This document shows, piece after piece, positions 1 to 64,000 of a stretch of 64,000 bases of DNA (within the stretch, counting starts at the first letter, position 1; each line of letters starts with the position of its first letter). The DNA is from Candidatus Bathyarchaeota archaeon (lineage in GTDB: Archaea; Thermoproteota; Bathyarchaeia; Bathyarchaeales; Bathycorpusculaceae). A program made the position numbers and the translations under genes. Below the pieces are notes generated by a model. The model was not told where the DNA came from. It did not search any database and was given only the letters and a program-made list of their open reading frames with translations. The stretch covers positions 290,137 to 354,136 of the forward strand of contig JAOZHS010000003.1 of the NCBI GenBank assembly GCA_026014745.1, read 5' to 3'.

Positions 1-132
1 GACAGCATCTGCCAATCCAGAGGTTCCATTACGCCTCAAGAGAAGCATGTGAAGGGTAAACGAGTTATGAAGCTTTTAGAAGTTATTGATGCTGAGGCGT
101 CAGTTCGACGGTCTAATAAAGAATCAGTATAG
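1..132 (+). CDS. C-terminal end of an unidentified protein (5' end outside window)
   Basis: Frame 1 is open from the first base and closes with TAG at 130-132, giving 43 residues that end in a basic, charged tail (ASVRRSNKESV). The next gene, on the opposite strand, ends only one base away, which fits a convergent gene boundary. The fragment is too short and too weakly conserved to name. Its start and function lie outside the window. Confidence 0.5.
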   Translation, partial: DSICQSRGSITPQEKHVKGKRVMKLLEVIDAEASVRRSNKESV

Positions 133-133
133 G

Positions 134-295
134 TTATTGCTGTTGTTTGCAGTTGCAGCAGGTCATTTTTTTGTTTTTTTGAGATTCGAGTTCTGCCGTG
201 GGGATTAGGCTTGTACCAATGAGTTTCCCGCAAATATCACATATGATTCGGACTTCAGCGACGCGTGTGTTTTGTTGAACGACCCTTATGGTCAC
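134..295 (-). CDS. Small zinc-ribbon-like protein
   Basis: A 53-residue protein with a GTG start. It carries a CDICG knuckle (C19, C22) and a second cluster CCNC (C46, C47, C49) near the C-terminus, so a single zinc site is likely. The GTG start shares its first G with the TAG stop of the upstream RHH gene (TAGTG, position 295), which is a typical translational coupling arrangement. The pair is probably one short transcript, and the zinc protein may be an accessory of the DNA-binding protein. The family is not recognised; function is inferred only from Cys spacing. Confidence 0.6.
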   Translation of the reverse strand: MTIRVVQQNTRVAEVRIICDICGKLIGTSLIPTAELESQKNKKMTCCNCKQQQ

Positions 296-444
296 TAACT
301 TTTTCCTTCTTTGGCGCCCTTCTCTTTTGCCATCAAATGTTCAATATATTCTCTCATGGTAAGGTGTGAATCCTTGGCCTTTTTGCTTATTTCAGCATGA
401 ATTTTTTCGCTGACGGTTATGCATTTATAGCCTTTTCTTGGCAA
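295..444 (-). CDS. Ribbon-helix-helix-like small DNA-binding protein
   Basis: A 49-residue protein starting at TTG 444, 9-10 nt downstream of a GGAGAG ribosome binding site. The N-terminus PRKGYKCITVSEKIHAEI has the pattern of archaeal MetJ/Arc-type proteins, where a beta strand (KxITV) is followed by two helices. A paralog with the same PKKGYKTITV strand is transcribed divergently from 579. A direct repeat GTACTT-tacg-GTACTT (461-476) lies between its TATA-like box and start and may be an operator. A dimeric transcriptional regulator or antitoxin-like role is inferred. Confidence 0.6.
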   Translation of the reverse strand: MPRKGYKCITVSEKIHAEISKKAKDSHLTMREYIEHLMAKEKGAKEGKS

Positions 445-478
445 AAGCTATCATCTCTCCGTACTTTACGGTACTTAT

Positions 479-490
479 CAATATATAATT
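479..490 (-). promoter_or_regulatory. TATA-like box for the RHH/zinc-ribbon pair
   Basis: On the minus strand this reads CAATTATATATT, about 35-45 bases upstream of the TTG start at 444. The repeated hexamer GTACTT at 461-466 and 471-476 lies between box and gene and could be an operator. No experimental support. Confidence 0.4.
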
Positions 491-526
491 GTCGGTAATT
501 GTTGGCAAAATGCCTTAAGTATTGTT

Positions 527-538
527 AAACCTTATATT
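527..538 (+). promoter_or_regulatory. TATA-like box for the rightward RHH gene
   Basis: AAACCTTATATTAG around 525-538 resembles an archaeal BRE/TATA pair about 40-50 bases upstream of the proposed ACG start at 579. The two RHH genes are thus divergently transcribed from a shared ~134 bp region. Confidence 0.35.
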
Positions 539-578
539 AGTGTACGTTCGGTTACTATGCTAAGAGGGGAGAGATAAC

Positions 579-761
579 ACGCCGAAGAAGGGCTACAAAA
601 CCATCACGGTTAAAGCAGAAGTATATGATTACTTCTTTACCGAGTGGCTAAAAATTCGTGATGAGTACACGATAAAAAATGGTATCCGCAGTTTTTCAGC
701 ATTCGTTACCTACCGATTGGCACAGCTCATTCAAGAAGATAAAAAGCGCTCAAACGTATAA
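579..761 (+). CDS. Ribbon-helix-helix-like protein with apparent ACG start
   Basis: The frame encodes PKKGYKTITVKAEVYDYF and continues to TAA 759-761, 60 residues in all. It is closely similar to the divergent RHH gene (PRKGYKCITVSEKIHAEI), so it is a genuine paralog. An in-frame TAA lies at 561-563, and no ATG, GTG or TTG occurs before the conserved strand. The codon matching the paralog's TTG is ACG, 5 nt after GGGGAGAG. Either ACG is used as a rare initiator or the start codon has mutated and the gene is silent. The role is presumably DNA binding, as for the paralog. Confidence 0.5.
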   Translation, partial: TPKKGYKTITVKAEVYDYFFTEWLKIRDEYTIKNGIRSFSAFVTYRLAQLIQEDKKRSNV

Positions 762-822
762 AACTCAAGAAATAATCTACAACTTTAAATAATTAAAAAA
801 CCCCTAAAGGACGGGAATCTAC

Positions 823-1827
823 ATGCCTTGTTCAGTCATCGTTGGTGCCTTCTGGGGAGACGAAGGCAAAGGAAAAATAATTTCGTACTTAGCTCTAAAA
901 GACAACCTCGATTTTTGTGTAAGAACCGGATCCGTCAATGCAGCACACACCATCTGGTATGAAGGCAAAAAATATGCGCTCCATATGGTTCCAGCAGCCT
1001 TCATCAACCCAAAAACCCGCCTACTAATTGCAGCAGGCGCAAACGTCCACATCGGACAATTCCAAAAAGAACTCGAACTCACCCAAGTCGACCCTAAACG
1101 CGTCGGCATAGACCAAAACGCATCCATCATTGAACAGAAACACAGCGACCAAGACAAAATCAGCGCCATCAACAAAGGCATCGGAACCACCGGCTGGGGC
1201 GTCGGACCCGCTATCGAAGAACGCGCCAGACGCACCGCTAAACTTGCCAAAGACATTCCTGAACTCAAACCCTTTGTTTGCGACAGCATCACCGAAATCA
1301 ATGACGGCTTAGACGCAGACAAAAAAGTGCTCTTAGAAGGAACACAGGGCTTTATGTTGTCATTGTTTTTGGGCGGCGGCTACCCCTACGTGACTGCACG
1401 AGACACAGGCGCATCCGCCATCGCATCTGAAGCGGGCGTTGGACCCACACGCGTTGACGACGTCATCATAGTCTACAAGTCCTTCATAACCCGTGTAGGT
1501 GCAGGTCCATTGCCGGGCGAAATCAGCAAAGAAGAAGCGCTCAAACGAGGATGGTTTGAAACTGCCGCGGGCACAGGTAGAGACCGCCGTAGCGCACCCT
1601 TTGACTTTGAATTGGCGAAGAAAACTGCTAAAATCAACGGTGCAACCCAAGCCGCAATGACAAAGCTTGACGTAATTTACCCTGAATGCAAAGGTGCACG
1701 CAAGTATGACGATCTCTCAAAAGAGGCTAAAGCATTCATCAAAGAAGTTGAAACCCGCACAGGTGTTCCAGTGGTCTTCATTGGAACTGGTCCTGAAGCA
1801 TTAGATTTGATAGATCGCCGAGCATAG
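823..1827 (+). CDS. purA: Adenylosuccinate synthetase
   Basis: Catalyses GTP-dependent ligation of aspartate to IMP, the first committed step to AMP, in the cytoplasm. The 334-residue length matches the short archaeal form. Visible signatures are the N-terminal P-loop GDEGKGK at residues 12-18, the IMP/Mg loop SVNAAHT (residues 37-43), the LLEGTQG motif and the GTGRDRR base-recognition segment. The start ATG is 12 nt after an AAAGGACGG sequence. It stands alone between the RHH gene and the HtrA protease. The identity is secure. Confidence 0.95.
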   Translation: MPCSVIVGAFWGDEGKGKIISYLALKDNLDFCVRTGSVNAAHTIWYEGKKYALHMVPAAFINPKTRLLIAAGANVHIGQFQKELELTQVDPKRVGIDQNASIIEQKHSDQDKISAINKGIGTTGWGVGPAIEERARRTAKLAKDIPELKPFVCDSITEINDGLDADKKVLLEGTQGFMLSLFLGGGYPYVTARDTGASAIASEAGVGPTRVDDVIIVYKSFITRVGAGPLPGEISKEEALKRGWFETAAGTGRDRRSAPFDFELAKKTAKINGATQAAMTKLDVIYPECKGARKYDDLSKEAKAFIKEVETRTGVPVVFIGTGPEALDLIDRRA

Positions 1828-1874
1828 CAACTTATATTTCTCTATGCGCCTCTCCTTTTTTGAGGCGTAACTTC

Positions 1875-3011
1875 ATGTTAACGTTCAATAACTCAAGGAA
1901 AGCTAACGCTAGCGTCCTTGCGCTGCTTTTCATCGCAGGCTTACTGGTCGGATGTTTAGCCATCTATTTTGTTGGAACCCTAAACGCCAACAGCCTAAGC
2001 AAGCAAGTCACTGACTTACAGAACCGCCTATCTGCTTTGGAAGGCACACAAAACGCAACGTATCAAACCATAAACATAGTCGAAAACGGCACCACCACCG
2101 TAGACATCTACAACAACTCCAAAGACTCCGTGGTTTTGGTACAAGGAGTAACCGACAGTGGAGGCGTCCAAGGGTCGGGTTTTGTTTACAATTTTGAGGG
2201 CCAAAACGTGGTTTTAACCAACTATCACGTTGTGGAAGGGACAAGCAGCATCAGCGTCACCTTCTCAAACGGCCACGCCTACGCCGCTTCAATTCTTGGA
2301 ACCGACCCTTACTCAGATTTAGCCGCTGTATCTGTGAATGGTGCGCCTGCCTCTGAGTTTAAGCCGCTTACAATTGTGTCTTCCTCAACGCTGCGGCAAG
2401 GTGACGAAGTCATCGCCATCGGCAACCCCTATGGACTTGTCGGCTCCATAACCTCGGGCATTGTGAGTGCGTTGGGTCGAACCATCACTGAGGACACCGC
2501 GGGCGGCTTTGCTATTGCCAATATCATTCAAACCAGTACGCCCATTAACCCGGGCAATTCGGGTGGGCCCTTGCTTAATGCTGTTGGGAACGTGGTTGGC
2601 ATTACTACTGCGATTGTTTCGGATTCTCAAGGGTTAGGTTTCGCCATCCCCTCAAACACGATTCTTCGCGAAATCTCCTCGTTAGTCCACACTGGCTCCT
2701 ATAGTGGGCATTCTTATCTGGGCGTGACGGGGCAGGATATGAATTATGCTTTGGCGCAGGAGGGGGGTTCGAGTGTTACTTATGGTTGGCGGATTGAATC
2801 CGTAACTAAAGGCGGACCATCCGATGGTCATCTGCAGGTCGGAGACATCATTATCGGCTTAAACAATCATCCCATCAAAAACAACGATGACTTAGCCAGC
2901 TACATTGAAGAGAACACCTTGCCCGGAGACACCCTTGACGTGACGGTTATGCGTAACAATGTTGAGGAGCATGTGACGTTGACTTTGGGCACCCGCCCAG
3001 CCCCAACTTAG
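1875..3011 (+). CDS. HtrA/DegP-type membrane-anchored serine protease with PDZ domain
   Basis: An S1C-family protease for quality control or processing outside the membrane. A signal anchor (about residues 13-35) is followed by a short coiled linker, a trypsin-like domain and a C-terminal PDZ domain (about residues 280-370). The triad is visible: His118 in TNYHVVEG, Asp148 in YSDLAAV and Ser229 in PGNSGGPLL. The start chosen is ATG 1875, with GAGGCG 9 nt upstream; an in-frame TTG at 1860 lacks a ribosome site. A hairpin plus T-run follows the stop. Confidence 0.92.
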   Translation: MLTFNNSRKANASVLALLFIAGLLVGCLAIYFVGTLNANSLSKQVTDLQNRLSALEGTQNATYQTINIVENGTTTVDIYNNSKDSVVLVQGVTDSGGVQGSGFVYNFEGQNVVLTNYHVVEGTSSISVTFSNGHAYAASILGTDPYSDLAAVSVNGAPASEFKPLTIVSSSTLRQGDEVIAIGNPYGLVGSITSGIVSALGRTITEDTAGGFAIANIIQTSTPINPGNSGGPLLNAVGNVVGITTAIVSDSQGLGFAIPSNTILREISSLVHTGSYSGHSYLGVTGQDMNYALAQEGGSSVTYGWRIESVTKGGPSDGHLQVGDIIIGLNNHPIKNNDDLASYIEENTLPGDTLDVTVMRNNVEEHVTLTLGTRPAPT

Positions 3012-3038
3012 CCCTTTCTTGGGCATTTTCTCTTTTTT
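3011..3038 (+). terminator. Hairpin and T-rich terminator after htrA-like gene
   Basis: GCCC-tttctt-GGGC directly after the stop codon is followed by ATTTTCTCTTTTTT. Stem plus T-tract is consistent with transcription termination, although the stem is only 4 bp. Confidence 0.45.
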
Positions 3039-3134
3039 GCGCCTAATAAATCATGTTTCTTGAATGGAAAGATAGATATTAAACCAACCTGAGCATTGAA
3101 GTTTAGTTGGAAACTTTAGGGGAGAGCGAACGCA

Positions 3135-4811
3135 ATGCAAGATCAGCTAGAAGGAGTTCTAAAAGGGCAAAAAATCGCTTACTTCTCTATGGAAGTAGGC
3201 TTAACTAACGATATTCCCACTTACGCAGGGGGCTTAGGCACTCTTGCAGGCGACGCTATCCGCTCCAGCGCAGACCTAAACGTACCGCTTGTCGGGGTCA
3301 CCCTGATTAGCAAACGCAACTACTTTAAACAAAAACTAGACGCAAATGGGCGGCAGACTGAGTTGCCAAGTGAATGGAACCCTGAACAATTCATGACGCT
3401 CCTACCCAACGAGGTTAACGTCCAAATCGAGGGACGCGCCGTGAAGGTCAAGGCGTGGCTCTACACGTACAAGGGCGTTACGGGCACTGCGGTTCCAGTT
3501 TTGTTTTTGGACACTGACTTTGAGGCTAACATCCAGCAGGATCGAGAAATCTCCTATTACCTCTACGGCGGCGATGAACGCTACCGCCTAAAACAGGAAG
3601 CAATTTTGGGCTTCGGCGGCGTACGCATGCTCGACGCTCTGGGCTTTCATGTACGCAAGTATCACATGAATGAGGGGCACTCCGCGTTTTTGGCTGTAGA
3701 GTTGCTACGCAAATACGGGATGGATGAGGAGAAAGTTAAGGAACTCTGCGTGTTTACCACCCACACTCCTGTTGAGGCGGGCCATGACAAATTCACCTAC
3801 GATTTAATCGGAACTGTGCTTGAAACCGTTGAACTCTCCATTCTCAGAGAATACGGCGGAGAAGACAAACTCAACATGACCTGCCTAGCGCTTAACCTCA
3901 GCAACTACGTTAACGGCGTTGCGAAGAGGCATCAGGAAATCAGCAGCAAAATGTTTGCTGGCTACCAAATCCACGCCATAACCAACGGCGTCCACTCCTT
4001 CACATGGACCGGCGAAGGCTACCGAAAAATCTACAACAAATACCTGCCAGGCTGGGCAATTGAGCCTGAGCTGCTGGCAAAGGTGGATGTTATTCCTGAT
4101 AGCGAAATCTGGCAGGCGCATCAACAACAAAAACAAACCCTCATCGACTATGCTAACGCGGCGAGGGGCGCCCATTTGGAGCCTGACGTTTTGACGTTGG
4201 GTTTTGCGCGTCGGGCAACCGAGTACAAGCGGCCTACCCTGCTCTTCTCTAACATCGCGCGGCTACGCAGTATTAGCCGAAAAACCAAGCTGCAAGCCGT
4301 TTTTGCAGGTAAGGCTCATCCCCGCGACATCGGCGGCAAACGCCTCATTGAGCAAATCTACAATTTTGCAGACCAACTTAGAGGCGATGTAGAAATCGTG
4401 TATTTGGAAAACTACAACATGGATATTGCCGCGAAGATGGTTGGCGGTGTGGATGTTTGGCTTAACACTCCTATGCGTCCTATGGAGGCTTCGGGCACCA
4501 GCGGCATGAAAGCCGCGCATAATGGCGTTATCAACTTCAGCACGTTAGATGGCTGGTGGATTGAAGGCTGGATAGAAAACCTCACAGGCTGGGCAATCGG
4601 ACCCCCACCCACCTCCCTCGTAGACGACAACACCTGCTTTGCATCGGAGAAAGAGGACATTTATAACAAACTCGAATACGTCATCGCCCCCCTCTTCTAT
4701 GACCGACGCGACGAATGGATACACCTCATGAAAGGCTCAATCGGCAAAATCGCCTACTACTTCAACAGCCACCGCATGATGAGAAGATACGTAACAGAAG
4801 CCTACCTCTAA
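3135..4811 (+). CDS. glgP: Alpha-glucan (maltodextrin/glycogen) phosphorylase, short archaeal type
   Basis: A GT35 enzyme that releases glucose-1-phosphate from alpha-1,4-glucans using pyridoxal phosphate. The N-terminus KIAYFSMEVGL and AGGLGTLAGD, then the C-terminal block EASGTSGMKAAHNG with the PLP-lysine, identify it. At 558 residues it belongs to the short class rather than the ~800-residue animal/bacterial class. The start ATG follows a GGGGAG site by about 10 nt. No glycogen synthase or debranching enzyme lies nearby, so it is probably a stand-alone gene for storage polymer use. Confidence 0.93.
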   Translation: MQDQLEGVLKGQKIAYFSMEVGLTNDIPTYAGGLGTLAGDAIRSSADLNVPLVGVTLISKRNYFKQKLDANGRQTELPSEWNPEQFMTLLPNEVNVQIEGRAVKVKAWLYTYKGVTGTAVPVLFLDTDFEANIQQDREISYYLYGGDERYRLKQEAILGFGGVRMLDALGFHVRKYHMNEGHSAFLAVELLRKYGMDEEKVKELCVFTTHTPVEAGHDKFTYDLIGTVLETVELSILREYGGEDKLNMTCLALNLSNYVNGVAKRHQEISSKMFAGYQIHAITNGVHSFTWTGEGYRKIYNKYLPGWAIEPELLAKVDVIPDSEIWQAHQQQKQTLIDYANAARGAHLEPDVLTLGFARRATEYKRPTLLFSNIARLRSISRKTKLQAVFAGKAHPRDIGGKRLIEQIYNFADQLRGDVEIVYLENYNMDIAAKMVGGVDVWLNTPMRPMEASGTSGMKAAHNGVINFSTLDGWWIEGWIENLTGWAIGPPPTSLVDDNTCFASEKEDIYNKLEYVIAPLFYDRRDEWIHLMKGSIGKIAYYFNSHRMMRRYVTEAYL

Positions 4812-4858
4812 CCTTCAGACGACGTCTCCACATTTTCTTTCTTTATCGAATTGTTGAT

Positions 4859-5482
4859 TTAAGGTACATTGGATACAGGCGTAATCGTAACTTGATCGAT
4901 AAATGGTTCAGCGACTCCAAAATCTGGGTAGACAGTTATGTCGAAGGTAATTTTTTGGTAAGGTGCTAATGAGGGAAACGAATCAGTCAGGGGTTTGCTG
5001 CAATCATATATCCCCGACGCCGCAGGAACAGTAGCATTAATTACATCATAGGAGCCAAGGTAAAGAAAAGCGAGCCGCCCGCTGTGACCGATGGCAAGTA
5101 CATCTAATCCCACGTTATATGCCGTATTAGGACCGTTGTTTGTGATGGACCCACTAATTTTCAGGTATTGTCCGTCACCCATTGGCCCAACATTCACAGG
5201 GGTATATGCGACATTTGCCGTCAGGCTACCTGAAGTAGTCACTTGGTACGAAGGAGTTGCTGTAGGAATTGCCGACGTAGGGGTTATCTGGGTAGGGGTA
5301 GGTATTATGCTTGGGTGTGGATTTGTTGAAGGCGTCTGTTGAGGCATAGCGGTAGGGTATGTGTTTTGGGGCTGACTGGTAACGCTGACAAAGTGGCTTT
5401 CAAATAATATTACAAATGAGCAAATGCTAAACACGAGACTAATTGTCACCAACACAAAAAGAAGCACCATCTTGTTATCCAT
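4859..5482 (-). CDS. Secreted or membrane-anchored protein with Thr/Pro-rich linker
   Basis: A protein of about 207 residues. One N-terminal hydrophobic segment (residues 5-28) is followed by a Pro/Thr/Ser-rich stretch (about 40-75, many PTP and TPT steps) and a globular domain of about 125 residues that starts around YLKISGSITNNGPNTAYNVG. That wording resembles CARDB/FxLYD-type beta-sandwich domains of archaeal surface proteins. The start is ATG 5482, 8 nt after GGGGGA. The role is probably extracellular adhesion or scaffolding; no catalytic residues are seen. Confidence 0.7.
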   Translation of the reverse strand: MDNKMVLLFVLVTISLVFSICSFVILFESHFVSVTSQPQNTYPTAMPQQTPSTNPHPSIIPTPTQITPTSAIPTATPSYQVTTSGSLTANVAYTPVNVGPMGDGQYLKISGSITNNGPNTAYNVGLDVLAIGHSGRLAFLYLGSYDVINATVPAASGIYDCSKPLTDSFPSLAPYQKITFDITVYPDFGVAEPFIDQVTITPVSNVP

Positions 5483-5756
5483 CAAAGTAGTCCCCCTTTA
5501 AGCAAACAGCCCACGTTTTGAATACCCTCATCATTTGCTCAAAGAGCCATTCAAAATAAAAGACTTCTCGTAAAACTTCTTTGACTTCATTAGTCAAAGT
5601 TTCTTAACTAATTTTGAGTGATTCTTCACAGCGATTTTTTGCGATTCAAAAAGTGCTCTAAGCATCTAAGAAGGTTAACAGGCATATTTGGATGCTATTA
5701 GAAACTTTATGCAGAATCCTAAGGGGGTAGATCTGTATTGGCTGGAGGCGGTTTTT

Positions 5757-5997
5757 TGTGTGTTGGGTGTGTTGTTGGTCTTGTGAGAAAAAAATCAGTC
5801 TATACAGGCTCTCACACGGACATGGCGGTGGCTCCAACATGCCACTATGTTGAGCGTGTGGTAAAATTCAGTTATGCTACACCCAAACAGACGCAGAAAC
5901 ACGTCGCAAACCCAAAAAGCAAACGCCGCCTACAACTATTTTGTGGTGTTCCGTAAACCGCAACACCCACACAAAGAGATAAAACAAAACTTTCAAC
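5757..5997 (+). repeat. Dispersed ~240 bp element, copy A (inverted relative to copy B)
   Basis: The reverse complement of this stretch aligns almost without gaps to 16645-16887, with long shared blocks such as ATAGTTGTAGGCGGCGTTTG and CTCTTTGTGTGGG. Read rightward in the frame that matches copy B, it would encode a Cys-rich segment (CCWSCEKK... ACGKIQLC) but is interrupted by TGA near 5849-5851 and by TAA near the end. It is therefore either a decayed small zinc-protein gene or a non-coding element. It has no visible transposase. Confidence 0.6.
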
Positions 5998-6069
5998 TCT
6001 GATACGGAAGGGGGTAGGTCCCTGAGGTATCAGCCTTGGGGCGGAATCGTTTGAGAGTTTTTGTCTTCA

Positions 6070-6082
6070 AAATTTAAATATG
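6070..6082 (+). promoter_or_regulatory. TATA-like promoter for the CPA2 antiporter
   Basis: AAATTTAAATATG ends about 37 bases before the ATG at 6119, a spacing consistent with an archaeal TATA box and a very short leader. Confidence 0.45.
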
Positions 6083-6118
6083 TTAAGCGATTATTGGGTT
6101 TTCTAATCGTGATAGCGC

Positions 6119-7312
6119 ATGGCTGACCCGACGGAATTCGTGCTTCAACTATCCATCCTTTTAGTTGCGGCTATCGTGGGCGGCATGCTGATAAAACGGT
6201 TCGGTTACCCCGTCGCGTTAGGCGAGCTCTTGGTGGGCATCATCTTGGGTCCGTCAATTTTCAATTTAATCACCGATCAGGCAACTGTAGCGGTGTTTGC
6301 CGAGTTAGGCTCCATCATCCTGCTATTCTACATCGGCATGGAAACCGAAATCGGCGACCTCAAAAAACAACTCATGCCCTCACTCTCAGTGGGGGTTTTA
6401 GGCGCGGTTGTTCCCCTGTTTCTCTGTTACTACACTGCCCTATACTTCGGCGTCTCCGAACCTGAAGCGCTATTTCTCGGCGTCGTCTTAACCGCCACCA
6501 GCATCGGCATCACCATACGCCTCCTCAAAGACATGGGCAAACTCTGCAACCCCCTCGGCTTAACCATACTTGGCGCAGGCATAGTCGATGACGTAGTCGC
6601 CGTGGTCCTACTCTCCGTAGTACTAAGCGTGCTATCCGGCGGCGTCAACCCGCTTGACATCAGCTTAGTAGTGGTCAAAGCTATCGCGTTTTGGGCAGTC
6701 ATCGTGCTTATCGGCTCCAAACTCCTCGTCCGCTTCATGGACAAGCTCCGCCTAGACGATGAATACTTTATCTTGTTCATACTAGCCTACGGTTTCTTCG
6801 CCGCCTACATCTCAGCCGCCATCGGCTTATCCGCCATAGTCGGCGCGTTTGCGGCGGGGCTACCCCTGTCACAGCGGCAGCCTAAAGTTAGGATGGTGCT
6901 CAAGCAGACTAAGAGTCTCTACATGTTCTTCGTGCCCATCTTCTTCATCTCCATCGGCACACTCATCAACCTCAACGTATTCGGGCAAGCAGCCTACTTA
7001 GGACTCATAATTACAGCCATAGCGTTTATTGGCAAAATCTTGGGCAGCGCAATCGCGGCACGCGCCAACAAATTTAGCACCAAAGACTCCTTAAAAATCG
7101 GCATCAGCATGACGCCACGCGGCGAAATGGGCCTCATCATCGCCAGCCTCGGCTTAACCAGCGGCTTAATCTCGAACCAAATCTACTCTGTGGCTGTTAT
7201 GGCGGTTATTCTAACGACGTTTATTGCGATGCCGATTCTTAAGAAGGTGCTCTGTGACAAGGAATGCAAAGAACGCAAAGACACCACACCCCAAGAGACT
7301 TGTGACATTTGA
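6119..7312 (+). CDS. CPA2-family monovalent cation:proton antiporter
   Basis: A 397-residue integral membrane protein with about 12-13 hydrophobic segments and no cytosolic RCK/TrkA domain. The paired acidic residues Asp157-Asp158 in GAGIVDDVVAVV are the hallmark of electrogenic CPA2 exchangers (NapA/KefB-like), which swap Na+ or K+ for H+. The early GYPVALGELLVGIILGP block is also typical. The short charged tail (DKECKERKD) is cytosolic. Substrate ion cannot be decided from sequence. It is transcribed alone and convergently toward the pilus operon. Confidence 0.9.
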   Translation: MADPTEFVLQLSILLVAAIVGGMLIKRFGYPVALGELLVGIILGPSIFNLITDQATVAVFAELGSIILLFYIGMETEIGDLKKQLMPSLSVGVLGAVVPLFLCYYTALYFGVSEPEALFLGVVLTATSIGITIRLLKDMGKLCNPLGLTILGAGIVDDVVAVVLLSVVLSVLSGGVNPLDISLVVVKAIAFWAVIVLIGSKLLVRFMDKLRLDDEYFILFILAYGFFAAYISAAIGLSAIVGAFAAGLPLSQRQPKVRMVLKQTKSLYMFFVPIFFISIGTLINLNVFGQAAYLGLIITAIAFIGKILGSAIAARANKFSTKDSLKIGISMTPRGEMGLIIASLGLTSGLISNQIYSVAVMAVILTTFIAMPILKKVLCDKECKERKDTTPQETCDI

Positions 7313-7379
7313 TTCTTCCAAACAAGTCTGAGGGGCCTACCCAGTCCCTTATAAAATTATAATCAGGATTGTCTGGGAA

Positions 7380-7709
7380 TCATTGGTTTTCTATTTTTTG
7401 TCGGATTAATTTTACGCCCTCTTCATACCGATGATTACAAACAGCGTCATCAGGACCTAAATTGTAAGCCTCACACATTTTTTTCAAAATCAAAGATTCA
7501 ATATAAGCGCTACCAGAACCAAGCAGGCTCCGTAGGGCAAGGACAAAAAGTTCAGGGTTCTTTGAGATATCCTCCGGCTTTAGAAGATATTTAGTTTGAA
7601 TATGGTAATAGAGGATTTTTTTAACAGATTCACCCATAAGCATAAGTGCCTGCTCTATCGCTTCACCGAGCACTTCATCAAAGTTACGCTTATTTTGAAT
7701 CGGATTCAT
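7380..7709 (-). CDS. Small NitrOD5-like output-domain protein
   Basis: A 109-residue, mostly helical protein. Features such as EAIEQALMLMGESVKKILYY, then PELFVLALRSLLGSGSAYIE and a final short helix, resemble the NitrOD5-type output domain, common as a stand-alone module in Thaumarchaeota and Bathyarchaeia. It lies 77 bases downstream of the TackOD1-like gene, on the same strand, at the end of the pilus operon. A signalling role at or near the pilus is inferred from position only. The family assignment rests on pattern memory and needs a profile search. Confidence 0.5.
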   Translation of the reverse strand: MNPIQNKRNFDEVLGEAIEQALMLMGESVKKILYYHIQTKYLLKPEDISKNPELFVLALRSLLGSGSAYIESLILKKMCEAYNLGPDDAVCNHRYEEGVKLIRQKIENQ

Positions 7710-7786
7710 TTTTGTATCCTATTTATTTTGATAATGGGAACCTTTTTGACTTGACGCGATGTTCTGTTCCACACATACATACACCG

Positions 7787-8821
7787 TTATCTGCCGTCAC
7801 TATCTGATTGCTTAATATTTGAACCTTTAAGTATTTTGTCTATTAAAGCCTCGAATTCCTTGGGAACACCCTGCTCAACTTTTGCATCTATAACACCAAT
7901 TCCGAACACGTCAATGCCATAGATTTTACCCAGCACCGCTAACTCGTTACCGCCTGACAAATCCAAAAGCAACGCCTTAGTTGGGTTTACGTCTATTTTC
8001 TTTGCCAAGAACGCCACCACATCGCTCTTATTTCCATCTATTGAAGCATCCATGACTATGCGGATGCTGTCTTTCTCAGCAATCAAATCAAAATGTGACT
8101 GCGTCCCAGAAACCCCAGTGATGTTGTCATGCAACTTTACATTGAACCCCTTATTCTCCAAGAACACGCTCAAGTTTTCGAGCAACGGAAACTCGCTGGT
8201 AAGCTCACTTAAAACAGCATCATTAACTCTGTACGATGAAACCTTGATGTATTTTGCATCTTGAAAAGTAGAAACCTTACCGCAGTTTAGGCACCAATGA
8301 ATAACCTCAGGTCTGTCAAAACGGTTGGAGCATTTTTCACATTGATAGAAGTTACCTATGCTTCGATAGTCGAGTCCTTCTTGGGAAAGCACAGTGCCAC
8401 AGCGGGGGCAAACCATGGTTTCGTCTTTCATAAAGTCCTTACGTGCACCAATATAGCCGCATTCCTTATGCTCAAGAAGTTGAGTAAGCCCCACATCTTG
8501 TGAGCCACATCTTGGGCAAGTAAATTTAGAATGAACTTCGGGCGAATTGCAACTTGGACAGATTAAGGTTCGGGTCACTTCTTTATCTTTAAGAAAACCC
8601 TGATGAACAAGCGAATCAAAGGCAGAAACCATCATTGAATAATTGTAATTTTTAAAGTGCTCCTCAGCTTCAGGGTACCGAATACCTGATTTATCAAGAT
8701 AGGGATTAATCTCTACGATTCCTTTTCGGATCAGTTCCCTTACGAAGTCACGTGCCGATTTGTCATCAGATGGTTTCGAATCCACCACTATTTGTTGGTC
8801 TTTTTTAGTCAACAGTTTCAT
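7787..8821 (-). CDS. TackOD1-like multi-zinc-ribbon protein with C-terminal nuclease-fold-like domain
   Basis: A 344-residue cytosolic protein. An N-terminal helical part (about 1-80) precedes a region dense in CxxC knuckles: CPSC, CPRCGS, a CG near an EHKECGYIGARKDF stretch, CPRCG, CEKC and CLNCG (about residues 85-200). This order, with the EH..CG and DYR segments, matches the TackOD1 (ThaumOD1) output domain. Residues about 220-330 look like an alternating alpha/beta domain possibly of restriction-endonuclease fold. The ATG overlaps the TGA of the upstream TadC-like gene (ATGA), so it is translated as part of the pilus operon. Confidence 0.7.
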   Translation of the reverse strand: MKLLTKKDQQIVVDSKPSDDKSARDFVRELIRKGIVEINPYLDKSGIRYPEAEEHFKNYNYSMMVSAFDSLVHQGFLKDKEVTRTLICPSCNSPEVHSKFTCPRCGSQDVGLTQLLEHKECGYIGARKDFMKDETMVCPRCGTVLSQEGLDYRSIGNFYQCEKCSNRFDRPEVIHWCLNCGKVSTFQDAKYIKVSSYRVNDAVLSELTSEFPLLENLSVFLENKGFNVKLHDNITGVSGTQSHFDLIAEKDSIRIVMDASIDGNKSDVVAFLAKKIDVNPTKALLLDLSGGNELAVLGKIYGIDVFGIGVIDAKVEQGVPKEFEALIDKILKGSNIKQSDSDGR

Positions 8822-9687
8822 GCCATACCTCCCAAGGCGTTAAAGAAAACAAGACTTAAGATTAACAGAATAACTGAATGCCGCAAACCTGCAAGATAAC
8901 ATCTATCCCCAATTTTGCCTGCAATCAAACCCGCAAACAAAGACTCTACAATGGAAGCCCAAAACAGAATTGAAGTGTAGTAGTTGGTGTCTAACACCGT
9001 GATGGCGTTGCCTAATCCGGAGGGATTTTGGGCTGAGGCAGCAAGCGGAATCAAAAATTGATTCAGAACCACAAACGAAATTATTAAAAAGATAGCGATA
9101 GCTGCATAGACGGTGTAGAGGTAGGGTTTCATGTTGTTTTGTTGCTCTTGCCGATATTGATCTATGTTTGTAAAGAGTTCCACGCTCATATCAAGTACTT
9201 CGCTCATTTTGCCGCCAGATTGGTTAGCCTCAACGAGTATGGTTGCAAATCGTGCAAGAGAAGGGCTGCTTACATGTTTAGTGAGTGACATAATGGAGTC
9301 TTCCCAGCTGGTGCCTAACGTAAACAAGGTGAGGGCGCGTTCCAGTTCTTTGGCTAAGGGTCCATAACCTTTGTCTGCGGCTTGCTCGACAGCTTTGGGC
9401 AAGGTTACACCTGAATTAACCGCTTCAGAAATATCTCTAAGTAGACGCGGTATGGAACTTTCAATCTTACGCACCCAATTATGATTGCTGTACTCAACGA
9501 ATGCGGGAAACATTATCGCGATGAGTAATCCAAAGATGATGATGTTGTTTGTTTCTTGAGTTATAGGAATTAGGTAGGGCTGTGTCGGAACATAGGCGCC
9601 CACAAGGAGGGGGGAAATTATCACTAAGAAGCCGACGGCTACAGAAGTTGCCCATACTGCGGTTCTTAGGCGTTTATTGAAGTACAT
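8818..9687 (-). CDS. Type IV pilus / archaellum-type membrane platform protein (T2SSF domain), second copy
   Basis: A 289-residue polytopic protein with an N-terminal pair of membrane segments, a cytosolic T2SSF helical bundle (about 70-175; ESSIPRLLRDISEAVNSGVT, GSWEDSI-type motif as GTSWEDSIMSL) and further membrane segments at the C-terminus. It acts as one of two FlaJ/TadC-like platform subunits on which the secretion ATPase drives pilin assembly. The RBS GGAGG overlaps the end of the upstream platform gene, and its stop overlaps the start of the TackOD1-like gene. Confidence 0.85.
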   Translation of the reverse strand: MYFNKRLRTAVWATSVAVGFLVIISPLLVGAYVPTQPYLIPITQETNNIIIFGLLIAIMFPAFVEYSNHNWVRKIESSIPRLLRDISEAVNSGVTLPKAVEQAADKGYGPLAKELERALTLFTLGTSWEDSIMSLTKHVSSPSLARFATILVEANQSGGKMSEVLDMSVELFTNIDQYRQEQQNNMKPYLYTVYAAIAIFLIISFVVLNQFLIPLAASAQNPSGLGNAITVLDTNYYTSILFWASIVESLFAGLIAGKIGDRCYLAGLRHSVILLILSLVFFNALGGMA

Positions 9688-9688
9688 C

Positions 9689-10573
9689 TTAGTCCTCCTT
9701 AGGTAGCGCGCTGTCTAAAATCAGGATAAATATTATGCAGATGACGGGAATCCCAAAAAACACGATTAAGTTCAGTTGGGAAACGGGCGATAAACTCATG
9801 GATGAGTTACCCAAAACCGAGAGAAGCGTAATCATGATTATGAAAGTTACTGGCGCCATAACCATTGCAGTGACGTAGAGTTCTGCGAGTGCAACCAGAC
9901 CTGCAAGTCTCTTTTTGAGCTGCTCACGTTTTAACGCTAAAAGGTTATTGGTTTCAAAGGCAAGGAGGCTTTTGAGGTCTCCACTGGTTTTTGTGGTGCT
10001 GTTGATACTTAAGAGGAGTTTTGAGAAGGTTTCTGAAGCACTACGCATTTGGGTATCTTTTAGCGCGGCAGTAGTGTCCGCACCAAATAATTTTATGTTA
10101 GTCGTAAAGCGCAAAGCTAAGTCCTTTATCGCAAGGTGAGGTTCAACCTCGACAACGCGCTCAAACAAGCGGTCAATAGAGATACCGCCTGCGGAAAGCA
10201 CACTCATGTAGCCGACGGTGTAGATTAGGTTAGAATCAATTTCATTCTTGTTTTTGTTGACCCGCATAACAGGATATGCAACAGCGATAATCGCGGCAGT
10301 CATACTGGCTACAAAAGTCAAAATAATCGCCCCAATTAATCCTCGAGCGAGGGAAACACCAAGTACAGATTGAAGCAACAAAGAGACCGCAAAAGAACAA
10401 GCGGCTGTAATGATGACTGTGAATATGGATAGTGCCGCGTACAATTCGTAGGTTACTTTGATGCCGCTCTTGGCGTAATCCTTCTTTAGGCTAGAAAAAT
10501 TAGGGACAAAGTTACCAAATAAACGGTAGCTTGTTTCAGTAATGAAGCCTAAAAAGTGTTCTCTATGGATCAT
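9689..10573 (-). CDS. Type IV pilus / archaellum-type membrane platform protein (T2SSF domain), first copy
   Basis: A 294-residue homolog of TadB/FlaJ with two N-terminal membrane segments, a T2SSF region (about 110-215; YTVGYMSVLSAGGISIDRLF, then the DLKSLLAFETNNLLALKREQ segment) and two more C-terminal segments. Its ATG overlaps the TAA of the ATPase gene by one base (TAATG). Two consecutive single-domain platform genes are the usual arrangement in Tad-like and many archaeal pilus loci. Confidence 0.85.
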   Translation of the reverse strand: MIHREHFLGFITETSYRLFGNFVPNFSSLKKDYAKSGIKVTYELYAALSIFTVIITAACSFAVSLLLQSVLGVSLARGLIGAIILTFVASMTAAIIAVAYPVMRVNKNKNEIDSNLIYTVGYMSVLSAGGISIDRLFERVVEVEPHLAIKDLALRFTTNIKLFGADTTAALKDTQMRSASETFSKLLLSINSTTKTSGDLKSLLAFETNNLLALKREQLKKRLAGLVALAELYVTAMVMAPVTFIIMITLLSVLGNSSMSLSPVSQLNLIVFFGIPVICIIFILILDSALPKED

Positions 10574-12174
10574 TAGGCATCAAACCTCACGTGATTGAAG
10601 ATCTCCCGCGGATTCACGTAGTATTTCCTAATTAAATCGGCGACTTGGTCATAGGTGCTGAGATTGGTTTGGGCCATCCATTTCAGAATTAACTCTCGTT
10701 TTTCAAGGTCCTCTACTACTTGCTCAACTGGAATGTGTTTGGAGTCGGCTACCTTGTTTAATGCAAAACTCTGCTTAATGTCAGGGATAGCAAGGTTGAT
10801 AGCGTCATCTCGCGGGTCCCACCCGAAAAGCTTCCTAAAGCCACCGCTCTCGTCAATTTCGGATAATTCCGTTATACGCCTAACTACTTTATCATGGAAT
10901 TTAGTACGGTTCAACTGGGCAACGACATTCATCAGAGGAATCAACATTGGCGGTATATCCATCGGTTTGGTCAAGAGACGTTTCTCGACGGCTGCAACAT
11001 CTTCCGCGTGAATCGTGCACATGCCACCGTGACCCACAGAGATGCTCTGGAACAAGGTGAAGGCTTCTTCGCCGCGGATTTCGCCTACGATAATGTAATC
11101 GGGTCTTTGCCTAAGCGAAGACTTCAACAAATCAAAAAGCGTAACTTCTTTGATGCCCTCCTGCAAGGAGGGTCGCGTCACCATCGGAATCCAGTTTTCA
11201 TGTAACCGCAATTCTCGAACCTCCTCGATGGTAACGACTTTCATTTCGGGAGGGATGAAGGTGCAAATTGAGTTCAAAAGCCCCGTTTTACCCGCCGCAG
11301 TAGCACCTGAAGCGATTATGGACCGCTTATTTTCAACCAAAATCCACAGGTACGCAGCCACTAACGGCGTTAAAGTCCCCAGATTAATGAGGTCAATGAT
11401 GGTGAAGGGGTTAGCTCGCACTTTACGAATGGTGAAGGTACTGCCTCGCTTTGAAACCTCTTCTAGCGTGACGTGAATTCGGAAACCTTCAGGTAGAGCG
11501 CCTTCTAGGATGGGGTTTGATATGGAAATTTGATGCCCGGAACGGTACGCCAACCGCGTAATGAAGGTGTTGAGTTCTGCGCTTTCGCTAAACGTTACGT
11601 TAGTCGGCAAGGACTCGTATAGGCGGTGCCAAACATAAATCGGAATCCCAACGCCGTTACAGCTAATGTCTTCGATGTTTTGGTCCTTAATTAAAACATC
11701 AACAGGTCCATAACCAAGAAAATCTCTGGTGATAAAGTAAGCAAATTTGTCCATGGATTTTGCGGTGACATCCAGTCTGAAACGTTTAACCATCTTTTTG
11801 ATGTCCGCTGTTAAGAACGATTCCAGAGCATGCTCATCTTTGAGCTTATCTAACGAGAGGCTGGCTTCTTCCCGAATAGCATTTTTTAGTTTTCCCAGAG
11901 TAACCTGCTCAGTAGGCGTCATTGTTGGCTCTATAACTCGGTAGAGTAACCTACCAGATGCCTTATCGAGCTGAATACCAACGTTGCCAAATGGCGGCGA
12001 AACAGCATAGAAGTCTCTAAACTGAGAATCATGATCATCCTTAGACGCGGCGTCAGCATTTTTGTCAGTCTGCGGGGCAGCGGGTTTTTTCCTCTTGAAA
12101 AGGTCAAGGAAAATCAAAGGTTTTGTTTTCTCTTCAACAACTGCAGCGTTCTGTTTGCGTTTTTCAAGGGTCAT
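10573..12174 (-). CDS. Type II/IV secretion-family assembly ATPase (FlaI/GspE-like)
   Basis: A 533-residue cytosolic hexameric ATPase that powers pilin extraction and assembly. An N-terminal variable part is followed by the nucleotide-binding core: Walker A GATAAGKT around residue 295, the Asp box, Walker B-like IIVGEIRGEEAF and the His box (SVGHGGMCTIHAED). The start ATG follows directly after the TAA of the large pilin gene. The length and N-domain are as in archaeal pilus ATPases. Position between pilins and platform proteins is canonical. Confidence 0.92.
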   Translation of the reverse strand: MTLEKRKQNAAVVEEKTKPLIFLDLFKRKKPAAPQTDKNADAASKDDHDSQFRDFYAVSPPFGNVGIQLDKASGRLLYRVIEPTMTPTEQVTLGKLKNAIREEASLSLDKLKDEHALESFLTADIKKMVKRFRLDVTAKSMDKFAYFITRDFLGYGPVDVLIKDQNIEDISCNGVGIPIYVWHRLYESLPTNVTFSESAELNTFITRLAYRSGHQISISNPILEGALPEGFRIHVTLEEVSKRGSTFTIRKVRANPFTIIDLINLGTLTPLVAAYLWILVENKRSIIASGATAAGKTGLLNSICTFIPPEMKVVTIEEVRELRLHENWIPMVTRPSLQEGIKEVTLFDLLKSSLRQRPDYIIVGEIRGEEAFTLFQSISVGHGGMCTIHAEDVAAVEKRLLTKPMDIPPMLIPLMNVVAQLNRTKFHDKVVRRITELSEIDESGGFRKLFGWDPRDDAINLAIPDIKQSFALNKVADSKHIPVEQVVEDLEKRELILKWMAQTNLSTYDQVADLIRKYYVNPREIFNHVRFDA

Positions 12175-14724
12175 TTAGGCTGCCTCCTGTGTTATGGCTT
12201 TGTGCCCAACAGTGGTTCCCACAGATGCGATAATTGTGACGGTTTGGCCAGAGCGGTTGGTTGCTTGAAGTTTTATTTGGTAGGCGCCGTTTGCGTCAAG
12301 TTGAACCCAGGCGGGGTTGTTTATGGCCGAATCGTTCGCAGCATTAAGTAGTGTGATGTCTGTGCCGGTAACATATATTGAAACATACACGTAAGGAGTC
12401 GAATATCCGGTGCCTGATTTTGAGGTAATTGTGTAGGTTTGCCATCCACCATAGGGTATGGTGTTGCTACTGGGTGTGTAGTTTAGGTCGATTTGTATCC
12501 AGTCAAAGTATACGTTAAATTGGGTAGCTGTGTCCTTGACTGCGGTTATTTTCACTTTCCAATGCCCTGAACTATCCCTGAAATCATCTGCGTCGGATAC
12601 AATAGCCATTGATTGGAGTTGGCGGGTGTTAGATGTTGCGCTAGAGGTATATGAGCGGTAGCCGTCTCCGCTGGTCATATAGACTCCGCTGGTATAGTTA
12701 TAGTATTGAATTGTCACCGACGCTGAGCCAGTGTTTAGGTAGCTTGCGATGTTGCTGTCAAACGATAACCAACTGTTCGTGGTTGATGACCCGGTGAACT
12801 CTACTTGAGAGGTGTACTGGTCAGTTCCGCCCCAGACGTTTAGGAGAGCGACGTCGATGTCCCAGCTGTTTTGCCACCACCAGAATGACTGGGAATCTCG
12901 GAAGCGTATCGTAAACGTTGAGGACGTCAGATATGAGGAGATTGAAACATTATTCCAGCCATACGATAAACTGGGGATTACGTTTTGCCATGCGCCGTTC
13001 CAAACGTCTACGGATAGGTAGTCATATCCTGTGTAGCCGCCAAGGTATATTGCGAGAACTTCGTTTGACTGGGTATAATCCAGATTTGTCCATTGTACCT
13101 CGGAATTTAATTCATAGATGGGGGGAGGCGTGGTTTCTTTGATGATTAAAACATCATCAATAAAGCAGGCTTCACCGTTATCAGGTGTTCCCGAATTGAT
13201 TTGAATACGGAAATTGCTTCTAAAGTATTGGCTGTCGGTTATTTTTGCAGTGTATTCGTACCATGTGTCCTCGACGGGTGAGAGGTAGTTTAGGTTTTGT
13301 ATGGTGTTGTATGAGTAGCCGTTGAAGTATCGAAGTTGGAAGTTATCGTTGTCGTCAATGTCATCTTCCATGAACCAAAAATGGACATATATTGCCGATG
13401 CTGAGGACATATCCAGATCATCTGAAGTTAAATATCCATCATCGGTTGAATCCGAATCCGCCATATACGTTCCACTATGGGGCAGCCAAGGATAACCGTA
13501 GGTTGAGCTTGTTGCGGGTACGCCTGAACCGTCTGACCAGCTGGTTGCGCCATTATCATTCCAATTGTTGTAGTTTCCAGCTTCAAAACCATCATCTAGC
13601 AGGGTAGTGTTTGTAACGCCTCCTGAGGTATCCGTCTCAGTTAACGTGTCAGAGGTGCCGTCGGGTCCGCTTTTGAGCGCGTTAAAATTGCTGTGCACTC
13701 CCGCAGTTGAGGTTTCTGAGTTGGGAAAATAATTAGAGTTGACATAGGTTCCCGTAAAATATGAGCTGAAAACTGCCGAATTCAAATCGTTAGCTGCCAA
13801 GCTGGAACTTGTTCCGCTCACATAACCTGTGCCACCCTGTGGACTCCACTGTGTTGGATTGTAACTTGCGTAACCGTTGCCAGTTCCAGTTATGAGCACT
13901 TGCCCTGCACCATCGCCACCTGAACCACCCGAGGGGGCAGATAAAATGGAAACACTTGCTGTTGTAAATGTACCTTGAGCGGCTTGGTTATATGTTGCTT
14001 CGAAAAGAACGGTTCCGATTTCTGTTGCAGCATAGGTCCAGGAGAAGAATTTGCTTGAACCGGGCGCTAAAGTATCAATCTTCAGGGATGTGGGCGCGGA
14101 TAAAATTGAGGTTAGTGTAGACGGAATCGCGGATAGGCTCACGGTTATGTTTTCAGCCGCCACGCCTTCTTGATTATTGTTTGTTACCGTTAGAAGGAGT
14201 GTGATGTTGTTTGATTGGTAAACAGTTGGGGGAGCCGCTATCAAGGATAAATCAAGTTTGACTTGACTTGCTGAATAAAGCGCATAGTCAAAAACGTTGC
14301 CTAACTCGGTTATTAATTGCACGGTATATTTTTGACTGGGCGTAACTTTGAAGGCGGAAAGGAAACTCTGGGTTTCCCCGACTGAGACAGGTTCACTTAT
14401 GCTGAAAAAACCTTGGTTTTCAGGTGTTATTGACTGGTTAAATAACCCTAACCAAATCACATTTGATTGGAGACTACCGATGTTTTTTACGGTTATGTTT
14501 AGCTTATTGTCGCTTGTTATTTGAACTGAAAGAATCGACAGTTTCTCGTTACTACGGTCTCTATCCACCATGTCCATTGCGGTAGTGGTGGCCGTGTAAT
14601 CGTTCATGTTCAACAAGGACAATTCATAGAACGTAAAGCCAGATAAAATAATCAGAACTATGAATACTGCTCCTATTACTGAACCAACTCCTTTTTTGGA
14701 GAGTCTAAGTTTCGTAAAGAACAG
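12175..14724 (-). CDS. Large pilin-like surface protein with class III signal and beta-sandwich domains
   Basis: About 849 residues if started at CTG 14724, 8 nt after GGGGAGG; a TTG at 14754 is an alternative with no good RBS. The N-terminus KLRLSKKGVGSVIGAVFIVL is a class III (prepilin) signal: a basic stretch, cleavage after KKG, then a hydrophobic assembly helix. Behind it come a CARDB-like domain (about 160-270), a Gly/Ser-rich linker, and two lectin/jelly-roll-like regions rich in Trp, Tyr and Asp. It probably sits at a pilus tip or decorates the fibre as an adhesin. The 3' end abuts the ATPase gene. Confidence 0.75.
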   Translation of the reverse strand: MFFTKLRLSKKGVGSVIGAVFIVLIILSGFTFYELSLLNMNDYTATTTAMDMVDRDRSNEKLSILSVQITSDNKLNITVKNIGSLQSNVIWLGLFNQSITPENQGFFSISEPVSVGETQSFLSAFKVTPSQKYTVQLITELGNVFDYALYSASQVKLDLSLIAAPPTVYQSNNITLLLTVTNNNQEGVAAENITVSLSAIPSTLTSILSAPTSLKIDTLAPGSSKFFSWTYAATEIGTVLFEATYNQAAQGTFTTASVSILSAPSGGSGGDGAGQVLITGTGNGYASYNPTQWSPQGGTGYVSGTSSSLAANDLNSAVFSSYFTGTYVNSNYFPNSETSTAGVHSNFNALKSGPDGTSDTLTETDTSGGVTNTTLLDDGFEAGNYNNWNDNGATSWSDGSGVPATSSTYGYPWLPHSGTYMADSDSTDDGYLTSDDLDMSSASAIYVHFWFMEDDIDDNDNFQLRYFNGYSYNTIQNLNYLSPVEDTWYEYTAKITDSQYFRSNFRIQINSGTPDNGEACFIDDVLIIKETTPPPIYELNSEVQWTNLDYTQSNEVLAIYLGGYTGYDYLSVDVWNGAWQNVIPSLSYGWNNVSISSYLTSSTFTIRFRDSQSFWWWQNSWDIDVALLNVWGGTDQYTSQVEFTGSSTTNSWLSFDSNIASYLNTGSASVTIQYYNYTSGVYMTSGDGYRSYTSSATSNTRQLQSMAIVSDADDFRDSSGHWKVKITAVKDTATQFNVYFDWIQIDLNYTPSSNTIPYGGWQTYTITSKSGTGYSTPYVYVSIYVTGTDITLLNAANDSAINNPAWVQLDANGAYQIKLQATNRSGQTVTIIASVGTTVGHKAITQEAA

Positions 14725-15157
14725 TTGCTTTTCCTCCCCTTGCTGAAACCGCAAGTATCTCTAAGCATGAATTAGATTGAACTGTAAAGGGCGAAGTAAA
14801 CTGAACAGTTAGAAGTTTTCCTGTTCCTATCGTTGTGTCCTTCCCGCTTTGATATTGCTGCACGGCAGTTCCGTTAAGGTAGAGTGCAGCTATGCGGAGG
14901 TCGGTTTGCCCATAATTAAATACAGTAATATTGAATCGGTTTTGAGAATCGGACCATACGCGAAGAATTTCAAATCTCTCTTGCGCTTGCTCACTATAAT
15001 ATGCTGTTTTATGAGTGAAGTCATCGCTTGATGCAGATATGGCGTTTAAGCTATATGCGTAAACTCCTACACCAGCGATTGTGATAATTAGGATAATAAC
15101 AAGGCTACCTACGATTTCTGCAACCCCTTTTTTGCAACGTATTAGCCTTTTTAACAG
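14705..15157 (-). CDS. Archaeal prepilin with apparent CTG start
   Basis: The frame gives 150 residues starting LLKRLIRCKKGVAEIVGSL, with a basic n-region, KKG cleavage site and long hydrophobic helix, ending at TAG 14705. It is bounded upstream by an in-frame TGA only two codons before CTG 15157, and no ATG, GTG or TTG is available. GGAG lies 11 nt upstream. The C-terminal domain has a beta-rich pattern (RFNITVFNYGQTDLRIAALY) seen in archaeal pilins. The stop lies inside the start region of the next pilin-like gene (20-nt overlap). An alternative is a one-base indel in an A-run. Confidence 0.65.
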   Translation of the reverse strand: MLKRLIRCKKGVAEIVGSLVIILIITIAGVGVYAYSLNAISASSDDFTHKTAYYSEQAQERFEILRVWSDSQNRFNITVFNYGQTDLRIAALYLNGTAVQQYQSGKDTTIGTGKLLTVQFTSPFTVQSNSCLEILAVSARGGKATVLYET

Positions 15158-15202
15158 TGTTTTTCACACTCCGTTAATAAAAAAAGAAAAAAGTTCGGTT
15201 GT

Positions 15203-15640
15203 TTATCGGGCCTCAACTGAGGTGCTCACGGTTGTGCCGTCAACACAAACAACCTTAACATCATAGAACCGACTTGCTTCGAGGGTTTGTTTATCTAACT
15301 GAAGATATGCTGTTTGTTGAACATCTAGTGGTGTCGATGAAGTTGTGAAAGCGGTAGCATTTTCTACGGCGGTACCTGCAATGTAGATTTTATCAAGGAC
15401 AAGATCTGATCCGCCAGCGTTCCGAACATAGAGTTTTATCTGTTTGTCTTCTACGCTTGCAGTTATAGAATCAATTTGAATTATGCCAGTATTTGTGGAA
15501 CTCTGTTGTGCGCCTCCGATCCAGCCCATAACATAAGCGTAAACCACTACGCCTGCTGCTACTGCCAGAAGCATTAGAATCAACGCTGCTATGACTGCTG
15601 AAAAGCCTGTTTTGCTCTTACATAGTTTTTTTAGGTTCAC
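15203..15640 (-). CDS. Archaeal prepilin (major pilin candidate)
   Basis: A 145-residue protein with GTG start 15640 behind a CAGGAG site. The N-terminus NLKKLCKSKTGFSAVIAALI carries a class III signal with cleavage likely after KTG, then the hydrophobic helix up to VVVYAYVMGW. The remainder is a small beta-rich domain with KQIKLYVRNAGGSDLVLDKI. It is the first gene of the pilus operon, so it is probably the most highly expressed pilin. Confidence 0.8.
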   Translation of the reverse strand: MNLKKLCKSKTGFSAVIAALILMLLAVAAGVVVYAYVMGWIGGAQQSSTNTGIIQIDSITASVEDKQIKLYVRNAGGSDLVLDKIYIAGTAVENATAFTTSSTPLDVQQTAYLQLDKQTLEASRFYDVKVVCVDGTTVSTSVEAR

Positions 15641-15808
15641 TTTTTTTTCTCCTGAGTTGATATGCTTCCTATTGTTGTACTTGTATACTTTAACTCTTAT
15701 GAATCAATAATCAATATTTTAAACTCGAGCCCAAACCACTAGGACGCAAACTAAAAGTTCGAATATCTTAAATATCAACAGCAACATAACGTAGAATGGT
15801 AGATTTTT

Positions 15809-16603
15809 ATGCAAAAATATAGTACTACTCTAATTTATGCAAACATAGTCGCATACATTTTTACTATTCTAATTAATAGCTTAGCGGGCAGCACCATGTT
15901 AATTGGCGGTCAAAACACCGCTGCAATATCAGACAATAATCCTACTCTTATAACGCCGGCGGGCTACGTGTTTTCTATTTGGGGAATAATCTATGTTCTT
16001 CTGGGAGCATTTGTAATCTACCAAGCACTGCCAAGAGAACGCAAAAGCGCATATCACCAAAAAATCGGCTGGCTCTTTTTACTTAGCAGTTTATTTAATA
16101 TCGCTTGGATTTTTGTTTGGCAATACGAAAGCCTAATCCTGTCAGTTATCCTCATCTTTGCCTTATTGTTCTCGTTAATTGCGATTTATATGCGTCTAAA
16201 CATCGGGCGCTCAAAAGTCAGGACAAGCGAACGCCTTGCAGTTCATTTGCCTTTTAGCGTTTATTTGGGTTGGATTACGATTGCTTCGATAGCTGATGTT
16301 GCGGTGACTTTGACTGCATATAACTGGGATGGCTTTGGAATTAGCCCTGAAATTTGGGCAACAATCGTTGTCGCAGTTGCGTTAGTTATAACTCTGCTTA
16401 TGCTTGGAATTCGTAAAGACGTGGCTTACGCGTTGGTGGTCATCTGGGCTTTAGTCGGCATCGGGATGAACAATAGCGGCAATCAAACGGTTATGCTGTT
16501 AACACAGATAGGCAGCATCATCGTGGGCGTCGCGATAATTGTGGTAGTCATCATAACTTTGCTAAGAAGAAAAAAGAAGAGTCCTGCAACAGAGATAGAC
16601 TGA
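15809..16603 (+). CDS. TspO/MBR-related membrane protein
   Basis: A 264-residue protein with about seven membrane segments. The segment TPAGYVFSIWGIIYVLLGAF matches the longer TspO-related family (tryptophan-rich sensory protein-like). TspO proteins bind tetrapyrroles or sterols and act in stress or transport; the ligand here is unknown. The C-terminus is a short basic tail (RRKKKSPATEID). It diverges from the pilus operon across a 168-bp region that probably holds both promoters. Confidence 0.8.
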   Translation: MQKYSTTLIYANIVAYIFTILINSLAGSTMLIGGQNTAAISDNNPTLITPAGYVFSIWGIIYVLLGAFVIYQALPRERKSAYHQKIGWLFLLSSLFNIAWIFVWQYESLILSVILIFALLFSLIAIYMRLNIGRSKVRTSERLAVHLPFSVYLGWITIASIADVAVTLTAYNWDGFGISPEIWATIVVAVALVITLLMLGIRKDVAYALVVIWALVGIGMNNSGNQTVMLLTQIGSIIVGVAIIVVVIITLLRRKKKSPATEID

Positions 16604-16644
16604 TAGCGCAATCTTGATTTCTACAAAAGAAAAACAAAACAGTA

Positions 16645-16887
16645 GTTCAAAGTTTTGTTTTGTCTCTTTGTGTGGGCGCTGCGGTTTACAGGATGCCACA
16701 AGATAGTTGTAGGCGGCGTTTGTTCTTTGGGTTTGCAGCCTGTTTCTACGCCTGTTTGGATGTGGCATAACCGAATCTCACCACACGCCCAACATGCAGC
16801 TATGTTGAAATCGCCGCGATGTGCATGTGGAAGCATGTATGGATTGGTTTTTTCTCCACAAGAACCAACACCACAACCCGCATACAA
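16645..16887 (-). repeat. Dispersed ~240 bp element, copy B (contains an intact small Cys-rich frame)
   Basis: Nearly collinear with the reverse complement of 5757-5997. On the minus strand an uninterrupted frame of 88 residues (16621-16887, TTG start, no RBS) contains SCGEK, a CWACGE knuckle and LCHIQTGVETGC. Conserved segments between copies in this frame include KQTPPTTILW. Copy A has stops in the same frame. The intergenic stretch 16604-16930 holds nothing else. Whether the element is protein-coding or an RNA/mobile relic is unresolved. Confidence 0.6.
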
Positions 16888-16912
16888 ACAAAAATAAAAA
16901 AAGAGGGGGAAG
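16888..16912 (-). terminator. T-rich terminator of the beta-propeller gene
   Basis: Downstream of the stop at 16931 the minus strand reads CCCCCTCTTTTTTTATTTTTGTTTG. Such T-tracts terminate archaeal RNA polymerase without a stem. Confidence 0.4.
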
Positions 16913-16930
16913 TTATTGAGGTACGTTTTT

Positions 16931-19615
16931 TTATGGTCGCTTCCTGATGGCCATCAACAATACAACGCCGACGATGGCGACAGCGATGATTATAGCAATT
17001 CCGACGCCAAGGATGTAGGTCTCTGTCTGGGGTAAAGTAATTGCTTGTTGCGGAGTTGCAGTTGGAGCCGCTTCATCCACGGAAAGATAGGTTGTTGCTG
17101 AAGATGGGTAATACGAGTGTGTGCCATCAAATCGAGCGAAGATAGTGTATAAGCCGGGAACTTCAGGGTGGAATGCGAAGCCGTAGTTTCCGTTTCCGTC
17201 GCTGGTAGTGTTGCCGATTTTGTAGTAGTTGCCGTTGGGGTCGAGAGTTTCAAAGACCATGTCGACGCCTTTGAGGTCAAGGGGTTTGCCTTGGTCCATG
17301 AAGAGGTATTCCATCCATGCTTGCATGTCAGCGTCGCAAATAGCGGGGGTACCTTTGAGCGGGGTTTCTAAGCCACCGTTTATGTCACGACTGCCAGAAC
17401 GTGAGTCATCTGTAACTGTACCCGTTATCAGTACGGTGCTGCCAAATGTTGAAACCTCAGGTGATGCTGCGACTGTAGTTGCACTTGCGCCTTTACCATA
17501 GCAGTAGATGCGGTTGTCGTAGAGGTTGAGGGTTACGATGTTGCCGTCTGCAACCACTGCGCCGCTTCCTGCGCCCATGCCTGCACCCCAGTTGTTGATC
17601 TTCCAAAGTTCAACACCGTTTGATGCATTGACACAGCGCAAGTACGAGCCACGCCACAGGGGTTGAGTGGGAGAGTGTTCGCTAGAGGTCAAGTATAGTT
17701 TGCCGTCTGCAACGCAGGCGATGCCGATGGGGTAATTACCATATGGAGATTCATCGCCGTATTGAGCAGCAGTGTAGTTCCAGAGAAGTTCACCGGTTTT
17801 AATATCGTAGGCATTCATTATGCCGCCGTAACCAAGCGATAGCAGTTTACCTTGGTATATGTTGTAGGATAATCCGTAGAAGTTCATTTGCGATTCAGGC
17901 GTACTTGTCTTCCACAATTGCTGCATCGTGTCGAGGCTGTAGCACCACCAGTTCCTTGAAAGAGATTCACTGTAGAGGAAAACGCCATCTTCAGGGTCAA
18001 CAACAGGTCCACTCATAGCGCCACTTGTGAATGTACCAAATGCTGATAGGCTGTTGTAAGTTGTCTCTGGAGGCGTGAATTTGCGGTTCCAAAGGGTAGC
18101 ACCCATTGGGCCCTTTGAGGGGTCAAGATTCAACGCCCAGAGGTTGCCTTGAACGATTGTTTCGTTGGGGGAGTTCTTTCCGGCTGTGCCGCCGATAATC
18201 ATGTTGCCTTCGCGAACTGCATAGATGGTACCTGAAATGTCACTGCCTATGGATACGTTTAATGAGTAGCCGTTGTTGCCGTCGAAGGTTTTGTTAAGTG
18301 TAGGTCGCCACATCCAATAGTCGTTACTGGCGAAGTATGGCTTGTACCAGATGGCTTGGCTGGTGTTCCAAACTTGCAGGTAATTTTTGGGGTTGGTGGT
18401 GTTTCCGTAGTTTTGTATGTGGTATGCGGTTATGCTTCCGTCTTTGCCATAGACTTGGTCGTAGCTGACAAAGAAGCCTCCGCCGCCTGTTGCCCAGCTG
18501 GGTATGTTGTTAATGCTACAGATGTAGTTGCTTGAGTATGCATCAAACATCATCCAAGACGCATTGGGGTTGGGTGTGCCAAAGAAGTCTGCGTAGGGTT
18601 TGCTCCATAGATAGGGGAAGCCGCCGTGTTGGTTAGGTGACTCGTAATCGTAGATTTGTCCAAAAGAGAGCGCTTCGCCTGCGATGCTGCCTGATGAGGA
18701 GAAACCGCCGCCTGTTCCAACGACTGGGCCCGTGGTGTTGTGGAAGTAGAGGGTTTCGCCAGTGTATAAGTCAAGGCAGTACCAGCCTTCTCGGGGCAGT
18801 GATTGAACGTTGTAGAACACTTTGCCGTCAAGAATTATTGGGGGCGTAAAGGATAGACCTTCGTAGTGCGCAGTTTGATATCCTGTTTCGCCGAATCGTT
18901 CGTCCATGATGCCGCCAGACCACATGGGTGTTGCCCATAAAATGTGGGCGCTTTCAGGTCCTAGTCCGTAACCGAAGTTTTGTGTTGGACCATTTACTTG
19001 GGCTGCTCCAGCTAACCAGTTGCCAGCTAGCACATACTGGTTTCTGCTCATAGCGTTTATGGGGCGTGTCCAATAGCTGTCAGGTAGTGGTGCTTCAGGC
19101 CACATGGGGATTGGAGCTTCTTGCACTGTTAGGGTTATGGGGTCGCTTTGGCTGGCGAGGTAGGTGTCGTTCATATTGTTGTATCCAGAACTCATTGCAC
19201 CAAATCCTGGAGGTAAGCCGTTAGGTGAACCGTCAATTTTCTTTGAATCCATGCGAGCGACGATAGTGTAGTCTCCAACTTCAGTAGGTGAGAAAGTTGT
19301 CCATGAACCGCCGACTGGGTCGGAAAGGAAGGGCCCCAGTGTTGATTCGACTCCGGCAGGTGAGGTTATGTCAATCCAGAATGTCCATGCGTCGCCATAC
19401 TTGCCCTGCGCTGTAGGTGGCACTGCATTGCTCCAGAAGACTATGACTGTTGTTTGTCCAACGCCTATGACTTCGTTTGTGACTGCAACGTATGTCCAAG
19501 TTGGCACATTCCATGGAGGGGTGTGTGCCTCAGTGAGGGGTAATGCAATCATCGAAATTGTTATGGATAACATTAGGCTCAACGCGAATGTTAACATTAT
19601 TTTCTTTTTTTGCAT
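16931..19615 (-). CDS. Exported PQQ-type beta-propeller protein with C-terminal membrane anchor
   Basis: An 894-residue surface protein. A Sec signal (residues 5-30) is followed by an N-terminal Ig-like domain (about 35-170), a PQQ/BamB-like propeller (about 185-700) with recurring Trp-rich blades and LYCL/VNASNGVELWK-like strands, a second Ig-like domain (about 720-850) and a membrane helix with a basic tail (AIRKRP). Such proteins are common in Bathyarchaeia and Methanomassiliicoccales surfaces; a redox cofactor is not assured because propellers of this kind are often structural. It is divergent from the TrmB gene. Confidence 0.85.
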   Translation of the reverse strand: MQKKKIMLTFALSLMLSITISMIALPLTEAHTPPWNVPTWTYVAVTNEVIGVGQTTVIVFWSNAVPPTAQGKYGDAWTFWIDITSPAGVESTLGPFLSDPVGGSWTTFSPTEVGDYTIVARMDSKKIDGSPNGLPPGFGAMSSGYNNMNDTYLASQSDPITLTVQEAPIPMWPEAPLPDSYWTRPINAMSRNQYVLAGNWLAGAAQVNGPTQNFGYGLGPESAHILWATPMWSGGIMDERFGETGYQTAHYEGLSFTPPIILDGKVFYNVQSLPREGWYCLDLYTGETLYFHNTTGPVVGTGGGFSSSGSIAGEALSFGQIYDYESPNQHGGFPYLWSKPYADFFGTPNPNASWMMFDAYSSNYICSINNIPSWATGGGGFFVSYDQVYGKDGSITAYHIQNYGNTTNPKNYLQVWNTSQAIWYKPYFASNDYWMWRPTLNKTFDGNNGYSLNVSIGSDISGTIYAVREGNMIIGGTAGKNSPNETIVQGNLWALNLDPSKGPMGATLWNRKFTPPETTYNSLSAFGTFTSGAMSGPVVDPEDGVFLYSESLSRNWWCYSLDTMQQLWKTSTPESQMNFYGLSYNIYQGKLLSLGYGGIMNAYDIKTGELLWNYTAAQYGDESPYGNYPIGIACVADGKLYLTSSEHSPTQPLWRGSYLRCVNASNGVELWKINNWGAGMGAGSGAVVADGNIVTLNLYDNRIYCYGKGASATTVAASPEVSTFGSTVLITGTVTDDSRSGSRDINGGLETPLKGTPAICDADMQAWMEYLFMDQGKPLDLKGVDMVFETLDPNGNYYKIGNTTSDGNGNYGFAFHPEVPGLYTIFARFDGTHSYYPSSATTYLSVDEAAPTATPQQAITLPQTETYILGVGIAIIIAVAIVGVVLLMAIRKRP

Positions 19616-19731
19616 AATTTTTCGCCTTTTTCTGTGTTAGCCACTTTTTGGTTTTTTCTATAAAAGTAAGCGCCGTAAGTTTGTTTAACATAGCCTGTCG
19701 TAAGAGAGTAAGCTGACAAGCGTTTAACGGA

Positions 19732-19751
19732 AATTAATAAATATATAATCA
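19732..19751 (+). promoter_or_regulatory. TATA-rich promoter of the TrmB-type regulator
   Basis: AAATTAATAAATATATAATC ends 29 bases before the TTG start at 19781, ideal for a TATA box with a short leader containing GAGGCAGGG. The opposite-strand promoter for the propeller gene must also lie in this 165-bp region. Confidence 0.5.
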
Positions 19752-19780
19752 GTTGATACACGAAAAGCAGAGGCAGGGCT

Positions 19781-20620
19781 TTGAAGGGGTTAGGTGAAGC
19801 TCAAACTCTGATGAATCTGGGTTTGACTGCATCTCAAGGCAAGGTGTACCTTGCGCTTCTACGATTAAGAGGCGGCTCAAAAGGGACAATCATTGCAAAA
19901 TTTGCTGGTGTCCCTCGACAAGACGTCTATCGGCTTCTAGATGAGCTACAAGCCTTGGGCATTGTCCAGAAGACACTGGCTAGACCCGCAAAGTTTCGCA
20001 GTGTTCCCCCACAAGAAGCGGTTAATATTCTTCTACAAAGAAAAATCGGCGACTTCGACGAATTAAAAGATCAAGCCCAACAGTTTGTTCAAAGAGCCAC
20101 TCTAAACTTAAATGAAATACCCCTCCTATCCGAAGAGGAACAATTCGCATTAATCACCGAACGAGAAGCCATCATCAACAAGATAAAAGAAGAATTGGAT
20201 AACCTCCAGCACACCGTTGACTGCGTCGCTTCAATTAATGAGGTCCTGCCGTGGTTTGATTTTTTGTCGGGTTCCGTTGATTCTTTGTTGAACAGGGGTT
20301 TAAAAGTCCGTTGGATTACAGCGATACCCGACAGGAACCAGTTGCCCAAACAGTACCAAAATTGCCTAAAATACCGCAATTTCAACATCAAATATCTGTC
20401 AAGCCCCCTAAAGCCTAAATGCGTAATTTTCGACGGCAAAGTAGTCCTGTTAAGCACTTTCACAGGCTCCAGTTTCATGCATTTGCCCTCATTATGGTCA
20501 AATAACGAGTCTTTACTAAACGTCGTGATGGGTTATTTTGAAGCTTGCTGGAAAAACGCTACTCTACATTACCCAGTAGAAAATAAAAAATGTGTAGAAA
20601 TGTTCACAACAAAAAGATAA
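19781..20620 (+). CDS. TrmB-family transcriptional regulator
   Basis: A 279-residue DNA-binding protein. The N-terminal winged helix (about 8-75) shows the family pattern MNLGLTASQGKVYLALLRL and RQDVYRLLDELQALGIV. The C-terminal part (about 110-260) is the PLD-like effector domain of TrmB proteins without the maltose-binding extension. TTG start with GAGG 8-9 nt upstream. TrmB proteins often control sugar transport or metabolism. The target is not evident, but it faces the beta-propeller gene. Confidence 0.88.
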   Translation: MKGLGEAQTLMNLGLTASQGKVYLALLRLRGGSKGTIIAKFAGVPRQDVYRLLDELQALGIVQKTLARPAKFRSVPPQEAVNILLQRKIGDFDELKDQAQQFVQRATLNLNEIPLLSEEEQFALITEREAIINKIKEELDNLQHTVDCVASINEVLPWFDFLSGSVDSLLNRGLKVRWITAIPDRNQLPKQYQNCLKYRNFNIKYLSSPLKPKCVIFDGKVVLLSTFTGSSFMHLPSLWSNNESLLNVVMGYFEACWKNATLHYPVENKKCVEMFTTKR

Positions 20621-20662
20621 CCAACCCGTTTGAGTACTCAGCACGTGATTGTGTCGTCTACA

Positions 20663-21388
20663 TTACAAATAGTAATCTGCCGCTTCTTCAGCGACCCTTG
20701 CCTTTGCGGTCCTTTTTCCAAAGTAGAGATTGATTAAACGGGCAATTAAAATCGCGATGTACAAAACGCCCACTATGGGTTCTATCATGACTATTGACTG
20801 AGCTTGTAAAGTAATTGGAGTTAAAACGCCGCCAACGCTGGTTAGTACATAATAACTAAAGTAAATAAAAACTGGAAAGCCCAACGTACCTTCGGGGGTT
20901 ACAACCACAAATGACCCCGGAGTAACCAGTTCTACTAAGTGATAAAATGAACCCCACGTCAACCCTATTAACAGGTATGTGGCGATACCGCCCCAGATAT
21001 AGTCAGAAGTGAAATGCTCTTCAACTTTGTTTGTCGCTAAGTCAGCAAAGATAATAATGGTTACCGACGCTAAAGTTAGCGAGGTTAGAATTCTGTTAAC
21101 TAATTCAGTTGTATCTGTTGCGAGGATAATGTTTAGAGCAATCGAGAAAAGAGTTGCACATATGAGCAATAAACAAATTTTTCCACCAACCCTTACGCGG
21201 TAAACAGAGAAGCTGATGGTGATTAAAATGAAGGCTACCCAGAACCCAAGTATCAGTCGACCAAAGGCGTATTGAGTGAAGGTATAGGGAATTATGATTA
21301 GAAAAATCATGATAGATATGCAAACTAGCAGATATTTTGTTCTAGCAAGCCAACTTCGAATTTTACACCAAGAAAGCCCTTTTAACAT
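20663..21388 (-). CDS. Membrane protein with two-helix ion-channel (pore-loop) domain
   Basis: About 241 residues from ATG 21388 (preceded by AGGCGGTGG); an in-frame ATG at 21475 would add 29 residues. Four or five N-terminal membrane segments precede a terminal pore module: helix, pore loop YYVLTSVGGVLTP, helix (EPIVGVLYIAILIARLINLY). The loop aligns with K+ channel filters of the TTVGYGDxxP kind but has SVGGV instead of TVGYG, so ion selectivity may be lost or altered. No RCK domain is seen. It is next to a ClC-type channel. Confidence 0.75.
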   Translation of the reverse strand: MLKGLSWCKIRSWLARTKYLLVCISIMIFLIIIPYTFTQYAFGRLILGFWVAFILITISFSVYRVRVGGKICLLLICATLFSIALNIILATDTTELVNRILTSLTLASVTIIIFADLATNKVEEHFTSDYIWGGIATYLLIGLTWGSFYHLVELVTPGSFVVVTPEGTLGFPVFIYFSYYVLTSVGGVLTPITLQAQSIVMIEPIVGVLYIAILIARLINLYFGKRTAKARVAEEAADYYL

Positions 21389-21588
21389 TGCCCACCGCCT
21401 AAAAAAGAAGTTAACAGAGCCAGAAAAGAGCACTATTCTTTTCAAAGAACTCTGCGTTTGTGGGTTTTTAAACATTTAACCATTTCACCAAAGCCTCATT
21501 TGCAGGTCTATCAAAAGGTAGAAAGATATGATTGTGCGCTCACAATAACAAATTTTTATCCGTAAGCAAGCATGTCCCCTTTTAGGCA

Positions 21589-22863
21589 TTGCATACCGTT
21601 TTTTTGGGTTCAACTATGACCAAAGATGACACATCTATTTTTTCGTCAGCATCTCATCTTGTAAGAGTACTCATCCTAGCAGCCATCATAGGCGCAATAA
21701 CTAGTCTACTAACAATCGTTTACCTGTTTATTGTTAGCTGGGGCGAAGCATTCTTTGAAACACCACCTCAAGGACTGCAGATAGAAATGTTTTGGCCCCT
21801 TATTCTGCTGACTATAGGCGGAGTAGTTGTTGGGTTAACTATCAAATATGCTGGAGAACACATCCAGTTAGGGTCAACCCAAAAAGAGTTCACTGAAAAA
21901 AAAGGACGCTTAGATTACCGCCATTTACCGAGCATAGTAACGCAATGTGTACTTTCTCTGTGGAGTGGGGCTTCAGTTGGTCCAGAAGGGGGACTGGCAG
22001 ATGTAGGCGGTGGCACGGCTACGCTGCTTGCAGAAAAGCTCAAGATTAGAGCAAGCTCGATAATTTTTGTAACTTACTGCGGTGTGGCGGGCAGTTTCGG
22101 GTCTTTTTTTGGGAGCCCACTTATAGGCGCTTTCGTAGCCATGGAGTACCTGTTTATCCAAGGAATACCCTATGTTGAATTGCTTGTCCCCGGATTAGTC
22201 TCAGCAACTGTGGGCTACTTGGTTTATTATCATGTTTTCAACATTACCATTTCAGGAATTTTGATCTTCCCAGAATATGCCTCACCATTATTCATTGATC
22301 TCCTTTGGGCACTTGTGATAGGAGTAATTGGCGGGTTTTTTGGGGTATATTACAGGTGGCTGTATGCAAAACTCGAAAAGCACCTGTTCAACAGACTAAA
22401 AAGCAGCCCAATTAAAAGAGGTTTAATTGGAGGAGTAACTGTGGGTCTTATTGGCTCGTTTGTTCCCTTACTACTCCACTCAGGTCAAACCGAAATAGTT
22501 AGCATTCTATTCCAAAGCAGCGCGTACACGGTTGGTTTTCTACTGCTTCTCATGATAGGCAAATCTTTTGTAACAGCAATATCGTTTAACACAGTTTTTA
22601 AGGGAGGACCAGTTTTTCCCTATCTATTCATGGGCGGCACAATGGGTTTAGCTATCACCCAATTGTTACCCTTTATTCCGCAAGGTGTCGGAGTCACCGC
22701 GGGCATGGCAGCCGTTGCTAGCGCCCTCTTTCCCTTACCTATTTCAGTAATTCTCCTTGTTTCATTGATGTCCCAAATCAACTTGATTCCCATGATAGCC
22801 ATAGCATCAATTGTTGGCTTTCTAATTAATCGGTATATGACTAAATTTGTAGCCGCCAAGTAA
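21589..22863 (+). CDS. ClC-family chloride channel/transporter
   Basis: A 424-residue membrane protein. The block SLWSGASVGPEGGLADVGGG is the ClC GxExGP-like gating region with its Glu, and the second half shows the LLxxGKSFVTAISFNTVFKG segment typical of the family's inverted repeat. The TTG at 21589 has an AGG 4 nt before it; ATG 21616 is an alternative start. There is no CBS domain. It may balance charge during proton-coupled transport. Channel versus H+/Cl- exchanger cannot be decided. Confidence 0.85.
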   Translation: MHTVFLGSTMTKDDTSIFSSASHLVRVLILAAIIGAITSLLTIVYLFIVSWGEAFFETPPQGLQIEMFWPLILLTIGGVVVGLTIKYAGEHIQLGSTQKEFTEKKGRLDYRHLPSIVTQCVLSLWSGASVGPEGGLADVGGGTATLLAEKLKIRASSIIFVTYCGVAGSFGSFFGSPLIGAFVAMEYLFIQGIPYVELLVPGLVSATVGYLVYYHVFNITISGILIFPEYASPLFIDLLWALVIGVIGGFFGVYYRWLYAKLEKHLFNRLKSSPIKRGLIGGVTVGLIGSFVPLLLHSGQTEIVSILFQSSAYTVGFLLLLMIGKSFVTAISFNTVFKGGPVFPYLFMGGTMGLAITQLLPFIPQGVGVTAGMAAVASALFPLPISVILLVSLMSQINLIPMIAIASIVGFLINRYMTKFVAAK

Positions 22864-22954
22864 CTAGCTGACCAATCAATTAGGCACTTGCCTTGAACCA
22901 TCAGTACAAAAAGAAAATATACTCGAATTAATATTGAAACAATAGGTCACTTTT

Positions 22955-23323
22955 TTGGAAGATAATACACGTCTAGCACTTATTCGCACCTTACTTGCTG
23001 CAGAAAGAAATTACTTAGCCATAGAAAGAACGCAACTATCCCAGTTACGCACCGGTTTATCGCTTGCCGTTATCGCCCCCTCGGCTGCAGCAACCTTGTC
23101 ATACGCTTTTAGTTATTTTCCCGAAAGCATCCAAGTCGAGATCATATTTTATATCTTTTTTACAGCACTCACAGTATTTGGAACATACATGAGTATTTCG
23201 GCATACCGAAAATTGAGTAAGACAAGAAAAGTTCAAAAAATAATCCGAAATAGACAAACAGAAGTCATGTCACAAACAGAATTTTTAGAGCAATATTTCA
23301 AAGATATCCTGATAAAAAGCTAA
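22955..23323 (+). CDS. DUF202-like small membrane protein
   Basis: A 122-residue protein with TTG start. RTLLAAERNYLAIERTQLSQ followed by RTGLSLAVIAP matches the DUF202 (YidH-like) pattern of an amphipathic helix leading into membrane segments. Two hydrophobic helices (about 35-55 and 62-82) are followed by a charged, helical tail of 40 residues. It follows the ClC gene by 91 bases on the same strand and may be co-transcribed. Function of the family is unknown. Confidence 0.7.
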   Translation: MEDNTRLALIRTLLAAERNYLAIERTQLSQLRTGLSLAVIAPSAAATLSYAFSYFPESIQVEIIFYIFFTALTVFGTYMSISAYRKLSKTRKVQKIIRNRQTEVMSQTEFLEQYFKDILIKS

Positions 23324-23357
23324 AAGGCTAAGCATTGCTGAGAAAAAGATTCCACGA

Positions 23358-24554
23358 TTATTTGTGCCAAAGCTCCATAATATCTGAAGCAGGATAACCC
23401 GCGCGCAACAAATCTGCCATAATTTGCATTGGTTCTTTTGTATGCGTAAAAAAATCTTTCAACCCTACGCACAACCAATTCAGGTTTTCTTCGCCATCAA
23501 GTGTTCTTAGAACACGATTTTTTGGGCATTCCCCGTAACAAGTAAACAAGAACTCGCATGCTCGACAGTAATGGGGAATTTTTTTCCATTTGGCATCTCC
23601 AAAATTCTTTTGTTTACTGCTAAAAACAAGGTCCGCCAATGGAGTGTCTAGTATATTCCCTAAAAGGTAGTTTGGTTCTACAAAGTGGTCGCAGCTATAA
23701 ACGTCGCCGTTATGTTCGAGAGCGACACCCTCCCCACATTTGGGGCTCAATATACAAAGAGACGAATAACCCCGAACATACGAGCATAACACGCCATCGA
23801 AAAACTGAATAAACATCTTGCCAACATCGTGAGCTATCCATTCATCAAAAATATCAATTAAAAACCGCCCATACTGATTCGGATTCACCGAGCGATCAGT
23901 AATACAGTTGCCTTCTTGGTTTCCTGTTTCATTGTCTCTCTCAACAATAGGAATAAACTGCAGAAAAGGCGTTTTTAATTCATCACGAAAAAAACGGTAA
24001 ACTTCAAGCGGGTGCTGGCTGTTTACTGCGTTAATGGTGCAGAGAATATTAAATTCAACGTTGTGTTGCCGCATCAGATGGACGCTACGGAGTACCTTGT
24101 CAAAAACAGAATTGCCCAGTTTGTCTTTTCGGTAAGCATCATGCATTTTTTTGGGACCATCAACGCTTAAACCCACCAAAAAATTATTATCATGCAAAAA
24201 ACGGCACCATTCATCATCAATCAAAACACCATTGGTTTGTAAAGTATTCTCAACCGTCACGCCAGAGCGAACTGTCTGCTTTATTACGTCCATGGCGCGG
24301 CGAAAAAAGTCTAAACCCATCAGTGTGGGTTCGCCGCCCTGCCAAGCAATAGTTACAGTAGGTGACGTGTGAGCCTCTATGGTTTGGTGGATGTATTTTT
24401 CCATGATTTCCAATGACATTTGGAAGTTACTGTTGGGGTACAGTTGCTTCTTTTTTAAATAGAAGCAGTAATCGCAGTTTAGGTTGCACATAGAACCCGC
24501 AGGCTTAGCCATGACGTGAAAAGCCCGAACTGCTTGCTCTCTTTGAGTCATCAT
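23358..24554 (-). CDS. Anaerobic sulfatase-maturating radical SAM enzyme
   Basis: Converts the active-site Cys or Ser of a sulfatase to formylglycine without oxygen. The radical SAM cluster CNLNCDYC (residues about 23-30) follows FHVMAKPAGSM, a signature of anSME-type enzymes. The C-terminal SPASM region provides further Cys (CGEG, CDHF, CRACEFLFTCYGECPKN). Length of about 398 residues is typical. It lies 20-odd bases downstream of a sulfatase gene on the same strand, its likely substrate. The start is ATG 24554, with TTG 24557 one codon earlier. Confidence 0.93.
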   Translation of the reverse strand: MMTQREQAVRAFHVMAKPAGSMCNLNCDYCFYLKKKQLYPNSNFQMSLEIMEKYIHQTIEAHTSPTVTIAWQGGEPTLMGLDFFRRAMDVIKQTVRSGVTVENTLQTNGVLIDDEWCRFLHDNNFLVGLSVDGPKKMHDAYRKDKLGNSVFDKVLRSVHLMRQHNVEFNILCTINAVNSQHPLEVYRFFRDELKTPFLQFIPIVERDNETGNQEGNCITDRSVNPNQYGRFLIDIFDEWIAHDVGKMFIQFFDGVLCSYVRGYSSLCILSPKCGEGVALEHNGDVYSCDHFVEPNYLLGNILDTPLADLVFSSKQKNFGDAKWKKIPHYCRACEFLFTCYGECPKNRVLRTLDGEENLNWLCVGLKDFFTHTKEPMQIMADLLRAGYPASDIMELWHK

Positions 24555-24576
24555 CAAATCTCAAGATTAGTTATGG

Positions 24577-26061
24577 TTAGTGTAGACCAGCTCCATTTGC
24601 ATCCTTTAACTGCTCCATCACGCGATCCAAATTAAACGCGGCAGGTTTCTGACGGGGGGGAAACTCTTTAAAACTCTGAATCATTTCTGCCACATATGCT
24701 TGAGCTGGAACAACCAAAAACGCATGCTCAATAACCCAATCCCAATACGTATTTGAGTTCTCATCTGCACGCTCAAAGGGATCTCGGCGCAAATTAAAAA
24801 TCTTCGGAACCCGCAACGGAACAAAAGGCTCAGCCCACAACGCCAAAGTTTTAGCTCGTTGCTCCATAAAAACCAACTTCCAATCATTATACCTAAGTGC
24901 CACAAGCTGACCATCATCATCGATATAGAAAAACGATTTGCGGGGGCTTTCTTTTTCTTGCCCCATAAAGTAAGGCAACATGTTGATGCCATCGATGTGT
25001 ACTTTAAACTTCTTTGAACCCGCAGTGTAACCTTGTAGTAATTTTTCTTTTACGTTCGGCTCTCCTGAAGCTGCTAAAAGCGTTGGAAGCCAATCCTGAT
25101 GAGAAACAATACCATTTAAAACCAGACCTGCAGGAAACTTGTTGGGCCAGCGAGCAAAAGCGGGAACGCGCCAAGCGCCCTCCCAGTTAGTGTTTTTCTC
25201 GCTCCTAAAGGGAGTTATCCCACCATCAGGCCACGCATTGTAGTGAGGACCATTATCTGTTGAATACATTACCAAAGTGTCTCCCGCTATGTCTAATTCG
25301 TCGAGTTTACCCAGAAGTTTACCGATGTTTTCATCGTGGGCAACCATCACATCATTATAAAATCCGCCTTTGCCACTTTTACCCAAATGCTTCGCTGCGG
25401 GATGAGTTCTAAAATGCATAGCTGTAGTGTTATACCAAACAAAAAATGGTTTTCCCGACTTTTTAGTGTCCTCAATAAATCTGAGGGCATTCTCAGTTAT
25501 TTCATCATCAATAGTCTCCATTCGTTTCTTATTCAACGGTCCAGTGTCGTCAATTTTGCCGCCAGCAAAACTATGCAGAACCCCACGAGGACCAAACTTT
25601 TTTCTAAATTCGAAATCTTTAGGATAATCAGGGTCTTCAGGCTCCTCCTCCGCGTTTAAATGGTACAAGTTTCCAAAAAACTCATCAAACCCATGATTTG
25701 TGGGCAAAAAGTCGTCACGGTCGCCTAAATGGTTTTTACCGAATTGCCCCGTGGCGTAGCCTAATGGTTTAAGCAATTCAGCGATTGTTGGATCTTCCGG
25801 TCGTAATCCCAAGTCAGCGCCAGGCATTCCCACCTTTGTTAAGCCAGTTCTAACAGGGTTTTGACCAGTAATAAATGCGGCACGTCCAGCAGTACAACTT
25901 TGTTGACCATAATAGTCCGTGAAAGAAATTCCTTCGTTAGCTATGCGGTCTATATTGGGCGTTTGATACCCCATTTGAGCTCTGCTGTTGTAGCTGATGT
26001 TCCACCAGCCGATGTCATCGCCCCACATTACAAGAATATTAGGTTTGGTATTTTGACTCAC
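24577..26061 (-). CDS. Cys-type arylsulfatase
   Basis: About 494 residues of the S1 sulfatase family. NILVMWGDDIGW gives the metal-binding Asp pair, and SCTAGRAAFITGQNP supplies the CxAxR modification motif whose Cys becomes formylglycine. Further ligands follow (MYSTDNGPHYNAWPDGG, with DN). No signal peptide is visible, so the enzyme looks cytosolic. GTG 26061 is preferred because AGGTGA lies 8 nt upstream; a TTG two codons earlier is too close to it. It forms a pair with the maturase gene. The substrate (sulfated sugar or aryl sulfate) is unknown. Confidence 0.92.
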   Translation of the reverse strand: MSQNTKPNILVMWGDDIGWWNISYNSRAQMGYQTPNIDRIANEGISFTDYYGQQSCTAGRAAFITGQNPVRTGLTKVGMPGADLGLRPEDPTIAELLKPLGYATGQFGKNHLGDRDDFLPTNHGFDEFFGNLYHLNAEEEPEDPDYPKDFEFRKKFGPRGVLHSFAGGKIDDTGPLNKKRMETIDDEITENALRFIEDTKKSGKPFFVWYNTTAMHFRTHPAAKHLGKSGKGGFYNDVMVAHDENIGKLLGKLDELDIAGDTLVMYSTDNGPHYNAWPDGGITPFRSEKNTNWEGAWRVPAFARWPNKFPAGLVLNGIVSHQDWLPTLLAASGEPNVKEKLLQGYTAGSKKFKVHIDGINMLPYFMGQEKESPRKSFFYIDDDGQLVALRYNDWKLVFMEQRAKTLALWAEPFVPLRVPKIFNLRRDPFERADENSNTYWDWVIEHAFLVVPAQAYVAEMIQSFKEFPPRQKPAAFNLDRVMEQLKDANGAGLH

Positions 26062-26286
26062 GCACAATCACCTAAAAAAACTCAAAAAAGACATGTACCA
26101 TTGGGCTGTATCGGGTACTTAATGATTTGTGGTTACCTTATCACAGTACAACCCGTAGGGACAAACACAGCAGACCCTTTGACCTGCCAATTGGGCAAGT
26201 AAAAAACGAAAATGAAATGCTGAAAGAAGACTCCAGCAGACAACTCTAAGCAAACGGGCAAGCGCCCACTCGCTTAATTTTTTGAA

Positions 26287-26943
26287 TTAACACTTTTTCT
26301 CTTCGGTTTTAGCGAAATCTTCCTTGAATTTCTTAATTCCAATGTCAGTCAACGGATGATTCCACATCTTAGCTAAGACATCGGCAGGTATCGTTGCAAT
26401 ATGAGCACCAGTTTTTGCTGCTTCCAAAACATGAACCGGATGCCTAATGCTGGCAACAATTACTTTGGTCTTAAAGCCATAGTTCTTGTAAATTTGCATT
26501 ATATCCCGAATTAGGTCCATTCCATCTTCGGATATGTCATCTAGTCTCCCGATAAAAGGCGAAACGTAGCTTGCACCAGCCTTCGCTGCAATTAGCGCTT
26601 GATTTGCACTAAAAACCAACGTTACGTTTGTTTTAACTCCCTTTCCTTCGAGGATTTTTGCAGCTTTAATTCCTTCCTGAGTAAACGCAATCTTTACTAC
26701 GACATTTTTTGCCCATTTCGAATATGCTTCTCCCTCACGAACAATCTCATCGCAAGTATCAGCATTTCCTTCAACTGAAATAGGACCAGTTATTACTTTT
26801 GCAATCTCAGCAATTATCGCTTGTTGACTTTTTCCACCCTCTTTTGCAATAAGAGTTGGATTTGTTGTAACTCCATCGACAACGCCAAGTGCTGCGGCTT
26901 TTTTAATCTGTTCAACATTTGCAGTATCTAAAAAGAATTCCAT
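26287..26943 (-). CDS. tal: Transaldolase / fructose-6-phosphate aldolase-like (small TalC/MipB type)
   Basis: A 218-residue TIM-barrel enzyme of the small transaldolase subfamily. FFLDTANVEQIKKAAALG and DGVTTNPTLIAKEGG open the protein, the Schiff-base lysine sits in VVVKIAFT (the K of VKI), and SPFIGRLDD follows. It moves dihydroxyacetone units between sugar phosphates in the non-oxidative pentose phosphate pathway. ATG 26943 is preferred because GAGGTAG is 6-7 nt upstream. It is last in a tkt-tal cluster, directly after the transketolase C-half. Transaldolase versus F6P aldolase activity is not decidable here. Confidence 0.93.
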   Translation of the reverse strand: MEFFLDTANVEQIKKAAALGVVDGVTTNPTLIAKEGGKSQQAIIAEIAKVITGPISVEGNADTCDEIVREGEAYSKWAKNVVVKIAFTQEGIKAAKILEGKGVKTNVTLVFSANQALIAAKAGASYVSPFIGRLDDISEDGMDLIRDIMQIYKNYGFKTKVIVASIRHPVHVLEAAKTGAHIATIPADVLAKMWNHPLTDIGIKKFKEDFAKTEEKKC

Positions 26944-26977
26944 CTTTTCTACCTCAAATAAACTAAAGTTATAATGA

Positions 26978-28009
26978 TCAACTACTCTCCTCATTCATCA
27001 CGCGCAATTCTTTTTTGTAGTTCTCACGAACGAATTCGGCAATTCCTTCGGAGTCAAGACCAAATTTTTTCATAAGTTCAAGTGGTTCTCCTGATTCGCA
27101 AAATATATCTTTTATCCCAAGGCGCCTTAACGTGCAAGGGGTCGACTTTCCCGATTCACTTAAAACTTCTGCAATAGCGCCTCCGAGCCCACCTGTTATT
27201 TGATGATCCTCCACACTAACTATAAAGCCAGTTTGTTTTGCCCAAAAATTAATCATGTCCTTATCAATTGGCTTAATTGTATGACAATCAATCACTGCGC
27301 ACGAGATTCCTTCGGATTCAAGTTTCTCCGCGGCAATTATGGATTCATACACTTGGGGTCCACATGCAAAAATTGCAACATCTTTGCCATCGCGATAAAG
27401 GTTTGCCTTCCCAATGGTAAAAGGAGTTAAATGTGTGGTAAATACGGGCATTTTCTCTCGGCAAGATCGGATGTATACGGGACTTTTTATTTTACTTGCC
27501 TCAATGGTTGCTTTCCTTGCCTCTTCATAATCGGCTGGAACAATAACTATCATGTTTGGAAGAACACGAGTAATTGCAATGTCTTCTAAGGCTTGGTGAG
27601 ACGCTCCGTCGGGTCCAACTGTGACGCCAGTATGGGAACCGTGCAATTTTACGGGCACATTATTGTAGCAGATTGAAACACGAACCTGATCCCAATTTCT
27701 TCCAGGCGAGAAAACGGCATAAGCGGAGATAAAAACTGTTTTTCCTAATGAAGCGATTCCTGCAGCAACACCGGCCATATTCTGTTCAGAAACGCCAACT
27801 TGAACAAATCGATCAGGATATTTTTCAGCAAACCAATGAGTACGGGTACTTTCAGAAACATCAGCAGTTAATACCCATAGGTTAGGATTTTCAGCACCTA
27901 CTTCTACTAATGCTTTACCAAATCCGTCGCGACTTGGTTTTTTATTCTGGGGAGCGTCAATATTCTCAATTAGCCCCATTTGACTATTAATTTTTGATGA
28001 ATTTACCAT
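26978..28009 (-). CDS. Transketolase C-terminal subunit
   Basis: About 343 residues carrying the pyrimidine-binding and C-terminal domains of transketolase. Key segments are SRDGFGKALVEVG, VSEQNMAGVAAGIA (with the cofactor-activating Glu) and HGSHTGVTVGPDGASHQALEDI. Archaea often split transketolase in two genes; the N half is upstream. ATG 28009 is chosen on conservation; ATGs at 28027 and 28063 are alternatives, the latter overlapping the upstream gene's end. It works with the upstream fusion to form the full enzyme. Confidence 0.9.
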   Translation of the reverse strand: MVNSSKINSQMGLIENIDAPQNKKPSRDGFGKALVEVGAENPNLWVLTADVSESTRTHWFAEKYPDRFVQVGVSEQNMAGVAAGIASLGKTVFISAYAVFSPGRNWDQVRVSICYNNVPVKLHGSHTGVTVGPDGASHQALEDIAITRVLPNMIVIVPADYEEARKATIEASKIKSPVYIRSCREKMPVFTTHLTPFTIGKANLYRDGKDVAIFACGPQVYESIIAAEKLESEGISCAVIDCHTIKPIDKDMINFWAKQTGFIVSVEDHQITGGLGGAIAEVLSESGKSTPCTLRRLGIKDIFCESGEPLELMKKFGLDSEGIAEFVRENYKKELRVMNEESS

Positions 28010-28046
28010 TTTAACACCATGAAACATTTCTGAATTATTTTTTGGT

Positions 28047-29651
28047 CTACTCGCTCTCTCCATTGCGATAGAACTTTCTCTCCTCTTCAAGATCTTCTAA
28101 GGCGGTTAATGCTTCTTTGTCACCCGGTGATTTCCCATGCCATTCCGTGATAAATTCCATGAATGAGATGTCTTTTCCAGGAACGGTATGTGCGATGATC
28201 ATGGTTGGTTTATCGATTACCGTTTTGGCTTCATTACATGCTGAAATTATTTGTTGAATATTATGGCCATCTATGTTGATTAAGTGCCATCCGAAGGCTC
28301 TATATTTTTCTTCAAGGGGTTCTAGTGGAAGAACGTTTTCAGTAAATCCATCGATTTGAATATTGTTTCGGTCCATTATTACAGTTAAATTTCCAAGTTT
28401 AAATTTAGCGGCTAAGAGCGCAGCTTCCCAGATTTGTCCCTCGTTATGCTCACCATCTGAACAAACGCAGTAAACACGCCATTTCTTTTTTTCTCGCTTT
28501 GCAACTAACGCCATCCCGACTGCAATTGATAGCCCTTGTCCAAGAGGACCGGAACTATTCTCGATTCCAGGCAGGGTATCTTTATGGGGGTGTCCTTGTA
28601 ATCTTGAACCTAATTTTCTGAGAGTCATTAACTCTTCTTTGGGGAAATATCCTGCCTCAGCTAAGGTAGCATACAATCCGGGGCAAACGTGTCCATTTGA
28701 CAAAATAAAGCGATCCCGACCGTCCCAATTCGGATTTTTCGGATCATGATCTAAAACATTAAAGTAAAGCGCAGTAAACACGTCAGCTAGACCCATTGAA
28801 CCTGCAGGGTGACCTGATTTAGCTGCATGAAGCATCTTAACAATATTTTTTCGGATATTATTTGATAATAAATAGAGTTCGGTTATATCAGTAACTTTTA
28901 CGGTTCCAATCGTTGGTAGATCAAGAAGTGTTTGTTTTGGAGGTTCAGTAATTAGTTTGGGAACAGCAACACAGGCGACTGGTTCCTCTAAACGACAAGC
29001 TTGTAATTTATTGTAACCTCGAATCCCTGAATCGTAGATGCTCTTGACGGCTTCAGGAATATTTTCTGCAGCAAAAATTGAACTTGAAGCTGCAAGGATG
29101 TTTGCTCCTGCTTCACTAGCCCTCTCGGAAGTGGCAGGATTTATTCCGCCATCAACTTCAATTTTGAGGTCGGGGAATTTTTCTCGAAGCGTACGGATTT
29201 TTGATTCGACGTCAGCAATGTACTTTTGACCGCTAAAACCAGGGTTGACGGTCATAACTAAGACTTGCTTGACCTCATTATCATGAATATAGGGATATAG
29301 TTTTTCGATGGGTGTCGGCGGATTAATAGCAAGACCTATTTTTGCACCCAAAGCGTGTGCCTTTTTTATTTCGTTCCAATCAGCAATGGTCTCGACATGA
29401 ACTAAATGAGTGTGTTCGCCAGGAATTTTCGAAATCCATTTTTCAGGATTCTTTACCATCCAGTGGAATTCGTATGACATTCCTGAGGGAAGGTCTGTTA
29501 GGCTTTCAAGTCCGATTGTGCCATTAGGGACGAATTCATTGTCCATAATATCTATGTGCACGGTTGTTACACTGGGTTTAACTTTCTCGATGTGTGCTAT
29601 CAGTTCTTCTCGGTTTTTCACCAAGATTGCGGGTATAACTTCTACGTCCAT
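28047..29651 (-). CDS. Ribulose-phosphate 3-epimerase fused to transketolase N-terminal subunit
   Basis: A 534-residue fusion. Residues 1 to about 215 are a complete Rpe barrel: VIPAILVKN, TVHIDIMDNEFVPNGTIG, MTVNPGFSGQKY and EVDGGINPAT are catalytic and phosphate-binding blocks. A linker of about 35 residues leads to the transketolase N-domain (about 255-534) with AKSGHPAGSMGLADVFTALY and the thiamine-diphosphate motif CSDGEHNEGQIWEA...DRNN. The epimerase makes xylulose-5-phosphate, a transketolase substrate. The start is ATG 29651; TTG 29660 is possible. No stop or frameshift separates the domains. Confidence 0.93.
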   Translation of the reverse strand: MDVEVIPAILVKNREELIAHIEKVKPSVTTVHIDIMDNEFVPNGTIGLESLTDLPSGMSYEFHWMVKNPEKWISKIPGEHTHLVHVETIADWNEIKKAHALGAKIGLAINPPTPIEKLYPYIHDNEVKQVLVMTVNPGFSGQKYIADVESKIRTLREKFPDLKIEVDGGINPATSERASEAGANILAASSSIFAAENIPEAVKSIYDSGIRGYNKLQACRLEEPVACVAVPKLITEPPKQTLLDLPTIGTVKVTDITELYLLSNNIRKNIVKMLHAAKSGHPAGSMGLADVFTALYFNVLDHDPKNPNWDGRDRFILSNGHVCPGLYATLAEAGYFPKEELMTLRKLGSRLQGHPHKDTLPGIENSSGPLGQGLSIAVGMALVAKREKKKWRVYCVCSDGEHNEGQIWEAALLAAKFKLGNLTVIMDRNNIQIDGFTENVLPLEPLEEKYRAFGWHLINIDGHNIQQIISACNEAKTVIDKPTMIIAHTVPGKDISFMEFITEWHGKSPGDKEALTALEDLEEERKFYRNGESE

Positions 29652-29884
29652 CTGAATCAACTATTAAATCTCAGTTTTGTCGGATTTACTCGCTTTTTTA
29701 GCCTGCGTGTTACAACATGAACGCAACTAGCTTTTAAGCCTTGTTTGACTAGATTACCGCTTCACTGGGTTTTCCAGCTACTTTTCGTATTCGCTCTTTT
29801 GCGTTTAAAACAAAACGACATTGAGAGCGCACAAAACCTCGCCCTGATGTTAACGTCAAAGGAGAAACTTGCAGGCGCGAGTTT

Positions 29885-30016
29885 TTATAGCCAAGTTGAT
29901 TTTGATAGAACAACCTTACATTTTGGGCAAATCGATAAAACAGCTTCGCCACTAACGATTATTTCGGGTACGCCTTCGTTGTTGCATTTTGGACAACTGC
30001 AAATTCTTGAGCCCAA
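29885..30016 (-). CDS. Small zinc-ribbon protein in the PRPP/pentose cluster
   Basis: A 43-residue frame from TTG 30016. ICSCPKCNNEGVPEIIVSGE and ICPKCKVVLSK give two CPKC knuckles about 28 residues apart, the classic treble/zinc-ribbon geometry. The frame stays open 15 codons further upstream but has no other start. The ribosome site is weak (GGCGAG). It lies between prs and the rpe-tkt fusion on the same strand. The two intact knuckles argue for a real gene; function is unknown. Confidence 0.5.
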   Translation of the reverse strand: MGSRICSCPKCNNEGVPEIIVSGEAVLSICPKCKVVLSKSTWL

Positions 30017-30177
30017 TTTTTCTCGCCAATCGCTGTTTTTATTTCTAACTATGGTTAGATCTGAATTATCGCTTTTTCATCAAAGTCTTATTATATTTTT
30101 TCCATTTTACAGTAAAATAGGGTTTTCGCGGGTTTTCCTCACGGATGATGAGGGAGAAAGTGAAGTGTTGTTTTACT

Positions 30178-31032
30178 TCACGGTAAAAAGTCTTTTAGCC
30201 GCTTTTTTATACTCACTACTGCCGCAGGACTGGGCACGCTGTCGCTAACTACAATTTCTTTTGCACCTGCAGCTCGAATTCTGTCAAATGCACACCCAAC
30301 TAGTAGCCCATGAACTGAAGCGCAAACGATTTTTTTGGCACCTGCCTTTTTACATACTTGGGCGGCCTTAACCATTGTCTCTCCGCTAATGATCATGTCG
30401 TCAATTAAAATTACGTCTCGACCAGCGATGTCTGCATCAAGTTTTTCGGAAGTGATTTGCCTAAAAGCAATGGGTCCATGGATGTACTCTCCGAGAGTTT
30501 TTTCCATACTAACGCCGCCCAATTTTTCAACGAAGTGAGCGGCACCTTGATCGGGGGCAATAAAAACAGGATCAGATACACGCGGCTTAACATATTCAAA
30601 TAGATCGTTAACAATCGATCGGTTATCAATATCTAAACCTGCGACATTCTTTTTGCCGCTAGACTCCAAAAAGTGACAATTAAACGTAACGAGCTCATCA
30701 AGACCAGCACTCAACAGCAGTTTGATAGCCATCGTCGCCGAATCAGTCTCTCCAGGTCTAGATAGCTCATCCTGCCTCGAGTATGGAAGGTACGGGATGA
30801 TTGCAGTTACTTTTGCTGCAACTGGTTTCACAGCGCTTAAAATTTGGAAAAACTGCAGGAGACGTGAATCTTGGTCGGGATAGCACCTGTGCAGAATTGT
30901 GACATGTTTTTCTTTTAGATTTTCAATTTGGGGAATGTAAATGTAATTCTCGCAATCATGAAATTTTTTTATCTCAACATTTGGTTCCGCGAGATCCGAA
31001 CAAGTCGGGCTGACGAGCAGAAATTTTTCCAT
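30178..31032 (-). CDS. prs: Ribose-phosphate pyrophosphokinase (PRPP synthetase)
   Basis: A 284-residue enzyme that transfers pyrophosphate from ATP to ribose-5-phosphate. The archaeal short form shows IIPYLPYSRQDELSRPGET, the NCHF metal loop (FNCHFLESSG), PDQGAAHFVEKLGG and the PRPP-binding DVILIDDMIISGETM. It heads a leftward block whose remaining enzymes interconvert pentose phosphates, so the cluster can make ribose-5-phosphate from glycolytic sugars and turn it into PRPP for nucleotides. Identity is secure. Confidence 0.95.
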   Translation of the reverse strand: MEKFLLVSPTCSDLAEPNVEIKKFHDCENYIYIPQIENLKEKHVTILHRCYPDQDSRLLQFFQILSAVKPVAAKVTAIIPYLPYSRQDELSRPGETDSATMAIKLLLSAGLDELVTFNCHFLESSGKKNVAGLDIDNRSIVNDLFEYVKPRVSDPVFIAPDQGAAHFVEKLGGVSMEKTLGEYIHGPIAFRQITSEKLDADIAGRDVILIDDMIISGETMVKAAQVCKKAGAKKIVCASVHGLLVGCAFDRIRAAGAKEIVVSDSVPSPAAVVSIKKRLKDFLP

Positions 31033-31116
31033 ACCCCCTAAGTAGATAGATCAGTATAAAAAGGCTATCATGCTTGATTTGAAAAATCCAAAAAAGAACT
31101 TTTACGGTTAAAAGTG

Positions 31117-31132
31117 ATGCCACCGCCGAAAG
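31117..31132 (+). repeat. Putative left attachment-site remnant (att-like direct repeat)
   Basis: ATGCCACCGCCGAAAG matches 14 of 16 bases with the tRNA-Asn 3' end at 34390-34405 (ATGGCGCCGCCGAAAG), in the same orientation. Together they bracket the AAA+ pair and the recombinase relic, as expected for an element integrated at a tRNA 3' end. The two mismatches may be post-integration decay. Confidence 0.45.
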
Positions 31133-31295
31133 TATGTATTCCAGAGGCGCAGTTATACCGTAAAAAATCTCTCAGCATTACTGCATTATTGTTTGTTTGC
31201 CTTATGGTCGCTTTATTGACAGATGTGCAGGCGGTTGAACCCCAAGATATTCCCCGCGATTTCCCTTTTTTTAAACCACTATCAGGGTCATTGTT

Positions 31296-31457
31296 ATGGT
31301 GGGGGCGAAGGAGTGGGATGAGGATTCTATCAGTAACCAATTTTCACTTTTCGGGGATAAATTGGATAGTAAAAGGTCTTGGATAAATCTGGAAGAAGAC
31401 GAAATTAAAGATGTTGAAAAAGGCAAAAGCGCGCTAAGGCAACATTTGAAAACTTAG
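31296..31457 (+). CDS. Possible small acidic protein at the island edge
   Basis: ATG-started frame of 53 residues (MVGAKEWDEDSISNQF, later LEEDEIKDVEKGKSALRQ) with protein-like charge patterning. There is only a weak GGG upstream. It lies between the left att-like repeat and the first AAA+ gene, on the same strand. A second frame (31111-31386) with one membrane helix overlaps it. Otherwise the stretch 31033-31590 shows nothing clear. Low confidence. Confidence 0.3.
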   Translation: MVGAKEWDEDSISNQFSLFGDKLDSKRSWINLEEDEIKDVEKGKSALRQHLKT

Positions 31458-31590
31458 GGCTTTTTTTTGATTCCCTAAAATTACATTTTAGGAAAATAGA
31501 ACATATTTTGAGACTAAAATAGAGCAAATTCTTTAAAAAAATCACAAACCTTTTAAATAAAAAGCATAAAACATCAGTAATAATCGGGAG

Positions 31591-32484
31591 TTGAATCAAT
31601 CGTCCATTAAGTTAGAAGAATGGTGCACCCTTTATCCACCAGGACATATTCCGCAAGGCCAACTATTTGGTTATGAAAACCAAATGAAAGCATTGAAAAC
31701 CATCTCGATCAATCAGGGCATCTGCCATAAGGTACTGTTTTTTGGGGTGCCTGGAAACGGTAAAACCAACTTTTCAGCCGCGCTTGCCAATTCCTTAAGT
31801 GAAGAGGGAAAAATGCACTATGCTTTAGAGATGATTTCCTCCGATAAAATTCCAGCTGAGCTTCGTGATTCAGATCTACTCATTAGAAGTCTCGAAAGAG
31901 CAGTAGGGGAAGCACTTAAACAGCAACCCGTCATCATTTGCTTTGACGAAATTGATTTTATGACACCAAAGTTAAATACGCCCGGACTCACCCCTCACAT
32001 GGCCTCATTGTGTGCTTGGGTAAGACGTTTTCTGAACAATGACAACGTCAAATCCTCAAAAGCACTAATTGTAGGAGTAACAAATAACCCATCGATGATT
32101 GAATTATCGGTAATAAATCGTTTTAAAACGGGAATCTATTTTGAGCCAACGCCCCCCGCCATCATAGAATTAATAATTAAAAATAATTTGACGACTAACA
32201 AAGAAGTTAGTGACAAATTTTTGAGAAAAGTAAATGGATTGGGTTTCTGGCCGATGGGAAGAGATGTCATGAACTCTTGCATGTCAACAAAAGAGTGCTA
32301 CGACGGCGACATCACCAAAATTCCAACAGAAATGGTAGCCAGTACGATGGTCGCTACTATTGGGATGCCCCTTCCTAAAAGAGCAATAGACGAGTTCGAG
32401 CACGATGAAGCCAACCTGATTGAACAAAGCAAAAGATACACTATTCCATATTGGATTGATTTCTATGAAAAAATTAAAGCCTAA
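31591..32484 (+). CDS. AAA+ ATPase with intact motifs (first of a pair)
   Basis: A 297-residue single-module ATPase. Walker A GVPGNGKT is at about residues 52-59, Walker B VIICFDEIDF at about 111-120, sensor 1 in GVTNNPSM, and an arginine-finger-like VINRF at about 175. A small helical lid follows, and the C-terminus ends in YTIPYWIDFYEK. The start is TTG 31591, directly after CGGGAG, so the true start is uncertain. It has a paralog 170 bases downstream with degenerate motifs. No partner protease or nuclease is fused. Remodelling or replication-initiation roles are possible but unproved. Confidence 0.8.
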   Translation: MNQSSIKLEEWCTLYPPGHIPQGQLFGYENQMKALKTISINQGICHKVLFFGVPGNGKTNFSAALANSLSEEGKMHYALEMISSDKIPAELRDSDLLIRSLERAVGEALKQQPVIICFDEIDFMTPKLNTPGLTPHMASLCAWVRRFLNNDNVKSSKALIVGVTNNPSMIELSVINRFKTGIYFEPTPPAIIELIIKNNLTTNKEVSDKFLRKVNGLGFWPMGRDVMNSCMSTKECYDGDITKIPTEMVASTMVATIGMPLPKRAIDEFEHDEANLIEQSKRYTIPYWIDFYEKIKA

Positions 32485-32654
32485 AAAAATGAAATACATA
32501 TTCCATATCAACGGTGTTTATATGCAAGTATGCTTACTCTTCACTCAAGCAAGCAAAAACTTAAAAAATCCGATACGACTATTAGGGTTGTTTTATTGGA
32601 TGAAAATTCCGGGGGCCCACTTTCACAACATAGAGCGATTTGGAGGGTTTGGAT

Positions 32655-33533
32655 TTGAGTAAAAAAGAAGCCATTACACTAATCGGTGATTATAAACAGT
32701 TTGATCAAATTCCAGATAAGCCTCTTTTTGGTTATTCAGAACAGATGCAGGTGGGTCTTGCACTAGGCACGGAAGTAGCACGCGGCAGTTTCAAATCGGT
32801 TTTCGTTTTTGGCTACCAAGGGATAGGCAAAAAAGCTTATCCAATCGCACTGGCAAACGAGTTAAACAAAAGGCTTAATCTGAGATTCTCTTATCTCGGG
32901 ATACATTGCGAGAAGTTTCTACTTGAAATCAGGACTGCAAATCAAGCAAAAGAAATACTTGAGAAAGCTCAGGAACTTATAGCACAAAACAAACCCATTA
33001 TTGTAGCCATTGACGAGATTCACTATTTATCTCGTGAAAATGTCAGGTTGAACCCAGTTTTTTCGACTTTGCATATTTGGCTGACACTTTTACTAAAGCG
33101 GTCACTACCGAAAGTCATGGTTATGGGCATAACGGAGCGTCCCAGTTTGGTTGATAAAAGCGTGGTTGAAGGATTTTCTGTCCCACTTTACTTTGATATT
33201 ACTTCACGTAAAATGATTTCCCAAATTATAAAGAGCTATTTAAAGAACAAAAAAGGTCAAGTTGTCGCAACTGAATTATTAGGTCAACTTGATGACCTTA
33301 GCATTATGCCTGTAAGCGCTGACGTGATAAGAGCTCTTTCAGCCCTGAAAGGCGAAACATTTGAAAACCTCTCGGAAGACGACACTGTAAAAGCAATTCG
33401 AAGCTATTTAGAGCAATATGTTTCAAAAGACGCTGTTGAAGAATACACCAAAGCTAACCATGAACTGATTCATCTTTCCCGCAATTATACAATACCTTAC
33501 TACGCCAAACTCAAAGAAAATATAGCAAACTAG
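32655..33533 (+). CDS. Degenerate AAA+ ATPase paralog (second of a pair)
   Basis: About 292 residues from TTG 32655, 8 nt after GGAGGG. It is collinear with the upstream AAA+ protein, from KPLFGYSEQMQ (compare GQLFGYENQMK) to the shared tail YTIPYYAKLK. Walker A reads GYQGIGKKA, with the usual Thr/Ser replaced by Lys. Walker B IVAIDEIHYL is kept. Sensor 1 is TERPS instead of TNNPS, and the arginine-finger position is VVEGF instead of VINRF. It probably binds but does not hydrolyse nucleotide efficiently and may form a mixed ring with the first protein. Confidence 0.75.
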   Translation: MSKKEAITLIGDYKQFDQIPDKPLFGYSEQMQVGLALGTEVARGSFKSVFVFGYQGIGKKAYPIALANELNKRLNLRFSYLGIHCEKFLLEIRTANQAKEILEKAQELIAQNKPIIVAIDEIHYLSRENVRLNPVFSTLHIWLTLLLKRSLPKVMVMGITERPSLVDKSVVEGFSVPLYFDITSRKMISQIIKSYLKNKKGQVVATELLGQLDDLSIMPVSADVIRALSALKGETFENLSEDDTVKAIRSYLEQYVSKDAVEEYTKANHELIHLSRNYTIPYYAKLKENIAN

Positions 33534-34068
33534 GGTAAACAATTTTCTATAGCTGAATTTGAATGCTATTTCAGTGCCAGTTCTAATAATATCAATAGCA
33601 AATCTTTGTAAGTAGTTAAAGCCAGTTCGCATATCTTCTAAAGCCAACCTTTTTTGGACTTTGAAAGCTGCAATAATGCTGTTACCTTGTTTGACTATGT
33701 CACTTGCCATTGGTTCTCTGAATAAGTGTGGCCAAATTGTTTGGCTTGTGCTTGGCACGATTGTGAACACTGCGCGGTCGCTAAGATGCTTATTGGGGGA
33801 AAATCTGTAATAGCCAAAAACGCTTTTTCAAGAAGGAAGCCAGAACTTTGGCGTCGGATTTAATTCATACAGGTATTCAAGGAAGTTCAAAATATTTTGG
33901 GTCAGTGTGTCAGAGAGGGAGAAGGCTTTCAAAGCTTTTGAGGGCTCGGCGGTAAAAAAAATTGAAGTATTAGCGAGAGTTATGCCGCATTTTTTACAAA
34001 ACAGCGAGTTCTTTGAGTTTTTAGTTTCGCAACTGGGGCATTTCTTGTGTTTACGTTTTTTTCTCCAC
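33423..34068 (-). pseudogene. Decayed tyrosine recombinase (integrase) with N-terminal zinc ribbon
   Basis: One minus-strand frame reads KHKKCPSCETKNSKN, FCKKCGITLANTS, FLEYLYELNPTPKFWLPS, TGA (33828-33830), then KSVFGYYRFSPNKHL and TIWPHLFREPMASDI. HLFRE followed about 35 residues later by FNYLQRFA has the spacing of tyrosine-recombinase box II Arg and the nucleophilic Tyr. The catalytic middle is missing and a GTG at 34068 is out of frame by one base in a 7-A run. The 3' part runs antisense into the second AAA+ gene. It is a relic of the enzyme that inserted the island at tRNA-Asn. Confidence 0.55.
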
Positions 34069-34087
34069 GCTAAACGTTACGTTTAGC
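34069..34087. promoter_or_regulatory. Perfect 19-bp palindrome, candidate operator
   Basis: GCTAAACGT-T-ACGTTTAGC is a perfect 9+1+9 inverted repeat immediately upstream of the start region of the recombinase relic (GTG 34068). No T-run follows on either strand, so an operator is more likely than a terminator. Confidence 0.5.
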
Positions 34088-34195
34088 AAGCTTCCCCCTA
34101 TTTTAAAACGCTCTATTGTAATCCATAAAATCTCTGCTACGTTTGCCACAAAACCGCATAAGTGAGAGAACAGCTAGTGCGCTTAGCATGAAATA

Positions 34196-34300
34196 TTAAT
34201 CTTTAATGGAGTTGGCTTTTTCGAGGGCTAAACCAATTTCTTCTTCATCGATGACTGTTTCTCGGTTTGCCCCAAAGGCATTACCTCTAACACAAGTCAA
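34196..34300 (-). CDS. Possible 34-residue protein with strong ribosome binding site
   Basis: TTG 34300 is preceded by GGAGGT with a 6-nt spacer. The frame (CVRGNAFGANRETVIDEEEI... LEKANSIKD) is protein-like and the open frame extends 17 codons further upstream. It lies between the tRNA and the recombinase relic, inside the putative element. It could be a small element gene or the tail of a truncated one. Not recognised. Confidence 0.4.
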   Translation of the reverse strand: MTCVRGNAFGANRETVIDEEEIGLALEKANSIKD

Positions 34301-34389
34301 GATTATACCTCCGTCCACGCCAAAGGTATTACTAAATATTCTACGGAAATTAGGCTACGAAAAAAGGGCAGTAATGATTCGTAAAAATT

Positions 34390-34405
34390 ATGGCGCCGCC
34401 GAAAG
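34390..34405 (+). repeat. Putative right attachment site in tRNA-Asn 3' end
   Basis: ATGGCGCCGCCGAAAG covers the CCA end and acceptor 3' strand of tRNA-Asn and repeats, with two mismatches, at 31117-31132. Integration into tRNA 3' ends is the usual habit of archaeal tyrosine recombinases. Confidence 0.45.
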
Positions 34406-34467
34406 GACTCGAACCTTTGACCTACTGATTAACAGTCAGTTGCACTACCGGGCTGTGCAACGGCGGC
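34391..34467 (-). tRNA. tRNA-Asn (GTT)
   Basis: Minus-strand cloverleaf: acceptor GCCGCCG/CGGCGGC, D-arm GCACAGCCCGGTAGTGC, anticodon stem ACTGA/TCAGT with loop CTGTTAA (anticodon GTT), T-arm AAAGG-TTCGAGT-CCTTT, discriminator G, and encoded CCA. A TATA-like CTTAAATATG lies about 40 bases upstream. Its 3' end is part of the att-like direct repeat. Confidence 0.97.
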
Positions 34468-34558
34468 AAAGCATCACTGCTTCTGCCACACCAGATTTCA
34501 CATAACATATTTAAGCATACCGTCGACCCTGCGAAGAGTGTTAAGTAACAAACTTTGA

Positions 34559-34699
34559 TTGATAGAGGAGCAATTCAGAAAGTTCTTGCGCGTTTACCTC
34601 GGCAACATCGCTGCGAAGGGCAAAGTTATTAGGAAAAACGTTGCCAATAAAACGTTCATGCAACCCGATTGTGAGCCATCCCGGAGAGCGCTTTTATGA
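34559..34699 (+). CDS. Possible 46-residue protein coupled to the NDT/SLOG gene
   Basis: The frame TTG ATA GAG GAG ... encodes IEEQFRKFLRVYLGNIAAKG and a basic C-terminal part, and its TGA overlaps the ATG of the next gene (ATGA). This overlap is the only real support; no ribosome site precedes the TTG. It could be a small partner of the downstream protein or chance. Confidence 0.25.
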   Translation: MIEEQFRKFLRVYLGNIAAKGKVIRKNVANKTFMQPDCEPSRRALL

Positions 34700-35562
34700 A
34701 TATATTTATCATAATGCCTTTCGACAAGAAATTCGATGATGTATACGCTCAAATTAAGAATACAGTCCAAACAGCTATCACGCAAGAAGGAACGCGATGC
34801 TATCGCTTAGACGAGGTAAAGTCTGCGGGCAGAATAACAATTGACTTAGTTTCCGAGCTGAAGCAAGCAGCTCTTTGCATAGCCGATGTAACAGGAAATA
34901 ACCCAAATGTAATGTGGGAATTAGGATACGCGATGGCTCTCAATAAACCAACGATTGTTCTTTCCCAGTCATTTGAGAAAATGCCTTTTGACATAGCTGA
35001 CCTGAGGACTATCAAATATGACCCTCAGAATCTGTTGACCATTAAGGTTCGATTGCTTGAGGCAATTAATATGACGTTTAGTCGTTATGAAATGAGAGTT
35101 GGCTCCAGGATCATTAATGCCCTTGAAAAGGCACCTTATGGGATAGCGGTTACTGGTTCTAGTAAGGTTACACCTGCACTATGCGTGGACAAAATCCAAT
35201 CCACCCTATCAAATTACATAAAGACAAATACCGTTTGGTTTGTCGGGTCAAATGGTGCTTGCGATGAAGCAGCAGCTGAGTATTTAGGTAGCCTGAAGCA
35301 GAAGGTAACGATAATCAGCTATGACAAGTTTGACATTTCAGACAGAATGCTTAAAATCATAGAAAAATTCGATTTCAAATTTCTATCAGCCGAAGACCAA
35401 CCGATCCCTAAAAACATAAGTATGCCCTCAAAACGCGATTTCTTGTTTGCTCAGATGGCTGACCTGATGCTTATAGCTTGGGATGGTCAAAGCGCTAAGA
35501 CGCAGGAATTGATTAACTGGTGCAGGATTCAACACAAAGATCATTTTATTTGCTACGTGTAA
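34696..35562 (+). CDS. Nucleoside 2-deoxyribosyltransferase-like domain fused to SLOG-like domain
   Basis: A 288-residue cytosolic protein. Residues 1 to about 125: IFIIMPFDKKFDDVYAQI, a central Asp-containing LDEVK, ALCIADVTGNNPNVMWELGY and KPTIVLSQ form the NDT/TIR-like fold whose conserved Glu (in NVMWELG) is the glycosidase or transferase nucleophile. Residues about 145-288: GIAVTGSSKV, VWFVGSNGACDEAAAEYL and ADLMLIAWDGQSAKTQELI resemble SLOG/DprA-type nucleotide-ligand domains. Start ATG has GGAGAG upstream. Such combinations occur in defence and nucleotide-signalling proteins, where one domain senses or makes a nucleotide and the other hydrolyses one. Confidence 0.75.
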   Translation: MNIFIIMPFDKKFDDVYAQIKNTVQTAITQEGTRCYRLDEVKSAGRITIDLVSELKQAALCIADVTGNNPNVMWELGYAMALNKPTIVLSQSFEKMPFDIADLRTIKYDPQNLLTIKVRLLEAINMTFSRYEMRVGSRIINALEKAPYGIAVTGSSKVTPALCVDKIQSTLSNYIKTNTVWFVGSNGACDEAAAEYLGSLKQKVTIISYDKFDISDRMLKIIEKFDFKFLSAEDQPIPKNISMPSKRDFLFAQMADLMLIAWDGQSAKTQELINWCRIQHKDHFICYV

Positions 35563-35631
35563 ACTTGAATAAAGTTAATTCATCAGAACGGGGTAAACCA
35601 AAAAGAGGACCGTAAGGTTGCTGTCTGGCGG

Positions 35632-37095
35632 TTATTCGATCTGTCTAACCTTATATTTTGCGATAGCAGAGAAGCCCTTGTAGAATTCCTTAGTTATGCG
35701 TTTGTACCATTTATCTGAAAATGACCAATCAAGCAGGTTATCAACCCAGTAAAAATCGTGTTCAGCACATTGAATCAGGAGCTGCTTATGTAGGCTGCTG
35801 AGTTGGGTGTTTGTGAACCAGTCTTCGCTTTTGAGTTTGCCCAACGGTACAAAGAAGAGGGGTACAATGAGGCTTCGCATGCCCTTGAGGTCATCGACTA
35901 AATCCATTGTTTTGGCTACGTCTTCTTCTTTCTCGTCAGGCAACCCAACAATAATGGTGCAGGCTGGAACCAACTTGTAATCATGCATAAGCCCCATGCC
36001 CTCGACGACAACTTCGTGCCATTTGTCCGCGCTAAACGGATGTGCCTTTGCGGGCATAATCTTCTTGGCTACTTCGGGTGAACCTGTCTCAATTCCGATT
36101 TCTGCGCCCCACCATGATTGTTTTTGAAGAATAATTTCTGAGAGTTTTGAAAAAAGTTTGGGCGCTGAAGCCACTGCCGCTAAGGAGGCATGACTCCAAC
36201 TGATGCTGTCAACTTTATTCATCACCATCTCATGTAGCCGAATAAGTTTTTCATCGTTGGGCACAGTATTATTGGAGCCATAGAGCATGACATCTTCGGA
36301 GTGGAGGCAAGCACCCGTGACTTTGCCGGAGTTCAAGTTGACGTCAAGTTCGCGTTCAACTTTCTCAATCGGGTACCATCTGAGTGGTCTTAGGGTAACG
36401 TTGCAGAATTTGCATCCTCGGCAGCATCCTCTGCCAATCTCAATTAACCCATTGATTGATGGTTGAACAATATCGGGAATTTGCTCTAAAGTGGGGGTCT
36501 CTCCGAGGCCAACTTCATAGTGGCTAGGGAGGTTTTGTCCTTCCATGGCGACGCGGAAAAGTTTGCCTATGACGTTTTCTGCTTCGCCCTCCACAACGCA
36601 GTCGATGCCCAATTCTTTAGCTGCATTTTCCCTACAACGGAACTGCCATGCACCGGGACCGCCAACGATTACTTTTAATCCGTTTTTTTTGGCTTTCTGT
36701 AAGGATTGGCTTTTGAGTAGGGTCTGGAAGTGTTTTGCGAGATAGGGTTCCTTCTTAAATATCGAGGCCAGAGTGGTTGAGGCGGGTCCAAGCCCGAAGG
36801 GGTCCATGGTGTAGATGCCCAGAACTTTCGTGTTTTCTAAACGTTTACTTAGTGCGCTTGGGCTAACAGTGTCTACTTTGAAGCCTTCTTTTAGCAGTTG
36901 AGCCTCGGTTTTTCGCAGCCCATAGGGGGCAGTCCAAGGTCTTCCGCTGCTTGTTTCAAGGGGCGGGAAGAATAGGTAGCTGTAGAGCCATTCTGGTATG
37001 AAGTTTGGAGGCGCACAAGTGCCGAACCCTAAAAACTCGTTATGATGATAATTACTCATTAGTGTCCTATCTGCAGTTAAAAGCACATCTGTCAT
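35632..37095 (-). CDS. B12-binding-domain radical SAM protein
   Basis: About 487 residues. The N-terminal half contains a Rossmann-like cobalamin-binding region (KVIVGGPGAWQFR; CVVEGEAE). The radical SAM cluster GRGCCRGCKFCNV (CxxxCxxC) is near residue 225, followed by a TIM barrel with YPIEKVERELDVNLNSG and IVGLPDEKEEDV. It belongs to the broad class of B12-dependent radical SAM enzymes that methylate or rearrange unactivated carbons; the substrate is unknown. ATG 37095 follows GGAGGTTCAACAA. It is divergent from the POR operon. Confidence 0.85.
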   Translation of the reverse strand: MTDVLLTADRTLMSNYHHNEFLGFGTCAPPNFIPEWLYSYLFFPPLETSSGRPWTAPYGLRKTEAQLLKEGFKVDTVSPSALSKRLENTKVLGIYTMDPFGLGPASTTLASIFKKEPYLAKHFQTLLKSQSLQKAKKNGLKVIVGGPGAWQFRCRENAAKELGIDCVVEGEAENVIGKLFRVAMEGQNLPSHYEVGLGETPTLEQIPDIVQPSINGLIEIGRGCCRGCKFCNVTLRPLRWYPIEKVERELDVNLNSGKVTGACLHSEDVMLYGSNNTVPNDEKLIRLHEMVMNKVDSISWSHASLAAVASAPKLFSKLSEIILQKQSWWGAEIGIETGSPEVAKKIMPAKAHPFSADKWHEVVVEGMGLMHDYKLVPACTIIVGLPDEKEEDVAKTMDLVDDLKGMRSLIVPLFFVPLGKLKSEDWFTNTQLSSLHKQLLIQCAEHDFYWVDNLLDWSFSDKWYKRITKEFYKGFSAIAKYKVRQIE

Positions 37096-37489
37096 TTGTT
37101 GAACCTCCAAAGATCAGCTCCTTTCGTAAAAGTGTCTTTACGTATTTTTTAGTCAGTAACAGGACAGATATAACTTTATCGACCCTACCTTGTATACTTT
37201 GCATCAGTTTTAGTGGCAGCCTGATTGAAAAGTTTGCTCAAGTCAATTTAGTAAAGTTGTTTGTTTATATTTGTCTGATTTTGTTGCATATTTCACTGTG
37301 CAACATACACGTTTAAAGTTTCCAATGACGCTTTTTTTAATGTCAAAATGTCGTGATAACGGTAATTATGTCAATTTCTCTGAGCGGATTTTTTACATTA
37401 AAATCTATGGATTAATGCATTTTCCTAGAAAAATGTATATCAAGGGTTCCGTCATTGTTATAAGAAAATACTTTAGTGAAGGGATTGCT
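37096..37489. other. Divergent intergenic region before the POR operon, with inverted repeat
   Basis: About 390 bp, AT-rich. TGTTGCA-tatttcactg-TGCAACA (37282-37305) is a 7-bp inverted repeat with a 10-nt spacer, a plausible operator for either neighbour. TATA-like tracts occur near 37260-37270 and 37395-37410. No gene is visible, although the POR gamma frame stays open upstream to 37271 with no conservation. Confidence 0.4.
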
Positions 37490-38053
37490 TTGAAAACTAT
37501 GGTAGAGTTTAGATGGCACGGTAGAGGCGGACAAGGAGCGTGGACTGCCAGCGAACTTTTGGCAAGAACCGCCCTTGACGAAGGCAAATACATCCAATCG
37601 TTCCCAGAATTTGGGCCAGAACGGATGGGAGCCCCCGTAACCGCTTTCACCAGAATCAGCACTGAACCCATAAGGTTGCACTGTGCAATCTATGATCCAG
37701 ACGTCGTGGTCGTTTTAGACAATACACTGCTAAAGACGGTCCCTGTAACTGCTGGATTAAACCGCGATGAAGACTGTTTAATAATAAACTCAAGTGATGA
37801 ACCCGCTAAACTAAAAGAAAACCTGCGGGTTGTCAAGGGAAAGGTATGGACGGTTCCAGCCACTGAAATCGCCCTAAAAATCCTCGGCGTCCCCATCACA
37901 AACACCGCGTTGCTTGGTGTAGTTGCTAAAGCAACAGGCATCGTAAGCTTAGAGGGCATTGAAAAAACGTTGAAGGGACGTTTTCGCCCTGATTTGGCAG
38001 AGAAAAACTTTGCCGTGGTCCAAGAAGCATACAAGGAGGCAAAAATGGAATGA
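37490..38053 (+). CDS. porG: 2-oxoacid (pyruvate-type) ferredoxin oxidoreductase gamma subunit
   Basis: About 187 residues. EFRWHGRGGQGAWTASELLA and SFPEFGPERMGAPVTAFTRI are hallmark gamma-subunit blocks. TTG 37490 has AAGGG 6 nt upstream; ATG 37499 three codons later is the alternative. With the other three subunits it oxidises pyruvate (or another 2-oxoacid) to acyl-CoA and CO2, reducing ferredoxin. The stop overlaps the delta start (ATGA). Confidence 0.93.
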   Translation: MKTMVEFRWHGRGGQGAWTASELLARTALDEGKYIQSFPEFGPERMGAPVTAFTRISTEPIRLHCAIYDPDVVVVLDNTLLKTVPVTAGLNRDEDCLIINSSDEPAKLKENLRVVKGKVWTVPATEIALKILGVPITNTALLGVVAKATGIVSLEGIEKTLKGRFRPDLAEKNFAVVQEAYKEAKME

Positions 38054-38334
38054 GCAGTAAAGAAAAAACTTGGAAAGAAATCTCCGTCGGCGCCGTGTCT
38101 TCAAAAGCCAGCGTTGGCTTTATGACTGGCGACTGGAAAACCTACATGCCCATCCGCGACCTAGAAAAATGCACCACATGCTTAACATGCGTGATGCTTT
38201 GCCCCGAAGGCGCAATCCGTTACCGCCCCAAAATGGGCAAAATCGAATTCGACTTTGCCTTCTGCAAAGGCTGCGGTATCTGCGCCAACGAATGCCCAAC
38301 TAAAGCAATCACTATGAAGTTACCGGAGGAATAA
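38050..38334 (+). CDS. porD: 2-oxoacid ferredoxin oxidoreductase delta subunit (2x[4Fe-4S])
   Basis: A 94-residue ferredoxin-like subunit with two cluster motifs, CTTCLTCVMLCPEG and CKGCGICANECPTKAI. It carries electrons from the thiamine site to external ferredoxin. It is translationally coupled to the gamma gene and followed two bases later by the alpha gene. Confidence 0.94.
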   Translation: MSSKEKTWKEISVGAVSSKASVGFMTGDWKTYMPIRDLEKCTTCLTCVMLCPEGAIRYRPKMGKIEFDFAFCKGCGICANECPTKAITMKLPEE

Positions 38335-38336
38335 AC

Positions 38337-39575
38337 ATGGCAACACAACAACAACCCAAACAAGAAGTCATGGCATTAAACGGCGACGAAGCAGTTGCTC
38401 TCGCGGTTAAACAATGCGACGTTGACGTGGTTGCAGCCTACCCCATCACGCCTCAAACAATCATAGTGGAAAAATTCAGTGAATACGTTGCAAACGGTGA
38501 AACTCAGACTGAATTTGTCTGTGTGGAATCCGAACACAGCGCGATGACCGCATCGCTAACTGCATCTCTTACGGGGGCCCGCACATTCACTGCTAGCGCC
38601 TCCGCAGGATTAGCTTTAATGCATGAAATGCTCTTTGTCACCTCGGGTAGTCGTGCACCAGTTGTTATGGCAGTTGCCAACCGCGCTTTATCGGCACCCC
38701 TTAACATCCACGGAGACCACTCTGACAGCATGGCTGAGCGTGACAGCGGCTGGATTCAGGTTTACGCTGAAAACGCCCAAGAAGCCTACGACTCCATAAT
38801 TCAAGCCTTCAAAATCGCAGAAGACGTCAAAGTTTCCTTGCCCATAATTGTGGGTTTAGACGGCTTTACCATCAGCCACACGCTTGAACGCGTCGATGTT
38901 CTAACTGACGACGTCGTTAAGGCCTTCGTTGGAGAGCGAGCTTTCCCAATGGTTACCACCCATGAAGGCAAAACTGTACCGTTAAAACTTGACCCCGCAA
39001 ACCCCATGACTCTGGGACCCAACGCCTTGCAGAACTATTACTTCGAATTCAAGCGTCAGCAAGAAGAAGGCATGAAAAACGCGTATAAAATAATCCAAGA
39101 AGTCAACAAAGAATATACCAAAATCAGCGGCAGAAGTTTTGGCAACGGACTCATTGACCCCTACAAGGTTGACGACGCCGAAGTGGCAATCGTCTGTATA
39201 GGCTCGACTGCAGGCACACTTAAAGTCATGGTTGACGAACTTCGCGCTGAAGGAGCAAAAGTCGGGATTTTGCGTCTCCGTACGTTCCGTCCGTTCCCAG
39301 CAGAAGACATCCAAGATGCACTCAAGAACTGCAAGGTCGTTGCGGTTTTTGATAAAAGCATGAGCCCCGGCGGCTTTGGCGCTGCAGTCTTTAACGAAGT
39401 CAGAAACGCACTCTATGACCTAAAACAACGTCCAATCGTTGTGGAGTACATCTATGGTTTAGGCGGCAGAGACAGCAGCCCCCGTGACTTCAAACGAGTC
39501 TTCGAGGACCTATGCAAATTCGCAAAAACGGGACAAGTGGATAGCACCGTGCATTATTTAGGATTAAGGGAGTAA
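38337..39575 (+). CDS. porA: 2-oxoacid ferredoxin oxidoreductase alpha subunit
   Basis: A 412-residue subunit beginning with NGDEAVALAVKQCDVDVVAAYPITPQT, the standard alpha opening, followed by ESEHSAMTASLTASLTGART. It binds the aminopyrimidine side of thiamine diphosphate together with beta. A pyruvate preference is inferred from overall similarity to POR alpha and gene order (gamma, delta, alpha, beta). Confidence 0.94.
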   Translation: MATQQQPKQEVMALNGDEAVALAVKQCDVDVVAAYPITPQTIIVEKFSEYVANGETQTEFVCVESEHSAMTASLTASLTGARTFTASASAGLALMHEMLFVTSGSRAPVVMAVANRALSAPLNIHGDHSDSMAERDSGWIQVYAENAQEAYDSIIQAFKIAEDVKVSLPIIVGLDGFTISHTLERVDVLTDDVVKAFVGERAFPMVTTHEGKTVPLKLDPANPMTLGPNALQNYYFEFKRQQEEGMKNAYKIIQEVNKEYTKISGRSFGNGLIDPYKVDDAEVAIVCIGSTAGTLKVMVDELRAEGAKVGILRLRTFRPFPAEDIQDALKNCKVVAVFDKSMSPGGFGAAVFNEVRNALYDLKQRPIVVEYIYGLGGRDSSPRDFKRVFEDLCKFAKTGQVDSTVHYLGLRE

Positions 39576-39589
39576 TGGAGGAAAATAAA

Positions 39590-40561
39590 ATGGCAACTGA
39601 AACTCAAGAATGGAAATTCACCGCTAAAGACATTGCAAACAAACCCGACCTATTTGAGAGCGGTCACCGCGCATGCGCTGGCTGTGGACCCGCTTCAGTG
39701 CTTCGGCTCGTAATGAAAGGTACCCGCGGACCCACCATTGTAACTCAAGCTACGGGCTGCATGGAAATCGTCGGCTCAATCTATCCCTATACATCTTGGG
39801 AAGTGCCATGGGTTCACACTGCGTTTGAAAACGCCGGAGCCAACGCCGCAGGCATTGATGCTGCTATTAAGGTGCTTCAAAGAAAGGGCAAAATGAGTCC
39901 AGAACACATCGACGTTATTGCCTTAGCAGGTGATGGTGGAACCTACGACATTGGCTTGCAAGCTCTCTCGGGCGCGGTCGAACGAGGACATGACTTCCTC
40001 TTTATCCTCTACGACAACGAAGGCTACATGAATACAGGCATTCAACGTAGCAGTGGAACACCTCTTGGCGCAGCAACAACCACCAGCCCAGCAGGTTCAG
40101 TGAGACCCGGCAAACTTGAAAACAAAAAACCCATCACAGACATCATGCTTGCACACGGCATGGAATACGTCGCAACCGCAACCCCATACTACTGGAAAGA
40201 CCTCATCACCAAAGTCCGCAAAGGCCTAGAAGTCGAAGGCCCAGCATTCCTACATGTGTTTGCGCCTTGTCCACGTGGCTGGAGAAGCGACCCATCCAAA
40301 ACCATGGAATACTCAAAACTCTCCGTGGAAACATGCATCTTCCCCATCTGGGAAGCAGTCAACGGCAAACGCCAACTCTCCATCCCCAGCAAAATCATCT
40401 CACTCGCACCACAGAAAAAACGCCCAGTCAGAGACTACCTCGAAGGCCAAGGACGATACCGGCACCTCTTCTCAACAAAGAACTCACATGTCATCGACGA
40501 AATCCAAAGCAACACCGACGCGCGCTGGCAGAAACTGCTCAAACAGTGCGAAACAGCCTAA
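39590..40561 (+). CDS. porB: 2-oxoacid ferredoxin oxidoreductase beta subunit
   Basis: About 323 residues. HRACAGCGPASVLRLV supplies cluster Cys, ATGCMEIVGSIYPYTSW follows, and LAGDGGTYDIGLQALSGAVE...YDNEGYMNTG is the thiamine diphosphate/Mg motif. The ATG 39590 is 8 nt after GGAGG, which lies inside the longer frame beginning at 39575. A T-rich terminator follows the stop. Confidence 0.94.
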   Translation: MATETQEWKFTAKDIANKPDLFESGHRACAGCGPASVLRLVMKGTRGPTIVTQATGCMEIVGSIYPYTSWEVPWVHTAFENAGANAAGIDAAIKVLQRKGKMSPEHIDVIALAGDGGTYDIGLQALSGAVERGHDFLFILYDNEGYMNTGIQRSSGTPLGAATTTSPAGSVRPGKLENKKPITDIMLAHGMEYVATATPYYWKDLITKVRKGLEVEGPAFLHVFAPCPRGWRSDPSKTMEYSKLSVETCIFPIWEAVNGKRQLSIPSKIISLAPQKKRPVRDYLEGQGRYRHLFSTKNSHVIDEIQSNTDARWQKLLKQCETA

Positions 40562-40563
40562 AT

Positions 40564-40581
40564 CCTTTTTTCCTTTTTTGT
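40564..40581 (+). terminator. T-rich terminator of the POR operon
   Basis: TCCTTTTTTCCTTTTTTG begins directly after the porB stop. T-tracts of this kind end archaeal transcripts. Confidence 0.5.
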
Positions 40582-40603
40582 TATCTATATTTTTGTGGTC
40601 TAT

Positions 40604-41375
40604 TTGCGGTTAGCTGCGCTTACAAACGATCTTAAACCCACCTTTTGGGCTATCGTTAACAAAGACATATGCGACTACTATTTTTTTGCTTACGACTTAA
40701 AATTGCAACCTGAAAAAACCCAAATCTACTTAGCACATGACGGCGCTACAGTTGCGGGCTTGATGCTTGTTTACAACGGTTTCATTGCGCAGCTTCGAGG
40801 TAGCTCCTCTGCTGTGGCGTTTATGCTTGAAAACCTCAGCCCCTCAGTGACAGATATACAGGTGCCAAAAAACTGCGAAGCAACCCTCTCGGAGCGCTAC
40901 CCCTCTGTTAAGCTCAAAGAAGCAATATCTTTGTTGAGGGTGAGGCGAGGAGGGGAGAATCTACACGTTACTTTAGAGCCACAACAGTTGATGGTTCAAG
41001 ACGCTGAGGAAATCGCGGCTCTCATGCGGGAAGCCTATCCGCAGATGTGGAGTGAAATGACGTCAGATTTTTGTTCGTCAACAGTTTCAGGCCCCTCGCG
41101 GCATTTGGGTTGGCATCAAACATGATGGTAAGTTGGTTGCTTTTGGCTATGCTATGGCTACTGAGGCGTTGGGACATGTGACTTGGATAGGTACCCGCGC
41201 GGAGTGGCGCAACCGGGGTTATGCAACATCGATTCTGTCCACTCTGCTACGAGAATGCTTGCTTAAAGCACCTGAAGTCGTTATTTATGTTGCGGAAGAT
41301 AACGCGACGGCGAAGAATGTTTACTTGAAGGCAGGTTTTAGGCCTTGCCATGAGTATATCTTTGTTAGGGTTTAG
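40604..41375 (+). pseudogene. GNAT-family N-acetyltransferase split by a one-base frameshift
   Basis: The first frame (to TGA at 41125) covers an N-terminal acetyltransferase-like domain. The second frame begins mid-sequence (WVGIKHDGKLVAFGYAMATE, then GTRAEWRNRGYATSILSTLL, the acetyl-CoA-binding RxxGxA loop). Removing one T from the run GATTTTTG near 41068-41075 joins them cleanly as DFVRQQFQAPRGIW. It is either a recent pseudogene or an assembly error in a homopolymer. The start (TTG 40604 or GTG 40595) is uncertain. The acceptor substrate is unknown. Confidence 0.7.
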
Positions 41376-41530
41376 CAGTTTTTTCTTCTGCTACTTGGAT
41401 TTCTGCATTGGTGTAGTGCAGGTTTTGGTTATTGATTTTACGTCAATAATGCATAAAAGTTATCGTTGGGTTGATTAGGATGCTGCCCCCAAAAATAATA
41501 TACAGGTGAACTATAGGGGTAATTTAAAAA

Positions 41531-43939
41531 GTGAACCTAAAGTACAACCCAAAAAATATGGCATTAATGATCTGCTTAGCATTCACAGTTAGCATCCTCG
41601 CACCCTATACCCAAGCCTCTGCACAGCCATCAAACAACTGGGTTGTTCACCCCTTGCACACCGCACTTTTTACAGGCTACACCACACCTCATGGATACAC
41701 ACCAACCCAAATGCGAACCGCCTACAACTTACCTGACGCAGGCGGAGCAGGAAAAATAATTGCCATCATAACCGCCTATGACAATCCATACATCTTGAAC
41801 GCCTTTAACACGTTTTCACACACATACAACCTTCCAGATAACAGTTCAGGCGGTTTATTAGTTCACAAAATGCCAGGCATAACCCCCGCTGATGAAAGCT
41901 GGAGTTTAGAAACCTGTTTAGATGTGGAATGGGCACATGCTATCGCTCCAAACGCAACAATTCTCCTTGTAGAAGCCAAAGACAATCAGGGCGCCTCAAT
42001 GTTTGATGCAATCACGTATGCCACAAATCAGCAGGGAGTAGTTGCGGTTTCTATGAGTTGGGGCGGAGAAGAAGAGAGCAACCAACTATTATGGGACCAA
42101 TACTTCAACAAAGCGGGCATCGAGTTTTTTGCTGCTTCAGGTGACAACTCTGAAGACGTAATCTACCCTGCCAGTTCAAGGTATGTTGTGGCAGTTGGAG
42201 GAACCACTCTAAACCTCCAAGCGGATGGAACAGTAATTTCAGAGGTAGCCTGGGATGATAGTGGCGGCGGAACAAGCAAATATGAACCCTTACCCAGCTA
42301 CCAAGCAAACTATGGATTAACTTACTCTAAGCGGGCAGTACCAGATGTTTCTTACAACGCTGACCCAGCAACTGGAATCCCAGTTTACTATAATGGTTAC
42401 TGGTACAAGGTCGGAGGCACAAGCGCTGGAGCACCTCAATGGGCAGCCATCCACGCCTTGGGCGCTTCAGCCACCAACAACGAATTGTACCAGAAAGCCC
42501 AAATCGACTACGCCGCATATTTCCGAGACATAACAGAAGGGGCAAACGCCAACTATAGCGCCACCATAGGCTATGACCGAGTTACAGGGTTAGGCAGCCC
42601 CTTAACCTACAATTTTGGCACATACCTCGAAGTTTCACCTACCGAGGGCGCTGGCCAAACCCCAATAGCCCTAACAGGCAGAGGTTTTTTGGGCTCCTCA
42701 ATAAACCTCTACTACCTAAACCCACAGAGCAACACGTGGATTTCCATAGCCAACAACACTGCCACCACAAACGGCAACTTCACCCTTCAAATCAACGCAC
42801 CTGACCTGCTACAAAACAACTTGGCAGGCGACCACAAACCAGCCTCCGATTACATAGTTTTTCGCGCCCGAGACAGTAACGATGGAAGATACTACAACTC
42901 CACCGAGCCCTATGCATTGTTACGCAGGGGTTTAACTCAAGTCAATAATGTTTTCGCGTCGGGAGTGTTTGGTAATAGAACCGATTTGACAACGCAAGTT
43001 TTTACCCAAAAAGGTCAAAGCCTACTAGTTTCGGGCATGTGGTTTAATCCAGGTATCATAAGTTTACTTTGGGATAATCAGACCCTTTGGTCATCGATAG
43101 CGGATGATTTGGGGACGTTTACAGCGTCGGTTCAGGTACCTACAACCACCGTAGGAAAACACATTATCGTTATCAGGGACCAGAATTCAGATTTTTCTTT
43201 TAACATAACCCGCGAGCCCTTCATCAGCCTTAACTATAATGGAGGTTGGTACACGTCAGATTTTACGTTGGATTTAACGCCTGACGCAGAAGTGACTGAA
43301 CTGTTTTATTGTATAAACGGCGGCGTGATCCAAAATGTTACCGCTAATGGATCGCCAGTTATTTCTACAGAAGGAGAAAATGGCACTTTAGAGTACTGGA
43401 GCAGCTGGAACCCCTATGGAGTCAACTTGGAAACGGCACATACAACGTTAGGCAGCATAAAATTAGACAAAACGCCACCCTCAGGCACCATAACAACTAA
43501 CACAGTCACATCAAGCTCCACAATAACCCTAAATGTTACCGCAACCGACGCAACCTCAGGCATAACAAACATGCGTTTCTCAAACGACAACCAAACCTAC
43601 ACAAACTGGGAAACGTATACAACTTCAAAAAATTGGACACTACAAAGTGGCGATGGAACAAAAACGGTCTATGCCGAATTCCAAGATGCCGCAGGTTTAA
43701 CCTCTCAAGCGACTTGTACGGTAACACTTGAATCCAACCAACCCGCTCAAACAGCGCAGCCAACATCTCCTCCTGCCGCATCCGCATCCACCACGCAGTC
43801 CACCACAAAACCAACGGTCACTGCTTCCCCAACAGCCACACCTGCGCCGACACCGGCAATCCCCGAATTAAACCTAACAATCATAATCGCAATGCTTACA
43901 CTAACAGCTGTTGGGCTAATAATAAAAAGAAAAAAGTAG
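41531..43939 (+). CDS. Membrane-anchored sedolisin (S53) serine-carboxyl peptidase
   Basis: An 802-residue exported peptidase. A signal peptide (about 10-32) is followed directly by the catalytic domain (about 50-370): SLETCLDVEWAH gives the ExxxD dyad, AASGDNS the oxyanion Asp, GGTSAGAPQW the nucleophilic Ser, and DRVTGLGSP a calcium-site motif. No typical ~190-residue propeptide is present. Ig/transglutaminase-linker-like beta domains (about 375-700), a Thr/Pro-rich stalk and a C-terminal helix with RKK anchor follow. GTG start. It probably degrades extracellular protein at the cell surface. Confidence 0.9.
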   Translation: MNLKYNPKNMALMICLAFTVSILAPYTQASAQPSNNWVVHPLHTALFTGYTTPHGYTPTQMRTAYNLPDAGGAGKIIAIITAYDNPYILNAFNTFSHTYNLPDNSSGGLLVHKMPGITPADESWSLETCLDVEWAHAIAPNATILLVEAKDNQGASMFDAITYATNQQGVVAVSMSWGGEEESNQLLWDQYFNKAGIEFFAASGDNSEDVIYPASSRYVVAVGGTTLNLQADGTVISEVAWDDSGGGTSKYEPLPSYQANYGLTYSKRAVPDVSYNADPATGIPVYYNGYWYKVGGTSAGAPQWAAIHALGASATNNELYQKAQIDYAAYFRDITEGANANYSATIGYDRVTGLGSPLTYNFGTYLEVSPTEGAGQTPIALTGRGFLGSSINLYYLNPQSNTWISIANNTATTNGNFTLQINAPDLLQNNLAGDHKPASDYIVFRARDSNDGRYYNSTEPYALLRRGLTQVNNVFASGVFGNRTDLTTQVFTQKGQSLLVSGMWFNPGIISLLWDNQTLWSSIADDLGTFTASVQVPTTTVGKHIIVIRDQNSDFSFNITREPFISLNYNGGWYTSDFTLDLTPDAEVTELFYCINGGVIQNVTANGSPVISTEGENGTLEYWSSWNPYGVNLETAHTTLGSIKLDKTPPSGTITTNTVTSSSTITLNVTATDATSGITNMRFSNDNQTYTNWETYTTSKNWTLQSGDGTKTVYAEFQDAAGLTSQATCTVTLESNQPAQTAQPTSPPAASASTTQSTTKPTVTASPTATPAPTPAIPELNLTIIIAMLTLTAVGLIIKRKK

Positions 43940-43940
43940 A

Positions 43941-45629
43941 TTAAGCCTTAGTTGAAGGCGCCGTTGTTTTTGGTTTTGATGCGGTTTTTGGGTTTTTGCC
44001 CCAGACAGCTGAGAATATGCCTGCGAGGAAGCAAAGAATTGCACCGATGATGAAAGCTAAGGTTAATGCGTGCATAAAGGGGTCTGCGATGGTTGTGGGG
44101 AAGAATGTTGTTCCTGTCAAGGTAGCCAGAGTTGATTGAGGTATGTTGGCGGCGATGGGACCCATTGCTTGTAGTAGGGTGCCGATGGGGTTGTAGCCAA
44201 GGAAAGCCGCAAAGAGGGCTCCTGCAGCGGGGACTTGGCTGAATGCGGCGGCAAGTTCTGAAGAAGCGCCTGCGGCTGCAACGGCACTTGAAAGCGCCCC
44301 CGGCAGGGTAGCGTTTAGAGATATGATGATTATGCTAAAGAATACGGCTTGACTGATGGTTTGACCGCAGTTCTGCAGGGTAGACCGCATACCGGAAGCG
44401 GCGCCTCGATGCTCCGCTGGGCAAGAGTTCATGACGGACGCCATGTTTGGCGACATAAATATGCCGTTACCGATACCCATTATGAAGAGGATTATAGCAA
44501 AGGGCAGATACGCGAAGTTCGCGGGCATAAAGACAAACGCAAGAAAAGAAACTCCCGTGATTACCATACCGGCGGTTGCTAGAGTTCTTGCGCCATGCTT
44601 ATCAGATAACCAGCCGCTCACAGGACCCGTGAGGGCGACGCCGATGGTCATGGGAATCATGAAAATGCCAGCCCAGAATGGGGCATCCTCGAAGCTGTAG
44701 CCTTGTAGTGGAAGCCAAATCCCCTGCAATAGGACGATTAGCATTATCATTACTCCGCCCCGAGCCATGGAGCTTAGGAAGGTTGCTGCGTTTCCAGCGG
44801 CGAAGTTACGGTTTTTGAAGAGGTCTATCCTAAACATGGGGTCTTGGACTTTCTGTTCAATGAAGGGGAAAGCTATGAGCAGAGCTGCCCCAGCTGCAAA
44901 CGATGCGATGACTAGGGGGTTTCCCCAGCCCATTGGAGAGTCACCGTAGGGTGTTAAACCGTAGGTTATGGCGAGTAAGAGTAGTGTTAAGCCGCCGCCG
45001 AAGGATAAGTTGCCCCAGAGGTCAATTTTTTGTTTCTTGCGTTGGACAACATGTTGTTCTTTGAGTTTCCAATATGACCACGCAGTGCCGATGATGCCGA
45101 CGGGGACACTCACTAAGAAGACCAGCCGCCAGTCAAAAACTGCTAAGACACCGCCCAAAACTAACCCAATTAATGAACCGACAAGAAACGCCAGCTGGTT
45201 GATGCCTAGCGCTTTTCCGCGTTCATTTTCTGGGAAAGCATCGGTGATGATTGCACCACTGTTTGAGAAAAGAAACGCTGCACCAACACCTTGGATGATA
45301 CGGAAGACTATTAATTCTATAGCTCCTGCGTCTCCTGTGCTTGGCGTTAAAAATAGCAGAATTGAACCTATGGTGAATATGAGGAAGCCTAAGTTGTAGA
45401 GTTTTACTCTGCCGTAGATGTCGGATAAACGTCCAAATGTCACTAGCAAAGTAGCGGTTACTATGCTGTAGCCGAACATTATCCACAGCAGGTACTGGAA
45501 TGAGCCGAAGGGGTCAATGTTTATGCCCCTAAAAATTGCGGGTAAGGCTATTAGGACAATTGAGGTGTCGATAGAAGCCATCAGGACCCCTATGGTTGTG
45601 TTTGATAGGGCTATCCATTTGTATTCCAT
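43941..45629 (-). CDS. MFS drug/efflux transporter, DHA2 (14-TMS) family
   Basis: A 562-residue protein with about 14 membrane segments. The N-terminus [20 protein letters not shown] (motif D1-like), [11 protein letters not shown] (motif A) and the GxxxGPxxGG-like [13 protein letters not shown] (motif C) are typical proton-coupled drug:H+ antiporters of the EmrB/QacA type. Its end nearly touches the sedolisin end (convergent). The next gene on the same strand upstream is the large MMPL protein, about 100 bases away, suggesting a shared export role. Confidence 0.9.
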
Positions 45630-45726
45630 AATTTTGCGACCAAACAGTAATTTTTAGGCTATGAAAAATGTGGATTATAAAAAGGTTCTTGGGAAACATT
45701 AAAGTTCCCAACTGTCTAAGAGAGAT

Positions 45727-48700
45727 TTATTCGGTTTTTTCGGTGGATGCTTGTTGGGTCTGCTGTGGCGATGATACCTCGTTGAAGTCACTGGTTCTGC
45801 GGAGGCGTTTGATGGGGTTGTACCAGTTCCACTTGCCAAAAGTCGCCATCACAGCAGGCACCAGATAGGTGCGCACCACCAAGGCATCGATAAGGATGCT
45901 AAAAGCAAATGCGAAGCCCATCTCGCGGAGCATCATGTTGCTCGACAGCATCAACGCGCCTAATGAACCGGCGAGTATGATGGCTGCGGCAGTGATGATG
46001 CCACCGGTTTGTTGGATAGCATGTACAATGGCGTCTTTGAGGTTTTGTCCTTTAGCGGCTTCTTCACGTATGCGAGTTAAGATGAAGATGTTGTAGTCCA
46101 TGCCTAAGCCCAACAGTAGAACAAAGAGGATCAGCGGAGTCATAAAGAGCAAACCGTAACTAAACGCTGCATTGAACACCAATATGGTAACGGCGAGTGT
46201 CCACACGATACTCATCAAAACCGAAACTATAGCAAATAACGGTAAGATTAGCGAACCCAGCACAATAAAGAGTACGATACCTACTCCTATGGCGACGATG
46301 GGCAGGATTGCGTTGAATTGGTTCTCGAATAGGTTTCGTGTATCAAGGATGCCGCCTGTTGTTCCGCCTAAATAGAGCCCAGTTAAGTTTGTTGCGTCAT
46401 CGTAATTGGTATGTAGGCTTGCGCGTATGTCTTTGGCGTATTCCATGGCTTCGGTTGAGTAGGGGTCAGCTTGGAACCGGACAGTTATTAGGGCAGATTG
46501 ATTGTCTGCTCCGATTGCGCCAATTATGCTGCTGTAGGTGGTCGCGTCGGTGTCGTTGGTGATGGTTTGGTAATCTACGATGTCTCCAAAGGGCATAGTG
46601 GGTCCTGTGACTTCCTGCACACCGCTATGGCTGACGATAGAGGAAGATATATCCTGCAACGTAGCCATCTCCCCCAAGTTAAACGTGCCATCTTCATATA
46701 GAATCGGCTCCGAGAAGGTGACTACGACATAGCTGGGCATGAGTCTGCCGCCGCCAAACGAGTCCGTTAGTGTTCGGGACGCGGAGATGGATTCTAAACT
46801 GTCCGAGGCGCTTCCAATAAGGTCATAGGTTGGAACGGTCGAGGAGTAAACGTATAGGGCAGGCACAGTGATGAGGATGGCTATTACGATGATTGCTTTA
46901 CCGTGTTTGACAGAGAAAGAGCCGCTTTTAGCGAAGTAGCCGCCTTTGCGTTGGTTCTTCTCGTGGATGCTTTTAGCGTAACGTTGGAAGCGGTCACCCG
47001 TGTTGGGCCAGAATATGCGGTCGCCCAGTATGGCGGTGAGGGCGGGCGCGAAGGTAAGAGATGCAAGTAGGGTTACGATAACACCTAGACCGACAACTAA
47101 ACCCATGGCCTGTAGCATAACCATGGATGTTGCAGATAGGGCAAGGAAGGAGATGATGACGGTGGCGCCGCTGGTGACGATGCTTTCGCCTGCCCAAGTG
47201 ATGGATTTTTTGATGGCCTCAAAGAGGGGCAAGCCGTTTATGCGTTCTTCTCGATGTCGGGCTATGACGAATATACTGTAGTCAGTACCGACTCCGATAA
47301 GTACGGTTAAGAGGACGGTAGTAACGGTGTAGTCAACGGGGTTGATGTAGGTGCCCACGAGGTAGGGGAAGATTTGGGAGACACCAATGCCCACTCCGAT
47401 AGTGCCCAAAGTAATGATTGGAGTGACAATAGATCGGAAGAACAACGCAGTCGCGACGACGAGCAAAATGACGGTTATGGGAAGGATGAGGTCTAAGTCG
47501 TCTTGGGTGGATTGCATAAAGTCATGGTCTAATGCGTCGTTGCCAGTTACCTTTGCTGCTTGAACGTCGCCATTGGGGTTTTGAGCTAGTTTGTCAGCGA
47601 TTATTTGTCGTAGTGCAAGAAGATTTTCGCTACCAGAGTGATCAAATGTTATGGAAATCAAAGTGACTTCATTGTCAGGTGAAACAAATGACTCTAACAA
47701 CTCAGTGAATTGCTGACCCAAGTTGTAGGCTTCGGGGTTCCAAATCAGGTTTGAAGCTAAAGCTTTAACCGAGGATATTGAAGCGTTTTCGCCAAGGTTA
47801 AAGGTACCTTTGACGAGTTCGGGGGATAAACCAGACTCGTTAGCGACATACTCGATTGCGAGGTTCTGGGCTTTGAGGTTTGTAACTGAGCTTTTTGCGT
47901 CAATGAAATCTTGGAAAGTAAATGTGTCTGCAACTGCATCTACGAAGTCTTTGTTATCACTGAAGTATTGGTCAATGAACTGGGGCAAGGCTTTTTCTAT
48001 GGCGTATTGGGCGCGGGCGTTAGCGCTGAGGTATTGGGTTGAACCCTTAAAGCTACTCGTCCAAGCAGAATCAAAGAGGCTAAGCAAATGTGAAGTGTAA
48101 TTGTTGAAAGACTCTTCGTCGGCGTCTTTGAGGATGGTTTTTGCTTGGTCATAGCAGACATCATTGAAGGTGTCGATGAAGTTATCGCCCATATGGTATG
48201 CATCGCTGTTCCATACGATGTTATCTGCCAAATCTGCGAATTCACTGTAGTTGGCGCTTCTGCCTAAATCAAAGGCTGCACCGACAAAGGTTGCAGAAAC
48301 AGAGCCAGACTGTGCAACGTAGTTAATAGCGAAGGTTCTGAGTTCGGCGTTGTTTTGGTCTTGGGTGTTGGTCAGGAAGTCTTGGAAAGTTAAGGCGTTG
48401 GTTAGGGCGGTAGCGAAGCTTTTGGTGGTCGCGTCAGTTATGGAGTTCAAGTAGAGTTGGATTGTTTGAGTTGTGGCGACGTTGGCGCGTTCCATCGGTG
48501 TCAGGGTTGCTGTCGCGGGGTTAAGGAAACTGTTTGACCATGTGGCATTGTATGCTACAAGAAGGGGAGCGGTGTATTGGGCGTAGGATGTGGGGTCAGC
48601 GGCATAGAGCATGGCGGAGGTTTGGTTATATGCAACCTCATTGAAGGTAGAAATAAAGTTCGTACCCATATTGTAGGTGTCTGGGCTGCCAATGATAGTG

Positions 48701-49929
48701 TTAGCTAATGTGCTTAGGGCTTCGGCGCTGGGGTTTGGACCCAAGTTGAAGGCTGCCGTGACAAATTCCGTTGAAGATTGCCCAGCAGAAGCGGTCACTA
48801 CGGTTTGGATTGCGAAGCCAGTTAGCACCTGGTTATTGTAGGTTTGGTTGCCCGCAAGGTAATCTTGGAAAGTTAAAGCGCTGGTTAAGCCAGTGACGAA
48901 AGCTTGCTGTGTTGCATTACCCGCTAAAACAGTGTTAATGTAGAGTTGATTTGTTTGGTCTGATGCAAAGACTGCACGCTGCTCAGGAGTCCATGACGCG
49001 GTTGAGGGGTCAAGGAAGCTTTGTGCCCAAGTCGCGTTAAACGCAGCCAGCAGGGGTCCAGTGTACTGGACGAAGGCTTCGGAGTCCGCGGCCTGAAGGA
49101 CAGCTGCAGTTTGTTGGTAGGCAAAATCGTTTGCCTGCTGCACATCGGAGGTTACTGCGTAGTTTTGACCCCAAAACTGAAGGTACATGGCGGGTGTACC
49201 ATAGAGCATGTTCGCAGTTAAGTTGGCGTTTTCCAGAGTCAGATAAACGCCTTGGTTAGCTTGAGTTAACCCACTGACAAGCATGTCGTGGGTTTGGTTG
49301 TAGGCGGTTCCCCAAACCATTGTGTACATTACGGGTACGCCATAAATCATGTTGTAGGTGAGGTTGGCGTTGTCGTAGGCTTGGTAAACGCCTTGGTTGG
49401 TTTGTTGAAGCCCTGAGGTTACGCTTTTAATGGCTTCATTATAAGCAGCGGTCCATACCTTGCTATAAATTGCTGGGACGCTGTAGAGAAGGTTGTAGGT
49501 TAAGTTGGCGTTTTTATAAGCGATGTAGACGCCTTCGTTGGTTCCGTTTAGGGCGGGAACCATAATTGAGTAGACGTTGGTGATGTTTTCTACGCCAGAC
49601 ATGGTGCTGGTGGAGTTAATTTCATCAGTTAGTTCCTCAATAAATCGCTGCGTGCTCATTGACGAAGCATTATTGGTGGCGATTACAATTACAAGCGAAT
49701 CATTCGCCACTGCTTTTGAGAATTGGGCGGTTATGATGTCGCTGGCTTTGGCTGATTCTAAATCCGTTGCAGTTGATTCGTTCATCTGTAACGAGCTTAC
49801 GCCTGTCGCGGTTAAAACCACGGGCAGAATAATGGCTAGAAGGATTATCCAGATAGCGATTATGGCGTATTTGCGTTTAGTGATGACGTTGCCAAGTTTT
49901 CCAAAGATGTTAACTTTTCCATGGGTCAT
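45727..49929 (-). CDS. Giant MMPL/RND-family transporter with repeat-rich extracellular domain
   Basis: A 1400-residue membrane protein. TM1 at about 22-42 is followed by an extracytoplasmic domain of roughly 720 residues, then the first RND membrane bundle (about 800-1000: GVGTDYSIFVIARHREE with its charged pair), a second extracellular domain, and a second bundle (LLGLGMDYNIFILTRIREE). The outer domain contains three ~47-residue repeats (NANLTYNLLY type, residues 130-260) and three ~163-residue repeats (about 265-755; ALTFQDxL). RND proteins of this class export lipids or hydrophobic compounds by proton flux. A divergent HTH_10 regulator lies upstream. Confidence 0.88.
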   Translation of the reverse strand: MTHGKVNIFGKLGNVITKRKYAIIAIWIILLAIILPVVLTATGVSSLQMNESTATDLESAKASDIITAQFSKAVANDSLVIVIATNNASSMSTQRFIEELTDEINSTSTMSGVENITNVYSIMVPALNGTNEGVYIAYKNANLTYNLLYSVPAIYSKVWTAAYNEAIKSVTSGLQQTNQGVYQAYDNANLTYNMIYGVPVMYTMVWGTAYNQTHDMLVSGLTQANQGVYLTLENANLTANMLYGTPAMYLQFWGQNYAVTSDVQQANDFAYQQTAAVLQAADSEAFVQYTGPLLAAFNATWAQSFLDPSTASWTPEQRAVFASDQTNQLYINTVLAGNATQQAFVTGLTSALTFQDYLAGNQTYNNQVLTGFAIQTVVTASAGQSSTEFVTAAFNLGPNPSAEALSTLANTIIGSPDTYNMGTNFISTFNEVAYNQTSAMLYAADPTSYAQYTAPLLVAYNATWSNSFLNPATATLTPMERANVATTQTIQLYLNSITDATTKSFATALTNALTFQDFLTNTQDQNNAELRTFAINYVAQSGSVSATFVGAAFDLGRSANYSEFADLADNIVWNSDAYHMGDNFIDTFNDVCYDQAKTILKDADEESFNNYTSHLLSLFDSAWTSSFKGSTQYLSANARAQYAIEKALPQFIDQYFSDNKDFVDAVADTFTFQDFIDAKSSVTNLKAQNLAIEYVANESGLSPELVKGTFNLGENASISSVKALASNLIWNPEAYNLGQQFTELLESFVSPDNEVTLISITFDHSGSENLLALRQIIADKLAQNPNGDVQAAKVTGNDALDHDFMQSTQDDLDLILPITVILLVVATALFFRSIVTPIITLGTIGVGIGVSQIFPYLVGTYINPVDYTVTTVLLTVLIGVGTDYSIFVIARHREERINGLPLFEAIKKSITWAGESIVTSGATVIISFLALSATSMVMLQAMGLVVGLGVIVTLLASLTFAPALTAILGDRIFWPNTGDRFQRYAKSIHEKNQRKGGYFAKSGSFSVKHGKAIIVIAILITVPALYVYSSTVPTYDLIGSASDSLESISASRTLTDSFGGGRLMPSYVVVTFSEPILYEDGTFNLGEMATLQDISSSIVSHSGVQEVTGPTMPFGDIVDYQTITNDTDATTYSSIIGAIGADNQSALITVRFQADPYSTEAMEYAKDIRASLHTNYDDATNLTGLYLGGTTGGILDTRNLFENQFNAILPIVAIGVGIVLFIVLGSLILPLFAIVSVLMSIVWTLAVTILVFNAAFSYGLLFMTPLILFVLLLGLGMDYNIFILTRIREEAAKGQNLKDAIVHAIQQTGGIITAAAIILAGSLGALMLSSNMMLREMGFAFAFSILIDALVVRTYLVPAVMATFGKWNWYNPIKRLRRTSDFNEVSSPQQTQQASTEKTE

Positions 49930-50043
49930 GTTACGTCCCTAATCTAGCACTATAATTTAGCTAGTATGATGTGTTTTAGACCCTTTATGGATGGTTCGGT
50001 GTCAGATTAACCTACACCCGAGTATACTCGGCTTTAAGAAAAC

Positions 50044-50054
50044 ATTTATCCATA
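50044..50054 (+). promoter_or_regulatory. TATA-like box for the HTH_10 regulator
   Basis: ATTTATCCATA lies about 21-31 bases upstream of the ATG at 50075, so transcription would start at or next to the start codon (leaderless mRNA). Confidence 0.4.
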
Positions 50055-50074
50055 TCCACCCATCCACTAAACAT

Positions 50075-50734
50075 ATGCGACGCTTAATCCTTGAAGTCCC
50101 ACAAAAAGAACTTTCCAAAGCAGGCATCGAACTACCCCCCCTAAAAAAAATAAAATCCCTCGACCTCCTCTACTTCCTAAGACAAGACCGAGAAGAATTC
50201 GCCGTCGTATCCCGCGTCGAATTCACAGAGCCCCCAAAAAAAGTCGAAGACTTCCTAACAGGAGGCTTTCTAGTCGAAGCCCAAGTGCTCGAACAACAAA
50301 AAAACGGAGCCTACATAGTCTTTACACGTAGCGGACCTATCACCTCCACCGTTCTAAACCTGTTAGATGTAGAAGCAGGCTACTTGTTTCCGCCGCTGGG
50401 CATAAGCGACGGCAAAGTTAAGGTGTCATTTTTGGGGAACGAACAACAAATCAAGGATTTATTGGAAAAACTCGACGCCCTCGGCATCCATTACCGCGTC
50501 ACCTTGCTAGGAGATGCCAATTTCTCGCCCACCTCCCCGCTTAACCTGCTAACCGAAAAACAACGCGAAATACTCCTCGAAGCCTACCGACTCGGCTACT
50601 ATGATATCCCCAGAAAAATCACAAGCCAAGAACTAGCCAACCGCCTTGGTCTTGTAGATTCCACGGTGGTTGAGCATATGCGAAAAGCCGAACAACGCCT
50701 CATCACACAGCTACTAGAACAACACACCCATTAA
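50075..50734 (+). CDS. HTH_10 (bacterio-opsin activator-type) transcriptional regulator
   Basis: About 219 residues. The C-terminal block LTEKQREILLEAYRLGYYDI...SQELANRLGLVDSTVVEHMRK is the HTH_10 DNA-binding domain. The N-terminal 150 residues form an alpha/beta domain probably sensing a ligand. ATG 50075 is preferred since the upstream extension is not conserved-looking and a TATA box sits at leaderless distance. It diverges from the MMPL gene and may repress or activate it. The 3' end overlaps the convergent ferredoxin by 4 bases. Confidence 0.85.
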   Translation: MRRLILEVPQKELSKAGIELPPLKKIKSLDLLYFLRQDREEFAVVSRVEFTEPPKKVEDFLTGGFLVEAQVLEQQKNGAYIVFTRSGPITSTVLNLLDVEAGYLFPPLGISDGKVKVSFLGNEQQIKDLLEKLDALGIHYRVTLLGDANFSPTSPLNLLTEKQREILLEAYRLGYYDIPRKITSQELANRLGLVDSTVVEHMRKAEQRLITQLLEQHTH

Positions 50735-50925
50735 CCTTCTTTAAGTACCACTGCCTTGGCAGGGCAGACATCCACGCAGTCGCCACAACCATGACAGGTC
50801 GCCATGTCCACGACTGAGGGTTCATCATCGCTGAGCTTAAAAATTGCTTTGATGGGGCAGACACGTGCGGAGTGACATTTGGGGCAGTGGATGCACTTTT
50901 CGGGGTCAATGTAGGCGCGAGGCAT
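50731..50925 (-). CDS. Small 2x[4Fe-4S] ferredoxin
   Basis: A 64-residue protein from ATG 50925. The motifs CIHCPKCHSARVCPIKAI and CHGCGDCVDVCPAKAV are two cluster sites; the first has an atypical CxxCxxCxxxxxCP spacing, so that cluster may differ. It probably transfers electrons for a nearby or general redox enzyme. Neighbouring genes are not redox enzymes. Confidence 0.85.
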   Translation of the reverse strand: MPRAYIDPEKCIHCPKCHSARVCPIKAIFKLSDDEPSVVDMATCHGCGDCVDVCPAKAVVLKEG

Positions 50926-50992
50926 GACTGCATAGAGGCGGAGGAGCAAATATCAAGATTACGCCCAAAAAAAACAAAATTTTCTCAAGCCA

Positions 50993-52186
50993 TTATTTGA
51001 CTTTCTTAAACCATATCACAAACACCACAAGCAAAGCAGCCACAAAAACCCCGACCAAAACAAACTCTATCGGAAAAGCAGAAGCCTCGGATTCGGCATT
51101 GATGCCTAAAAAGGCGAGGTCATTGTTAGGGTATTGGGGGTCGGTTACAGGTTGCCATAAGGGGTGGTGGTCCATGTTGTTTTCGTTAATGAAGTAAGCT
51201 GTGTCGCCTACGGCGCTGCTGGTTTGGGTAGCGTTGGGGTAGCGGGCTTGGTAGTCACTCCAGTAGTTGCCTGCTTTGCCATTATCCCACTGGACGGGGT
51301 TGTTAGGCCAAGGCATAGAGACCTGAAAGCCATACAGGGCACTGTTGTCGATGAAGTTGTTGCTGTATACGAGGTTGTTGGCTTGGTTTTCTTGTAGTTT
51401 GATGCCGAATGCGGTGTTGTGTTGGATGGTGTTTCCAAGGATTATGTTTTGGGTGGAGTTTGTGAGGATGAGCCCGATGTTGTTTTCTGCGATGGTGTTT
51501 CGGAAAACAATGGAGTCACTTGAGCCCATGTTGATGTCTATGGCTGTTCGAGCGTTTGAAGAAATTGTGTTTTCAACGATTTTGGTTCCAGATGAATTGG
51601 CAACTGATATTGCGCAAATACTGTTTTGGGTTAGGGTATTTTGGAATATGATGGTGCCACTGCATGTTTGTATTTGAATGCCGTTGCCTCGACTCTGCAA
51701 AATATCAGTCTGTTGTATGGTGCTGCCTGATGTTGTGGTAAGGGAGAGACCGGCGCCATTATTTACTAAACGGCTGCTTTGAACGGTGCAGTCGCTAGAG
51801 TTAATCACGCAAACGCCTACATCAAACCCTTCAACGATTAAGTTCTGTACAGTAACGTTAGCTACAGCCTCCATCAAAACGCCGATCCCGCTGCAATCTG
51901 TACATTGCAAACCAAACCCTGCGCCATCAAGCACAATATTGGAGCATTGTATGAGAACGTTGTAACCGCTGATGTTTTCTGTTAAAATGTAGGTTGAGCC
52001 GACGCGCTGGATGAGGGCAGAGGTTGGGGTTACGTCACCGTTGGTTTGGATGGTTATGGTAGACATGCCAACGGACGCAGTGACTTGGGCGTTTGTTGGT
52101 TGGTTGGTGAAAGCTAACGCTAAGAATGATAGTGCCAAGATGAAAGTTAGCGTTGCTGCTGACCTCTTCGAAAGCACATCCAACAA
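50993..52186 (-). CDS. Exported right-handed beta-helix (NosD/CASH-like) protein with C-terminal anchor
   Basis: A 397-residue surface protein. A signal peptide (10-33) is followed by a short N domain and repeated beta-helix coils (about 90-290) with NxI/NxxxxN patterns such as IVFRNTIAENNIGLILTNST and NIILGNTIQHNTAFG. The final membrane helix (LVGVFVAALLVVFVIWF) ends in KKVK. The family includes periplasmic polysaccharide or copper-site proteins; binding of sugars is likely. TTG start at 52186 is weakly supported; GTG 52177 is possible. Confidence 0.85.
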   Translation of the reverse strand: MLDVLSKRSAATLTFILALSFLALAFTNQPTNAQVTASVGMSTITIQTNGDVTPTSALIQRVGSTYILTENISGYNVLIQCSNIVLDGAGFGLQCTDCSGIGVLMEAVANVTVQNLIVEGFDVGVCVINSSDCTVQSSRLVNNGAGLSLTTTSGSTIQQTDILQSRGNGIQIQTCSGTIIFQNTLTQNSICAISVANSSGTKIVENTISSNARTAIDINMGSSDSIVFRNTIAENNIGLILTNSTQNIILGNTIQHNTAFGIKLQENQANNLVYSNNFIDNSALYGFQVSMPWPNNPVQWDNGKAGNYWSDYQARYPNATQTSSAVGDTAYFINENNMDHHPLWQPVTDPQYPNNDLAFLGINAESEASAFPIEFVLVGVFVAALLVVFVIWFKKVK

Positions 52187-52202
52187 GTGGGGTAGGCATC
52201 AA

Positions 52203-53015
52203 TTATAGTTTACTTGAATCGGGTGGTGGAGATTCGGGTTTGAGGAGTTTGGTTAGGGTTTTGTGGCATTTGCTGCATTCCAGCATCTGATTGCTACATG
52301 AGGGACAGTATAGGTCGCCTTTTTTGAGCTTCTCTAAAACTGCGGATAAGTCGGCTTGGTTTTGGAGATCACGCGGCGAAGGTTCTGCGGGGGGGTCTAG
52401 GGCTGGTGGTTGGGGTGGTTTTTGTGCGTTGACGATTTCTTGGTAGACTTTTGAGATGCTGACTTTGCCTTCGCGGAGTTTTTCTTTGTCGTCTTCGCTG
52501 GCGGTTTCGATGATTTTTTTGCCGCGTTCAAAAGTTCGGGTGGAGACGCCTGCTTTTTTGGCTACGACTTCAGCGGCTTTAGCTTTGAACACAGGCGCAA
52601 ACTCAGACTCAGCGGGCTCAGCGTCAATTGGCGCTAACCCCAGCTGAATGTTTCTGCCATTTTTGCCCCCTGCGGACTGACGTTTTTTCGCCAGCGCCTT
52701 CTCAATCTCCAACAGCGGCACCGCGAGTTCTACAAGCTGAAAGTTGTTGAGATGCCGCCGCCGCAAGTTAGCTTCGATGACGAATTTTTTTTCGAGCAGT
52801 TTATCGTCGAATTTGCGGACTTCAAAGTCAGGCTCAATGCCTAATGCGGTGCAAGCTCGGAAGCGGTGGTGCCCGTCGAGGACTTCGAGGTCTTCGTTGA
52901 CGATTATGGGGTAATGTTGTCCTTCCTGCTCGATGGAGACCTTTAGGGCTGTGAATTCTTCTTCGGTCATGCGGGGAAGCAGTTTGTCGTATTCGGGGTT
53001 TAAGTGCAGGCTCAT
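52203..53015 (-). CDS. ParB-like nuclease-domain protein with C-terminal zinc ribbon
   Basis: A 270-residue protein. MTEEEFTALKVSIEQEGQHYPIIVNEDLEVLDGHHRFRACTALG is the ParB/Srx fold with the GHHR box (about residues 15-60). A helix-turn-helix region follows (KKAGVSTRTFERGKKIIETA, about 150-175). A Pro-rich linker leads to a terminal zinc ribbon, CPSCSNQMLECSKC (about 235-252). This resembles ParB-type regulators rather than a plasmid partition set, as no ParA is nearby. CTPase or DNA-binding activity is possible. Confidence 0.82.
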   Translation of the reverse strand: MSLHLNPEYDKLLPRMTEEEFTALKVSIEQEGQHYPIIVNEDLEVLDGHHRFRACTALGIEPDFEVRKFDDKLLEKKFVIEANLRRRHLNNFQLVELAVPLLEIEKALAKKRQSAGGKNGRNIQLGLAPIDAEPAESEFAPVFKAKAAEVVAKKAGVSTRTFERGKKIIETASEDDKEKLREGKVSISKVYQEIVNAQKPPQPPALDPPAEPSPRDLQNQADLSAVLEKLKKGDLYCPSCSNQMLECSKCHKTLTKLLKPESPPPDSSKL

Positions 53016-53271
53016 AGTCTCGTAGTTGTTTGGTGATTTTATTATTTAAGTTGAAGGGTACAACGCGGAAAGTGTTGTTTCAGGGTGCAGTCACATAGTC
53101 TTTTATTTTTTTCTGGGACTTGGGGTAGTGTAAAACCCGCGTAAGATGTTTGGCGGAGCAAAAGAGTAACTACGGCGGAAATTCTCCCCTCTCTCTCCTC
53201 AATACTTTTTCCGTGTCCGCACGGGTTAAACTGGCGCTTCGCCAAACCTACTTTTCGAAACAAAAGGGTGT

Positions 53272-53394
53272 TTAGTGGGGGTTGTGACAGCGGCAGGTGC
53301 AATCTTGCTCTGGGCTGCCAAACACACAGTGACAAATTCTGCAGTGGACGGGCTTGTAGCATGGGTCTAAGCGTTGGGTTGGGTCATAAGTCAT
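53272..53394 (-). CDS. Small Cys/His-rich peptide
   Basis: A 40-residue protein, ATG 53394, preceded by GGAG that overlaps the TAG stop of the deacetylase gene (TAGGAGACAG...ATG), 13 bp apart. It has eight Cys and five His (DPCYKPVHCRICHCVF, later DCTCRCHNPH), enough for two metal sites. It is the final gene of the polysaccharide cassette. Probably a metal-binding or redox peptide; the family is unknown. Confidence 0.6.
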   Translation of the reverse strand: MTYDPTQRLDPCYKPVHCRICHCVFGSPEQDCTCRCHNPH

Positions 53395-53407
53395 TTTTGG
53401 CTGTCTC

Positions 53408-54229
53408 CTATAGTGTTGTTGTGGTGAAGAGTTCCTTCATGGTTTTCACGGTGAAGCCGTTGTCGTGGAGGTACTGCATTTCAGCGGCGAAGTTATCGAC
53501 GCTGGCTGCGGTTGAGACTTTTTCGTCACTTATTTTGTGGTAATATAGGGTAACGACGGTTGAGTTGTGGGCGTTTTCCACGTAGCTTTTGAAGTCCTCA
53601 AGGGTAGTCGTATTTGACATTGTGTAGGAAGGTAAGGCGTATTTGTCAAAAGTTTGTGACATGTTCAGGTCGCCAGGGTTGACGCCGCGTCCCACCATGT
53701 AATATTGCTTAACTATGTTTTCTACGGTTGCGTTTCCTGCGCCTTCTCCTTCAGGATACACGAAGAGTTGTGCGTTTATTCCGTATTTGAGAAGGTCCTG
53801 TTGGCTTTGTTTAAGTTGATAGTTGATTTGGTCTGCATCCAGCTTGGTTAGAACGGGGTGATTTACGGTGTGGCTTTCAATGTCGTGTCCTTGTTTGGCT
53901 AAAGTGATGATTTCGTTCCAATCCATGTATCCTTTGTATTTGTCTGCATAGCCCGTTATTACTGCGAAAGTGGCTTTGAAACCGTATTGATCCAGTATTG
54001 GTAGCGCATTGGTGTATTGATTTTTCCAGCCATCATCAAACACTATGCAAACAACTCTTTGCCCATCTTGTGGGACGTTGAGTTTGTAGTAGTAGGTTTG
54101 GGGCGTAGGTAACGCCTGATTGATGCCTGGTGGCAGTTGCAAATCATAAAAGATGAGGCTAGCCGTGACGAGGGCGGCTAGTACAACTGCCGTCAAGATT
54201 TTTCGGTTTACAGCAAGTTTACTTGACAT
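53408..54229 (-). CDS. Polysaccharide deacetylase (NodB domain), exported
   Basis: About 273 residues. A signal anchor (about 10-28) is followed by the CE4 NodB fold: CIVFDDGWKNQYTN carries the base/metal Asp pair and DIESHTVNHPVL the HxxxH metal ligands. ATG 54229 follows GGAGG at 7 nt; the longer frame to 54313 overlaps the GT2 end. It likely removes N-acetyl groups from the polymer produced by the upstream GT2 enzyme at the cell surface. Confidence 0.92.
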   Translation of the reverse strand: MSSKLAVNRKILTAVVLAALVTASLIFYDLQLPPGINQALPTPQTYYYKLNVPQDGQRVVCIVFDDGWKNQYTNALPILDQYGFKATFAVITGYADKYKGYMDWNEIITLAKQGHDIESHTVNHPVLTKLDADQINYQLKQSQQDLLKYGINAQLFVYPEGEGAGNATVENIVKQYYMVGRGVNPGDLNMSQTFDKYALPSYTMSNTTTLEDFKSYVENAHNSTVVTLYYHKISDEKVSTAASVDNFAAEMQYLHDNGFTVKTMKELFTTTTL

Positions 54230-54242
54230 ATTTTTTTCCTCC

Positions 54243-55523
54243 TTAACGGGTTCCCCAGACTTTACCTTTCCAGGGCGTAACCCACGAATACAAATAAACA
54301 AAGGTGATAGCAACCGATAACGCGAAGAAGAGAATACGATAGCCTATGTCTTTGATTGAGAAGTAATCAACCAGCAACTTGTCGTTTAAAGCAAAAAGGA
54401 ACGATAGCAACAAAAGACCCAGCAGGTAAACCGCGATGAACTCGAATTGACCCAGTATAGCTAATACGACCGTGTTAGCCAAAAGTGAAATTGGTGAAAT
54501 GAAATTCACAAACATCGTTGTGTAGAATACCAGTTTCTGCGATGTGTTTTTCTTAGTGAAGAATTTGGATGCAAAAAGCATGCCACGGAAGGCGCTTCTG
54601 CCCCAGCGAAGTTGCTGAATTAAGAATTTTTTGAATTTATGCGGCGCATAGGTGTAGGCTAATGCGTTTGATTGGAACACTGATTTGCCGCCCATGCGCA
54701 TCATCAGATTGGTCATTTGGCGGTCATCGCCGGAGACTACGTCGTGGCCAAGGAATTTCTCGTTTAGCCATTCGTCGACGACTTGTTGGAATTTCTCTTT
54801 GCGGTAAGCGGAAAGCACGCCAGAGCAGCAGATTACGATGCCAAATATGCTTTCGACACCTTTGCGGATTCTAAATGAGTCAGCATACCAGACTTTTTGC
54901 AGACGCGTTAGCGTATTGTTGATTTTAGGGTCAGATTCGTTTGCGACAACACCGTTGCCGCAGACGCAGTAAACTTGAGGGTCGGTAAACGGTTGCACAA
55001 GCATTTTTATGGCATCGGGTTTGACGATGGTGTCGCTGTCGATACAGACTAAGACGTCACCGGTGCATTTTTTGATGCCTGTTGCCATGGCGTGGCGTTT
55101 ACCAAGGTTTTTTTCGTGTGCCACCAAAATGAAGTTGCGTTGGGCACGTTTTTTGTTGATGACTTCTAAGGATTTGTCTTTGCTTTTGTCGTCGATGACG
55201 ACTAATTCCAGTTTGTCTTTGGGGTAATCTGAATCTAATATTGAGTCGATGGTAGATGCAATGCCGCTTTCCTCGTTGTATACGGGGACTATTACGCTGA
55301 TTTTTGGTCTATAGCCAAGGTCGGGTACAGGTTTGTAAGAATAAGTTACGGCGAAACGGAATATCAAAAATGGCGTCACAACTACGCCATATATAAGCAG
55401 AATGGAGTACAGCCAATTCCACTCGTACACGCTTACACGGCTGATGTACATGAAAGTCAAAATAACTAGCGTCAAGTAAAGGATTACGTAGCCCAGAATG
55501 GCTTTCTTGTTAAACTTATACAA
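54243..55523 (-). CDS. Processive GT2 glycosyltransferase (hyaluronan/chitin synthase-like)
   Basis: About 426 residues. Two N-terminal membrane segments are followed by the GT-A domain: SVIVPVYNEESGI, VVIDDKSKDKS, VLVCIDSDTIVKP (DXD-like), SGDDRQMT and the processivity motif QQLRWGR (QxxRW), then three C-terminal membrane helices. This is the NodC/HasA/chitin-synthase pattern, which extrudes a linear aminosugar or uronic polymer. TTG 55523 is chosen, 8 nt after GGAGG. It sits between the dehydrogenase and deacetylase. Confidence 0.92.
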   Translation of the reverse strand: MYKFNKKAILGYVILYLTLVILTFMYISRVSVYEWNWLYSILLIYGVVVTPFLIFRFAVTYSYKPVPDLGYRPKISVIVPVYNEESGIASTIDSILDSDYPKDKLELVVIDDKSKDKSLEVINKKRAQRNFILVAHEKNLGKRHAMATGIKKCTGDVLVCIDSDTIVKPDAIKMLVQPFTDPQVYCVCGNGVVANESDPKINNTLTRLQKVWYADSFRIRKGVESIFGIVICCSGVLSAYRKEKFQQVVDEWLNEKFLGHDVVSGDDRQMTNLMMRMGGKSVFQSNALAYTYAPHKFKKFLIQQLRWGRSAFRGMLFASKFFTKKNTSQKLVFYTTMFVNFISPISLLANTVVLAILGQFEFIAVYLLGLLLLSFLFALNDKLLVDYFSIKDIGYRILFFALSVAITFVYLYSWVTPWKGKVWGTR

Positions 55524-55555
55524 GCCAGACGCCTCCAAAAAAGAAAGTGGAGGGT

Positions 55556-56383
55556 CTACTTGGCCCTATTTTTTGCGCTTGCTTGAAGAACCGCGCAGGG
55601 GTCAGGTGCCTCCAAGATAGCTCGGTAGTTTATATCGGCGGTTACAGCGCCATGTAATAGAGGTGTTTGGGGGTAGGAACTGATTAAGAATTGAATATCC
55701 TTGGGAAGGCATTCTCCGCCGATCCCTTCGAGGGCGTCAGCCATATCAACATTCCATTTGGTGTTGACTGCATCCCGTAATTCTTTGAAATCAACGTTGT
55801 TTTTGTCGCATAGTAATTTGAGTTCTTCAGCATACGCTATTCTAAGGTAATAGTAGGTGTTCTCGACTAGTTTGGATAGTTCTGCGATTTCTAGCGAGTT
55901 TACTATGTGTGTGGGTATGCCAAGGGAACTGTAAAAAGAAAGCGCTTTTTCAAGACTCTTAAAGTTTAGTGCGCCTAGGACACGTAGTTGTACTACGCCG
56001 TGTTTGTCTTCTTCTTGTTTCCACCATCGGTGGGGGCAAACTGCGATATTGTAAAGGTTGAATTTTCTTGCTAGAGCGCGTGCTGTGCCTTTTACGAGGG
56101 TTGATTCGAAGCAGATGAGTGCTTTGGGGTTTAGTTGTGTTGCTCTTTTTACGCAGTCCTCGATGGCGCTCATGTCAGGGTATCCGTTTCGGTACCAAGT
56201 GTTTACGGCGATGACGTAGGTGTCTGCGTAGCTGAGTTCGGTTGATGCTTTTATTCCGTTTTCTTTGGCAGTTGTGACTGCTTTGGGGGATATGTCGTAT
56301 CCCTGTGTTTGTTTGTATTTTTTTGAAATATGCTGAGCTACTGGAAATCCTATGTTTCCTAAGCCCATGATGCATACTTTCAT
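55556..56383 (-). CDS. Short UDP-glucose/GDP-mannose dehydrogenase-like protein
   Basis: A 275-residue NAD-binding protein starting MKVCIMGLGNIGFPVAQHI (dinucleotide fold). FESTLVKGTARALAR and the central LSKLVENTYYYLRIAYAEEL helix match UDP-sugar dehydrogenases. The catalytic Cys is in GGECLPKD. It lacks most of the C-terminal UDP-binding domain (usual length over 400), so it may act with a different substrate. It opens an operon with GT2 and deacetylase genes, suggesting production of a uronic acid precursor. RBS GGGAGAG. Confidence 0.8.
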   Translation of the reverse strand: MKVCIMGLGNIGFPVAQHISKKYKQTQGYDISPKAVTTAKENGIKASTELSYADTYVIAVNTWYRNGYPDMSAIEDCVKRATQLNPKALICFESTLVKGTARALARKFNLYNIAVCPHRWWKQEEDKHGVVQLRVLGALNFKSLEKALSFYSSLGIPTHIVNSLEIAELSKLVENTYYYLRIAYAEELKLLCDKNNVDFKELRDAVNTKWNVDMADALEGIGGECLPKDIQFLISSYPQTPLLHGAVTADINYRAILEAPDPCAVLQASAKNRAK

Positions 56384-56485
56384 TTTTTCTCTCTCCCTTC
56401 CTGAAGTTTTTTATTCCACGTTTCCGCCTAGGCGTTATAAATACTTATTGTATTGTTTTGTCTAATAATCAGTTGAACTTTTTAT

Positions 56486-56660
56486 TTACCAAACTCAAAA
56501 CCCAGCGCTAAATCGACACACAAAAACAACAAAAACAAGCAAAAAACCAACAGATAATACGCCAACTACACCACCAAACCAAACAAAAAGCAAAATAAAC
56601 ACAAAACAACACCCCAAAAAGCAACACCACACAAAAAACCCAAAACAGCCAACACCACAA
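56486..56660. other. A/C-only low-complexity tract between dnaG and the dehydrogenase operon
   Basis: Within the 407-bp gap 56384-56790, this stretch is almost entirely A and C on the plus strand (AACAACAAAAACAAGCAAAA type) with very few G or T. On the minus strand it is TG-rich. Repeats are irregular. It may influence promoter structure or carry a structured leader; no gene is apparent. Confidence 0.5.
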
Positions 56661-56790
56661 ATGATATTAGCCTCAATGCACCTAAATTCATAATCAGAAT
56701 AAAATACTAATCTCATCATTGCGAGAACCGCTCGCATTAGTGCGATTACATAATCAAATAAAATATAACTTACATAGGAGCGTCATATTT

Positions 56791-58008
56791 ACGGGAACAT
56801 CCCAAACATTTACGATAAAGTACGTTGTACATGCTAGATTTGATATTGAAGGCGTCGTCGAAAAACCCGACGTTATTGGAGCAGTTTTCGGGCAAACTGA
56901 AGGCTTATTTGGCCCCGAACTTGACCTTCGAGAACTCCAAAAAACCGGGCGCATCGGCAGAATAGAAATTGATCTTCATTCTAAAAACGACCGAACCACC
57001 GGCGCCATAACCATACCCACAAGCCTCGACCGCGTCTCCACCGCCCTCATAGCGGCAAGCGTGGAAAGCATCAACCGCGTCGGTCCTTGCAGTGCAAAAG
57101 TTAACCTCGACAAAATCGAAGACATACGCGAAGCACGCCGAAAAGTCATCATCGACCGCGCCAAAGAAATCCTTCACCGCTGGAACATCGAATCCATGCC
57201 AAGCGTAGACGAAGTCTACAAAGAAATCAGCGACACGATGAAAGTCGGCAAAGTCGAAAAATACGGTCCTGAAGACCTACCCGCAGGCCCCGGATTGGAA
57301 GGCTCCAAAGAAATCTTTGTAGTCGAAGGCAGAGCAGACGTCATCAATTTGATGCGCTGCGGCATATTCAACACCGTTGCATTGGAAGGCGCCAAAGTCC
57401 CTGATTCCATCAAGAAAATAACCAAAGAACGCAACGCAACAGCCCTACTCGACGGCGACCGCGGCGGAGACCTTATCCAAAAAGAACTCCTCCAAGTCAC
57501 AAACGTCAAATATGTTGGCAGAGCACCCCGCGGCAAAGAAATCGAAGAGTGCAACTGTAAAGAAATCAACGAAGCTATTGAAGGCAAACTCTCAGTAGCT
57601 GAACTCAAAGAGGGCAGACCCCAACCACAACAACAGCAACAGCAGCAAGCACCCCCACCGCCTCCACCAGCACCTAAAAAACCAGTCGCGCCAACACGTG
57701 TCAAACCCGAAGTCCCCGACACCGTAAGCCAAGCCGCCAAAGCGTTAGTCGGCACCCTCGAAGCGGTTCTGCTTAACGAAAAACTTGAACTCATCGAACG
57801 CTTACCAGTCAGTCAACTCGCCGAGAAACTTCAACAAATCACAGGCGTAGACACCATAGTTTTCGATGGCATTATCACTCAGCGCATCGTCGACATCGCC
57901 GCAGACAAAAGCATCAAACGCATCGTCGCGTCACGCGTCAGCGAAGCAGTAAAACCAGCCCTCAACGTTGAACTTGTAACGTTCAACGACGCCATCCCCC
58001 CTTCTTAA
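56791..58008 (+). CDS. dnaG: DnaG-type (TOPRIM) primase, archaeal, with apparent ACG start
   Basis: About 405 residues. KYVVHARFDIEGVVEKPDVI and FGQTEGLFGPELDLRELQ are archaeal DnaG hallmarks. The TOPRIM domain is at EIFVVEGRADVINLM and LLDGDRGGDLI (the DxD metal site). A Gln/Pro-rich linker (about residues 277-300) precedes a helical C-domain. No ATG, GTG or TTG occurs between the AGGAG at 56776 and the conserved strand. ACG 56791, 10 nt after AGGAG, aligns with known N-termini. A TATA-like tract (AAAATATAAC) lies near 56757-56770. The protein also associates with archaeal exosomes. Confidence 0.9.
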   Translation, partial: TGTSQTFTIKYVVHARFDIEGVVEKPDVIGAVFGQTEGLFGPELDLRELQKTGRIGRIEIDLHSKNDRTTGAITIPTSLDRVSTALIAASVESINRVGPCSAKVNLDKIEDIREARRKVIIDRAKEILHRWNIESMPSVDEVYKEISDTMKVGKVEKYGPEDLPAGPGLEGSKEIFVVEGRADVINLMRCGIFNTVALEGAKVPDSIKKITKERNATALLDGDRGGDLIQKELLQVTNVKYVGRAPRGKEIEECNCKEINEAIEGKLSVAELKEGRPQPQQQQQQQAPPPPPPAPKKPVAPTRVKPEVPDTVSQAAKALVGTLEAVLLNEKLELIERLPVSQLAEKLQQITGVDTIVFDGIITQRIVDIAADKSIKRIVASRVSEAVKPALNVELVTFNDAIPPS

Positions 58009-58010
58009 GC

Positions 58011-60398
58011 CTAAAAATATTCCATTAGGCTCTTAGTTTCTTTTGTTTCCTTTTCTTTTAGCAAATCATTTTCTGACACATCAAAAAAGCTCAAAATACG
58101 CGCCGCAGCAGGCAGCACCTGATTAGTAACATAGTAGTCCACGTCGACATCTTCGAGGTGGGCGAACACGTAGGGTTTTACTCTGCTATAGAGACGCCCC
58201 CGACCTGTGAGTACGACGTAGCCGACTTTGTCGCCGCCGCTGAGTCGCCAGCCTTTTTCGCGAAGCATTTTTGCGGCTTCTACATGGGGCGCTTTGATTG
58301 CGTACTCCTGTGGGGATTTAGTGAGCGTTTTCCAGATGACAAGGTCTTCTAAGGGGACTTTTCGGTGCCGCAACTGACTGATAGTTTCATGCACGTATGC
58401 AACAGCATTTTTTGGCGACTGCTCTTTTAGGATAATTTCGAGCACATGCTCCTGCACCTGCTTAGCCACCTCTGCCCAGTCCCCGCGAATCACCTCCAAC
58501 CCTACAATGTCGAGGCTGCCGTCGGGGCGCAGTCCAGCGTAGCGTTTTTTGGCTTCTGTGAAAAAGATGCGTCGGTAGACATCGCCGACTTCCACATCCA
58601 GCCGTAGCTCTTGCTCAATCTCCTCTTGCAGCGCAGAAACTTTGGCTTTGTCGTAGGCTACAAAGAGGCTGTCGGTGTCGCCGTAAACCACCTCGATGCC
58701 CGCTTTTTCTGCCATAGCCATTGCTGATTGGATTGTGTGGCGTCCCCAGGCGGAGGCTGCTTCAGCCACGGGTTTAATGTACCATTTCGCGCCTATCCAT
58801 CCTGCGTAGCCGTAGGCGGCGTTGGTGATGATTTTGATGGCTTTCTGTCGGGCATCCAGCACGCGGTACTCGACGGTTTGGGGGTTTAGGGTGTGCATTT
58901 TTTGGCGTATGGCGGCGCGGACATCGATGAGGTAGAGAAGCGCTTCTATGTAGAAACCCGTAGGGGCTTTGCGGAATCGATGCCCAACTTCTGGTGCCAC
59001 GTATTCGCCAGCGGTGGGTGTGGGTTCAGTGGGGGCGAGGTAGGTGTCGGGGGAGAGGTTGTAGGTTATCATGAGGTTAGGGTACATGGATTTGAAGTCT
59101 AACACCGCGATGTTTTCATGTAGCCCGGGTTTTGGCGAGAGCACCAAGCCGCCCGCGTAGGGAATGTAGGGTTGTTCGATGCGTTTGGGGATGAGTTCAC
59201 CGATTTTTTGTGCGCGCCGAATCAGGAACCATTCCACGCGGAAGCCTACTGCTGCGGTCATGACGTGGTCGAGGGGTAGGCTGGTTAGGGCTGCGAGTTG
59301 CATGGCAAAATCGAGCAGCAACGCGGTGGTGCCTTGGACTTTTCGGGCGCTATCCAGCCCAAACCTCAACAGGTTCCTTCGCATTTCGGGGTCATCCCAC
59401 ATGTCAGCCACCAACATATCTTCTACGGGTGGAGCTTCGGTTTTTAGTACGCCTAAGTGGTTAGCAAAGTTCCACAGCGTCCGAACCTTCACCTCGGGGA
59501 ATACGTCCATAAAATCCGCCAAATCCAAATTAACAATACCCGTAGTAGAAACGTGCCCATAGACGCTAGTGTGCGGTTCGAGTCCTGCTCGGTCAAAGTT
59601 GAGGTGTAGTCCGAGTTTGTGGCTGCGCCCCCTCAGATAAGACCAGTCTAAGCTGTTGGCTCCGAAGCTGACGATTACGTCGGGGTCGAACTCGTGGATG
59701 TAGCTTATGAAGGCTTCAAGGACGGGTTGGTCGTTTAGGTCTTGTCCCGCGATGAATTGGCGCGTTTCGCCATTGCTCGCCGCCGTTGAGATTACTAGGA
59801 TGGGGTTGCGGTCGGCTTTAGGGGTGCCCTCGCGGCTATAACATAGCAAGTTAAAACCTAAAACGCGAAGTTGTGGCGCTTCTACTCGTTCGAGTTGCTT
59901 TGGTGGCGTTTGGGCGGAGTAAACATGTGCTACACGCATGCCATCCACGTTTTCTTCCTCGGTAACTTCAGCTTCTACCCAGCTGCAGGGCACCAAGCCA
60001 TTGTCAAGGAGGTAACGCATGACGGCTCGGATGTCATCTTCAAGGCAATCCTCAACGCCGCTGACGGTTCGGATTTGCTTGGCGACTTTGCTTGTTGCGG
60101 TGGCGTCTTTGCAGGTGACTTTTAGGGCTGTGACGGGTTTGCCAAAGAAGCGGCGCGAGACAACTTCGACTGAGGAGACGGCTGCGGCGTAGATGAGCTT
60201 GATGGAGTCTGCGACCTTTTGGGCATCCGCACTTTTCTGCAGGACGGCGTAGAAGTAAGCTGAAAAATTGCGGTCGACCACGAGCACTCGGTCGCCTGAC
60301 TCAGTGATGCCCCAGAGCCATATGTCGACTTTGCCTGCTTCTTTGTCGACTTTGGGGTTGAGGTCAAGCAGCCAAAAAACCAGTTTCAAGCCTACCAT
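58011..60398 (-). CDS. polB: Family B DNA polymerase with degenerate exonuclease motif I
   Basis: About 795 residues. Polymerase motif A LDFKSMYPNLM (near 435), motif B KIITNAAYG (near 523) and motif C VYGDTDSLF (near 573) are intact. The 3'-5' exonuclease motif I that usually reads FDIE is here GFNLLCYS (near 183), losing Asp and Glu; motif II (ANSLDW) and III (LRFGLDSARK) are partially kept. So polymerase activity is likely and proofreading doubtful. ATG 60398 is at leaderless distance from a TATA-like TTTAAACTTTAA. It is convergent with dnaG, 2 bases apart. Confidence 0.93.
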   Translation of the reverse strand: MVGLKLVFWLLDLNPKVDKEAGKVDIWLWGITESGDRVLVVDRNFSAYFYAVLQKSADAQKVADSIKLIYAAAVSSVEVVSRRFFGKPVTALKVTCKDATATSKVAKQIRTVSGVEDCLEDDIRAVMRYLLDNGLVPCSWVEAEVTEEENVDGMRVAHVYSAQTPPKQLERVEAPQLRVLGFNLLCYSREGTPKADRNPILVISTAASNGETRQFIAGQDLNDQPVLEAFISYIHEFDPDVIVSFGANSLDWSYLRGRSHKLGLHLNFDRAGLEPHTSVYGHVSTTGIVNLDLADFMDVFPEVKVRTLWNFANHLGVLKTEAPPVEDMLVADMWDDPEMRRNLLRFGLDSARKVQGTTALLLDFAMQLAALTSLPLDHVMTAAVGFRVEWFLIRRAQKIGELIPKRIEQPYIPYAGGLVLSPKPGLHENIAVLDFKSMYPNLMITYNLSPDTYLAPTEPTPTAGEYVAPEVGHRFRKAPTGFYIEALLYLIDVRAAIRQKMHTLNPQTVEYRVLDARQKAIKIITNAAYGYAGWIGAKWYIKPVAEAASAWGRHTIQSAMAMAEKAGIEVVYGDTDSLFVAYDKAKVSALQEEIEQELRLDVEVGDVYRRIFFTEAKKRYAGLRPDGSLDIVGLEVIRGDWAEVAKQVQEHVLEIILKEQSPKNAVAYVHETISQLRHRKVPLEDLVIWKTLTKSPQEYAIKAPHVEAAKMLREKGWRLSGGDKVGYVVLTGRGRLYSRVKPYVFAHLEDVDVDYYVTNQVLPAAARILSFFDVSENDLLKEKETKETKSLMEYF

Positions 60399-60424
60399 CA
60401 AAATAGAAGAAGCGCGAAATTGCC

Positions 60425-60436
60425 TTTAAACTTTAA
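60425..60436 (-). promoter_or_regulatory. TATA-like box of the family B polymerase gene
   Basis: The minus strand reads TTAAAGTTTAAA about 27-38 bases upstream of the ATG at 60398, with no Shine-Dalgarno sequence between, so the mRNA is probably leaderless or nearly so. Confidence 0.4.
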
Positions 60437-60495
60437 GATGTCACAGGTTAGGCAAGTAAGCTTTATTTCTAAACCGAGGTTATTGTTGAGTGTGA

Positions 60496-61356
60496 ATGGA
60501 AATGAGCAGAATAGTTCTATTGCTATTCATTTTGCTCTTGTTCACAGCATGTGCTGCCCCGATTTTGGTTGGCAAAGCTAACCCTACCCCCGATGAAAAA
60601 ATGATAGCTCCACCCTCCGGTGTCATAATCGAATTTACAGTTGACTCCCCAAATGGGGACGTTGTTTATGAGAATGGAACAATTAATCTGTGCCTCAAGG
60701 CAGCCCTTTATGGTCCTGAAAAAGTATCTCAGTCTATTTACAGAACTACCTATAAAGGAGACTGGATGCAGAACCCCAAACAGTGCCCAGTAAAGTCCAC
60801 CTCTATTATGCAACCAACATGGCTAACACAAATCGACTTTAACATCACAGACATACCCTTTGGCGAACACGTCTTAGAAATAACGTCTTACGGAAAGGGC
60901 GGATATTGGTTGCGTGGACAATTCACAAGTCAAAACAAACTGTGGGGAGAATATACTTTAGCAAAAAACATAACAGTAACTTTCACGACGCATGCCAAGC
61001 CAATCATCACCTTTGCAACGCCTCAAAATGTGACATCTGCAAGCAGGTCTTTTCCGTTGAATTTTTCAGTTGACCACATGGTTTCTGAGATAACGTACTG
61101 TCTAGATGGACAAAATACTGTTCTTATCGCTGAGAACACAACATTAACGGGTTTAGCTAATGGGCAGCACAATGTCACAATCACCGCTAAAGATGCGTAC
61201 GGCTACACCGGAACATCGGAACCGCTAATATTCAACGTTGAAGCGGATGCGCTTTCGCCTGTGATGTTGTATTTTTTGGTTGCCTTGGGGGTTGCGGTCG
61301 GGTCTATAATTGTAGCAGTTGGTGTTCTGTTTTTCCTCCGCAAACAACGCAACTAA
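60496..61356 (+). CDS. Exported Ig-like surface protein with C-terminal anchor
   Basis: A 286-residue protein. A signal peptide (about 4-22, with TACAA resembling a lipobox but not conclusive) is followed by two beta-sandwich-like regions and a final membrane helix (MLYFLVALGVAVGSIIVAVG) with RKQRN tail. The second region (SVDHMVSEITYCLDGQN) shares wording with repeat domains in archaeal surface proteins, including the linker of the sedolisin here. No catalytic motif. Function is unknown. Confidence 0.75.
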   Translation: MEMSRIVLLLFILLLFTACAAPILVGKANPTPDEKMIAPPSGVIIEFTVDSPNGDVVYENGTINLCLKAALYGPEKVSQSIYRTTYKGDWMQNPKQCPVKSTSIMQPTWLTQIDFNITDIPFGEHVLEITSYGKGGYWLRGQFTSQNKLWGEYTLAKNITVTFTTHAKPIITFATPQNVTSASRSFPLNFSVDHMVSEITYCLDGQNTVLIAENTTLTGLANGQHNVTITAKDAYGYTGTSEPLIFNVEADALSPVMLYFLVALGVAVGSIIVAVGVLFFLRKQRN

Positions 61357-61429
61357 CAGGTCAACGAGCAGGAAACCAAAACACGGTCTACCAAATGATG
61401 GGAGGGGGGCAGGTTATCTAACTGATGCC

Positions 61430-61873
61430 TCAAGGAACGATAATAACAGGACAACGCGATAGCGTGGCTACTTTTTCGCAGACGCCGCCCATTAACGCTT
61501 CAGGCATAGCCCGTCCCTTCTGACCGATGACTACGGCGTCATAGTGTTTGGCGGTTTCTGCGATTTCATGCGCTGGTTGCCCCTCTTTTATGAGCATGGA
61601 AATTGTGACGGTGGGGTTTTTTTCTTTGTATTTGGCTACTAGTTTGGTTAGGGCTTGTTCGTTGTATTTTTTCCAATCGGAGAGGAAGGATTCTACCCAT
61701 GGAAAAGGATATTCTAGTTCGGAGGTAGCTTTTGTTGGGGGATAAACGATGTTTAGAAGGGTGACTGATGCCTTGAGGTTTTCAGCCAAGGTAAGCGCAA
61801 ATTTTATTGCGCGTTCAGAGTTTTCGGAAAAGTCTGTTCCCACTAAAAGTTTCTTCAACAAAAGATTCACCAT
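61430..61873 (-). CDS. Universal stress protein (UspA family)
   Basis: A 147-residue alpha/beta protein. KKLLVGTDFSENSERAIKFA opens the fold, and VVIGQKGRAMPEALMGGVCEKV is the G-2x-G-9x-G type nucleotide loop ending in CPVIIVP. The loop has GQKG-x9-G rather than the full GxxGx9GS/T, so ATP binding is probable but not certain. It stands alone, convergent with the surface protein gene. Confidence 0.9.
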   Translation of the reverse strand: MVNLLLKKLLVGTDFSENSERAIKFALTLAENLKASVTLLNIVYPPTKATSELEYPFPWVESFLSDWKKYNEQALTKLVAKYKEKNPTVTISMLIKEGQPAHEIAETAKHYDAVVIGQKGRAMPEALMGGVCEKVATLSRCPVIIVP

Positions 61874-62020
61874 CCTAGAAAGGGGGTTGGGAGTTTCTTA
61901 TAGTTTTAGGCTTCCAAGCAATTCCAGCCTCAAACAGATACATTCGCTATTTTAGAATCAGTTTTTTTGGGGTTGAGACGCTTAAATAGAACCTGTCAAA
62001 ATAGCTTTTTGAGACGTGAT

Positions 62021-62260
62021 ATGATGAGAGTCGGCGTATGCGGAATAGCATGTGAAAAATGCCCCAAAATGCAAACCAAAAGCTGCCCCAACGGAGAAAC
62101 AGGCTGCGTAGCCCGCCCCAACAAGTTCTGCGCCATCTGCAACTGCGCCAACCAAAAAGGCGTCAAACTCTGCTTCGAATGCAGCGAGTTCCCCTGCGAA
62201 ACCACCAAACAGGGCCCTATAAGCTACGGTTACTGCCAGTACCTTGCAGGCAAAGCCTAA
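62021..62260 (+). CDS. Small Cys-rich DUF3795-like protein
   Basis: About 79 residues with twelve Cys. MMRVGVCGIACEKCPKMQTK, CAICNCANQKGVKLCFEC and SEFPCE match the DUF3795 pattern of CGxxCxxCP followed by paired knuckles and a C-terminal CxxFPC-like element. The start is ATG 62021, with a TATA-like TTAAATAG near 61982. The role is unknown; a metal-binding function is likely. Confidence 0.75.
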   Translation: MMRVGVCGIACEKCPKMQTKSCPNGETGCVARPNKFCAICNCANQKGVKLCFECSEFPCETTKQGPISYGYCQYLAGKA

Positions 62261-62307
62261 CTGCATAACGGTTAAGTTAGGCTATTCAAATCTAGGTTTG
62301 AGAAGTT

Positions 62308-63234
62308 ATGGGTAGCCGAGAAGTACTCATCAAAGCGCATGATTTAACCAAAAAATTCGACTCCTTCACAGCCGTTGACCACATAGATTTTGAGGTCTAC
62401 AAAGGCGAATGCGTAGGCTTTCTGGGACCCAACGGCGCAGGCAAAACCACCACTGTGCGTATGATGTATTGTTTTCTAAAACCCACCGGCGGCGAACTCA
62501 CTGTCGCAGGTTTAAGCGTACGCACTCAAGCCCGAGAAATCAAAAGCTTAGTCGGCGTTGCACCCCAAGAAGACAACCTCGACCCCGACTTCACAGTGCT
62601 TAAAAACCTCACAGTCTACGCCCGCTACTTTGACATCCCCAAAGAAGAAGCTCAAAGACGTGCCGAGAAGCAGCTCAAATTCTTCCAACTCGAAGAAAAA
62701 AAAGACACACCCATACTCGCGTTATCCACGGGGATGAAGCGACGCCTCATATTTGCCCGCGCCCTCATAAACCAACCCCAAATACTCCTACTTGACGAAC
62801 CCACCACAGGGCTCGACCCGCAGGCGCGGCATCTGGTCTGGGATGAAGTGCGGCACCTAAAAAAACAGCAAGTCACCATCATCCTAACCACCCACTACAT
62901 GGATGAAGCCCAAATCCTCTGCGACCGCATCCTCATCGTGGACCACGGCAAAATCATCGAAGAAGGCACCCCAACCGAGCTCATCAAGAAGCATGTGGGC
63001 GCAGAAGTGCTCGAAGTCGACTACACCCCGCAGCTTGAAGTAACCCTAAAAGAAGCCTTCCCCACCGCACGCATCGAACGCCTCGGCGACCGCATGCAAA
63101 TCTTCACCGACCAACCACACGGCATGTTTGAAAACTTCCTACAGCAGCATAAACTGCAAAACGTGTCAATACGAAACGCCAACATAGAAGACGTTTTTCT
63201 AAAACTCACCGGCAGGGGGCTACGAGAAGAATGA
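62308..63234 (+). CDS. ABC-2 exporter ATP-binding subunit (DrrA/CcmA-like)
   Basis: A 308-residue ATPase. Walker A GPNGAGKTTTVRM at about residues 41-53, Q-loop GVAPQEDNLD, signature ALSTGMKRRLIFARAL, Walker B ILLLDEPTTGLD and switch His in TTHYMDEA. The C-terminal domain of about 80 residues is typical of DrrA/NatA-type exporters. Its stop overlaps the permease ATG (ATGA), so the two are a unit. Substrate unknown. Confidence 0.93.
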   Translation: MGSREVLIKAHDLTKKFDSFTAVDHIDFEVYKGECVGFLGPNGAGKTTTVRMMYCFLKPTGGELTVAGLSVRTQAREIKSLVGVAPQEDNLDPDFTVLKNLTVYARYFDIPKEEAQRRAEKQLKFFQLEEKKDTPILALSTGMKRRLIFARALINQPQILLLDEPTTGLDPQARHLVWDEVRHLKKQQVTIILTTHYMDEAQILCDRILIVDHGKIIEEGTPTELIKKHVGAEVLEVDYTPQLEVTLKEAFPTARIERLGDRMQIFTDQPHGMFENFLQQHKLQNVSIRNANIEDVFLKLTGRGLREE

Positions 63235-64000
63235 CCACGCCGCACCTGCGCAAATCCAGTGTCCCCTTCACCATGCCTCGCCTCAGCTACCGCGTCTGGA
63301 AGGTTTGGCGACGCAACCTCGACGTATTCTTAAAAACCATAACCGTCAACTTTCTCCCCTCACTGCTTGAGCCCATCTTGTATTTGGTGGCGTTCGGGTT
63401 TGGCTTGGGCGGCTTCATCCCCAACATTAACGGCGTTCCCTACATCAACTTCATCGCGCCCGCCTTAGTCGCTATAGCCATCATGAATGGTAGCTTCTTT
63501 GAATGCACCTACGCCTCGTTTGTACGCATGTACTTCCAAAAAACGTTTGACGCCATAGTCGCCACCCCCGTAAGCGTAGAAGAAGTAGTTGCAGGCGAGC
63601 TACTCTGGGGTGCCACACGCTCCACCATAAACGGTACGCTGGTTTTAATCGTCATCGCCGCCGCAAGCCTCTTCACCCCCATCCCACTCATCTCAACGCC
63701 ACTGGTATTTTTGGTGCCCGTCATAGCGTTTTTCGGCGGATTGCTGTTTAGCGCGATTGCCATGTGCTTCACCGCAGCCGCACCCAACATCGACTTCTTC
63801 AACTATTCATCATTTCTGTTTGTGATGCCGATGTTTTTCCTATGCGGCACCTTTTTCCCCTTAACCTCGCTGCCTCAAGCGGTGCAGGTGCTGGCGCTTT
63901 GGGTTTTGCCGCTAACACAGTTGGTTAACGTTACAAGAATCGCTGTTGTGGGGGCTGTGGAACCGATTTTGGGGCTCAGCACCTCGGTTATTGTGGCATT
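63231..64000 (+). CDS. ABC-2 exporter permease subunit (cut by right window edge)
   Basis: ATG 63231 overlaps the ATPase stop. The frame stays open to the end of the window (256 codons visible). It begins MTTPHLRKSSVPFTM, contains FLPSLLEPILYLVAFGFGLG, several hydrophobic helices, and the ABC-2 signature FLFVMPMFFLCGTFFPLTSL. It is the NodJ/DrrB-type membrane partner of the ATPase. The 3' end lies outside the window. Confidence 0.9.
   Translation, partial: MTTPHLRKSSVPFTMPRLSYRVWKVWRRNLDVFLKTITVNFLPSLLEPILYLVAFGFGLGGFIPNINGVPYINFIAPALVAIAIMNGSFFECTYASFVRMYFQKTFDAIVATPVSVEEVVAGELLWGATRSTINGTLVLIVIAAASLFTPIPLISTPLVFLVPVIAFFGGLLFSAIAMCFTAAAPNIDFFNYSSFLFVMPMFFLCGTFFPLTSLPQAVQVLALWVLPLTQLVNVTRIAVVGAVEPILGLSTSVIVA

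Follow-up and report, generated by a model that had tools for sequence, protein, structure and literature searches.

The 64,000-nt stretch of DNA analysed here (the window) carries, between the prs gene and a tRNA-Asn gene, a segment with two AAA+ ATPase genes and a decayed tyrosine recombinase gene (Table 1). The tRNA-Asn gene is the sole tRNA-Asn-like match in the source genome. No DNA homology to the segment was detected in the congener loci compared. The small unassigned frames mentioned in the sequence-only reading (31114-31386, 31296-31457, and 33423-33770) are all without Pfam support; the last belongs to the recombinase relic, and the first two were taken as chance frames.

Table 1. 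Features of the segment between prs and tRNA-Asn and of its boundaries (positions in the window).
Feature	Position	Strand	Evidence and remarks
Distal att-like repeat copy, degenerate	31109..31132	-	Unconstrained repeat search
Putative inserted segment between repeats	31133..34381		G+C about 0.39 vs. 0.45-0.48 in wider flanks
AAA1, AAA+ ATPase	31591..32484	+	Intact frame; Pfam AAA E=7.5e-12
AAA2, AAA+ ATPase	32640..33533	+	Intact frame; Pfam AAA E=2.9e-8
Decayed tyrosine recombinase	33585..34297	-	Two frames; one frameshift, two stops (TAA, TGA)
Proximal att-like repeat	34382..34405	-	Last 15 nt of tRNA + 9 nt of trailer
tRNA-Asn (GTT anticodon, GUU in RNA)	34391..34467	-	ARAGORN; putative target gene

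A 16-nt direct repeat had been reported between the tRNA-Asn 3' end and positions 31117-31132 (14/16 identical, same orientation). It was recovered as stated, and the unconstrained search extended it to 24 nt with 20 identical positions in the same orientation, including nine bases past the tRNA-Asn end. In the 2.7-Mb genome, the 16-mer has eight matches at ≤2 mismatches besides the tRNA, the reported copy included. The significance of the repeat was estimated by aligning locally to the complete tRNA with its trailer, the position being left free; the repeat of the window scores 16, a value reached in 0 of 2000 simulated 504-bp stretches and in 1 of 500 simulated 3.2-kb stretches. Among 1,656 real 504-bp chunks, scores of ≥15 were obtained only at sites of tRNAs or tRNA fragments and at the window's own repeat. 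A copy of the tRNA 3' end at the distal boundary exceeds what chance would give (p around 0.002 or less).

Archaeal integrases favour tRNA 3' ends as targets, and their att sites are usually 40-60 bp with exact identity, some being as short as the acceptor end or reaching past the tRNA (PMC8371274). The imperfect 24-nt repeat found here is shorter than the usual archaeal att site. The first ~15 bases past the window's tRNA resemble the trailer of the second tRNA-Asn locus of congener G015, which is apparently uninserted. The G015 genome has two tRNA-Asn loci, one of them beside gatA/gatB-like genes; the trailer of the tRNA-Asn on the gatA/gatB side has TTTACGAATC in common with the tRNA of the window, at an identical offset, and the other congeners lack it. 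This likeness is compatible with integration only on the premise that the trailer was part of the att core.

The recombinase relic is near full length and begins 94 bp from the tRNA-Asn 3' end. A frameshift and the TAA and TGA stops break its open reading frame, so that it is not a functional ORF; a zinc-ribbon insertion and the catalytic GKR, HLFR, and Y motifs are still present. The catalytic Arg, HxxR, and Tyr motifs can be made out in the relic as well as in five relatives. The identity with an intact 255-aa protein of congener G005 is 44% over 243 aa, in agreement with the earlier description of a recombinase relic with integrase-like motifs. This intact relative matches XerA-type models and also Phage_integrase (E=2.8e-5), with 24.4 bits, slightly below the cut-off of 27.1. 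The family is rare (7/257 genomes of the class) and short, comprising the catalytic domain only without the usual N-terminal DNA-binding domain.

In G005, the recombinase gene overlaps a Zot/packaging-type ATPase gene within a provirus, and on the 39.5-kb IMG/VR contig IMGVR_UViG_3300009788_000069 the gene order is the same, a packaging-type ATPase being followed by a member of the family; this ATPase is named from its P-loop and position and not from a profile search. Since its relatives sit beside packaging-type ATPases in a provirus and in a viral contig, the relic is most likely of viral origin. It has the catalytic motifs and the zinc ribbon in common with these two recombinases but is a pseudogene without a neighbouring packaging-type ATPase. 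The unclassified family of short zinc-ribbon tyrosine recombinases is now linked to viruses of these archaea. In the regions read, no tRNA was found near the relatives in G123, G124, G125, G022, and the viral contig; the G005 recombinase is located in a provirus that is itself near tRNA-Asn. Because the family is a short, catalytic-domain-only viral one found away from tRNA genes, integration of the element may have been the work of another enzyme than the decayed recombinase. In G124, two copies of the short recombinase (L145 and L146) have common flanking DNA of ~1.6 kb (81%), which hints at a compact mobile cassette.

The G005 provirus (G005:C128, L143, positions 5315-17361) encodes a zinc-ribbon integrase, a primase-like protein, and a packaging-type ATPase, and lies immediately past the radical SAM gene neighbouring tRNA-Asn, about 2 kb from this tRNA. 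Besides the relative of the relic, it has a 387-aa integrase adjoining the radical SAM gene. The segment in the window could accordingly be a fragment of a provirus first integrated elsewhere nearby by a different, canonical integrase, with the relic as an accessory viral enzyme. The closest intact relative of the relic does lie 9.7 kb from tRNA-Asn in just such a provirus, and the rarity of the family makes two matches at one locus an unlikely coincidence. Yet the G005 provirus is on the opposite side of the tRNA and has no other gene in common with the segment, and the tRNA repeat would be left unexplained; this origin is considered quite improbable.

The pair of AAA+ genes reported between the repeats was verified by Pfam AAA matches. 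Both proteins scored above the Pfam AAA cut-off and have Walker A and B motifs in the AAA domain, which places them among the AAA+ ATPases. According to the alignment, both Walker motifs of AAA1 are preserved, as are its sensor-1 Asn and its arginine finger; in AAA2 the Walker A Lys and the Walker B DE remain, but neither a sensor-1 Asn nor an arginine finger can be recognised. The two proteins are 29% identical, have a C-terminal YTIPY segment in common, and are each other's sole convincing relatives. No close AAA1 homologue was found in 60 near relatives, in 256 other genomes of the class, or in 397 other genomes of the phylum. Pattern scans of IMG/VR and genome_contigs (84,980 species genomes), which detect close relatives only, likewise gave no close AAA1 homologue. 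Searches with the pair in genomes, IMG/VR, phages, plasmids, and PDB returned generic AAA similarity only, and the AlphaFold models of the two proteins (pLDDT 54 and 44) were too poor for searching. Paired ATPases beside a recombinase in G022 were considered as a counterpart and rejected, as the one of the two that was compared is not homologous to AAA1 by BLASTP.

The AAA core with Walker A and B is common to the pair and to classic AAA ATPases (Cdc48, CdvC/Vps4, and the AAA+ protein of Acidianus tailed spindle virus), but the similarity is distant, with about 23-30% identity. Unlike the classic AAA proteins, AAA1 and AAA2 have no recognised N-terminal domain, end in the YTIPY segment, and form a tandem pair with one degenerate member. 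In line with the earlier remark that this AAA+ cargo matches no known archaeal element, the pair has no homologue in any element found. Integration at a tRNA end is a known kind of event; the AAA+ cargo is an orphan and a lead to unsampled mobile elements. It is conceivable, though on the whole unlikely, that AAA1 and AAA2 are the first members of a family of AAA+ ATPases working as hetero-oligomeric pairs of an active and a degenerate protein. Such a family would be carried by a lineage of archaeal viruses or plasmids not yet described, and the pair would have outlasted the decay of the element through its service to the host.

Another possible source of the pair is a host or defence module, e.g., an IetA-like ATPase system, that arrived at a variable locus independently of the recombinase relic. 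Weak IetA matches (E about 2e-6, over short stretches) point in this direction, as does a TIR effector-like gene (34696-35562) across the tRNA, absent from the tRNA-radical SAM spacer of the congeners. Against it, an IetAS system combines an IetA above the cut-off with a neighbouring IetS S8 peptidase, and here the NCBIfam IteA score was 20.9 vs. a cut-off of 510, the matches reflecting generic AAA similarity; the segment contains no S8 peptidase partner and no further gene. A host or defence origin is regarded as improbable.

On the left-hand side, G010, the nearest relative, has the prs cluster as well, at 88% protein identity. DNA homology with G010 on this side ends at 31086, 23 bp short of the extended distal repeat, and the repeat is absent from the corresponding boundary in G010. 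The prs cluster left of 31109 was rejected as cargo of the element because it is also present in G010, where the insert is absent. The cluster (26287-31032) is of the pentose-phosphate type, with transaldolase, transketolase halves, epimerase, and prs, all named by eye; among the 31 congeners, the 88% prs homologue is found in G010 only, and what the remaining genomes have is a paralogue with about 28-46% identity.

An empty site, with the prs side joined directly to tRNA-Asn, was sought in the 31 congeners, and the flanks were joined in none. About 100 kb of a single contig separates prs from tRNA-Asn in G010, where their orientations are such that one inversion would bring the two together; the genes neighbouring them in G010 lie apart on another contig in the source genome. 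The insert sits on a rearrangement junction relative to G010, so that an empty site for it is not demonstrable. Two observations named beforehand as speaking against an integrated element, namely both repeats without integration in related genomes and conserved synteny of the AAA+ pair far from any tRNA, were not seen.

The segment might thus be debris at a chromosomal rearrangement junction, where an inversion or translocation joined tRNA-Asn and the region upstream of prs and trapped viral or accessory genes, the repeat being incidental or a short substrate of the rearrangement rather than an att site. The arrangement in G010, at both sites and in their neighbours, is what would be expected from this, and the genes 3' of tRNA-Asn vary from congener to congener with few exceptions, being in many cases core genes (trpS, the POR operon, cca, and glycyl-tRNA synthetase). 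Nevertheless, rearrangement would account neither for a copy of the tRNA 3' end at the distal boundary nor for the relic of a viral recombinase next to the tRNA. Moreover, the two processes can coexist, as integrated elements promote inversions (PMC8371274). Rearrangement debris is rated as a rather unlikely explanation.

Comparison of the tRNA-Asn locus across the genus showed that the same radical SAM gene is kept upstream of the tRNA in most congeners, whereas downstream almost nothing is common. In G002 and G007, an integrase gene directly adjoins the 3' end of tRNA-Asn, and in G025 an integrase homologous to that of G002 occupies this position. In G014 (L093, G014:C21:23600-30233), the far end of an insert of ~0.77 kb at tRNA-Asn consists of 44 nt that repeat the 3' half of the tRNA in degenerate form; the insert encodes one 165-aa membrane protein and no intact integrase. 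The sister genome G004 is the empty site, with the genes past the G014 insert (2'-5' RNA ligase-like and cca-like, named by eye) directly following the tRNA. The proposed comparison of related tRNA-Asn loci thus yielded an occupied and empty pair for another insert at the same tRNA and none for the insert of the window. An exact 17-nt repeat of the tRNA-Asn 3' end was found 7.0 kb downstream in G024 (L099, G024:C102), and an orphan tRNA-Asn 3' half is present in G003. Given the integrases at the tRNA in three species, the G014/G004 pair, the G024 repeat, and the G003 orphan half, the tRNA-Asn 3' flank is a real integration hotspot in the genus. Integration at this tRNA 3' end has recurred within the genus, and the inserts have decayed to different extents. 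The G014 relic resembles that of the window in the tRNA used, in the degenerate tRNA 3' repeat at the far end of the insert, and in having no intact integrase; it differs in its size, its single membrane protein, its 44-nt repeat, and its empty sister site. Two very large proteins that look secreted are encoded between the 17-nt repeats of G024, where no integrase is evident.

The interpretation of the segment as the relic of an element integrated at a tRNA 3' end was upheld in part: the repeat, the relic, the orphan cargo, the low G+C content, and the hotspot argue for it, and the missing empty site, the rearrangement junction, and the recombinase family not linked to tRNA genes elsewhere limit it. 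The 31.1-34.4 kb region is probably what is left of an element of viral origin that inserted at the 3' end of tRNA-Asn and has since lost most of its length. This reading accounts jointly for the repeat and the relic, and for the base composition and the orphan cargo as well. Here we infer the integration event, the integrating enzyme, and the role of the AAA+ pair. A virus-derived element would have entered the 3' end of the sole tRNA-Asn gene by site-specific recombination, restoring the tRNA on one side and leaving an incomplete copy of its 3' end and trailer on the other. Most of the element would later have been deleted, the recombinase gene would have gained its frameshift and two stops, and the distal repeat would have drifted to 20/24. 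With the recombinase broken and the distal repeat drifted, the element would no longer be able to excise. The two AAA+ genes would have persisted as open frames. Their products may form one mixed ring, in which AAA1 hydrolyses ATP and AAA2 is a degenerate partner, and the pair may originally have served the element's own DNA replication or maintenance.

The putative remnant has in common with the tRNA-integrated archaeal proviruses and plasmids of the SSV, pNOB8, pT26-2, and SNJ2 types (PMC8371274) the tRNA 3'-end target, the restored tRNA, the direct repeat at the far end, and a tyrosine recombinase gene near the tRNA. Unlike these types, it has a short and imperfect repeat, a broken recombinase of a short zinc-ribbon family, and otherwise no gene that can be recognised as belonging to an element.

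Across the tRNA, the spacer from its promoter to the radical SAM gene contains a 1.1-kb insertion (34520-35631) that the congeners lack. It carries the TIR-effector-like gene mentioned above (PADLOC TIR E=2.3e-14), the unassigned C-terminal half of which resembles, by eye, a SLOG-type Rossmann domain.
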